From NCBI GenBank assembly GCA_017552715.1, contig JAFZOW010000099.1:1-37016 (forward strand): a DNA stretch of 37,016 bases, read 5' to 3'. Below are positions 1 to 37,016 of the stretch, in pieces (positions within the stretch are counted from its first letter, which is position 1; each line of letters starts with the position of its first letter). Source of the DNA: Lachnospiraceae bacterium (GTDB taxonomy: Bacteria; Bacillota; Clostridia; Lachnospirales; Lachnospiraceae). The position numbers and the translations under genes were made by a program. Below the pieces are notes generated by a model. That model was not told the DNA's origin and did no database searches. It was given only the letters and a program-made list of their open reading frames with translations.

Positions 1-636
1 GATGGCGATACGCTCGTTTCTTGCTTCGTTCACATAGTGGGCGCCGCGGCGGGGACAGTTGGGTATACAGAGGGTGTTCACCAGCACCTCCAGCTTTTCG
101 GGATGCTCCACCTTTTCCAGCAGATCCCAGCGGTTGTTCAGATTGTAATCCAGCACCACATACTTGTAATTCCGGGAGATCTCTTCGTTCAGCGTATCGA
201 TGTCCTTGATCTCCTTGCAGGTGGAGCTGTTGTAGGCGAAACGGGGATATTTATTGCGCAGATACTTCTCCAGTACCGGGTTGAAGATCATCACTTCGTT
301 CATCCCGTTATTGGCGCAGTCCATGCAGAAGTTGCAGTAGGGGTCCTCCAGATCCTTCCTGGTGATCTCGGGATTGGTCCAGGTGTAACGGATGGGAACG
401 CCCTTGTCATTCAGGCTCTTTATTACAGCCTTGATATAACCTGCGTCACACTGATCAAAACCGGCAAAACGTCCGCCGGTCCATAAAGAAAGGGGAAACT
501 CCCCAAAGCAGCTGCCGATCTCCACCCCCTCGCGGAACCATTCCGGATACTGCTCCAGCATGGTGATCCAGAACATGTTCAGGGGGTAATTGTACCTGAG
601 TCCCGGCAGATGAAATCTCGCTTTTACTTCTCCCAT
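1..636 (-). CDS. Truncated conserved protein with a cysteine cluster, possibly U32-peptidase-like barrel (C-terminus off window)
   Basis: The reading frame opens at the ATG at 636 and stays open to base 1, giving the first 212 residues of a protein cut by the window edge. It begins 3 bases after the stop of the upstream ABC ATPase gene, and a GAGGAG stretch inside that gene's end serves as ribosome binding site, so it is probably the last visible gene of the export operon. The sequence has no signal peptide or membrane segment. Visible motifs are CNFCMDCANNGMNEV near residue 105 and a C-x3-C-P-R-R-x2-H-Y motif near residue 195, embedded in alternating strands and helices (VVLDYNL, EVLVNTL). 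A Cys/Arg/His arrangement after an LVN strand recalls U32-peptidase-like TIM barrels that may hold a metal or Fe-S centre. That family call is an inference and the function is unknown. Confidence 0.6.
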   Translation of the reverse strand, partial: MGEVKARFHLPGLRYNYPLNMFWITMLEQYPEWFREGVEIGSCFGEFPLSLWTGGRFAGFDQCDAGYIKAVIKSLNDKGVPIRYTWTNPEITRKDLEDPYCNFCMDCANNGMNEVMIFNPVLEKYLRNKYPRFAYNSSTCKEIKDIDTLNEEISRNYKYVVLDYNLNNRWDLLEKVEHPEKLEVLVNTLCIPNCPRRGAHYVNEARNERIAI

Positions 637-639
637 AGT

Positions 640-1665
640 CTACTCCTCGTTGCTCTCGCTTACAGTGCTCTCCGGCTCTGTGCTCTCTTCCGCGGCAGCC
701 TCTTCTTCCGCAGGCTGTTCCTCTTCCGCCTTCTCCTCTTCCGGGCTGGAGATGATGATCTTTCCGTCCTGGAAAGCCACCCGCACCTTGTTGTCGCCCA
801 GGTTCAGGCCCTGAATCATTTCCTGAGGCAGCTGCAGACGCCCCACGCGGTCCAGTACCGCATATTCGTCCTGGGTATCCTCGCTCCTCCAGTCGATCTC
901 GGATTCCTTCAGGCGGTCCTGATAGGCTTCCTTCAGCACACGCTCCGAACTGATCTTACCGTCCCGTATGGCCACCACACGTTTTACCTTTTTGGAAAGG
1001 GCCACATCATGGGTAACGATCAGTATGGTCTGACCGTTGCGGTTCAGTTCGGAAAACACATCAAATATATAATTGGCGGTGCGGTAATCCACACTGCCTG
1101 TAGGCTCGTCGGCCAAAAGGATCTTGGGTGAATTGGCCAGGGCGATGGCTATGGCCACACGCTGCTGTTCACCGCCGGAGAGCATGTTCATGCGGCTCCC
1201 CTTCTTATGTGCCATGCCAACCATCTCCAGCAGTTCCATGGCCTTTTCCTGCTTCTGCTTCAGGGAAGACAGGTACATGGGCATCATCACGTTTTCCAGT
1301 GCGGAAAGGAAGGGCAGCATATTACGGCCGTTGTTCTGCCACACAAAACCGACGGTTTCTCTCTTGTAACGCACCAGCTCGCTCTCCGACATGGTGAAGA
1401 GGTTGCTGCCCGCCACAAAAAGAGCCCCCGCACTGGGCTTATCCAGGCCACCGATCATGTTCAGGAAGGTGGACTTGCCGCTGCCGGAATTTCCGATGAT
1501 GGCCGTAAGCTCACCGCGTTCCACGGTCATGTCCAGACCCTGCAGCGCCAGTACCTCGGTCTCCTTCGTCTTGTAGATCTTGACCAGGTTGTCAGCCCGG
1601 ATCATTATATCACTTTCGGCTTCGGCTGTCTTCTCTTTTACTTCCGCTTCATTCGTCTCCGCCAT
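640..1665 (-). CDS. ABC exporter ATP-binding protein (MacB/LolD type) with AbrB-like C-terminal extension
   Basis: This 341-residue protein is a nucleotide-binding subunit of an FtsX-type ABC system. All motifs are present: Walker [10 protein letters not shown] at 58-66, Q-loop Gln110, signature LSGGEQQ at 162-168, Walker B ILLADEP at 182-188 with catalytic Glu187, and the H-loop His219. The family normally ends near residue 235. Here residues 266-308 add a segment ([11 protein letters not shown], then GKIIISSP) that resembles the swapped-hairpin AbrB/SpoVT fold, followed by a very acidic tail of about 30 residues rich in Glu, Ala and Ser. The gene overlaps the preceding ATPase gene by 17 bases, so the two are probably translated together. 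Two different ATPases beside one permease suggest a heterodimeric ATPase pair. The ATPase call is firm; the AbrB-like call is by eye. Confidence 0.93.
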
Positions 1666-2338
1666 CGATCCTCTCTCCGTTTTCCAGCTCGATCAGGGAA
1701 TCCGCAGCCCCCATCAGACCCACGTCATGGGTGGTCATCAGGATGGAGATCCCTTCTTTCTTGCAAAGCTCCGCAAAGAGTGTTGCCACCCTGGCAGCCA
1801 TGGCACTGTCCAGCTCTGCCGTGGGCTCATCCGCCAGGATCAGTCTGGGCCGGTGGGCCAGGGCCCTGGCAATGGCTACACGCTGCTGCTCACCGCCGCT
1901 CATCTCGGCAGGCATATGGGTCATACGGTTTCCCAGGCCGATGAGCCGCAGGCATTCTTCCACACGCTTATCCCGCTCTTTTCCCGCTTTGATCCCCGCC
2001 ATACGCATGGAAAACTCCACATTCTGAAAGGCGTTCAGGGAGGGGATCAGGGACACAGACTGAAATACAAAGCCCATCTTGGTACGGCGCAGTTCTTCCC
2101 GCTGATAGTCGTTCAGCTCCGCCACATCCTGTCCGTCGATGCGGACCAGGCCTTTGGTAGGCTTATCCAGTGTACAGATGATGTTCAAAAGCGTCGTCTT
2201 ACCGGAACCCGAACGTCCCTTCAGGATCACGAAGGAAGATTCCGGTATCACGGCATTGATATCCTTCAGTGCCCAGAACTCACCGCCGGGCACCGGAAAA
2301 CAGCGCGAAACCCCTTCGACTTCAATGATATTTCCCAT
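1649..2338 (-). CDS. ABC exporter ATP-binding protein (MacB/LolD type)
   Basis: The product has 229 residues, the usual length for a LolD/MacB-type ATPase. It shows Walker A GRSGSGKTT at 41-49, Q-loop Gln93, a signature starting MSGGEQQ at 146, Walker B LILADEP at 166-172 with Glu171, and H-loop His204. An in-frame ATG 36 bases further upstream exists, but the ATG at 2338 is preferred: it follows a GAGAGGA ribosome binding site, begins the conserved MGNIIEVEGV strand, and starts one base after the permease stop codon. It would energise the FtsX-type permease encoded just upstream, together with the second ATPase downstream. The exported or extracted substrate cannot be read from the sequence. 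Confidence 0.95.
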   Translation of the reverse strand: MGNIIEVEGVSRCFPVPGGEFWALKDINAVIPESSFVILKGRSGSGKTTLLNIICTLDKPTKGLVRIDGQDVAELNDYQREELRRTKMGFVFQSVSLIPSLNAFQNVEFSMRMAGIKAGKERDKRVEECLRLIGLGNRMTHMPAEMSGGEQQRVAIARALAHRPRLILADEPTAELDSAMAARVATLFAELCKKEGISILMTTHDVGLMGAADSLIELENGERIDGGDE

Positions 2339-2339
2339 C

Positions 2340-5141
2340 TTATTCCTCTCCCAGCTTAAGGGCCTTGGCCACATTCATCTTAAAGAGCATCACCGTAAGT
2401 ACCGCCAGACAGGTGACCATCACAAGAGCGATAACGATGATCAGCCGGATCAGATCCGTAGGATCGCTGATGAGCTCCAGCGGAAGCAGCTGCTCGGCGG
2501 AAGCGTACACCTTCTGCAGTATGGGCACGAAGAGCACCGAGGTGAGCTTGCCTATGCCGAAGCCCGCCAGTACCGAAAGTCCGCCGCAGAAGAACTGCTC
2601 TAAAGCCAGCATGCCGAAGAGCTCTCCCTTATGGAAACCGGAGGCCCGCAGCACACCGAAGACCAGCTCCCTCTCCTTCAGAGCCATGATCCAGTAGATC
2701 AGATAACCCACGCCGCAGAGCAGCAGGGTCACCACAAAGCCCAGGGTCAGCACACCGTTGGTACCCTGCAGCAGGGGATCCGTCTGGGCCTCCAGCAGAT
2801 CCACGTCACGGTTTACGTATTTCGTCAGCCGCAGGTCGTAGGTCTTGGTCCACTCATAGATCTCCTCTTCCGTGGTCCCTTCCTTCAGACCGATCATCAC
2901 CTCGTAGGGGAGGTCTCCGATCTTGTCCTTTACGTATTCAAAATGACTTACCATCAGATAATTGCTCTGGGTATCCACGGAACCGTCGGGCTGCTGCACC
3001 GTTACCTCGGCGGCATAGCCGGGCCAGTAATCGAAGAAATCAACGATCACGCCGTACGCGCTTCTGCCGTTATCCCTTTTATAGCTGATGGAATCCCCGG
3101 CCTTAAAGCCCAGCTTATCCCGGAAATTGGAAGAGACCAGCAGTCCGTCCTCCTTCACCGCCAGCTCATTCAGCAGTTCATAGTAGTGCTTTCCGTTCAG
3201 GGACTTATCCACCCAGGTCAGCTGTCCGTATTCCTTCGTATTGATGCCCAGAAGGGTCACCGTGGTCTTGCCGTCCTTGCCTCCCGCCACTTCGATGTTC
3301 TTCAGGTTATAAACCTTGGTGTAGGCCTGAATGAAGGGGGCGGTGATATATTTCCCCGCATCCGGCTCGATGAACACACCGGTACGGGCACCGTTACGGT
3401 CGATGACCTCGGTCCAGACTTCCTTCAGCTGCAGGTCGCAGCCATCGATATAATCCTTGTTCCGCACCGCATTCTCCACGATGGTACGGGCCACGGTGGA
3501 ATGGAACATACCCAGGGATACCGTCATGATCAGGAAGAGCATGATGAGCTGCTGCTTGCGGCCGTTCTTCACGTTCTCCATGAAGGCGATAAAGCTTGAG
3601 GGCTTCCAGAGCCGTTTTCCAAGAGTATAGACCAGCTTCAGCACCAGGGGCTGCAGGCGCAGAAAGAGCAGGCCCATACCCACGATCATCAGGGAAGAAG
3701 AAAGGTAGAGCAGCGGATCCATGGCCTTGTTGTTCAGCACACTCTCCGCCATATCCTGCGAGGTCCTGTGGAAGCTGTAGTAGCCGTATGCGGCTATCCC
3801 GATGCAGATCACATCCAGGAAGAGCAGCTCCCAGAGCCGTTTCTTATTCAGAGCCTTCTGCTGCTTCAGGTTTACGATGGAGACCCGGCTGTGCTTGATG
3901 GCCGGGATCGTAAGGCAGATCAGCCCCGTTCCCGCCGCTGCCAGCACATACATGGCAGCGCGCTTGTCAAAGCTGACTTTGAGGGGCTCGCTGAAATCGA
4001 AGATCAGGAAATTCCGGGTGGACCCCAGCAGCCTGGCCAGGACCATGCCCAGAGGGATACCAAGGAGTATGCCCAGGGCGCTCAATACCAGTCCCTGATA
4101 CAGATAGAGCAGAAAGATCTGCAGACGGGAGCTGCCGCGGCTCTTGATGACCGAGATCTCGTTACGCTCCATCTCGTACATCTGACCGGAGATCATCAGA
4201 AGGAAAGCCGCCAGCATGATGAGCACCGGGATCTGCAGTATGGTGAGGGTTGCGCTGATACGGGAATTCTTGTTCTTATAATTCTTCAACACCTCCAGCA
4301 GGGGAGGATCGTCGATAACGTTCCTGTAGTTACCCACATGAGCGTAGTACTCCGTCTTCTGCTCCAGCTGATCCACGTCATCCGCCTTGATGTCTTCATA
4401 CTCAAACATAACCGTATAACGGCAGACCAGGGAAAACTTGCCGGACTTTTCTCCCGTGAAGGTGCTGCGGAAGAGCTCCGGGTTCATGAGGCAGAGGTCG
4501 TCGAACTCCGACTCCTTCTCATTCCAGTACAGATCCCCGGCGGATTTGGGCTGGAACACACCTACGATATTGAAACGTATGGGATCCCCTTCGAAGGTCC
4601 TGAGGTTGTCGTAGACCATGGTCTCGCCCACCAGATAACCCTGCTTCGTCATGCACTTCTGGCTGATCACCACCTCGAAGGCTCCGTCGTCGGTCCGGCC
4701 GAATTCGCTGTACATGCGGCCGTTCACGATATCGATATGCTCCTCCAGGTCACTCTTGTAACCCAGACGGGCGGAAAGCTCGTTGGCATCGTTACGTTCA
4801 TATTCGGAATGGATCTGACTCCCGGTGATGTTATAAAGATAAATAGTATCTTTTTCCGTGACCCCCAGATCGGGACAGATGGTGGGGATAAAGCTCTCCA
4901 TAGCCAGGATGGATTTCCCTCCCGCTTCCTTTTTGGTAGAGATGGCCAGGGACATCTGCGTTGGCCAGACGCCTTTGGAGCTCAGATAATGGTCGAACTC
5001 GTCCGTGAGCATACGGTTGTATGCCGCGGACTGATAAAGGGGAAAACTCACTGCCGTTGCCACCAGAAGAATACAGCCCAGCAGCAGGCTTAAGTTCATC
5101 CATTTCTTATGCCACATTTTCTGCAGCATTATTCCCAGCAT
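2340..5141 (-). CDS. FtsX-type ABC permease, 10 predicted TM segments
   Basis: This 933-residue membrane protein has the layout of a full-length type VII (FtsX/MacB-superfamily) permease. One TM helix lies at 17-39, then a large extracytoplasmic domain (about 40-295), six TM segments between about 300 and 550, a second extracytoplasmic domain (about 555-785) and three TM helices before the C-terminus. The segment around 326-340 (ERNEISVIKSRGSS) and its counterpart before the C-terminal helices (KERELVFGVLRASG) are the cytoplasmic coupling stretches typical of FtsX domains, so the protein carries two FtsX repeats. The gene overlaps the upstream adaptor gene by 13 bases and has an AGAGGGG ribosome binding site. 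A single 10-TM permease with two ATPases matches the stoichiometry of BceAB-like complexes; the adaptors upstream suggest transport to or across the cell wall. Confidence 0.9.
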   Translation of the reverse strand: MLGIMLQKMWHKKWMNLSLLLGCILLVATAVSFPLYQSAAYNRMLTDEFDHYLSSKGVWPTQMSLAISTKKEAGGKSILAMESFIPTICPDLGVTEKDTIYLYNITGSQIHSEYERNDANELSARLGYKSDLEEHIDIVNGRMYSEFGRTDDGAFEVVISQKCMTKQGYLVGETMVYDNLRTFEGDPIRFNIVGVFQPKSAGDLYWNEKESEFDDLCLMNPELFRSTFTGEKSGKFSLVCRYTVMFEYEDIKADDVDQLEQKTEYYAHVGNYRNVIDDPPLLEVLKNYKNKNSRISATLTILQIPVLIMLAAFLLMISGQMYEMERNEISVIKSRGSSRLQIFLLYLYQGLVLSALGILLGIPLGMVLARLLGSTRNFLIFDFSEPLKVSFDKRAAMYVLAAAGTGLICLTIPAIKHSRVSIVNLKQQKALNKKRLWELLFLDVICIGIAAYGYYSFHRTSQDMAESVLNNKAMDPLLYLSSSLMIVGMGLLFLRLQPLVLKLVYTLGKRLWKPSSFIAFMENVKNGRKQQLIMLFLIMTVSLGMFHSTVARTIVENAVRNKDYIDGCDLQLKEVWTEVIDRNGARTGVFIEPDAGKYITAPFIQAYTKVYNLKNIEVAGGKDGKTTVTLLGINTKEYGQLTWVDKSLNGKHYYELLNELAVKEDGLLVSSNFRDKLGFKAGDSISYKRDNGRSAYGVIVDFFDYWPGYAAEVTVQQPDGSVDTQSNYLMVSHFEYVKDKIGDLPYEVMIGLKEGTTEEEIYEWTKTYDLRLTKYVNRDVDLLEAQTDPLLQGTNGVLTLGFVVTLLLCGVGYLIYWIMALKERELVFGVLRASGFHKGELFGMLALEQFFCGGLSVLAGFGIGKLTSVLFVPILQKVYASAEQLLPLELISDPTDLIRLIIVIALVMVTCLAVLTVMLFKMNVAKALKLGEE

Positions 5142-7288
5142 ATACGCATCCCCTCTGAAAGACCGGTGATCACCCAGTAGTTTTCCGAATCGGAGCCGCC
5201 GGGCACAAAGGCCTGGGTGCGCCGGGCTCCGTTATCCTCTATCACAGTTACATAGGTGGTCCCGCTCACGTCCTTTACGGCACGCTTCGGAACCAGCAGT
5301 ACATCGTTTACCACTCGCAGCTCGGCCTTTACACCCACGCGGCTGATGCTCCACCAGCCCTGGGTATTCTGGCTGCTGCCCGCGATCTCGGAAGCCACCT
5401 CCAGGGGAAGCTTCACCACCGCGTAACCGGACTGCAGGCTCTTGTCCAGCATCAGGGGATTTACCGTGGCCACCGTGCTTTCCACGGTCTTCTCCTGTCC
5501 CGCATCATCCTTATAGGTCACCGTTACCGTTGTACCGTAGGAAAGCTTGCCGTTCTCGTCCTCCACCATCACAAAACAGGACTGGGCATCCGCCAGCCGT
5601 CCGATGACAAAATTGGGATCCAGAAGTTCTCCGGCTTTCTTATCGGTGATCTCGGTGATGATACCGTCGTACTCGGCGGTGATCTCGCTTAAGGCCGCAT
5701 CGCTCTGCATCTTGTTCAGACTCTCCTGCTTGTCTTCCAGCTGGCGTCTGGCATTTTTGATCAGATACTTGTTATCCTCTTCCCCGTCCTCGATCCAGAA
5801 AGCGATCTGTTCGTTCAGGCGCTGGATCTCCCTCTGGGTGCGGGCGATGTCCACACCGTCCGTGACCACATGCACCCTGGCGATGACCTGACCGGCCTGT
5901 ACCTGTTCGTAACGGCTGACACAGATCTCATCCAGATAAACGGTACCGTTCTCCACGGGATTGATCACGCGTTTTGCGGAAGGGTAGAAGAGAAAGCCGC
6001 TGGCGGAAAAATCACTGAATACTCTTCCCTTTGCCAGGACCGCTTCACTGGCTCCTCCCCCGGGCTTGAACTCGGCTTTGATCACATCTCCGGCATTCAG
6101 TCCCGAAAGGATCTCGGTATACTGTCCGTCCGAGATGCCGCATACCACGGTATGCTCCACAAAGGAATCCCCTTCAAAGAGATATACATAATCCTCGCCG
6201 CCTTCGTGGATGATGGTGCTCTTGGGAACCGCCAGTACATTCGCTTTATGTTCCTTCTCCATCACGATGGTGGCAAAGGTCCCGAATCCGATCTCATCGG
6301 CACCCTCAAGGATGGAAAAGCTGCTGTATACCTTTCCGTTCTTCTCATCCAGGCGTTCGTGCTCTTCGGGGCTCATGCTCTCGTACTGCACTTCATAACG
6401 CTTGCCGTTGATGAGGGCATACACATCCTCCGCCTTGTTCACCTCGGAGCTGCTGATGTAATCGCAGCGCAGCTGTTTAACGGAGGTATCACCCAGAGCC
6501 ATGCTGACGGTGTTCTCTCCGATCCAGTCCCCGGCGTAATAGAAATCGGCGCCATAGTTGTAACGGTTCACAAAGCCCAGAGCCACCACCACACCGGAGC
6601 GTCCCGCCGTGAGCATCTTACCGTTCTTCTGACGGTTCAGCTCATCCAGCACCTGTATCGCTCTGGAATGATCCAGTTCGTAAAGCTCGGCGCTCTGTTT
6701 TGCGTTAAGCTCCGCACGCTGAAGTGCAAGGGATGCACGCTCGGAGGCCGTGTGATAAGAGTTATATTTCGCCTGCCACTTATCATGAGGGGAGGGGTCG
6801 TTCTCTCCCGGTTCCTGGGTCCGGACCAGATCCAGCAGCTCCACGCTTTCCAGATATTCCTTCTCCGCTTTATCCACAGCTTCCTTCTGCTGTTCTTCCT
6901 CGTCCACCCGGTCTTCTTCCATCTCGGTGATACGCTTGGCCTGGGCTTCGATCTGCTTGTCCAGATCCCCGGAATCACCGCTGATCAGGACCTCTCCCTC
7001 TTCCACTTCCTCCCCGGGAGTCTTTTCGTAAGCCAAGAAGGTCATACCCACTTCCGTTACACATTCCGAAAGGGCCGGGCAGCAGACTGCCGAAAGGATC
7101 ATGTAATCGTACATGTCCCTGTACTCTGCCACGGTGCTGCTGACCGCCACGCTGACGGGATCCAGGAGCACCACTTCCTCCGCCTCGGATACCTTCTTGC
7201 CGCAGGCAGACTGAAGCAGAAGGCAGCCCATGCTGAGACCTGTCAGAAGGATACGGGATATTCTGTTTTCTCTTTTCCCTCTGCTCAT
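5129..7288 (-). CDS. HlyD/MacA-like adaptor lipoprotein with two tandem adaptor units
   Basis: The 719-residue product starts with a basic, hydrophobic signal sequence ending LLQSACGKK, a plausible but imperfect lipobox with Cys29. Two adaptor-like units follow. The first (about 40-425) contains a lipoyl-like strand pair (PGEEVEEGEVLISG), a long coiled-coil hairpin at about 108-220, and beta-barrel segments ending ILSGLNAGDVIKAEF. The second (about 430-719) repeats the pattern: EQVQAGQVIARV, a shorter coiled coil near 485-540, a beta-barrel, and a closing ITGLSEGM. Family members normally have one unit and 350-450 residues, so this looks like an internal duplication or fusion. The gene shares an ATGA overlap with the upstream adaptor gene and overlaps the permease gene downstream. 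Its likely role is to bridge the FtsX permease and the cell-envelope substrate. Confidence 0.85.
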   Translation of the reverse strand: MSRGKRENRISRILLTGLSMGCLLLQSACGKKVSEAEEVVLLDPVSVAVSSTVAEYRDMYDYMILSAVCCPALSECVTEVGMTFLAYEKTPGEEVEEGEVLISGDSGDLDKQIEAQAKRITEMEEDRVDEEEQQKEAVDKAEKEYLESVELLDLVRTQEPGENDPSPHDKWQAKYNSYHTASERASLALQRAELNAKQSAELYELDHSRAIQVLDELNRQKNGKMLTAGRSGVVVALGFVNRYNYGADFYYAGDWIGENTVSMALGDTSVKQLRCDYISSSEVNKAEDVYALINGKRYEVQYESMSPEEHERLDEKNGKVYSSFSILEGADEIGFGTFATIVMEKEHKANVLAVPKSTIIHEGGEDYVYLFEGDSFVEHTVVCGISDGQYTEILSGLNAGDVIKAEFKPGGGASEAVLAKGRVFSDFSASGFLFYPSAKRVINPVENGTVYLDEICVSRYEQVQAGQVIARVHVVTDGVDIARTQREIQRLNEQIAFWIEDGEEDNKYLIKNARRQLEDKQESLNKMQSDAALSEITAEYDGIITEITDKKAGELLDPNFVIGRLADAQSCFVMVEDENGKLSYGTTVTVTYKDDAGQEKTVESTVATVNPLMLDKSLQSGYAVVKLPLEVASEIAGSSQNTQGWWSISRVGVKAELRVVNDVLLVPKRAVKDVSGTTYVTVIEDNGARRTQAFVPGGSDSENYWVITGLSEGMRICWE

Positions 7289-8451
7289 CCTCTGCGAATC
7301 ACCTTATCTCCTTCCTGCAGGCCGGAGGTGATCTCGGTCACTCCGTCCCCGTGCAGGCCTATCTCTACCCATACCACGATACGCAGGCCTTCCGCACCCA
7401 CGGTATAGACGTAATACTTTTCTCCCGCATTGTGGATACATTCGTTCGGCAGATAAAGGGCATCATCCTTCTTTGCCGTCACAACGGTCATATCCCCTTT
7501 GTCTTCCACCTCCAGGCCTTCGATATTATCGCCCCGTTTGATGGAGAAATACTGCTTATCCCCCCACTGATCCCGGTCACGGGGAACCAGCTCGTATTCG
7601 CCCCGGCCGTTACCGAACATCACCGTCATGGAATAGCTTTCCGCGGTCAGATAGGGGACCAGATCCTTCGCTTCGCATTCAAAATAGCCTTCCTGATCAT
7701 CCACCACCGTCATGATGCACTGCTCCACATTGCTGGTGCTGCCGATGAGGCCCTTTTCCACACGGCTCACCTTGCCGTCAAAATCCGCATAGATACGGCT
7801 GGAAGCCAGCTGTCCCCGGAGGACACCCAGCTTTTTCTGATCGAACTCAATGGAATCGTTGATGCTGTTACGACGCTGTTGGTTCTGTATCTTCAGTTTT
7901 TTGATGGAGTATTCGTACTCGGCAAAGTCCGATTCCTCCTTGAGCTTCTTACGCTCCTCGTAGGCATCGTCTTCTTCGCCGTCGTAGCGCTCGGGAGGCA
8001 TCTTGGGCCCCATGACATAAGAAAGATACATGCTTTCGATATCGATGGCTTCCTGTTCATCGATGTAACCCAGCTGCAGCTGGTTACGTTCGATGCGGTA
8101 TTCCAGTTCATCGATCTGGTCTTCGATATTCCCTACGGAAAGCTCTGCCAGCAGATCACCCCGCTTTACGATATCACCTTCCTGCACGCAGATCCTGCGG
8201 ATCTGCTTACCGCTCACAGGGAAGTAAACCTCCTGCTCCGCATTCTTACGGTAGATGCAGCGCAGGCTGGCCGTCTCTTCGATACTGCCCCGCATGCATT
8301 CCGTCAGGCTGTATTCGGCGGCTTCGTCCCCGCCCTCCAACACTACGGGAGGTGCTTCCGCTTCGCTTTTTCCGCAACCAAACAAAAGCGTTGCCAGGAG
8401 CAGCGCCGTAAGCCTGTTCTCTATATGCGTACCTGATTTTTTTATTCGCAT
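7285..8451 (-). CDS. HlyD/MacA-like efflux adaptor lipoprotein
   Basis: The 388-residue product has a clear lipoprotein signal peptide: LTALLLATLLFGC with a good lipobox (LFGC, Cys26). A lipoyl-half motif (VQEGDIVKRGDLLAEL, near residue 95) is followed by a charged coiled-coil hairpin of about 110 residues rich in Glu, Lys and Gln (about 108-225), then beta-barrel and membrane-proximal segments ending ITSGLQEGDKVIRRG. This order is typical of periplasmic-adaptor-like proteins, which in Gram-positive bacteria act outside the membrane with MacB/FtsX permeases. It is the first gene of the export operon; the next gene overlaps its stop codon. Its ATG follows AAGGAAATT. Together with the double-unit paralogue it gives the exporter three adaptor units. 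Confidence 0.88.
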   Translation of the reverse strand: MRIKKSGTHIENRLTALLLATLLFGCGKSEAEAPPVVLEGGDEAAEYSLTECMRGSIEETASLRCIYRKNAEQEVYFPVSGKQIRRICVQEGDIVKRGDLLAELSVGNIEDQIDELEYRIERNQLQLGYIDEQEAIDIESMYLSYVMGPKMPPERYDGEEDDAYEERKKLKEESDFAEYEYSIKKLKIQNQQRRNSINDSIEFDQKKLGVLRGQLASSRIYADFDGKVSRVEKGLIGSTSNVEQCIMTVVDDQEGYFECEAKDLVPYLTAESYSMTVMFGNGRGEYELVPRDRDQWGDKQYFSIKRGDNIEGLEVEDKGDMTVVTAKKDDALYLPNECIHNAGEKYYVYTVGAEGLRIVVWVEIGLHGDGVTEITSGLQEGDKVIRRG

Positions 8452-8481
8452 AATTTCCTTATGTTAACCTTCCAAAGTCCT

Positions 8482-8510
8482 ATTTTACCCCGAACAGCGC
8501 AAAATAGCAA
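8482..8510 (-). promoter_or_regulatory. Candidate promoter for the export operon (proximal)
   Basis: On the minus strand a TTGCTA box (8510-8505) and a TAAAAT box (8487-8482) are separated by 17 bases, about 30 bases upstream of the first adaptor gene's ATG. The -35 match is moderate (4 of 6) and the -10 match good (5 of 6). It competes with the distal candidate at 8548-8575. Confidence 0.4.
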
Positions 8511-8547
8511 TCCTTTTTATAGAGGATCAGAAAAAAAGAACAGATAA

Positions 8548-8575
8548 ATTACACCGGAAAATATGATTTTGTCCA
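8548..8575 (-). promoter_or_regulatory. Candidate promoter for the export operon (distal)
   Basis: On the minus strand TGGACA (8575-8570) and TGTAAT (8553-8548) lie 16 bases apart, each one base from consensus. It would give a 5' leader of about 90 bases before the adaptor ATG at 8451 and sits back to back with the plus-strand promoter at 8591. Confidence 0.45.
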
Positions 8576-8590
8576 AGTAGCAAATAACTC

Positions 8591-8619
8591 TTGACGCACT
8601 TGCACCCATGATGTATCAT
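8591..8619 (+). promoter_or_regulatory. Promoter for the Rpn-family nuclease gene
   Basis: TTGACG (8591-8596) and TATCAT (8614-8619) are separated by exactly 17 bases, both one base from the sigma-A consensus. The predicted transcript starts near 8626, leaving a leader of about 165 bases before the ATG at 8791. It is divergent from the export-operon promoters. Confidence 0.65.
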
Positions 8620-8790
8620 ATGTATCACATTGTGAATTCCCTGTACCGCCGAGATCCCAGGTGCGGTACATCCAAGCCGGCATTTCGCCGCTGATTCACT
8701 GAACAAAGCATAAAGCGCGGTCTGAAAGGCTGTGAATTCTGTCTTGTGATCACTCCTTTTATTCCGCCACCACTCGAAAGGAGAATGCTT
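8620..8790 (+). other. Long 5' leader of the Rpn gene with a small hairpin
   Basis: No gene is seen between the promoter and the start codon. The leader holds an inverted repeat GTACCGC (8643-8649) / GCGGTAC (8663-8669) with a 13-base loop, and the word TGTGAATTC occurs twice (near 8631 and 8730). No known riboswitch or T-box is recognised. The Shine-Dalgarno AGGAG lies at 8779-8783. The whole gap between the two start codons (8452-8790, 339 bases) contains only these divergent promoters and this leader. Confidence 0.4.
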
Positions 8791-9624
8791 ATGTCAAAGC
8801 AAAGCACGAATCAGAAACTACAGTTCCAAAACGCCACCGGTCCGATCCGTATCCGTATGACCAATGACTATTTGTTCAAGGCCACGCTTCAGTCTGACTC
8901 ATTTGCCCTTGCAGGACTCAGTGCAGCCTTGCTGCATCTTCCCCCGGAGAACATCCAGCGCGTTGAGGTTACGAACCCATTCATCCTTGGTGAAGAATAT
9001 GAAGAAAAAAACATCGTCCTGGATGTGAAGGTATGCTTAAACAACAATACACGGCTGGATCTGGAGATGCAGGTTGCCAACTACCATGACTGGCCGGAGC
9101 GATCTACATATTATGCCTGCCGAAATTTTGCAAGACTTCACCGCGGAGAAGAGTATCACGATGTAAAGCCATCTCATCAGATCGGTCTCCTCGATTTCTT
9201 CCCCTTCCCGGATCATCTTTCTTTTTACAGCACATACCGGCTCCGGGACGATACCAGCGGAAGGCTTTATACCGACAAATTCAGCATCCGTGTCCTGGAA
9301 CTCAATAACGTTTCCCTTGCGACAGAGGAGGATAAACGCTATAATATAGACAAATGGGCCAGATTATATAAAGCTGAAACCTGGGAGGATGTCAAAATGA
9401 TCGCATCAGAGGATCCGGCGATCTTTGCCGCCGCAAACACCATATATAAGCTCTCGGAAGACGAGCGCATCCGCGAGCAATGCGAAGCACGCGAAGATTT
9501 TCTCCGGCGCGAACTGGCGACTCGAAGGGAACTGGAAGAGCTGAACAGGCTGAAAACCGAAAACGCCCAGCAAGCCGCTGAGATTGCCCGCCTCAGAGCC
9601 CTGCTTGCCGAAAAAGAAAAGTAA
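8791..9624 (+). CDS. Rpn-family PD-(D/E)XK nuclease / putative transposase
   Basis: The product of 277 residues belongs to the Rpn (recombination-promoting nuclease) or PD-(D/E)XK transposase-like family, to judge from TNDYLFKATL near the N-terminus, an ILGEEYEEKNIVLDVKV strand, and the following LDLEMQV segment. These supply the D...ExQ form of the nuclease motif. The phrases WPERSTYYACRNFARL and YHDVKPSHQIGLLDF are also typical of the family. The last 60 residues are a Glu/Arg/Leu-rich coiled coil. The ATG at 8791 is chosen because AGGAG sits 7 bases upstream; an in-frame ATG at 8746 would add 15 unsupported residues. It is the only plus-strand gene and has its own promoter and terminator. 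Family members cut DNA and stimulate RecA-independent recombination, and they are often scattered as mobile or domesticated genes. Confidence 0.9.
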   Translation: MSKQSTNQKLQFQNATGPIRIRMTNDYLFKATLQSDSFALAGLSAALLHLPPENIQRVEVTNPFILGEEYEEKNIVLDVKVCLNNNTRLDLEMQVANYHDWPERSTYYACRNFARLHRGEEYHDVKPSHQIGLLDFFPFPDHLSFYSTYRLRDDTSGRLYTDKFSIRVLELNNVSLATEEDKRYNIDKWARLYKAETWEDVKMIASEDPAIFAAANTIYKLSEDERIREQCEAREDFLRRELATRRELEELNRLKTENAQQAAEIARLRALLAEKEK

Positions 9625-9665
9625 CATCCCAAAGAAAGCCAGAAGTAGATATTTATATGATCAGT

Positions 9666-9708
9666 AAAAAAGGAACCGCATCCTGCGACACGGTTCCTTT
9701 CTTTTTAC
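9666..9708. terminator. Bidirectional intrinsic terminator
   Basis: A 10-bp stem (AAAGGAACCG at 9669-9678 pairing with CGGTTCCTTT at 9691-9700) encloses a 12-base loop. It is flanked by A's on the left and CTTTTT on the right, so it can stop both the plus-strand Rpn gene and the minus-strand solute-binding-protein gene that converge here. Confidence 0.85.
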
Positions 9709-9751
9709 TTTTGTTCTTCAGCAGTATGATCTGTTCGCTCTCTGCTTCTGC

Positions 9752-11287
9752 TTAGTTTCCGTTAGCAGCGTCAACCTTAGCCTGCCAGCTCTCAACGATA
9801 GCGTCAACAGCCTCGGAAACCTTAGCTTCACCGTTGATACCCCAGATCAGATCGGGACCGGTCTGCAGGTCGGGGATCATGCCGGCATAAGAAACCATAC
9901 CGTGAGCGGTCTCACTCATCATAGGCAGGGTCTCATCCAGAGCTCTCTGGTCAAAGATACCGGAACGGGCGCGGGATACGATGCTGTTCTCCTCCTCGAT
10001 CTCGGGGGGAACTTCGAACCATACATCATATGCGAAAGCAATGTTCCAGGCCTTCTCGGCATCATAGCAGCCGGGGATCAGAGCAGGGTTGTTGCTCCAA
10101 CGATTCAGGTTGGTCTTTGCATTCGGGCCGTAAGGCATCATTACGAAGCCGGCGTCAAAGCTGATGTCAGCCAGGAAGTTACCGGGAGTACCGGCATACT
10201 CCTGCTCAAGCAGGAAGCAGGCATCACCGTTCTTCCAGGAATCCTTGTAGTAATCCCAAGGAGCATCCTGCATGGTGCCGTCTTCACCCTGTACCTGAGG
10301 ATCCTTATGACGATATTCCTTGATCATCTTGTTAGCGAACTCAAGAGCATCAAGGGTAGGCTGCTCGTTAACCTTCAGAACATACTTGCCGGAACCGTCC
10401 TTACCTACCATCTCAGCGTTGTTGGAGTAGATGAAGGCTTCAACAGCACCACCGGTGTTAGCAGTCCAGCCTGCTACATCAGCAATACCATCGTTATCGT
10501 TATCCTTCTGTACATCCTTACAGATGGCTTCGAAAGCATCCCAGGTCCACTTGCCGTCCTTCTGCAGATCATAGATCTCGTCAGCGGTATGGCCGCCGTC
10601 TTCCAGAAGCTTCTTGTTGAAGTATACACCGTCACGAGGCTCAGCAATGCTGCCGTAGAAAGCGTAAACGCCGCCATTGTAGCTGTACTGCTCGTTCAGT
10701 CTGTTCTGGGTGTACTTGTGATCGTTGAAATCAAGGCAATCCAGAGTGGACAGATCATACATCTGACCGTTACGCATTGCTGCGGTCATTTCGTTACAGT
10801 CACGAACGGTGAAGACATAAGCCTTGTCATCACCACCGGTGGTAACGTAATCTACGAACTGCTGAGGAGCATTGCCCCAGTCGCAGTTATCTACGATACC
10901 CTGGCTGAGCTTGAAGTTGTACTTCTCCATAGCCCACTCACGATACTCGCGGATCTCTGCCTCGTAGCTGCTCAGAGTGTCAGGATCAGCCTGCATGATA
11001 TCGGTCTCGTCGGTGGAGAACCAGTCACGGATGACGATCTCCATGCCGCCCAGGTCGATGGCGCTGCCATCGGGCTTGGTACGTACGGTGTAAGGCTCAA
11101 CCTCTTCATCCGTACCGGGATCGGTGGTACCGGGATCCGTGGTGCCGGGATCCGTGGTGCCGGGATCCGTGGTGGTTCCAGGATCGGTCGTACCGGGAGT
11201 CGGCTGCGCATCGCCGCCGCTCGAGCAGGCTGCCATGTTAAAGGCCATCACAGCAGCGAGAGCAACAGGTACAAATTTCCTTTTCAT
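9752..11287 (-). CDS. Carbohydrate ABC importer solute-binding lipoprotein
   Basis: This 511-residue extracellular binding protein (family 1, MalE/LplA-like) begins with a lipoprotein signal peptide ending NMAAC (Cys21). A flexible linker built from DPGTT repeats (about residues 30-60) follows, then a bilobal binding domain. Typical features are GVYFNKKLLEDGG, the segment KDGKWTWDAFEAICKDV, a calcium-site-like DNDNDGIADVAGW stretch, and CFLLEQEYAGTPGNF in the second half. It lies downstream of two permease genes, reversed from the usual binding-protein-first order, and has its own promoter. It most likely delivers an oligosaccharide to the permeases encoded at 11427-13329. The exact ligand cannot be read from the sequence; the enzyme neighbours suggest a uronic-acid-bearing xylan fragment. 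Confidence 0.92.
   Translation of the reverse strand: MKRKFVPVALAAVMAFNMAACSSGGDAQPTPGTTDPGTTTDPGTTDPGTTDPGTTDPGTDEEVEPYTVRTKPDGSAIDLGGMEIVIRDWFSTDETDIMQADPDTLSSYEAEIREYREWAMEKYNFKLSQGIVDNCDWGNAPQQFVDYVTTGGDDKAYVFTVRDCNEMTAAMRNGQMYDLSTLDCLDFNDHKYTQNRLNEQYSYNGGVYAFYGSIAEPRDGVYFNKKLLEDGGHTADEIYDLQKDGKWTWDAFEAICKDVQKDNDNDGIADVAGWTANTGGAVEAFIYSNNAEMVGKDGSGKYVLKVNEQPTLDALEFANKMIKEYRHKDPQVQGEDGTMQDAPWDYYKDSWKNGDACFLLEQEYAGTPGNFLADISFDAGFVMMPYGPNAKTNLNRWSNNPALIPGCYDAEKAWNIAFAYDVWFEVPPEIEEENSIVSRARSGIFDQRALDETLPMMSETAHGMVSYAGMIPDLQTGPDLIWGINGEAKVSEAVDAIVESWQAKVDAANGN
11111..11188. repeat. 15-bp tandem repeat encoding DPGTT linker
   Basis: Near-identical 15-base units (GGTGCCGGGATCCGT and variants at 11111, 11126, 11141 and 11156, then an 18-base unit at 11171) encode the repeated Asp-Pro-Gly-Thr-Thr spacer between the lipid anchor and the binding domain. 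Such exact repeats are prone to copy-number change. Confidence 0.85.
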
Positions 11288-11330
11288 ACTTTTCTACCCT
11301 CCATTGTTTTTTTGCTTATACTGACCGTTT

Positions 11331-11340
11331 GGGTATACCC
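11331..11340. other. 10-bp perfect palindrome in the binding-protein leader
   Basis: GGGTATACCC lies between the promoter and the start codon of the lipoprotein gene. It could be an operator half or a chance palindrome; no regulator gene is nearby to support either reading. Confidence 0.25.
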
Positions 11341-11360
11341 TCCCGGCTGTAACCATTCAT

Positions 11361-11389
11361 ATAATATCGCAAGTCTGAACAAAAATCAA
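11361..11389 (-). promoter_or_regulatory. Promoter of the solute-binding lipoprotein gene
   Basis: On the minus strand TTGATT (11389-11384) and TATTAT (11366-11361) are spaced by exactly 17 bases. The transcript would start near 11354, about 67 bases before the ATG. A GGAGGG ribosome binding site precedes the ATG at 11287. This promoter would allow the binding protein to be made in excess over the permeases, as is usual for such systems. Confidence 0.65.
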
Positions 11390-11398
11390 TACATTATT

Positions 11399-11420
11399 CA
11401 AAATTTGTTCAAAATTTGTT
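11399..11420. repeat. Two perfect 11-bp direct repeats upstream of the binding-protein promoter
   Basis: CAAAATTTGTT occurs at 11399-11409 and again directly at 11410-11420, with a further GAACAAA-type word overlapping the -35 region near 11377. The pair lies just upstream of the -35 box, immediately after the permease stop codon. One helical turn of spacing makes an activator or repressor site possible; it may also be an AT-rich UP-like element. Confidence 0.5.
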
Positions 11421-11426
11421 CATTAT

Positions 11427-12425
11427 TTACATCTTGATACCACTGGATGCGATACTCTCCACAAATTTCCTCTGTGCGAAGAGATAAAGGACGATCAGCG
11501 GCCCTACCACCATCAGGGTACCGGTGGACAGGATACAGTTGGAATAGGCTATGGAAACCGCCACCTTCTCACCTGTCAGACGCTGGATATACACACCCAG
11601 GGAATCCACCACCGTGGATATACTGGTGCTTACCAGTCGCTTGCCGCCCAGGAACATGGATGCGTAGAAACCGTCCGTCCACTGCCACACAAAGGAGAAA
11701 AGGAAGCAGGAGGTGATGATGGGCGTAGCTTCCGGAAGCATGATCTTCACAAAGGTCTTGAACATGCCGCAGCCGTCCACATAGGCTGCTTCTTCCATAT
11801 CCATGGGGATATTCCGGAAGAACTGGCGGATCATGTAGATATACAGACCATCCTTCAGACCCATGCAGCCGAAACACATCATATAATAAGGAATGATGGA
11901 TCCGCGAAGGTTCAGCGGCTCTCCCCTGATCAGCTTGAAGATACCGAAGATATCAAAGAAACGGAAGCGCAGGAAAAGCGAAGTGGAGATAACCTGCGGC
12001 GGGATAACGATGATCAGCATAACGAATGCAAACCACAGCTTCTTCAGAGGGAAACGGAAACGTGCAAAACCGTAACCCACCAGAGTACACATGGCGATCT
12101 GAATGATGGATGTGGTAAGGGAGATCACAAGGGAGTTGATGAAACTCGTCTTGTAGGTCATAACATCCGCTGCGATCTCGTAATTCTTCAGCGTAAAGTG
12201 CAGGGGGATGGAGATAACCACCGGATCAAAAAGATCCTCCTCCGTCATCAGACTGACCGAGATCTTGTTCAGTATGGGCTGAAGGATCAGGAAGCACAGA
12301 CCGAAGAGCAGAATGAACCTGCAGATGCTCACTGCGATGGCAGTAGCCTTTTTACGCAGCAGGTATCCTCCGGACTTTCGGTTCCGATCCCAGAAGGTGT
12401 CTTTTTGGATATCAACATTAATCAC
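11427..12425 (-). CDS. Carbohydrate ABC importer permease (MalG/YtcP type)
   Basis: The 332-residue integral membrane protein has six predicted TM helices and the inner-membrane-component EAA loop at about 210-231 (EEAAYVDGCGMFKTFVKIMLPEA), which docks the ATPase. It starts with GTG at 12425 behind AAGGGGG at 9 bases spacing, overlapping the upstream permease gene by 8 bases. It is about 50 residues longer than usual MalG-type permeases, with extra residues around 155-190 before the EAA loop. It pairs with the permease at 12418-13329. No ATPase is encoded in the cluster, so a shared MsmX-type ATPase is expected. Confidence 0.93.
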   Translation of the reverse strand: MINVDIQKDTFWDRNRKSGGYLLRKKATAIAVSICRFILLFGLCFLILQPILNKISVSLMTEEDLFDPVVISIPLHFTLKNYEIAADVMTYKTSFINSLVISLTTSIIQIAMCTLVGYGFARFRFPLKKLWFAFVMLIIVIPPQVISTSLFLRFRFFDIFGIFKLIRGEPLNLRGSIIPYYMMCFGCMGLKDGLYIYMIRQFFRNIPMDMEEAAYVDGCGMFKTFVKIMLPEATPIITSCFLFSFVWQWTDGFYASMFLGGKRLVSTSISTVVDSLGVYIQRLTGEKVAVSIAYSNCILSTGTLMVVGPLIVLYLFAQRKFVESIASSGIKM

Positions 12426-13329
12426 TGTAATATACCCCCTTAGAAATCCCTAACGAAGTGATGCCGACAAAGGCGATGACCACCACAAAGTAGACCCAGG
12501 TCATGGCCGAAGCGGTACCGTAGTCCTGCTTCGCCACCATGGTGGTGCTGATCTTGTCGATGACCTGATTATCCGAACGCATGCAGAAGTCTACCACGGT
12601 GTACACCCAGTTCACAAGGAAGAGGGAGCTGATCATGGGGAAGGTTACCTTCCAGAGACTTTCCCATGCGGTACAGCCTTCGATCTGGGCTGCCTCATAC
12701 ATACTGGCAGGTATGGTCTGCAGACCGGAAAGGAAGATGATGATCTGGATACCGCTGGCCATAGCCACGTCATAAATGTTATTGATAACTTCGAAGACCT
12801 TTTCAAAGGCTCTGGTACCTACGCCGGTAGTTCTCAGTATAGTCTGCAGGCCGGCGGTGATGCTGATACCCGAGGTGGTGGTCTCCACAGTCTGCTGCAG
12901 CTGAGCGATCAGCTGGTTATTGGATTCCAGACCCAGCATAACACCGGAGGAAAGGATGACCGGCAGGAAGAAGACCGCACGCACCAGTGCACGGCCCTGG
13001 AATTTCTGGTTCAGCACCAGGGAAACGAAGAAACTGAACACGATGATGGCGAAGGAATAGACCACCATTCGCAGCAGCTCCTCGGTGAGCAGACGGACAT
13101 ATTCCGGATCCACACGGAAAGCGTAGATATAATTGTTATATCCGCACCAGTGAAGGTTGAAGATACCGGCTCCCAGCTCTACCGTGGTAAAACTCATATA
13201 GAGAGACTGCAGGAAGGGCCTCAGCATAAAGAGCAGGAAACCCAGTATGAACGGAAGGATGAACAGATAACCTGCTCTGGCCTTTCGTTTCTCCAGTCCT
13301 ACCAGTCTTTTTTTCTTTTTCTTTTCCAT
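12418..13329 (-). CDS. Carbohydrate ABC importer permease (MalF/LplB type)
   Basis: The 303-residue permease opens with a Lys-rich cytoplasmic end, then GYLFILPFILGFLLF as TM1. The EAA loop lies at about 211-231 (YEAAQIEGCTAWESLWKVTFP). The stretch from about 135 to 190, between the third and fourth membrane helices, is enlarged (ESNNQLIAQLQQTVETTTSG and on) compared with ordinary MalF-type subunits lacking a P2 domain. The ATG at 13329 is preferred over a TTG two codons upstream because AGAGAGG lies 8-9 bases before it. It forms the heterodimeric channel with the next gene's product. Ligand specificity is inferred only from neighbours. Confidence 0.92.
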   Translation of the reverse strand: MEKKKKKRLVGLEKRKARAGYLFILPFILGFLLFMLRPFLQSLYMSFTTVELGAGIFNLHWCGYNNYIYAFRVDPEYVRLLTEELLRMVVYSFAIIVFSFFVSLVLNQKFQGRALVRAVFFLPVILSSGVMLGLESNNQLIAQLQQTVETTTSGISITAGLQTILRTTGVGTRAFEKVFEVINNIYDVAMASGIQIIIFLSGLQTIPASMYEAAQIEGCTAWESLWKVTFPMISSLFLVNWVYTVVDFCMRSDNQVIDKISTTMVAKQDYGTASAMTWVYFVVVIAFVGITSLGISKGVYYSD

Positions 13330-13365
13330 GTTCAAAGCCTCTCTTTATCCGTAAATACTGTGAGC

Positions 13366-16014
13366 TCAGCGTACGACCACATAATCCCTGGTGGGAACTT
13401 CCGTGCCGTCTTCCGCCGTATAATCTTCGGTAAAGCTGTAATTCACATATACCTTGGTTCCGTCCGCGAAGGTGGTGCAGCGTACATAATCCGTCAGCAC
13501 TTCATGATCGCTCATCTCCTGCTTGAAGCAGTGTCCCAGTTCATCATTGTAGCGGGTGCACATATCGATCAGGCGGGTACGCCATGCGGCATATTCGCAG
13601 CCGTAATACTCGGAATACAGGGTCTTCTGCAGAACGAAGGAGCTCTCGCTCATCAGGGTAAAGTACAGACCTGCACCGTATTCGGCACTGCGCAGCAGCT
13701 CTTCCTGGTCATCGCCGCAGATATTGATGGGATTACCGGTGTAATCGATATATCCGTGGATGGCGATCTGGTAGAAAGGAACATTGTGATCGATGATAGT
13801 ATATTCGCTTCCCTTCAGATCCATATTGGTGATCATGTCCACGTAAGGTACGGCATAATCGTTACCCATGTTGATCATGACCTTCTTGTCATCCATTGAC
13901 TTTAAGAGCTCTGTATTTTTATTTTTCACATCCTCACGGCTGTGCATTTCCTTACGATAGAAATCGGAGGACAGATCCATACCGATATCCTGGAAGGATA
14001 CGCCGGTACCGTAGCTTCCCGCAGCCGCCACCAGGTTGTTGGCCATCTCCATGGCCAGACCGGTATGCAGCAGATAATAGCTCTTGAAGCCTTCGCGGGC
14101 TGCGTAGGTCACGTGACTGTAATTGAAGAGCTCCGCACGCTCCTTGGTCAGCAGTCTGGCAGCATCCCGATAAGAGATGAAGCCGTTAAAGATATTACTG
14201 CGGTGCTCGTACTGGGTGATACCGTCAAGGTAAAGATCCACACCCAGATTGGAAGCCGTGGTGGCCAGATTCTTCAGATCGTTCTTGGAACCCAGCTGCC
14301 AGATGGGATTGACACTGGTCAGGATCTTCTGATCCACACCGCCGTTGCACCAGCCCGTATATTTTACGGAAAGCTTACCGATGGGCAGTGAATTCAGGTC
14401 TTTGATGATATCCTCAGCATCCTTGAACTTCGTCAGCTTCAAAGGCAGGGATACGGGAACACCCAGCACCTGCTGCACCTTATCCACAGCGCCGACGAGC
14501 TCCACGGCTACGGGGGCCTGCTCATCTTCGTTCAGAGTCATATAATCGCCGTAGTTACTCTCCAGATAATCCCTGTAGGCATAGGCCATATCCACATAAT
14601 CCGTGGAATCCAGGAAACGGTAGCGCTGTACGATCTTCTCATCCCTGGGGATATTGGTCTGATACGAGTATACAGCGGAACTGGACATATTCGCGATCTC
14701 GAACTCTTCCTTCGGGCAGAGGGTATATTCCGCGTCTACATAGTTGTAATCATTCAGCTTCCCGCCGATGAAGGCCTTGACGGCTGCATAGGAAGTACCG
14801 TCTTCCATGATGCAGAGGAAGGAGCCGTCCCCGCAGGAGTGACCGTAAGTGTTGAAATAAGCACGGGTGTTATGTATCACATATCTGCGGCGCTGGCACA
14901 TATCCCAGCCGTAGACATTGGCATAATAGTTGTTCTGTGCGACCTTGCCGTTGTTGTATTCGATGATGCCGCCGCCGCCTTCGGGCACCAGCATAAAGCC
15001 TTCATCCTCTTTGCCGCCGGCTCCGAAATAAGGAAGCGGGGTCAGGAGGGTGATAGGCGCGCTGGGATCGAACTCCAGCTTATCAAAGGGAACTTCCACA
15101 ACCAGATCATCCCCTTCCAGACGAAGGTCCATCTCCACATTGAACAGCTGGTTTTCTTCATCGGATTCGGACTCATCCAGAGCCTTATCCGCTTCGTACT
15201 CTTCATAGGTGTAGCCCGCCTCTTCCATGGCGGCTTCGATCACCTGCTTACGGTCTTCTCTGGCATTGGCCTTCAGCACATACACCGGCTCGGTAGCCAG
15301 GATGGGATACTGGGCAAGCAGGGCTTCCTTGTCGTCACCCTTCTTGAGCTTGTTGATATCGTACTTTTTGTACATATCCTTGACCAGGGAAGCCTTGTTC
15401 TTTTCCATCTTATCACGCAGGGCATCCATCTCAGCCACACGCTTCACCTTGGGGATGATGTACTCACGCTCCACCTTACCCAGAGTATATTTTAAGTTGA
15501 TGCCGTTCTCCACCTGCTCGATCTCATAGATGGAATTATCCACGCTGTAGGCTTTGGTATCGTAAATGGTCTCCAGACCGCTCTTGATACCGAAGGTCAG
15601 CAGCAGATTGGACTGCATGCGGCTCTTTTCATCGGAAAGGGCACGGCTGTCACTGTCCGCATCTTTGATATAGGAAGACCACTCTTTACCGGTGGACTTC
15701 TTGGTCACGGTAAAGTAAGTGGTAGCCGGATCCATGGTAAGGATGAGTTCGTCATTCTCCACCACGATGGGGGTCTCCGGATCCCCTTCAAATCCATAAG
15801 GTATGATCTTCACCGTTTCATCCTGGGGATTGACAAATTTGATTATGGCAAATACACCCAGTCCTATCAGAGCCAGGAAGCAGACCGGGAAGATCAGGCT
15901 TTTCAGGAAATCTCGGATCGCATTATTGCGCTCCACATTTCCTTCACCCCTTACTCTTCTGACCTTGGGCGCTTTTATCGGTTTTTCCTTTTTTTCCTTC
16001 TTTTCCTTACTCAT
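13366..16014 (-). CDS. DUF5696-like large membrane-anchored protein with probable glycosidase-like barrel
   Basis: The 882-residue protein has a basic N-terminus, a single TM anchor at about 41-61, and a large extracellular part. Residues 85-190 and 290-480 look like a beta-sandwich, interrupted by a charged helical insertion (about 190-290). Residues 500-840 contain spaced strand motifs such as KYTGWCNGG (551), GVDLYLDGIT (591), GVSFQDIGMDLSSD (671) and VMINMGNDYAVPYVD (712), a pattern expected of a TIM barrel. The end (TKVYVNYS, about 853-860) is strand-like. I recognise it as DUF5696-type, a family that recurs beside sugar importers. A glycosidase fold related to GH101/GH129 is an inference from the sandwich-barrel-sandwich order and the Asp-rich strand ends, and no catalytic pair is proven. 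It lies between YIP1 and a permease pair in one operon, with AGGAG before the ATG. Confidence 0.75.
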   Translation of the reverse strand: MSKEKKEKKEKPIKAPKVRRVRGEGNVERNNAIRDFLKSLIFPVCFLALIGLGVFAIIKFVNPQDETVKIIPYGFEGDPETPIVVENDELILTMDPATTYFTVTKKSTGKEWSSYIKDADSDSRALSDEKSRMQSNLLLTFGIKSGLETIYDTKAYSVDNSIYEIEQVENGINLKYTLGKVEREYIIPKVKRVAEMDALRDKMEKNKASLVKDMYKKYDINKLKKGDDKEALLAQYPILATEPVYVLKANAREDRKQVIEAAMEEAGYTYEEYEADKALDESESDEENQLFNVEMDLRLEGDDLVVEVPFDKLEFDPSAPITLLTPLPYFGAGGKEDEGFMLVPEGGGGIIEYNNGKVAQNNYYANVYGWDMCQRRRYVIHNTRAYFNTYGHSCGDGSFLCIMEDGTSYAAVKAFIGGKLNDYNYVDAEYTLCPKEEFEIANMSSSAVYSYQTNIPRDEKIVQRYRFLDSTDYVDMAYAYRDYLESNYGDYMTLNEDEQAPVAVELVGAVDKVQQVLGVPVSLPLKLTKFKDAEDIIKDLNSLPIGKLSVKYTGWCNGGVDQKILTSVNPIWQLGSKNDLKNLATTASNLGVDLYLDGITQYEHRSNIFNGFISYRDAARLLTKERAELFNYSHVTYAAREGFKSYYLLHTGLAMEMANNLVAAAGSYGTGVSFQDIGMDLSSDFYRKEMHSREDVKNKNTELLKSMDDKKVMINMGNDYAVPYVDMITNMDLKGSEYTIIDHNVPFYQIAIHGYIDYTGNPINICGDDQEELLRSAEYGAGLYFTLMSESSFVLQKTLYSEYYGCEYAAWRTRLIDMCTRYNDELGHCFKQEMSDHEVLTDYVRCTTFADGTKVYVNYSFTEDYTAEDGTEVPTRDYVVVR

Positions 16015-16065
16015 GGCAACTCCTGTTATCTGTTAGTATGCTTTTGCAGCCGCTGATATATCCTT

Positions 16066-16755
16066 TTACATTCGGTACATCAGCTCTCGGCCGATGGAGA
16101 TAAAGTAAGATACACCCTGTGTGACCATACTGAAGAAGATCATCAGCAGGAAGATCATGACCAGCACCGCTGCGACGGATGCTATGGTAAAGAGCAGGGT
16201 CTTGGCTGCCGAATAGGCGTGTACCTGACCCATGCCGCATATGATCAGTATCAGACACCAGACAAGCGAAAGTACACTCAATACCGAGTAGAACTGTCCT
16301 TCCTGTATGGTAACAAAGTTACTTACGATCATCAGAGGGATCTGGATCAGCGGATAAGGGAGCATGCCGTAGCAGGTTCCTATATATACGTCGCCCAGAC
16401 GTCCTTTACCGTCGAAGAGCGTGGTCAGCGCCCAGTTACCCACCACCCAGAGGGACAGGGGGAAGATGATACTGGCGATGTAGAGGAAGATGTTGATATC
16501 CTCCCAATATACCTGGAGGAACAGGAAGCTGGTATATTTCAGCTTGATGATACGGGTAAAGATCGCAAGGATCAGGATCGTATTTGCCGCAGCAAGGCTG
16601 CCCCTGTGTTCATGGGTCAGTTTCCAGAAACCGTCCAGGGGATGGGAAATACAATAGAAGCCGAATTTCAGCGTCTCCTTGTAGCGGGCGAGGTTTGCCG
16701 CACGCCTTTCCCTTCTGTCCTCTTTACTCTCTTTTTTTCTGTAAGCTCTGCTCAT
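16066..16755 (-). CDS. YIP1-family integral membrane protein
   Basis: The 229-residue protein has a charged N-terminal 30 residues (many Lys, Arg and Glu), then five predicted TM helices. The segment GFYCISHPLDGFWKLTHEHRGSL leads into TM1; LWVVGNWALTTLFDGKGRLGDVYIGTCYGMLPYPL is the family hallmark between TM2 and TM3. YIP1 proteins in bacteria have no settled function. The gene sits 12 bases after the NHL/TPR gene and 51 bases before the DUF5696-like gene in the same operon, suggesting that the three act as a membrane assembly with the importers. Confidence 0.82.
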   Translation of the reverse strand: MSRAYRKKESKEDRRERRAANLARYKETLKFGFYCISHPLDGFWKLTHEHRGSLAAANTILILAIFTRIIKLKYTSFLFLQVYWEDINIFLYIASIIFPLSLWVVGNWALTTLFDGKGRLGDVYIGTCYGMLPYPLIQIPLMIVSNFVTIQEGQFYSVLSVLSLVWCLILIICGMGQVHAYSAAKTLLFTIASVAAVLVMIFLLMIFFSMVTQGVSYFISIGRELMYRM

Positions 16756-16767
16756 AAAGGTCCACCT

Positions 16768-18294
16768 TTACTTTTTCATCAGTTTGAATATATCCGCGTT
16801 GTCGATCTCTTCTTTGATCTGGTAGACCCGGCCGATGCTCATGGGTACCAGGAAGATGGCAAGGATGATCACGATGATACCGATGATATTCTCTCGTATC
16901 CACTGCTTACGGTACTGAGCAAAGGCACGGGAGTAGTTCTCGTCATCGTACTTGGCTTCGAAATACTTCATGGACTCTTTATACTGGCCCTTCCGGTACA
17001 TGGAACGTCCGATACCGATATATGCCAGAGCATAGTTACCGTTAAGAGTCTTTACTTCCTCCCAGGTAGCCTGGGCATCATCATACTCACCGTTATCAAA
17101 CTGCTCCATGGCCTGATAGATCAGAGAGCCGTAATGGGTGGGAATGAACAGGGTGATGGTGCAATCCAGCTGATCCAGCACCAGTAGGTCATTGCCCATA
17201 TGCTCGATGGAAACGGGATTACGGAAATATCCGGCCTGGTTTCCGTTACCGCCGAAGGCGTATACCATGCGTCCCTGATCGTCATAACCGAAAAGACGTC
17301 CGCGCTTCTGATCCAGACAGATATAGATATCGTTATCCAATACCGTTACATCCTTGAAATAGGAAGGTCCGGAGATACCGCCGCCGCCGCCCCAGTACAG
17401 GTCGCCGAATACGGGATAATCACCGTTACGTACCAGGATATCGGTACCCATCATGTTCAGCTTACGCACCGCATCCACGGTCTCGTTCTTCAGATCCTCT
17501 TCCTTCAGGCCGCCGGAAACCGCATAGATAAATCCTTCTCTGTCCATATAGACGTTATCATATTCCGTAGGAACGAAGGATACCATCTGTTCACGCTGTG
17601 CCTGGGAGGCAAGGCGCTTCCAGATGTAATCCATAAAGTTATAGGAAACTCGTGTAGCTCCCACAAAGCCGGAGAATACACCGTCGGATTCGAACTTAAG
17701 GAGACCCTTGTTGATACCGGAAGCCTCGCAGTAGATACGGCCCGCCGTATCACAGACGATCTTGTCGGGCTTGAAGCCTGTGCCTGCATCGAGAGCGGAA
17801 TCATCGGGCCGGGTGAACTGCATCAGATAGTTCAGGTCCGGATCCGTCTTGATCACACGGTTATTATCACGGTCGGCAATGAAGAGATTTCCATCTTCAT
17901 CCACAGCGATATCCGCAGGAGCTGCAAAGGTCTCGGGATCGGCTCCCTTGACGGACTTGATCTCATCCACGAATTCCAGCTGGTCGGAACCCTTACGTTC
18001 AAACAGCAGGATACGGTTATTACCGGTATCGCAGAGATATACCTTATCGCCGTCCACAAACAAGGATTCGGGATTGTTTAAATTGGAGGAAAGACCCAGG
18101 GCGCCGAAGTCGAACACACGGGCAACGGTATAGGCATCCGGAGACTCCTGCACATCCTCCCAATAGTCATACACATAGGTATAATTGTCTTCGCCGGCAT
18201 AGGCTTTCCCGAAACAGGAAATAACAAAACCGGAAAGCAGTGCAGCCGAAAGCAGTCTGCGCATGATCTTCAGTTTGTTCACTCTCTTCTTCAT
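16768..18294 (-). CDS. Membrane-anchored NHL beta-propeller protein with TPR motif
   Basis: The 508-residue product has an N-terminal signal or anchor sequence (about 10-33, LLSAALLSGFVISCFGKAYA). A run of NHL repeats follows from about 58 to 385; clear units read NPESLFVDGDKVYLCDTGNN, APADIAVDEDGNLFIADRDN and NPVSIEHMGNDLLVLDQ. A TPR-like helical pair lies at about 392-455 (FDNGEYDDAQATWEEV, MYRKGQYKESMKYFE). A C-terminal TM helix spans about 467-488, followed by a short cytoplasmic tail. The propeller and TPR would therefore be outside the cell, held at the membrane. Propellers and TPRs usually bind protein or carbohydrate partners. The gene has a good AAGGAG site and follows the permease gene by 10 bases. 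No enzymatic motif is visible. Confidence 0.8.
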   Translation of the reverse strand: MKKRVNKLKIMRRLLSAALLSGFVISCFGKAYAGEDNYTYVYDYWEDVQESPDAYTVARVFDFGALGLSSNLNNPESLFVDGDKVYLCDTGNNRILLFERKGSDQLEFVDEIKSVKGADPETFAAPADIAVDEDGNLFIADRDNNRVIKTDPDLNYLMQFTRPDDSALDAGTGFKPDKIVCDTAGRIYCEASGINKGLLKFESDGVFSGFVGATRVSYNFMDYIWKRLASQAQREQMVSFVPTEYDNVYMDREGFIYAVSGGLKEEDLKNETVDAVRKLNMMGTDILVRNGDYPVFGDLYWGGGGGISGPSYFKDVTVLDNDIYICLDQKRGRLFGYDDQGRMVYAFGGNGNQAGYFRNPVSIEHMGNDLLVLDQLDCTITLFIPTHYGSLIYQAMEQFDNGEYDDAQATWEEVKTLNGNYALAYIGIGRSMYRKGQYKESMKYFEAKYDDENYSRAFAQYRKQWIRENIIGIIVIILAIFLVPMSIGRVYQIKEEIDNADIFKLMKK

Positions 18295-18304
18295 CGGCAG
18301 CTCC

Positions 18305-19213
18305 TTAATCTTTCAGACCCGAGCTTGCCATGGTCTCGAGGATCTGGCTCTCGGAGAATACGAAGGTAAGTATGGGTACGATCATGACCACGATCAGCAC
18401 CGCGGCACCCTGACCGGTACGGGCGATACCGCCGGCCTGCACCTGGCTCAGTGCGAAGACCAGCATCTTTCTTTCCTCGGAATAGATGAAGGTTGATGCA
18501 CGGTTATTCCAAAGGCCCTGCACCGAGAAGATGATCAGCGTCATCCACGCGGGCTTAACGTTGGGCATAACGATCTTGGAGAATACCATCCACTCGTTGG
18601 CGCCGTCGATCTTGGCCGCCTCGATGAGGGAGGTAGGCAGACCTTCCATAAACTGCTTCATAAGGAAGAGTCCGATAGGAGATGCAAAAGCGGGAACCAC
18701 GATGGCCCAGTAGGTATCAACCCAGCCCAGCTTGTTGATGATGATATAGTTGGGGATCTGGGTAACGTAACCGGTAAACATCATAGCCACGGTAACGATC
18801 TTGAAGAAACCCTGCCCGCCGGGGAAATCGTATTTCGCCAGCACGAAGGCACCCATGGATGCGATCATCAGGTGACCCGCCGTACCTACCACGGTGATGA
18901 ACACCGTATTAAAGAGGTAACGGGAGAAGGTGACCCAGCTCTTACCCATGGTAACAAAGAGGTCAGAGAAGTTGTTCAGTGTAGGTCTCCGCGCAAAGAT
19001 CCTGGGCGGGAACATGAACAGCTCGTCCAACGGCTTCAGGGCTGCGTTCACGGCGTACACGATAGGGAACACCATGATGGCCGCCACGATCAGCAGGAAG
19101 ATATACAAAGCGATATCTCCGTGGATGGAGCGGTTGGGCTTCCTCCTTTTGATGAGAGGCTTGTGATAAGCCTGCTCCTTGATTTCTTTCATTTTTTTGA
19201 CTTTTTTACTCAT
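18305..19213 (-). CDS. Carbohydrate ABC importer permease (MalG type)
   Basis: The 302-residue permease has a basic cytoplasmic start, six TM helices, and the EAA loop at about 197-219 (LIEAAKIDGANEWMVFSKIVMPN). The TM2-TM3 region (NTVFITVVGTAGHLMIASMGAFVLAKYDFPG) is typical of the MalG/UgpE branch. It begins 3 bases after the stop of the partner permease gene, with AGTAGGA as ribosome binding site. With that partner it forms the channel for the large CBM-like binding protein encoded at the head of the operon. An external MsmX-like ATPase is needed. Confidence 0.94.
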   Translation of the reverse strand: MSKKVKKMKEIKEQAYHKPLIKRRKPNRSIHGDIALYIFLLIVAAIMVFPIVYAVNAALKPLDELFMFPPRIFARRPTLNNFSDLFVTMGKSWVTFSRYLFNTVFITVVGTAGHLMIASMGAFVLAKYDFPGGQGFFKIVTVAMMFTGYVTQIPNYIIINKLGWVDTYWAIVVPAFASPIGLFLMKQFMEGLPTSLIEAAKIDGANEWMVFSKIVMPNVKPAWMTLIIFSVQGLWNNRASTFIYSEERKMLVFALSQVQAGGIARTGQGAAVLIVVMIVPILTFVFSESQILETMASSGLKD

Positions 19214-19216
19214 GCT

Positions 19217-20233
19217 TTAGGTTCCTACTCTTCTAAGTAAACTCTGAATTGCCTTGTTGCAAAGGATCATCATCAGGAAAAGTATGGTTGCGATAGCGCA
19301 GGCGTAACCCATTTCAAAACGCTGTGAACCATAGTCGATCAGGTGGGCCACAATGGTACGCGCCGCGTAATCCGTACTGGGGAAGCCGCAGAGCTGCATG
19401 GTAACGTCGGCCACACCGAAGGAGGTGGTGATGGTCATAACCGCACCGAACATCAGCATGGGCTTCATGTTCGGGAGGGTGATGTACCACAGCTCCTGCC
19501 AGCGGTTCTTGATACCGTCCATGTAACCTGCTTCGAACTGGGAAGAATCCACACCCTGGAGACCTGCCACGAAGGAAAGGAATCCGGTACCGAGACTCAT
19601 CCACAGGATAACGATCATACAGATCGGAAGCATGTATCTGGGATCCGTGAACCAGTAAATGGGGTTATCGATGATACCCAGGTTCATCAGAGCCGCGTTC
19701 ACATATCCGTAAGCATCACCGCGGAAGAACACGGAGAAGATGACGTAACAGTTACCTGCGATGGAAGGAGCATAGAAGACTACCACCGCAACGCTTCGCA
19801 CCCAGCGTGGCAGCTCGTTGATCAGCCAGGCGAAAAGGAAGCTCATGATATAGCCCAGGGGCCCGGTGATCAATGCGATGATCAGGGTGTTCTTCACACC
19901 GATCAGGAAGATATCATCTTCCAGCAGCAGGCTGATGTAGTTGTTCAGCCCGATGAAACGGGGAGGCTCCAGCACGTTATAGTACGTGAAGCTGAAGAAG
20001 ATGGATGCGACCACCGGGAACACAAAGAACACGGTGAACAGGATCGCATAGGGTGCCAGGAAAAGATAGCATCCCTTGCTGATCTTCATCTTCTTCCAGG
20101 CCGTAGAGAGATTATGCTTCCGGAGGGTTATATACTTCTGAAAATAGGTATCCCCCGGAGAAGCCATGGCTCCCCTGGCTTTTTTCCCCTTTTTGTCTTC
20201 TTCGATGTTGATCTTGATCTTAGGATCCGCCAT
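19217..20233 (-). CDS. Carbohydrate ABC importer permease (MalF type)
   Basis: This 338-residue permease carries an unusually long, basic, cytoplasmic N-terminus of about 55 residues before TM1 (GCYLFLAPYAILFTVFFVFP). The EAA loop lies at about 233-254 (FEAGYMDGIKNRWQELWYITLP). It follows the binding-protein gene by 12 bases and precedes the second permease by 3 bases, the classic SBP-MalF-MalG order. The AGAGG site before the ATG at 20233 fits. It is not closely similar to the other MalF-type permease at 12418-13329, so the operon carries two distinct importers rather than a fresh duplication. Confidence 0.94.
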   Translation of the reverse strand: MADPKIKINIEEDKKGKKARGAMASPGDTYFQKYITLRKHNLSTAWKKMKISKGCYLFLAPYAILFTVFFVFPVVASIFFSFTYYNVLEPPRFIGLNNYISLLLEDDIFLIGVKNTLIIALITGPLGYIMSFLFAWLINELPRWVRSVAVVVFYAPSIAGNCYVIFSVFFRGDAYGYVNAALMNLGIIDNPIYWFTDPRYMLPICMIVILWMSLGTGFLSFVAGLQGVDSSQFEAGYMDGIKNRWQELWYITLPNMKPMLMFGAVMTITTSFGVADVTMQLCGFPSTDYAARTIVAHLIDYGSQRFEMGYACAIATILFLMMILCNKAIQSLLRRVGT

Positions 20234-20245
20234 TTTATGTACCTC

Positions 20246-23194
20246 TTAATCGATTTCGATACTCATACCGAACTCTTTACGTTTCTTGATGATCTCCTCA
20301 TCGATCTTGATGGAATAATCGATGATGGTCTCTCGCGTATCATCCTTGTCGTTGATGCACTTACGTACCGCATTGGCCAGGTGACGGCCGGTGAAGTAAC
20401 CGCCGGGAACCTCGCGGATACCCACGGTCTGGTCCCACTGGGCCGCCAGCACTTCCACATCGTCCATACTCCAGGACAGTCTGGAGAAGGAATCGCGGTT
20501 AGCGGTATTGTAACGGGCGGAAGCACCCAGCAGAGCTTCGATCTCGCGGCCGAAGCGTACCTGCGTGTCCACGCCTGCCCACCACTTCATGAATTCCCAG
20601 GAATTCTGCTTGCACTGCTCGTCATCGTTGGCCAGCATCATGGTGGCGTTACCGGTGATGAAGCAGCTGCGGTCGATATAGGTATTACCGTCCTCGTCCA
20701 CCTTCTCCGTGCCCGGGATCAGAGTGAAGTCCCAGAGGCCGCGGATCTCGGGTGCGGATACCATCAGAGTATTATAGGTCGAATACGGTGCGATACCGAT
20801 GGGCATCTCGCCGGAACGGAATCGGCTCACGAAGTCGAAGTAGACGGGGATGCCGTAATCGTTGAAGTAGCGTACGTAATCATCAAAGGCTGCGATACCG
20901 GCCTCGGTGTTAACGGTGGTCTTGGTGCCGGCTGCGTTGTACATGTCACCGCCGTACTGGAAGAGCAGGGTGAAGTACAGGGACAGATCCGGCTGGTTGG
21001 AAGCAATGGTGGTACTTGCCGCCGCGCTGGAAGAGGAACCGCCCGCACTGGGGATACCGATGGAGAGGTTGTTACCCTGAATGGTGGGCAGCATCTCGAT
21101 GACTTCCTTCCAGGTGTTGGGGATCTCCAGCTCCAGCTCCTCCAGGATGTCCTTACGATAGAACATAACGTTGAAGGTCTGCTGCTCGGGCACGGCATAG
21201 ATATGGCCGTCCAGGCTGTACTGTTCATAGGAGCTGGCGGAATAGTGGCTCAGCACCTCTTTGTAATCCGGGAACTGGGTGATATCCTCTGCAGCTTTAC
21301 GCAGAGCATAGTTGACTGGCTGGTCGGCACCGACGGAAAGCACCACATCGGGTCCGCGCCCGGCCGTAACCGCGTTCAGCAGGGCATCCGGTGCAACGAT
21401 CTCCACGTTCACCTTAACCCCCGAGTTGGGAGTAAATTCATCATCGATCATGGACTTAAGGATGGTACCCTGGTCACGACCGGTGAGCACCCATACGGTG
21501 ATGGCGTCGTTGGCATCGCTGCCGGAGTACACATCACCCACGGAGTTGTAGTCCACCACGAAGGATGCGGCGAAGGAACGGATCTCATGCCATGCAGCCT
21601 TGAAGAAGTTGCTCTTCACGATCTGGGGCTGAGTACCCGTGCCGGTGACTACCAGATAGTCGATATCCAGCTTGGTCTCGCTCATGTTCAGAGCAGCGGT
21701 ACCGAGAGCCGTGATGTTATCTTTGAAAGCGGTGAATTCCAGCGTGATCTTCTGGGGCTTTTTCACGAAACGCTCCAGCTGCTGGGCCATGGTCTGAGCC
21801 GTGGCGATATTGTCGGCCTTCTGGCCGCTGAATTCCACCAGATCATCCACCAGCTTGTAAAGGCGCTTGGATTCCAGATCCATGGCTTCGATGATCTCGG
21901 GATAGGTCTTGTCGATATTGTAATCGCGGTACTGATCGGGTGTTGCACCGGTATACACCAGAATGCGGCGGTATACCTGATTCAGACGATAGGTGGAGCT
22001 TTCCAGATCGGAAAGCAGCTCACCCAGACGGCCCAGTGTAGCCTCCAGACGGATGGTATGCTTACCGGCGGTCAGATAGATATTGTAATCGTTACCGGAA
22101 GCATCCGCAAGACGCTTGCACTCCCAGTCATTATCATAGGAATAGGAAATGCTCCGGAGCTCTTCGAAAGGAAGCTCGCCGTCGATGAGTACCGTACGGC
22201 TGGAAACATTACCGCGGGCGTAGTTCTGACGGCCCTTGATCATGAAGTTGTAATAGCCGTCGGCGGGAACTTCGAATTCCCATTCCACCCACATGCCGTT
22301 GCTGCGCCATGCTTCGCCGCCCACATAGTTGAGCACCGTGGTGGTCACACTGGAAGGAGACGTGGTGGGTGAGGAACGGTCATATTTTGCATACAGGGAA
22401 CTCTCGGAACGGACCGTGGAGCTTTCGCCCTCTATGGTCAGATAGAAATCCTGGCCGCCGGAAGCGGGAGGGCAGGATGCGGTGTAATCGGCATAGCTTA
22501 CTGCATCGCGGACTCCGCGCACTTCCAGTTTGCGGATAGCCAGAGGCTCGTTCTCCGCATCCAGAGTGATGGTATTCTTACCCTTTTCAAAATAGAAAAG
22601 ATAGGGCTCGTCAACGTAACCCATATCATCTTCGAAATATGCATTCTGCCAGTCAAAGACTTCTACCTGGGTGGGACGGATCTCGTTGCCCTGGTTATCG
22701 ATCTTTACCAGGCCGCCATCCTTCCAGATACGGGTGAACTCTACACTGGTGGCATCTTCAAAAGGCAGCTCCCCGTTGATGAGGACCTTACGTTCGGCCG
22801 CCACACCGCGGGATTCCGCTGCAAGATATTCCATATAAAGATTATAAAAACCGGCTTCGGGAACATTCACCTCCCAGGTGACTACAGAGCCGGTATCGGT
22901 AAACAGGGCCTTTTCCTCACCCTCGTAATCCTGTTCCACCGTAACGTTTCCTTCGGAGGTGTACTGGTAGATATCCACCTCGGTATCAGCGGAAGGAGTA
23001 GCCGCGCCCTCATGGCTGCGGATATACTTATCATAGGTACCGATGCGCTCTGCACCCGCTACCTCCCTGGTAAGATCCGCTCCTTCGTATTTATCATGGA
23101 AATCCAGCACTTTTCTGTGGGAAAGAGCAAAGAGCAGACCTCCCAGTGCCAGCAATACAAGAACAACAATGATCCAGGTATTTTTTTTCTTCAT
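20246..23194 (-). CDS. Membrane-anchored solute-binding protein with two N-terminal carbohydrate-binding-like beta-sandwich domains
   Basis: From the ATG at 23194 (GAAGGAAGG just upstream) the product has 982 residues; an alternative start at 23251 is disfavoured. A single N-terminal TM helix (about 6-24) replaces the usual lipobox. Two related domains follow: about 75-228 and 250-415. Both contain a VPxxGxYN strand (111-118 and 309-316) and a V-L-I-N/D-G-E-L-P-F-E segment (137-146 and 335-344), showing an internal duplication; they resemble CBM6/35-like sandwiches. A helical region (about 420-555) leads into a family 1 binding domain (about 565-980) with GRGPDVVLSVGADQPVNYALR, LDGHIYAVPEQQTFNVMFYRK and FMKWWAGVDTQVRFGREIEALLG. 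Ordinary binding proteins have 400-550 residues. It is the first gene of the transport operon and probably captures a long or branched oligosaccharide. Confidence 0.88.
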   Translation of the reverse strand: MKKKNTWIIVVLVLLALGGLLFALSHRKVLDFHDKYEGADLTREVAGAERIGTYDKYIRSHEGAATPSADTEVDIYQYTSEGNVTVEQDYEGEEKALFTDTGSVVTWEVNVPEAGFYNLYMEYLAAESRGVAAERKVLINGELPFEDATSVEFTRIWKDGGLVKIDNQGNEIRPTQVEVFDWQNAYFEDDMGYVDEPYLFYFEKGKNTITLDAENEPLAIRKLEVRGVRDAVSYADYTASCPPASGGQDFYLTIEGESSTVRSESSLYAKYDRSSPTTSPSSVTTTVLNYVGGEAWRSNGMWVEWEFEVPADGYYNFMIKGRQNYARGNVSSRTVLIDGELPFEELRSISYSYDNDWECKRLADASGNDYNIYLTAGKHTIRLEATLGRLGELLSDLESSTYRLNQVYRRILVYTGATPDQYRDYNIDKTYPEIIEAMDLESKRLYKLVDDLVEFSGQKADNIATAQTMAQQLERFVKKPQKITLEFTAFKDNITALGTAALNMSETKLDIDYLVVTGTGTQPQIVKSNFFKAAWHEIRSFAASFVVDYNSVGDVYSGSDANDAITVWVLTGRDQGTILKSMIDDEFTPNSGVKVNVEIVAPDALLNAVTAGRGPDVVLSVGADQPVNYALRKAAEDITQFPDYKEVLSHYSASSYEQYSLDGHIYAVPEQQTFNVMFYRKDILEELELEIPNTWKEVIEMLPTIQGNNLSIGIPSAGGSSSSAAASTTIASNQPDLSLYFTLLFQYGGDMYNAAGTKTTVNTEAGIAAFDDYVRYFNDYGIPVYFDFVSRFRSGEMPIGIAPYSTYNTLMVSAPEIRGLWDFTLIPGTEKVDEDGNTYIDRSCFITGNATMMLANDDEQCKQNSWEFMKWWAGVDTQVRFGREIEALLGASARYNTANRDSFSRLSWSMDDVEVLAAQWDQTVGIREVPGGYFTGRHLANAVRKCINDKDDTRETIIDYSIKIDEEIIKKRKEFGMSIEID

Positions 23195-23228
23195 GTTTTC
23201 CTTCCTTCTTGCTGTATTGCTCTGCGCC

Positions 23229-23240
23229 CCCCGAACGGGG
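23229..23240. other. Small GC-rich palindrome in the transport-operon leader
   Basis: CCCCG (23229-23233) and CGGGG (23236-23240) form a short hairpin about 10-20 bases after the predicted transcription start and about 35 bases before the ATG at 23194. It might stabilise the mRNA 5' end; no other role is visible. Confidence 0.3.
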
Positions 23241-23256
23241 AAACACGCCATTAAAA

Positions 23257-23284
23257 ATTATACCAAACCAACGGGAAAAAGCAA
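23257..23284 (-). promoter_or_regulatory. Promoter of the transport operon (extended -10)
   Basis: On the minus strand a perfect TATAAT (23262-23257) is preceded by TGG, giving an extended -10 (TGGTATAAT). A weak TTGCTT -35 lies 16 bases upstream (23284-23279). Transcription would begin near 23250 and read the binding protein, permeases, NHL, YIP1, DUF5696-like and second permease pair. No intrinsic terminator is seen between uxuA and this promoter, so read-through from the enzyme block is possible. Confidence 0.7.
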
Positions 23285-23331
23285 GGCTTTTTTGTGCATT
23301 ATTTGGCCAAATTTTAATTTTCTGTGAAACT

Positions 23332-24396
23332 TTATCCCTTTTGTTTGTCCAGCATGTCCCAGGCCCCTAAAATATACATGATACCCAGGGCCCTGTCGTA
23401 AAGTCCGTAGCCCGGACGGCACTGCTCGTTCCAGATATGACGGCCGTGGTCGGGACGGATATAGCCGTCGAAGCCGGCGTCGTGATAGGCCCTGATGATA
23501 TCCAGGATCCCCACATCACCGTCGCAGTCACGATGGGAGACTTCACTGAAATCGCCGTTTTCGTAGATCTTTACATTACGGATATGGGCAAAGGCGATAC
23601 GATCGGCATATTTACGCACGATGTCCGCCACATTGTTGGCGGGATTGGAGCCCAGAGAACCGGAACACAGGGTCAGGCAGTTATAAGGATCGTCCACCAG
23701 CTTTAAGAAGCGGCCGACACTCTCCTCATCCACCAGAAGCCTCGGAAGCCCGAAGATATCCCAGGGGGGATCATCCGGGTGGATGGCCATTTTGATGCCG
23801 CATTCGTGGCAGACAGGCATGAGCTTTTCCAGGAAGTAGCGCAGGTTCTCCCAAAGCGTCTCCTTATCCACACTCTTATATTTCTCAAAAAGTTCCGTAA
23901 GCTTTGCCAGACGCTCCGGTTCCCAGCCCGGCATGGTAAAGCCTTCGCATTCCTTCAGGATATACTCTGCCATCTCCTGCGGATCCTGTTTGATCTTGGA
24001 CTTTTCATAGAAGAGGGCCGTGGAGCCGTCCCCCAGGGGATGAAACAGATCCGTACGGGTCCAGTCAAAGACGGGCATGAAATTGTAGCAGATCACCTTC
24101 ACGCCGAATTCCTTCAGGTTCCGTATGGTCTGAATATAATTGTCGATATAAAGATCCCTGTCCGGGCCGGCGGTCTTGATGTCGTCGTGGACATTCACTG
24201 ATTCCACCACGCTCATGCCGAAGCCGTAGGGTTTCAGCTCTTCCGCCACCTTGGCAATCTCTTCGGGCTGCCATACTTCGCCGGGCAGCTTGTCGTGCAG
24301 GGCCCAGACGATCTCCTCCACTCCGGGGATCTGCCGGATCTGCGACAGGCTCACCGTATCATTGCCGCTGCCGTACCAGCGAAAACTCATCTTCAT
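23332..24396 (-). CDS. uxuA: Mannonate dehydratase
   Basis: The 354-residue enzyme converts D-mannonate to 2-keto-3-deoxy-D-gluconate in the glucuronate (Ashwell) pathway, in the cytoplasm. The N-terminus MSFRWYGSGNDTVSL and the segment CYNFMPVFDWTRTDL are hallmarks of the UxuA family, as is the closing RPDHGRHIW. Residues expected to bind the catalytic metal are present: His206 (MAIHPDDPPW), Cys244 (LCSGSLGSN), His271 (FAHIRNV) and Asp316 (RPDHG). The length is normal. The gene starts 6 bases after the GH115 stop codon, with GGAGG 9 bases before the ATG, so the enzyme that frees glucuronic acid and this enzyme of its breakdown are co-translated. The partners uxaC, uxuB and kdgK are not in the window. 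Confidence 0.96.
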   Translation of the reverse strand: MKMSFRWYGSGNDTVSLSQIRQIPGVEEIVWALHDKLPGEVWQPEEIAKVAEELKPYGFGMSVVESVNVHDDIKTAGPDRDLYIDNYIQTIRNLKEFGVKVICYNFMPVFDWTRTDLFHPLGDGSTALFYEKSKIKQDPQEMAEYILKECEGFTMPGWEPERLAKLTELFEKYKSVDKETLWENLRYFLEKLMPVCHECGIKMAIHPDDPPWDIFGLPRLLVDEESVGRFLKLVDDPYNCLTLCSGSLGSNPANNVADIVRKYADRIAFAHIRNVKIYENGDFSEVSHRDCDGDVGILDIIRAYHDAGFDGYIRPDHGRHIWNEQCRPGYGLYDRALGIMYILGAWDMLDKQKG

Positions 24397-24402
24397 CTTT
24401 CT

Positions 24403-27234
24403 TTACCTCCGTCTGCTTTCTTCGGGTCCGAGATAGGAACCGACTGCTTCACTGCCCTTCCGGCAAACTCCCACGCGCTCCAGTACCAGTTCGGGCTCGG
24501 TGCCGAAGAAGCGCAGGCTGTGACGCCCGGAAGTAAGGGAGAGCTTGTCCGTCACAAGGATGAAGTGCTTAAGTACTCCTTCTCCCCAGTCCCATGAGGC
24601 CCCTGCCTCATGTCCTTCCGGAAAGACCGGCAGTCGTTTTATCCCGCCATTGTCCATGCTATAGCACAGATATACCTGCGCTTTGTCACGATAGGGATTG
24701 GTGGGCAGAAGCTGGAAGCCCAGTACATATTCCCCTTCCGCCTCACTTTCAAAAGCATATTCCGCATAAGGCGCCGATTCCGGATCTTCGATACGCGTCC
24801 GGAAAGGCATAAGTCCCAGACCGTCCTCCCTGCGTCCCAGGGCCGGAAATACTGCAAGTGCGGCAGCGTCCGTATCTTTCTTATCGGAATAATGGGCTGC
24901 ATCCATGATGATGCGTCCCTTACGTTCCGCAAACACCCCTGCCTCTGCAGGCTCCTTCGGGGCATGTACCCGGATCTGTGCGCAGCCTTCGCTGTATTTC
25001 ACAAAGATGCTGCCTTCCGCTCCGGCGGCCTTTTCCTTATCTATCACAAAACCGATCTCCGCCAGCGGCGTATCGGGACTTACTTTCTCTTTTTCCGAAG
25101 GCAGGCGGATCCAGTCCGCATCCGTGCTCAGTGTAAACTCCGTCTCCGTATCCCCGCAGAGGGCTGCGAAGAAGGATGCCTCCGCCGTCTTTTCCGTTTC
25201 GGCGGCAAAGGTGTATAGCTGCAGGGTCTTTTTACTCCAAACCATGCCTCTGGTGGCACCGGCATCTCCGAAAAGTCCCACCACCAGTGCTTCCCCTTTG
25301 ATGGGGGTCACATACTCTTCTATGGGATTGCGGCATTCCTCGGAATTCCACCGGGTAAAGCCGATATGCAGTGCATCGGCGAAACCGTCCCATTTCCCTC
25401 CGGCCGCTGTGCTCAGCTGTTCCTTCAGTTCCCCGTCCCGGGCAAGAGCCTGCCGCATCCGCTGCACATAGGCATTGGCGGCCACACTGCCCAGGGAAGC
25501 ATAAAAGTGATCACAGGCACGGAGCAGCCACAGCCTTATGTGGTTCAGCCCCGCCAGTATATTATAGCCCAGAAGCTCGAAAAGCGCATCCGCATATTCT
25601 GCCGGGCAGCGTGCCGCGATGCTCTTGTATTCGTTCTCCAGCATCTCACACTGCTTAAGGACCCGGGCTGCCTCGTAATCCGCATCCACCCGGTAGACCT
25701 CCGCATTCATATGCTCCGGCCTGCGGTTATGGATCAGGCGGGAAGCCGCTCTCTTGATCTCGGCCAGACGCATATAGTCCGGACGGGAAAAGGCATGGCC
25801 CAGGTTTTTCTCCATCCAGTATGCGCAGTATTCGCGGGCTGAGCTCATATTGCTGCTGCCCCATTTATCAAAATCGTAAGCCAGCTCCAGGAAATAGGAC
25901 AGGGGGAATTCCTGCAGTCCCAGGTCTCCCACGTTCACGATCCACAGGCGCTGCACGCCGTGTTCATAGGCCGTGCACATCTGCTGCCATACCTCCGGCA
26001 GATGGGTGGAATCGATCCACTCATAGGATATGGGACCACCGTGATAATCAAAATGATAATACATGCCGAAGCCACCGGGATGGGAACGCATCTGCTCGTC
26101 CGGCAGGCTGCGCAGATATCCCTGGTTGTCCTCACAGAGCATGAGGATCACATCCTCCAGCTCCTTGCAGCCTTCCTTCAGGCCCGGTGTATCTTCGTTT
26201 CCGTAGTAATAGGCTTCTACTTCCTTATACAAGGCCAGCATGCGGGGCACTTTGGAAAGGTCTTCGTTCACCTCTTCCTTTATCAGCTGCTCCTGGGTCC
26301 GGAGCACATCCCGCAGCAGATCGATATTATCCTTCAGTGTGGCATCTTCTCCCAGGATCTTGGAATCCTGCTCCCCCCGCATGCCTACGGTGATCACATT
26401 CTCCAGATGGCCGTTGCGCTTCAGGCCGTCCCGCCAGAAACGGGTGATGCCTTCCTTATTGGCACGGAAATTCCAGGCGTCGCCGTAGATGGAATCCTTT
26501 CCGCGCACATGGCTGTATTCTTCCCCGTGGCGCAGGCAGGGCTCGTGATGGGAAAGGCCCATGACCACTCCCAGCTCATCCGCCAGCTCGGCACTCTTAA
26601 GCCCCGGGCCGTCCTCGGCAAAACAGCTGGACCACATGGCGGGCCAGAGGTAATTACCCTTCAGCCGCAGCAGCAGTTCAAACACGCCCTCGTACATCTC
26701 GGCCGTAAAGCCGCCGAAATGCTTGTCGCACCAGTTGCCGAAAGCCGGCCATTCATCATTGATGAAGAAACCGCGGTACTCCACGGAGGGCTCCTTCGAG
26801 ATGAACTTCATGCTCTCATCCAGGCTGAAGCTTTCTTTCTTCGCAGGCTTCAGAGCCGACCAGTTCACATAGGGCGAGACTCCCAGCAGTTCGGACAGAT
26901 GAAAGAGTCCGTAGATGGTGCCTCTTTTATCGCTGCCGGCAATGACCAGTGTCTTTTCATCCAGCGGGAAAAAGCCGTAGACCTCACGCTTCCCTGCAAT
27001 GGCAGCCGTATCGATGCGGCCTTCTTCCGAAAGCTTTTTGATCAGCGGGCTTTCCGAAACGATACCAAAGATGAGCTGTGCACCTTCCTCTGCGGGAAGC
27101 TCCGTGCGCCCGGGCTTAAAGCCCAGTACCAGTTCCACATCCGTCCGCACCTTATCGGCGATCTTCTGTATCCCCGAAGGGCACTCCGCCTCATACAGGA
27201 AGCTTATGGGATGCTCTTTGGATAAAACGATCAT
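24403..27234 (-). CDS. GH115 alpha-glucuronidase, cytoplasmic
   Basis: This 943-residue glycoside hydrolase family 115 enzyme removes alpha-1,2-linked (4-O-methyl)glucuronic acid from xylan fragments. Family signatures run in order: YRGFFINDEWPAFGNW (about 153-168), LLLRLKGNYLWPAMW (187-201), GLSHHEPC (226-233), VGMRGEQDSK (283-292), YYHFDYHGGPISYEW (392-406) and NVGDLGLQEFPLSYF (434-448). A helical domain and the GH115 C-terminal sandwich domain (about 770-943) follow. The ATG at 27234 is chosen because GGAGG lies 8 bases upstream; the GTG two codons earlier is too close to it. No signal peptide is present, so it acts on imported oligosaccharides. It is followed at 6 bases by uxuA, which fits the fate of the released uronic acid. 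Confidence 0.96.
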   Translation of the reverse strand: MIVLSKEHPISFLYEAECPSGIQKIADKVRTDVELVLGFKPGRTELPAEEGAQLIFGIVSESPLIKKLSEEGRIDTAAIAGKREVYGFFPLDEKTLVIAGSDKRGTIYGLFHLSELLGVSPYVNWSALKPAKKESFSLDESMKFISKEPSVEYRGFFINDEWPAFGNWCDKHFGGFTAEMYEGVFELLLRLKGNYLWPAMWSSCFAEDGPGLKSAELADELGVVMGLSHHEPCLRHGEEYSHVRGKDSIYGDAWNFRANKEGITRFWRDGLKRNGHLENVITVGMRGEQDSKILGEDATLKDNIDLLRDVLRTQEQLIKEEVNEDLSKVPRMLALYKEVEAYYYGNEDTPGLKEGCKELEDVILMLCEDNQGYLRSLPDEQMRSHPGGFGMYYHFDYHGGPISYEWIDSTHLPEVWQQMCTAYEHGVQRLWIVNVGDLGLQEFPLSYFLELAYDFDKWGSSNMSSAREYCAYWMEKNLGHAFSRPDYMRLAEIKRAASRLIHNRRPEHMNAEVYRVDADYEAARVLKQCEMLENEYKSIAARCPAEYADALFELLGYNILAGLNHIRLWLLRACDHFYASLGSVAANAYVQRMRQALARDGELKEQLSTAAGGKWDGFADALHIGFTRWNSEECRNPIEEYVTPIKGEALVVGLFGDAGATRGMVWSKKTLQLYTFAAETEKTAEASFFAALCGDTETEFTLSTDADWIRLPSEKEKVSPDTPLAEIGFVIDKEKAAGAEGSIFVKYSEGCAQIRVHAPKEPAEAGVFAERKGRIIMDAAHYSDKKDTDAAALAVFPALGRREDGLGLMPFRTRIEDPESAPYAEYAFESEAEGEYVLGFQLLPTNPYRDKAQVYLCYSMDNGGIKRLPVFPEGHEAGASWDWGEGVLKHFILVTDKLSLTSGRHSLRFFGTEPELVLERVGVCRKGSEAVGSYLGPEESRRR

Positions 27235-27242
27235 GCTCACTA

Positions 27243-27247
27243 CCTCC
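27243..27247 (-). promoter_or_regulatory. Ribosome binding site that fixes the GH115 start
   Basis: GGAGG on the minus strand is 8 bases from the ATG at 27234 but only 2 bases from the GTG at 27240, so translation should begin at the ATG. Confidence 0.7.
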
Positions 27248-27269
27248 GCAGGATATGCACACTTTGTCT

Positions 27270-27298
27270 ATAATATCACAATCGAAACCGTGCCACAA
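27270..27298 (-). promoter_or_regulatory. Candidate internal promoter for GH115-uxuA with overlapping imperfect inverted repeat
   Basis: On the minus strand TTGTGG (27298-27293) and TATTAT (27275-27270) are separated by 17 bases, with a TGA extension before the -10. An imperfect inverted repeat, GGCACA and TGTGGC around a central AAGCTT (27292-27312), overlaps the -35 box and could be an operator. The gap between GH2 and GH115 (27235-27329) is the widest in the enzyme block, which fits a promoter. Confidence 0.55.
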
Positions 27299-27329
27299 GC
27301 TTGATCTGTGCCAAAAAAGTTGCTCTCTG

Positions 27330-30300
27330 TTACACTTCTCCGCCGAAACGCAGGCTCTTTAAGTCAAAGCTGCTTCCGGGCAGGAATACCAGCTGCAGAG
27401 TACCGGCTCCCGTGAAGGGCCCGACAGGGAAACGCTGCGTTTCTCCCGCTTCTGCCCGGAATTCCAGGCTGTCCCGCTGCGTACCCTCTTCTGTTACAAA
27501 GAGCAGGTGTAGGGTATTGACGGGTACATGGCCCAGACCCGTGATCTCCACTTCCTTCGCGGGTGTATCGCCAAAATCCATATCCCGGAACTCCACCGTC
27601 ACATTATTGCCTATGCCCTCGATCCGGTCTTCCAGCTTTGTATAGCTGTCACCGTAGACCGCATCGCAGTCCCCGCCGGAGATCAGAGACCATGCCCGGC
27701 TCTGCTTTTCAAAGGAAAAGCCCGCGATATGTGCCTTGTCATGGGTCAGGAAATACAGGCTGTGTACTCCCTTTAAACGCTTCTTCAGCGTATAGCTTTC
27801 CTCCTGGTACACGTTCCATATCATCTCTTTCTGATAGACCGCATCCAGAAGCAGCTCGCCGCCCTTTTCCGGGATGCCGTCCCATAGCTGGAAAGGAAAA
27901 GGATCGTTCCCCAGCACAAAGATGGGGATCGTGATACGGTCCGAACCGTAGGAACCGAAATCCATATTCTCAAAACCGATGACCAGGCGCTCCTCACGCT
28001 TGGTGGATACGCCCCGCTCATTGCCTATGCCCGGCTCCCCGTCACTGTAGCTCCATAAGCCGCCGGCGATAAAGCTGTAGGGATCCAGACGGGCCGCACC
28101 CAGTCCCCGGGCGGAAAATTCCAGAACGGAGATCACCTTTGCCACCCCCGCTTCGTCCATATACATGCAGCGCAGGCGGAAATCCCCGTCTCCAAGGGCG
28201 GTGACTTTTGCACAAAGCCCCTCCGCTTCCGCCTTTGCAATGTTGGTCTCTATCCCGGCATCGTTCACGCACTTCCAGACCAGGGATTCCGGATCGACAG
28301 CCGCCTCCTTCGGGAAGATCCCGGCGGTGACTGTCTGCTCCCTGTGCTCCGCATCCAGTGCCGTAGCCCCGCTGCAGGAAAGACGTATCTCCCGGGGGCG
28401 GATCTGCTCCCCGGAAAGCTTAAACTGTACTTCTTCCGGCTTCCCCTGAGCGATGACCAGCATTTTTCCGCCAAACAGGCGTTTTTTCCTTCCCTTATAT
28501 TCATCCGTATCCGTGGAATCCCCGTTATCCAGGCCCAGGATGCGGGTGGAGCCGCTGCTGCCCACTTCCACATAATCGCAGGCGTTCTCCACGGGGTATC
28601 CGTCTTTATCCACGGCACTCACTTCGATGAAGCACAGGCCGTCATCCGCATCCATGGGGAATACCTTACTTACCAGCCCTGCGGTATCCCCGAAGGAATG
28701 CCGGCTCTGTCGGGCGATCTCTTTCCCGTTCTCGTCATAAGCCACAGCCGTGATCTCGCCGTCTGTATAGCGCAGCTGCCAGTCCGCCGTGAGCTGCTGC
28801 CCGTGGGCGTGATCGATCTTCTTTCTGCCCCGGGACTCCCCGTTTAAGAAAAGCTCCGCCTCCGGCGCATTGGTGGCGATGCGCACATCAATGAGCTGGC
28901 CGGGATTGAAATTCCAGTAGGGGAACAGGTGCACAAAGGGAGCCTTACGGTGATCCGTCCAGGCGCTCTTATATACATAGTAGCAATCCTTGGGAAAACC
29001 TGCCGTATCGATCTGGCCGAAATAGGAATTCCGTGTATGAGAGGGAGTGGGCTCCCCGATATAATCGAAGCCCGTCCAAAGGAACTGGCCCAGGGAGAAA
29101 TCGTGGTCCCGCTCCGCGATGATGCAGTATTCGGTATTGGGGGCGCCCCAGCTGGTGCTGCTGTTACCCAGGGAAGAACACTGCAGGTCATCATCCGCAA
29201 GCACCGTCTGTTTTAAAGGAAAATGATAGATCCCGCGGCTCTGGACCGTGGAGCAGGTCTCGCTGCCGAAGATATACCAGTCGGGATGGGCGGCATGCTG
29301 TTCGTCGTAGAGCCGCTCACCGTAATTAAATCCGGCATATTTCAGGACCTCCGCGCAGTTCTGTGCCCCTTCCCAGGCCATGTAATTGGAGGCGATGCCC
29401 ACCACGGCATTTTCATAAGGGTCGTTCTCGCGGGCCAGCTTCTTAAGGTCTTCGGTGATCTCGCGGCCGTGGGCATCCTTATGGGTGTCGTAGATCTCGT
29501 TGCCTATGCTCCACATGAAGACGCAGGGATGGTTACGGTCCCGGCGGACCCAGCTGCGCACATCCCGAGCGTGCCATTCCTTAAAGAAACGGGCATAATC
29601 GTAGGTGGTCTTGCTGCCTTCCCACATATCAAAGGCTTCGTCCATCACCAGAAAGCCCATCTCGTCGCAGAGCTCAAGAAGCCCCACGGCAGGCATATTA
29701 TGGGAGGTACGGATGGCATTCACCCCCATCTCCCGAAGGATCAGAAGCTTCCTGCGGAAGGCATTCTTATAAAACACCGCCCCCAGGGCTCCCAGATCGT
29801 GATGCTCGCAGACCCCGTTGATCTTTACATGCTTATTATTTAAGAAGAAGCCCTTCTGCGTATCACAGACAAAACTGCGGAAACCGAAGCTGCTCTTTGC
29901 ACTGTCCCCGTTACTCAAGGAAAGCTCCGCATCAAACAGCTGCGGATCCTCCGGGGACCAGAGCTTCGGCGCCGTTACGCTTTCCGTAAATTCCACCCTG
30001 AGGTATCCGTCCCCTTCTTCCGTGAGAACATCCTTAAGGGGCAGCTTCTTTTCTATGCCAAGAGTCTCGGCACGCAGGCACAGCTCCGCCTCCCTGTCCG
30101 CAAACCCCGCCAGTTCGGCACTGACACGCAGCTTCCAGACTCCGTCCAAAGCGGCCGTATCCTCCGGCTTTGCCGAGATATACAGGCTGTCGGTAATGAT
30201 ATGCATGGCGGGATGTGTGATGAGATACACATCCCGGTAGATCCCGGCCCCGCTGTACCAGCGGCTGTTGGGAGACAGATGCACCACCTGAAGGAGCAGG

Positions 30301-30632
30301 GTATTCTCCCCCTCTGTAAGCAGCTCCGTGATGTCAAAGAAAAAGGAAGAATAGCCGTACTTCCAGCAGCCGGCTTCCTTCCCGTTCACATAGAGGGTGC
30401 TGTCCATATATACACCCTCGAAATAGATCTCGCAGCGTTCGTCGCCGCTCTTATGATAGCTGAAGCGTTTCCGGTAAAAACCCGTAGAGGACTCGTACAG
30501 ATCCGAGGCCTGATAAATGAGCCAGTCGTGGGGCAGCTCCACGGGGGTATAGGAAAAACTCCCGGCCTGTGCCGCTTCCGCCCCCGGCTTCTGCTTGGAA
30601 AACTCCCAGCCCTCGTTAAACAGAGTCCTCAT
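27330..30632 (-). CDS. GH2 family beta-galactosidase-type enzyme with DUF4982 and extra C-terminal domains
   Basis: The 1100-residue protein has the GH2 sugar-binding domain (about 45-140), an immunoglobulin-like domain (about 150-255) and a catalytic barrel (about 258-545). The acid/base is Glu379 in MWSIGNE and the nucleophile is Glu458 in YIFGSETC. The barrel ends with WTGFDYIGEPTP and SYFGQIDTAGFPKD, the form seen in beta-galactosidases; the N-x-K motif of beta-glucuronidases is absent. A DUF4982 domain (about 575-650) and a GH2 C-terminal domain (about 660-755) follow. About 340 further residues form sandwich-like modules, the last perhaps carbohydrate-binding. There is no signal peptide, so it is cytoplasmic. 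It follows the GH43 gene by 27 bases with AAGGAG before the ATG. It may trim galactose or another beta-linked sugar from imported glycans; the exact substrate is uncertain. Confidence 0.93.
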   Translation of the reverse strand: MRTLFNEGWEFSKQKPGAEAAQAGSFSYTPVELPHDWLIYQASDLYESSTGFYRKRFSYHKSGDERCEIYFEGVYMDSTLYVNGKEAGCWKYGYSSFFFDITELLTEGENTLLLQVVHLSPNSRWYSGAGIYRDVYLITHPAMHIITDSLYISAKPEDTAALDGVWKLRVSAELAGFADREAELCLRAETLGIEKKLPLKDVLTEEGDGYLRVEFTESVTAPKLWSPEDPQLFDAELSLSNGDSAKSSFGFRSFVCDTQKGFFLNNKHVKINGVCEHHDLGALGAVFYKNAFRRKLLILREMGVNAIRTSHNMPAVGLLELCDEMGFLVMDEAFDMWEGSKTTYDYARFFKEWHARDVRSWVRRDRNHPCVFMWSIGNEIYDTHKDAHGREITEDLKKLARENDPYENAVVGIASNYMAWEGAQNCAEVLKYAGFNYGERLYDEQHAAHPDWYIFGSETCSTVQSRGIYHFPLKQTVLADDDLQCSSLGNSSTSWGAPNTEYCIIAERDHDFSLGQFLWTGFDYIGEPTPSHTRNSYFGQIDTAGFPKDCYYVYKSAWTDHRKAPFVHLFPYWNFNPGQLIDVRIATNAPEAELFLNGESRGRKKIDHAHGQQLTADWQLRYTDGEITAVAYDENGKEIARQSRHSFGDTAGLVSKVFPMDADDGLCFIEVSAVDKDGYPVENACDYVEVGSSGSTRILGLDNGDSTDTDEYKGRKKRLFGGKMLVIAQGKPEEVQFKLSGEQIRPREIRLSCSGATALDAEHREQTVTAGIFPKEAAVDPESLVWKCVNDAGIETNIAKAEAEGLCAKVTALGDGDFRLRCMYMDEAGVAKVISVLEFSARGLGAARLDPYSFIAGGLWSYSDGEPGIGNERGVSTKREERLVIGFENMDFGSYGSDRITIPIFVLGNDPFPFQLWDGIPEKGGELLLDAVYQKEMIWNVYQEESYTLKKRLKGVHSLYFLTHDKAHIAGFSFEKQSRAWSLISGGDCDAVYGDSYTKLEDRIEGIGNNVTVEFRDMDFGDTPAKEVEITGLGHVPVNTLHLLFVTEEGTQRDSLEFRAEAGETQRFPVGPFTGAGTLQLVFLPGSSFDLKSLRFGGEV

Positions 30633-30659
30633 AAGGCTTCTCCTTCCGCTATATGCTCT

Positions 30660-32105
30660 TTATGCAAAACACCAGTCAAGGATCTCGTAACCCTCGCCGG
30701 CAAAGGTGAAATATACATCCTGCTGTCCGCTGATGGCCTTATCCAGCTTTGCTTCGCAGACGCAGTCCCCTTCGCCGCTCACAGGCAGATAGCCGGCCAC
30801 ATCCCCGTCGGGGGCGCCGGTGCTTACGCGGATCACACCTTCTTTTCCGTTGGTACGTACGGTGGCTTTGATCACCGTCGCCTCGCGGCTTCCGAAATCC
30901 AGACCCTGCAGCTTTACAAAATCGCCGTCATCGATGCCCGTGAGCAGAAGCTTTCCGCAGCGGTATTTTTTGCTCTCTTCATCCGCCGGTGCCGTATCCA
31001 CGCCGCCCATAACCGCAAAGGTAGCTCCGTTGATGGGGCTGAAGGCATCCAGGGCACCGCTCTGCTTACGCCCGTTCCTGGTCTGGGGGATGTCTCCTAT
31101 GCTTCCGTCGGCTCCCATGGTGAAGGCATCGATGCTGGTGGAACGGTAATTCTTCAGTATACCCTGCTCCTTCTCCAGCATGCGCGAGTGATAGCATATG
31201 TACCACTGATCCCGGAAGCAGAATACCGCATGATGGTTGTTTCCGCCCACGCCCCAATAGTACTCCGGATTGCGCAGTATCCTTTCCTTATAGGTAAAGG
31301 GCCCCAGAGGCGAATCACTCTCCATGACGCAGATCTCGCCGTTCACAAAGCCGAATTCCTTCGTACCTTCTTCGTCTACGTTGAAATTGCTGCAATAGCT
31401 GTAATAATACTTTCCGTTGTACTTATGGATGCCGGAATCCTCGAAAAGATAGGGAACATCGATGGTGGTGGGCACATCCACCAGGCTCATCATATCGTCC
31501 CCCAGCTGAGCGCAGCGGCCGGTGCCGGGACGGGCCGCCTTCCCCTTGGGAACACCGCCGCCGAAATAGATATAAGCCTTGCCGTCATCATCCACGAAGA
31601 CGGCGGGGTCGAAGAGCCATTCCACATTTCCGCAGTTCTCCATATCCCGGCGGATCAGGCCGTGGCCCAGCTCGTCACGGAAGGGACCCACAGGACTGTC
31701 GGCACAGAGCACACCGATGCCGCCGCCGTTATCCGCGAAATACAGGAAGAATTTGGGCTTGCCATCCACTTCCTTCCAGGCGATGGCCGGTGCCCAGGAA
31801 TTGTGCGCCCATTTGGCAGCACCGCCTTCCCCCGCCACCATGATCTCGCCGTGATCGGTAAAGTTCACCATATCCTTCGTGGAGACCACATAGATGCTGC
31901 GGATGTAGCCGTAGTTATTCTCCTTCAGCTCGCCCTTTTCATCATAATCATAGGCGTCGGCTGTCATATAAAGATACAGGGTATCATCATAGACCAGCGC
32001 ATAGGGATCCGCCCCGTAGTGCTGCTCAAAGATGGGATTGCAGTTTTCTGTCCCCTTATAGCTCTTCGCGATCTTCAGTCCGTCAAAACGTTTTGCGTAA
32101 TCCAT
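30660..32105 (-). CDS. GH43 family glycosidase (beta-xylosidase/alpha-arabinofuranosidase type) with C-terminal CBM6-like domain
   Basis: The 481-residue protein is a five-bladed-propeller GH43 enzyme. The catalytic base is Asp33 (GADPYAL), the pKa-modulating acid Asp166 (WLFDPAVFVDDDG), and the proposed general acid Glu222 (YLFEDSGIHKYNGKYYYSY). HNSWAPAIAW (101-110) is also a family signature. Residues from about 350 form a CBM6-like sandwich ending YFTFAGEGYEILDWCFA. No signal peptide is present, so it should act in the cytoplasm on imported oligosaccharides. An AAGGAGG site lies 7 bases before the ATG. It starts the glycosidase block, 54 bases after the Lgt-like gene, with no convincing promoter of its own. 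Whether it removes arabinose or xylose is not decidable by eye. Confidence 0.93.
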   Translation of the reverse strand: MDYAKRFDGLKIAKSYKGTENCNPIFEQHYGADPYALVYDDTLYLYMTADAYDYDEKGELKENNYGYIRSIYVVSTKDMVNFTDHGEIMVAGEGGAAKWAHNSWAPAIAWKEVDGKPKFFLYFADNGGGIGVLCADSPVGPFRDELGHGLIRRDMENCGNVEWLFDPAVFVDDDGKAYIYFGGGVPKGKAARPGTGRCAQLGDDMMSLVDVPTTIDVPYLFEDSGIHKYNGKYYYSYCSNFNVDEEGTKEFGFVNGEICVMESDSPLGPFTYKERILRNPEYYWGVGGNNHHAVFCFRDQWYICYHSRMLEKEQGILKNYRSTSIDAFTMGADGSIGDIPQTRNGRKQSGALDAFSPINGATFAVMGGVDTAPADEESKKYRCGKLLLTGIDDGDFVKLQGLDFGSREATVIKATVRTNGKEGVIRVSTGAPDGDVAGYLPVSGEGDCVCEAKLDKAISGQQDVYFTFAGEGYEILDWCFA

Positions 32106-32159
32106 TCGGTAACCCTCCTTATTATTTGTCTCCCGGCTTGTACCCGGGCAAACTTACGC

Positions 32160-33272
32160 TCAATCCATCAATATCTCCAGAGCCTCTTCATCAAAGGCCT
32201 CCAAAGCCGTATCATCCAGGCGCGTAATGGAGATGCGCTTCCGCTTGCGCCGCACCACTTTCTCCACAATGGGAAGCTCCGCTACCGACAGGGCCGGTGC
32301 AGTAACTTTCAGCTTCCGTCCCAGGGTATAGAGCATGTAGGGGAAGATCACCATCCCCACGGCGGAAATGCTCATCCAGGTGTAGATCTGCGTATGCCTG
32401 TCACTGTAACGCTGTACCAGATATTCCAGCACGCCGCAGCCCGTCATACTGGCAACGACCCCCAGCCAGATGGGGATGAGATACCAGCGGAAACCTCTCC
32501 GGCGTATGGCCCGGATGGAAAAGTAGATGGTAAGGCCAAGAACGGAAAGTCCGGCAAAGATCTGCAGTATGCTCACAAAACCGTTGAAGGGGAAATACTC
32601 CGGATCGTAACGGGTGGAATCCAGCACATATTCCGACGCGGAAAAGAGCAGCAGGAAAAGGCAGGCCGTCATGCCCTTCTCCTTCTTGCGCAGGAAGAAG
32701 AACTCGGTGCATATATAGGAGATGAGCATCAGCATCAGAAAACTGATAAAGAAGGTGGCAAAGCGGTATTCCATCTCGCCTCCTGCTCCCGGCACCGCCG
32801 AAGCAAAGGGCAGATGATGAAGGGATTCCCCTTCCACCAGGAATTTCCCGCGGCATTTATAATTGAAGAGATCCGCCAGATACAGAAGACCCAGCCCCAT
32901 GGCCGTAGCCGGGGAAAGAGCATCCAGAAAGCCGGGCAGATCGTCGGTGAGACGCAGAAGACGTACCAGCACCGCCGCCAGCACTATGCCCGGCAGTATC
33001 CCCAGCAGGGAAAAGCTTTCGGTACTGCGATCGTGCAGGGCCTGGGAAAGGCTGGAATACTGCTCGATATGGGTATACCAGAAGAGCATGCGGGAAGAAA
33101 AGAGTCCGAAGACCAGTGCAAAAGGCAGCCAGAGCCAGCTTGCAAGGCGCTTTCCGCCGCTCCCCGCATTCAGGGAATGGGCCTGAAAGAACCAGGCCGG
33201 TATGGCCAGCAGGATGATGATCAGATCCCAGTGGATCTGCCGGTTGTCGATGATGATGGCTATAGGGTTCAT
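32160..33272 (-). CDS. Divergent Lgt-like (prolipoprotein diacylglyceryl transferase superfamily) membrane protein
   Basis: The 370-residue multipass membrane protein follows the Lgt pattern. SSRMLFWYTHIEQY (about 59-72) matches the R-x2-Y stretch after the first helices, MGLGLLYLADLFNYKCRGK (125-143) occupies the place of the GRxGNFxNgE signature, and FSASEYVLDSTRYDPEYFPFNG (210-231) with SILQIFAGLSVLG matches the last Lgt segments. Key residues look altered: no His in the middle loop, and the R/N/E residues of the signature are changed. It may thus not transfer diacylglycerol. About 60 basic and acidic cytoplasmic residues follow the last helix (about 305-370). Its ATG directly abuts the TAA of the upstream phosphodiester-glycosidase-like gene (TAAATG), a sign of coupled translation. 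It is likely an accessory membrane partner of the two proteins upstream. Confidence 0.65.
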   Translation of the reverse strand: MNPIAIIIDNRQIHWDLIIILLAIPAWFFQAHSLNAGSGGKRLASWLWLPFALVFGLFSSRMLFWYTHIEQYSSLSQALHDRSTESFSLLGILPGIVLAAVLVRLLRLTDDLPGFLDALSPATAMGLGLLYLADLFNYKCRGKFLVEGESLHHLPFASAVPGAGGEMEYRFATFFISFLMLMLISYICTEFFFLRKKEKGMTACLFLLLFSASEYVLDSTRYDPEYFPFNGFVSILQIFAGLSVLGLTIYFSIRAIRRRGFRWYLIPIWLGVVASMTGCGVLEYLVQRYSDRHTQIYTWMSISAVGMVIFPYMLYTLGRKLKVTAPALSVAELPIVEKVVRRKRKRISITRLDDTALEAFDEEALEILMD

Positions 33273-35027
33273 TTATTCATTCTCCGCTTCCGGCAATGCC
33301 GTTGCAAAATATATGATATCACTTACCATACGTTCGTTCAGAAAGTCCACGGGATTGAACATCTTTCCGTTGATCACGATCTCGGCGGTCTGGCCCCCGT
33401 CCATGGCGTAGGCTCTCTCCACTCCCATGGACTGCATGATGTTGCGTGAATCCTCGATGGTGGCGCTGCCGGTGCCGTAACCCGGATTGATGTTCATCAG
33501 AAGGTAATGGCAGCTGCCCCGCTGTCCCAGGGCCGAGCGGGAGTAATGCTCCGTGACCTGTCCCAGAGGATAGCCGTTCCCGGCTTCATGCACGGTATAA
33601 TCCTCCACCAGCACAGGCCCGAAGGCCAGGCTGAAGATGATATCATTATCGGCGATGTATTTCTCCGCGTCTTCCTTTTCCTTAAGCTCTCCGGCATAGG
33701 TGAAATGCATGTTCCCCTTGCTGTCCACATGACAGAGCTCCAGCAGGTAGGGATTGAAACGGTAAAGCTTGCGCTGGTAGGCTGTGATGCCTATGCCCCT
33801 GTGCTTGTAAAAATCTCCGTTCAGGGCGATGACCGCATTTGCCTCCTTAGCCAGCTCCGTAGCGGGCTTATGTACGTTGGAACCGTAGGTATCTTCCGTG
33901 AGCTTCCGCCGCAGCTGGGAAGGATCGGCAATATAAACATCCGCGAAGGTGCAGTTCTTGCCGCCGTAGAGTTCCCTCCAGGCCACAAAGACGATGGTAT
34001 CGTCGGCATAGTAATTGAACTTCCCTTCCAGCAGCTTGATATCCTTATTCCAGAAGGGCTCGTCTATACCCGTTACCCGGGGATAGGAAGCCAGCAGCTC
34101 CTCAATGAAGGCGGGATCGTCGGTCTTGCCGTACTTTTCCTGATTCGGCGCAGGCACCAGGGTCACATCCTCGGCGATGACGTAAAGCTTGGGAATGTAG
34201 GTCAGATCCCCCAGCACATCCGCCTTGGCATTATTGGCAAACATGGCTCCCGAGCTGTCCCCTCCGGCAAAGCAGAGGAGCAGGGCATCGTCCGGGGTGA
34301 TGTACCAGCGGCCGTCGTAATAATCCAGGGAGAGGGTCAGCTCCCTTGTCTGGTAATAATCCTCCGCATGGGAGAGCACGCTCTCCACGCCGTCTCGGTA
34401 GATGGCATCCAGCACTTCCGGAAGGTAGTTTTCTTCCTCATCGAAGACCTCTCGCTTCGGATGATTCTCCACCACTTCCTTCAGTTCCTCGTTAACAAAG
34501 GCACTGATGGGCTCCGGCAGTTCGGAAAACTTAAGGGAGGTGAAGCGCACCGTCTGCTCCATATGGGTCTTCTCGCCCCGGGCCGCACCGGTGAGGCTGT
34601 AGGAGTAGCTCTCCTTCAGGGCCTTGTAATACAGGGCCGCAGTATCATCCACATCCTCGGGGGCGGTAAAAAGCTGCCTGGATACGGTAAGATCCGACAC
34701 GGCGGCTTCCATATCTCCGGCAAGAAAGCTGTCAAAGAAGTGCTGCACCGTATGCTCCGGCGTATCCGAGGGCCGGAATACCAGTGTTCCGGATACATCC
34801 GCGATAACGATGCTCACAAAGAGCAGTCCCACAAAAAGGCCGCTGGCCACGGACCAGAAAAGGCTCATGCGGCGCTGCAGCTCCCCCCGCATGCCACGGA
34901 GGATCACCAGTATCATGCCCGCCGCGATCAGGAGGCAGATGCGGCGATGGGTCGTATCCATGCTGCGGACGCAGTTTACGGCCTCTTCCATGGTATATTC
35001 CACTATGCGCAGCGTGTCATCCCACAT
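33273..35027 (-). CDS. Membrane-anchored phosphodiester glycosidase (NAGPA-like) domain protein, copy 2
   Basis: From the ATG at 35027 the product has 584 residues. Two TM helices near the N-terminus (about 28-42 and 53-75) are followed by an extracellular region with YYDGRWYITPDDALL and ANNAKADVLGDLTYIPK, then a C-terminal domain of about 180 residues of the NAGPA (phosphodiester glycosidase) family. That domain shows ALNGDFYKHRGIG (from about 400), SLAFGPVLVED, SALGQRGSCHYLLMN and AYAMDGGQTAEIVINGKMFN. The start overlaps the previous gene's TGA (TGATG). Family members hydrolyse sugar-1-phosphodiester bonds, and bacterial ones act on cell-wall or exopolysaccharide phosphodiesters. It is a clear paralogue of the gene directly upstream. 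Confidence 0.85.
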   Translation of the reverse strand: MWDDTLRIVEYTMEEAVNCVRSMDTTHRRICLLIAAGMILVILRGMRGELQRRMSLFWSVASGLFVGLLFVSIVIADVSGTLVFRPSDTPEHTVQHFFDSFLAGDMEAAVSDLTVSRQLFTAPEDVDDTAALYYKALKESYSYSLTGAARGEKTHMEQTVRFTSLKFSELPEPISAFVNEELKEVVENHPKREVFDEEENYLPEVLDAIYRDGVESVLSHAEDYYQTRELTLSLDYYDGRWYITPDDALLLCFAGGDSSGAMFANNAKADVLGDLTYIPKLYVIAEDVTLVPAPNQEKYGKTDDPAFIEELLASYPRVTGIDEPFWNKDIKLLEGKFNYYADDTIVFVAWRELYGGKNCTFADVYIADPSQLRRKLTEDTYGSNVHKPATELAKEANAVIALNGDFYKHRGIGITAYQRKLYRFNPYLLELCHVDSKGNMHFTYAGELKEKEDAEKYIADNDIIFSLAFGPVLVEDYTVHEAGNGYPLGQVTEHYSRSALGQRGSCHYLLMNINPGYGTGSATIEDSRNIMQSMGVERAYAMDGGQTAEIVINGKMFNPVDFLNERMVSDIIYFATALPEAENE

Positions 35028-36781
35028 CACTTATTCTCATTCTCCGGCAGGGCCGTGGCAAACCAGATAAGATCGCTCACATAGCGCTCCCCGCCATAGT
35101 CCACCTTGTTGAACATCTGGTTGTTCAGCACGATCTCGGCGGTCTGGCCTCCGTCCAGTGCGTAAGCTTTTTCGCAGTTAAAAGCCTTCATGATCTTGCA
35201 GGAATCGGCTATGGTGCCGTTGGGCGTGCCGTAACCGAAATTCATGTTCATAAGCAGATAGTGCCCGGGGCCGCGCTGGCCGATGGAGGAGCGGGCGTAG
35301 TTTTCCGTCACCTCTCCCAGGGTGTAGTTGGGACTGGAATAATGGATCTCGTAATCATCGATGAGCACCGGTCCAAAGGCCAGGGTAAAGATGATGTCGT
35401 TATCCTTGATATACTCTTCCGCCGCCGCTTTGGAACGCAGTTCCCCCGCATAGGTGAAGTTCATGTTCCCCTTGCTGTCGAAGTGGCAGAATTCCAGACT
35501 GCCGGGATTGAAGCGGTAGAGTGTCCGCTGGTAGGTGGTGATGCCCACGGTGCGGTATTTGTAGAAATCCCCGTTGATGGCTACCACGGCGTTGGTCTCT
35601 TTGCTCATGTTGGTGGCCGTCTTGTGGATGGGAGAACCGTAGGTATCCTCCGAAAGCTTGCGGCGGATCTGGGAGCCGTCGGCGATATAGACCTCCGCAA
35701 AGGTGCAGAACCTGTTATAGATCAGCTGCTTCCAACCGATCACCAGTATGGTATCATCGGCATAATAGCTTATGCCCTTGCTCTTGATATCGATATCTTC
35801 GTTCCAGAAAGTCTCGTCCACATCGGTAAGACGGGGGTATTCTGCCAACAGCGCCCGGATCTCGGCAGGGTCGTCCGTCACCCCGTATTTGTCGCGGTTG
35901 GGTTCGGGAGCTACCAGTACGCTTTCGTCTATGGAGTATTGTTTGGGGATGAAAGTCAGATCCTGAAGAACTTCACTTTTTGCGTTGTTTGCGAAATTGG
36001 CTCCGGGAGCGATCCCCCCGGAAAAAGCGGTAAAGAGCTCGTCTCCGGCCTCGATGTACCAGCGCCCCTCCCTGTAGTCCAGCTCCAGGGTAAGCTCCTT
36101 GCTGCAGCGGTACCTGTCGGCACTCTCCAGCACATGCTCTACCCCCTCCCTGTATACCTGATCCAGCACCTGCGGAAGGTAGTTCTCTTCTTCATCGTAT
36201 ACCTCCTGCTTCGGATGCTCATCCACATAGCTTACCATATCGTCCATCACGTAGAGATAGATGGGCGCGGGAAGCCGGGAAAGATCCAGATAGGAGAAGC
36301 TGAACTTCTGGCTGGCATGGCCCTTGCTGATCACAGGCTCCTCCAGAAGCACGTAGGAAAAACTGTCTCGCAGGGCATTATAATAGAGCATGCCCGTATC
36401 ATCCACATCTGTGGGGATGTAGCAGAGCTGTCTGGGATTGCTCAGATCCGCCAGGGCCAGCTCATCCTCCCCGGCGATAAAACAGTTGAGAAAATGGGTC
36501 ACCGTATCCTGGGGCTTGTCGGAAGGCTCAAAGACCAGCATACCGGAGGCATCCGCCAGAACGCATACCAGAAGCACCAGGCAGGCAAAGGCCGCGCTCA
36601 AGCCCGACCAGAGCAGCTCCATACGCTTTTCGCTCTCACCCCAGATGCTCCGGAGTATCAGTATCACAAAAACAGCAAGGATCCCCGCCAGCAGCAGGAC
36701 ATGCACATAGTCCATCTGCCGTATGCAGGCTCCCGCCTCACGGACACTGTAATCGATTATGCGAAAGAATTCAGTCAACAC
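35027..36781 (-). CDS. Membrane-anchored phosphodiester glycosidase (NAGPA-like) domain protein, copy 1
   Basis: The 584-residue product is laid out like its neighbour: two N-terminal TM helices (about 28-45 and 55-77), a middle domain (ELDYREGRWYIEAGDEL, then FANNAKSEVLQDLTFIPKQYS), and a C-terminal NAGPA-like domain with AINGDFYKYRTVGITTYQ, TLAFGPVLIDDYE, SSIGQRGPGHYLLMN and YALDGGQTAEIVLNNQMFN. The gene starts with GTG at 36781 (a TTG follows). The N-terminus aligns with the paralogue from the first residues (RIIDYSVREAGACIRQMD against RIVEYTMEEAVNCVRSMD), which supports this start. The -10 box at 36794-36789 leaves almost no leader, so the message may be leaderless. It is the first gene of the operon that continues with copy 2 and the Lgt-like gene. 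The two copies differ at many positions, so the duplication is old. Confidence 0.85.
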   Translation of the reverse strand: MLTEFFRIIDYSVREAGACIRQMDYVHVLLLAGILAVFVILILRSIWGESEKRMELLWSGLSAAFACLVLLVCVLADASGMLVFEPSDKPQDTVTHFLNCFIAGEDELALADLSNPRQLCYIPTDVDDTGMLYYNALRDSFSYVLLEEPVISKGHASQKFSFSYLDLSRLPAPIYLYVMDDMVSYVDEHPKQEVYDEEENYLPQVLDQVYREGVEHVLESADRYRCSKELTLELDYREGRWYIEAGDELFTAFSGGIAPGANFANNAKSEVLQDLTFIPKQYSIDESVLVAPEPNRDKYGVTDDPAEIRALLAEYPRLTDVDETFWNEDIDIKSKGISYYADDTILVIGWKQLIYNRFCTFAEVYIADGSQIRRKLSEDTYGSPIHKTATNMSKETNAVVAINGDFYKYRTVGITTYQRTLYRFNPGSLEFCHFDSKGNMNFTYAGELRSKAAAEEYIKDNDIIFTLAFGPVLIDDYEIHYSSPNYTLGEVTENYARSSIGQRGPGHYLLMNMNFGYGTPNGTIADSCKIMKAFNCEKAYALDGGQTAEIVLNNQMFNKVDYGGERYVSDLIWFATALPENENK

Positions 36782-36788
36782 GGGAAAT

Positions 36789-36797
36789 ATTATACCA
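36789..36797 (-). promoter_or_regulatory. Extended -10 promoter abutting the start codon of the NAGPA operon
   Basis: On the minus strand TGGTATAAT (36797-36789) is a perfect extended -10 element; no good -35 is seen at 17 bases. Transcription is expected near 36782, within a base or so of the GTG start at 36781. The same nine-base word occurs at the transport-operon promoter. Confidence 0.6.
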
Positions 36798-36842
36798 TAT
36801 CCGCCTGCGGAATGGTAGGGATTTTTTCGATCTTCGTATTCA

Positions 36843-36874
36843 GAAAACCGCCCCCCGGTTTCCCGGAGGGCGGT
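36843..36874 (-). terminator. Intrinsic terminator of the upstream surface-protein gene
   Basis: On the minus strand a 12-bp stem (ACCGCCCTCCGG with CCGGGGGGCGGT, one T-G wobble) is closed by a GAAA tetraloop and followed by TTTTC. It lies about 40 bases after the stop codon at 36912 and ends that transcript before the NAGPA-operon promoter. Confidence 0.85.
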
Positions 36875-36911
36875 AGTGTTACTTATTGCTTTGTGTTGCT
36901 TTCAGCCTGTA

Positions 36912-37016
36912 TTACTCGGCCTTCGTTGCAGGGATCTCCTTAGCCTTGATCGGGACCTTGAAGGTCTTGATGCCGGCATAGCCGTTCTTACCTGCTACGG
37001 TAACGATCATGGTTCC
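36912..37016 (-). CDS. C-terminal end of a surface-type Ig-like repeat protein (start off window)
   Basis: The last 34 codons of a gene enter from the right edge and stop with TAA at 36914-36912. The visible end contains MIVTVAGKNGYAGIKTFKVPI, which resembles the closing strands of the Ig-like repeats common in secreted, repeat-rich proteins of Clostridia (a VTVxGKGxYxGxKTxxF pattern), followed by a short Lys/Glu/Ala tail. A strong terminator lies downstream. With so little sequence, the family call is only suggestive. Confidence 0.55.
   Translation of the reverse strand, partial: GTMIVTVAGKNGYAGIKTFKVPIKAKEIPATKAE

Follow-up and report, generated by a model that had tools for sequence, protein, structure and literature searches.

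A recurring eight-gene set and a candidate two-module system for oligosaccharide uptake in Lachnospiraceae

Eight co-directional genes in the window, a 37,016-nucleotide stretch of contig JAFZOW010000099.1 from a Lachnospiraceae bacterium (assembly GCA_017552715.1), form a conserved, recurring system. A ninth co-directional gene, encoding a second binding protein (SBP2), lies 139 bases beyond permease 4, outside the interval originally described, and belongs to the same unit. From comparison of sequences across genomes, we consider it fairly probable that the nine genes constitute one oligosaccharide-uptake system built from two co-occurring modules. Module A would consist of permeases 1 and 2 and SBP1, a binding protein that carries a CBM-like region and is anchored in the membrane; module B would consist of the lipoprotein SBP2, permeases 3 and 4, and three dedicated extra subunits (NHL-TPR, YIP1, and a membrane-tethered DUF5696 protein, here called the trio).

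Organization of the locus

ORF coordinates and Pfam matches bore out the gene order of a preliminary description of this DNA: SBP1, permeases 1 and 2, NHL-TPR, YIP1, DUF5696, and permeases 3 and 4, all on the minus strand, with the trio between the two permease pairs (Table 1). Spacing from SBP1 to permease 4 is 12, 3, 10, 12, 51, and 30 bases, and the last pair overlaps by 8. All four permeases matched BPD_transp_1, the window DUF5696 protein matched its family at 610 bits, and the window YIP1 matched Yip1 at 43 bits (cutoff, 28.6). NHL-TPR gave an NHL match and subthreshold TPR matches. The designation of SBP1 as a CBM-like binding protein held in that SBP_bac_1 was matched, but its CBM_35 and CBM_6 matches were below the Pfam cutoffs. 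A simple hydropathy scan assigned one or two hydrophobic segments each to NHL-TPR and DUF5696.

The ATPase-coupling EAA loop is present in all four window permeases. Across relatives, the loop Glu was found in 137/137 permease 1, 142/142 permease 2, 154/154 permease 3, and 145/153 permease 4 sequences, the remaining eight having Asp or Asn in its place. There is no ATPase gene among the nine genes, and the single OB_MalK match in the genome is on another contig.

The SBP1 start at 23194 was preferred because it is preceded by a ribosome site (GGAAGG) whereas the alternative longer ATG at 23251 lies 5 bases past the extended −10 sequence TGGTATAAT. The extended −10 promoter proposed earlier is present as a sequence but was absent from the list of a generic promoter scan, which returned 12 promoter-like sites compared with 15.1 in shuffles, i.e., fewer than in shuffled DNA. 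An SBP1 promoter at this position is plausible from the sequence.

Table 1. Features of the locus, with the basis of each assignment
Feature	Coordinates	Strand	Basis
GH43-CBM6 gene	30660..32105	-	Domain matches
UxuA, GH115, GH2 genes, upstream, co-directional	23332..30632	-	Domain matches
Extended −10-like sequence TGGTATAAT, ahead of SBP1	23257..23265	-	Direct reading; absent from generic promoter scan's list
SBP1 (module A), about 982 aa; N-terminal hydrophobic anchor, CBM35/CBM6-like region, C-terminal SBP_bac_1	20246..23194	-	Pfam, hydropathy scan
Permease 1 (module A), EAA loop EAGYMDG	19217..20233	-	Pfam BPD_transp_1
Permease 2 (module A), EAA loop EAAKIDG	18305..19213	-	Pfam BPD_transp_1
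NHL-propeller and TPR protein (module B), C-terminal hydrophobic segment	16768..18294	-	Pfam, hydropathy scan
YIP1 polytopic membrane protein (module B), fused with NHL-TPR in some relatives	16066..16755	-	Pfam, hydropathy scan
DUF5696 protein (module B), single N-terminal hydrophobic anchor, distant GH129 relative	13366..16014	-	Pfam, hydropathy scan
Permease 3 (module B), EAA loop EAAQIEG	12418..13335	-	Pfam BPD_transp_1
Permease 4 (module B), EAA loop EAAYVDG	11427..12425	-	Pfam BPD_transp_1
Promoter-like site ahead of SBP2	11361..11389	-	Consensus match; chance expects as many
SBP2 (module B), lipoprotein, oligosaccharide-type binding protein	9752..11287	-	Assigned via relatives
Terminator-like hairpin 3' of SBP2	9675..9689	-	Consensus match

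Conservation of the gene set and separation of the modules

Profile searches placed DUF5696 (at least 300 bits), YIP1 (E 1e-10), and SBP1 (E 1e-60) in the identical 41 of 200 same-family genomes, with none carrying one only; NHL-TPR was found in those 41 and in one more (G074), where the 46-bit match is weak and generic. The 300-bit floor was our own choice: 57 genomes of the family set were above the curated DUF5696 cutoff, and the 16 below the floor (26 to 173 bits) included no YIP1 genome. DUF5696 and YIP1 (E 1e-7) likewise occupied the identical 40 of 398 phylum genomes, with two more (G481 and G503) narrowly above the DUF5696 cutoff. The family and phylum sets overlap, sharing at least G000 and G194, and copy numbers are lower bounds, some searches having scored few candidates per genome.

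Synteny was assessed in 160 loci: 60 from the family, 80 named (the best 80 of at least 576 relatives), and 20 from the phylum. All eight genes were present in 118 of the 121 loci with room, defined as at least 7.9 kb upstream and at least 2.1 kb downstream of DUF5696 (39 loci fell short and were excluded); completeness is partly circular for the family and named loci, members of which were used to build the profiles, while the 20 phylum loci lie outside that training set. The incomplete loci were L065, L205, and L217. Co-occurrence and synteny together place the arrangement beyond chance; genome copresence is not proof of contact between the proteins.

Carriers include Lachnospiraceae, other Clostridia, Treponema, and further families of the phylum. 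A plasmid search returned one copy of the operon, on Butyrivibrio fibrisolvens pNP243, where a histidine kinase and a response regulator adjoin it, and one further DUF5696 match, on a Paenibacillus cellulosilyticus plasmid. No relative of the window DUF5696 protein turned up in viral_contigs. No paper on DUF5696 was found in the PMC literature, a library without most subscription papers, and no description of the gene set or its setting was found in the portions of that literature consulted.

Independent drift of the trio away from the permeases, an outcome raised in the preliminary description, was checked and not seen in the loci read, where permeases 3 and 4 and the trio keep to a single locus. 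Exceptions were contig ends and two odd loci, L065 (no NHL-TPR within 7.9 kb) and L217 (permease 4 missing from the sequence examined); L211 still has permease 4, though in a displaced position. Loci were located via DUF5696, YIP1, or SBP1, so that pairs resembling permeases 3 and 4 without the trio would escape notice.

The trio had been proposed to serve one or both importers. In a few genomes the set lies in two pieces, one with SBP1 and permeases 1 and 2 and the other with NHL-YIP1, DUF5696, permeases 3 and 4, and usually SBP2. Module A was found without an adjoining B at L264, L268, L271, L274, and L277, and B without an adjoining A at L205, L230, L237, L239, L243, and L245. These genomes give a partial answer, placing the trio with the second permease pair, with which it travels when separated from SBP1 and permeases 1 and 2. 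Since the partner is not always next door, A may be dispensable for some B modules. In one genome (G352), about 15 kb of a single contig separates a lone A from one lone B, 6 kb of the interval being unread, and this split may be a stretched locus. SBP1 was found in 12/12 genomes chosen as carriers of the system, split ones included; the SBP1 loci read covered all 4 places in G258, G352, and G326, 4/6 in G237, and 1/3 in G296.

These distributions bear on a simpler explanation, that the operon encodes a pair of conventional CUT1 importers acting independently on different products of one polysaccharide, with the trio as coregulated helpers. Every permease pair has its own coupling loops and its own binding protein, and A and B can be unlinked, as this explanation would have it. 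Independent importers are expected alone sometimes, whereas SBP1 of A and DUF5696/YIP1 of B shared the same 41 genomes at the thresholds used and SBP1 was present in all 12 chosen carriers, including the split ones. We therefore regard two independent importers as somewhat unlikely.

Extra membrane proteins, binding proteins, and substrate

NHL-TPR and YIP1 are fused in 21/60 family loci, 0/80 named loci (the best 80 of at least 576 relatives), and 8/20 phylum loci. Both Pfam domains were recognized in 10/10 fused proteins tested, with Yip1 below the cutoff in 2. On a YIP1 tree of 95 sequences, which takes in 14 of the 80 named loci, the fusion underwent seven changes of state. Gene fusion supports contact between NHL-TPR and YIP1, and that one contact only; the two would behave as one two-part membrane protein. 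The YIP1 profile had no match in the PDB at E 1.

The whole DUF5696 protein aligned with a GH129 3,6-anhydro-D-galactosidase (5opq) at E 1e-14 over four collinear stretches, two of them weak alone. Profile comparison gave 97% probability against GH129-like bridge proteins, and weak, local matches (7 and 23% probability) against two GH129 proteins directly. GH129 enzymes have a catalytic pair of an Asp nucleophile and a Glu acid/base. At the corresponding columns, which are presumed and set by sequence alignment only, the nucleophile position holds D676 in the window protein and an acid in 112/161 sequences, and the acid/base position holds Glu in 25/161. The pair (an acid at 676 and Glu at 715) occurs in 7/161 sequences, or 16/161 if Glu at 715 or 716 is allowed, and is absent from the window protein by this alignment; in loci with fused NHL-YIP1, the nucleophile column is Gly in 18/29. 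Two further conserved acids, D371 and E778, could still act in DUF5696.

The absence of the presumed pair from most sequences disfavors the trimming role suggested earlier for the trio; judging from these alignments, DUF5696 is probably not an ordinary glycosidase. A catalytically active glycosidase, tethered to the membrane and trimming oligosaccharides where they enter the importer, would fit the collinear GH129 similarity, the bridge-protein match, and the retained D676; it is unlikely given the scarcity of the acid/base Glu and of the pair, the Gly substitutions, and the weak direct profile matches. Known GH129 glycosidases (5opq and also 8rzg to 8rzk) share the collinear alignment, whereas DUF5696 is membrane tethered, lacks the presumed pair in most sequences, and in the window has no Pfam GH129 match at E 1.

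The window SBP2 alone had no Pfam match at E 0.01; the best match of the SBP2 profile was an arabino-oligosaccharide-binding protein (E 8e-21). Among the loci compared, divergence was fastest in SBP2 and slowest in permeases 1 and 2. Because SBP1 diverges more slowly than SBP2, we abandoned the view that SBP1 confers glycan specificity. Absence of SBP2 from the clade with fused NHL-YIP1 was likewise rejected, since permease 4 is followed there by a divergent binding protein (SBP_bac_1 in 4/6 tested).

Domain tallies of flanking proteins, which covered 57/82, 66/127 (downstream proteins only), 66/90, and 36/46 of those listed, showed that hemicellulases flank the loci in relatives. The neighboring enzymes suggest xylan, arabinan, or mannan as substrates across loci. 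In the window, the UxuA, GH115, and GH2 genes are likely enzymes of the same locus, and the GH115, UxuA, and GH43 genes upstream indicate that the substrate is probably a glucuronoxylan-derived oligosaccharide. Receipt or hand-over of large oligosaccharides, also suggested earlier for the trio, would fit the oligosaccharide-type binding protein and the hemicellulase neighbors.

A candidate mechanism and its relation to known systems

In the two-module system that we favor, SBP2 would set glycan specificity, the NHL propeller and DUF5696 would form an extracytoplasmic glycan-holding platform on YIP1, a shared MalK/MsmX-type ATPase would drive both permease pairs, and a single A might serve several B modules. 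A more specific version, which we offer tentatively from the sequence data, is that a constant hub importer (SBP1 with permeases 1 and 2) uses the trio as a platform for docking exchangeable, glycan-specific B modules, the product being a hetero-assembled double importer. Some ABC-linked sensors report transporter occupancy to a regulator, and such a role for the trio is very unlikely: a kinase and response regulator adjoin the pNP243 operon, and AraC-type (HTH_18, 3; HTH_AraC, 2) and response-regulator (2) domains occur in 66 flanking proteins (of 90 listed), but hydropathy gives NHL-TPR and DUF5696 one or two hydrophobic segments each, and neither protein carries a Pfam-recognized cytosolic output domain.

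The closest known arrangement, a CUT1 importer with a shared MsmK/MsmX ATPase, likewise has a binding protein, two EAA-loop permeases, and a MalK-type ATPase domain elsewhere in the genome. The system here differs in having two permease pairs, binding proteins of two unlike kinds, and three additional membrane proteins; NHL-TPR, YIP1, and DUF5696-type membrane proteins are not known to belong to the CUT1 scheme. SusC/SusD of Bacteroidota is a repeated, glycan-diversified transport unit that marks plant-fiber loci. The set described here is also repeated, glycan diversified, and a marker of plant-fiber loci, whereas it uses ABC permeases, occurs mostly in Gram-positive hosts (Treponema excepted), and gave no SusC/SusD-type match for any of its nine proteins. 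In the parts of the source available, the definition of gpPULs calls for an enzyme, a transporter, and a regulator (PMC5320581), with the transporter beside glycoside hydrolases and enzyme sets that vary by locus; in contrast, a fixed nine-protein set recurs here, and no mention of DUF5696 was found in those parts. The window holds enzymes and a transporter, and no regulator was found among the scanned ORFs, which were part of those in the window.

The recurring unit gives three uncharacterized groups, DUF5696, a bacterial YIP1 subfamily, and an NHL-TPR subfamily, a concrete setting in glycan import, and it can mark plant-fiber loci in Lachnospiraceae, other Clostridia, Treponema, and further families of the phylum. 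Should one A turn out to be a hub common to several B modules, ABC import would be more modular than the scheme of one binding protein and two permeases. If the hub double importer is true, it would represent a Gram-positive functional counterpart of SusCD and a new organization of ABC import.

Composition and conservation of the gene set

The eight genes that the preliminary description had assigned to one operon, together with their order and spacing, agreed with ORF coordinates and with Pfam and NCBIfam, and SBP2 was recognized as a ninth gene beyond them. Pfam and NCBIfam identified a binding protein (SBP1), four CUT1-type permeases, an NHL protein, a Yip1 protein, and DUF5696; the CBM35/6 matches of SBP1 and the TPR of the NHL protein were below threshold. 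The SBP1 start, its ribosome site, and the extended -10 were read directly from the DNA.

Features of the window: the ends of the nine-gene set and its surroundings
Feature	Position	Strand	Remark
SBP1	20246-23194	minus	first of nine co-directional genes
SBP2	9752-11287	minus	last (ninth) of nine co-directional genes
UxuA, GH115, GH2, and GH43-CBM6 genes			upstream of nine-gene set; Pfam
PD-(D/E)XK transposase-family gene	8746-9624	plus	between SBP2 and exporter-like set
Exporter-like set	640-8451	minus	directly downstream of nine-gene set
HlyD	7285-8451	minus	exporter-like set
HlyD-like, 719 aa	5129-7288	minus	exporter-like set
FtsX, 933 aa	2340-5141	minus	exporter-like set
Two ABC ATPases	within 640-8451	minus	exporter-like set
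370-aa protein	32160-33272	minus	no Pfam match
Two adjacent proteins, C-terminal phosphodiester glycosidase (NAGPA) domains	33273-36781	minus	Pfam

In 200 Lachnospiraceae genomes (the family set), DUF5696 (at least 300 bits), YIP1 (profile A4), and SBP1 (profile A11) were found in the identical 41 genomes; NHL-TPR (profile A5) was found in those 41 and in G074, the latter at 46 bits across 83 residues. In a phylum set of 398 genomes, DUF5696 (at least 300 bits) and YIP1 were both present in the identical 40. We read 160 loci: 60 from the family set, 20 from the phylum set, and 80 named loci, the best of at least 576 relatives and mainly from Lachnospiraceae MAGs and isolates, with other Clostridia, Christensenella, and Treponema. 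Of these, 121 had sufficient room around DUF5696 (at least 7.9 kb upstream and 2.1 kb downstream), and 118 of the 121 contained all eight core genes, i.e., the set minus SBP2 (family, 46/47; named, 56/56; phylum, 16/18). Gene order was constant across nearly all family and named loci, the exceptions being L068 and L072, where SBP2 precedes SBP1, and L079, in which permease 2 is out of place; four further loci (L210, L211, L214, and L219) were rearranged with nothing lost. Distances between components correlated at 0.74 to 0.94 over 43 loci, a range that has no outside control and is expected for genes inherited together.

Homologues of HlyD and of the 719-aa gene were seen in 20 of the 80 named loci, and FtsX homologues in 23. 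At E 1e-15, searches found no homologue of the 370-aa protein among the 160 loci and none, in the other loci, of the one NAGPA-domain protein used as a query.

Two modules and their separation

Module A comprises SBP1 and permeases 1/2; module B comprises NHL-TPR, YIP1, DUF5696, permeases 3/4, and usually SBP2. Split copies occurred in a few genomes. SBP1 with permeases 1 and 2 stood alone at L264, L268, L271, L274, and L277 (one in each of five genomes), with no B genes within ~5 to 8 kb. Conversely, the first 60 kb of G258 contig 7, read whole, held two B sets (L205 and L230) but lacked SBP1 and permeases 1/2. Module A was also not seen in the 0.8 to 12 kb read per side around L237 and L239 (G258), L243 and L245 (G352), and the second B of L246 (G326); low-scoring partial SBP1 matches (18 to 30 bits) occurred in L237, L243, L246, and L248. 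SBP2 accompanied the separate B sets except at L230, where one lay 2.5 kb further on. L236, L240, and L248 resembled separate B sets, yet lay near contig ends or unread DNA. Genomes with B also had A (41/41 in the family set; 12/12 among genomes chosen as carriers). These split loci show that NHL-TPR, YIP1, and DUF5696 belong with permeases 3/4, and that A can lie apart from them but is still carried by those genomes.

Each of G258, G352, and G326 has four places with SBP1, all of which were read: per genome, one was separate and three were B-linked. Separate B sets outnumbered separate A sets in G258 and G352, which suggests that A may be shared in trans among B modules. In G352, the separate A lies ~15 kb from the separate B of L243 on one contig, with 6 kb between them unread, and the two may be a single stretched locus; in G326 and G258, separate B lies 12 to 20 kb from a linked set. 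These nearby linked sets, and the way in which loci were found (via DUF5696, YIP1, or SBP1), make the two-module explanation and the reading of A as a hub slightly less probable.

Within B, NHL-TPR and YIP1 form a single module: the two were fused in 21/60 family, 8/20 phylum, and 0/80 named loci, and Pfam found NHL and Yip1 in all 10 fused proteins tested (Yip1 under the curated cutoff in two). On a midpoint-rooted tree of 95 YIP1 domains (29 fused), the state required seven changes, several of them depending on single sequences; thus, fusion or fission probably occurred repeatedly.

Properties of the components

PDB matches of DUF5696 below E 0.01 were to GH129-type structures only, another search adding chance-level matches, and DUF5696 bridges by sequence to GH129-like proteins. 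Catalytic columns, for residues that we take to be those of GH129, were placed by alignment to bridge proteins of putative activity: the nucleophile column held an acid in 112/161 sequences and the acid/base column Glu in 25/161, with both presumed acids in 7/161 (16/161 with the next column allowed). The most economical reading of these alignments is that DUF5696 is a membrane-tethered, probably non-hydrolytic glycan-binding part. The GH129-like proteins of L223 to L227 (~620 to 730 aa), which match both DUF5696 and GH129 weakly, keep both presumed acids.

The coupling loop is kept in all four permeases, and coupling to ATPases is therefore expected for each pair. None of the nine genes encodes an ATPase; the genome has one OB_MalK match, on contig 54. 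By simple patterns and hydropathy, a lipobox-like motif was rare in SBP1 (3/63, 6/53, and 2/18 in three sets) and present in a majority of SBP2 in two of three sets (50/72, 34/39, and 6/17); SBP1 had an N-terminal hydrophobic segment in 60/63, 40/53, and 15/18. The window SBP2 had no Pfam match at E 0.01; 18 of 23 aligned SBP2 sequences match SBP_bac_1, and the best match of their profile was an arabino-oligosaccharide-binding protein. Median identity to the window in named loci was 80% for permeases 1/2, 67% for SBP1 and permease 3, 65% for permease 4, 59% for YIP1, 54% for NHL, 50% for DUF5696, and 39% for SBP2, with the same top and bottom in a wider set. At L204, several SBP2-like ORFs, some possibly fragments, follow permease 4 in a row.

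Flanking enzymes, carriers, and relation to known importers

Flanking genes vary by clade. Among hand-picked nearest larger ORFs rather than entire loci, flanks encoded GH43 (12), GH51-type (9), and GH31 (3) in fused-type family loci (57 proteins scanned); GH130 (9), GH3 (6), GH67 (2), and GH36 (2) in other family loci (66 proteins); GH43 (9), GH5 (6), and GH10 (3) in named loci (66 proteins); and GH3 (3), GH26 (3), and GH10 (2) in phylum loci (36 proteins). Many flanking ORFs had no match or matched unrelated genes. The enzymes fit uptake of arabinan, xylan, and mannan.

Carriers include Treponema MAGs (L149, L159, L160, L165, L167, L168, and L171), which are outer-membrane bacteria, and the 243-kb Butyrivibrio fibrisolvens plasmid pNP243 (L233), on which a two-component system and a GH43 gene accompany the whole operon; the PLSDB annotation of a B. 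fibrisolvens plasmid enters the same genes piece by piece. The literature searched contained no mention of DUF5696 and no description of the nine-gene set or its setting. Passages of PMC5320581 give a definition of gpPULs and mention ABC transporters generally; term searches found neither NHL nor YIP1 in PMC8579813 or PMC4765114, and no NHL in PMC6344614. The set is probably an ABC importer of oligosaccharides, a known kind, to which it adds constant extra subunits and a two-module organization.
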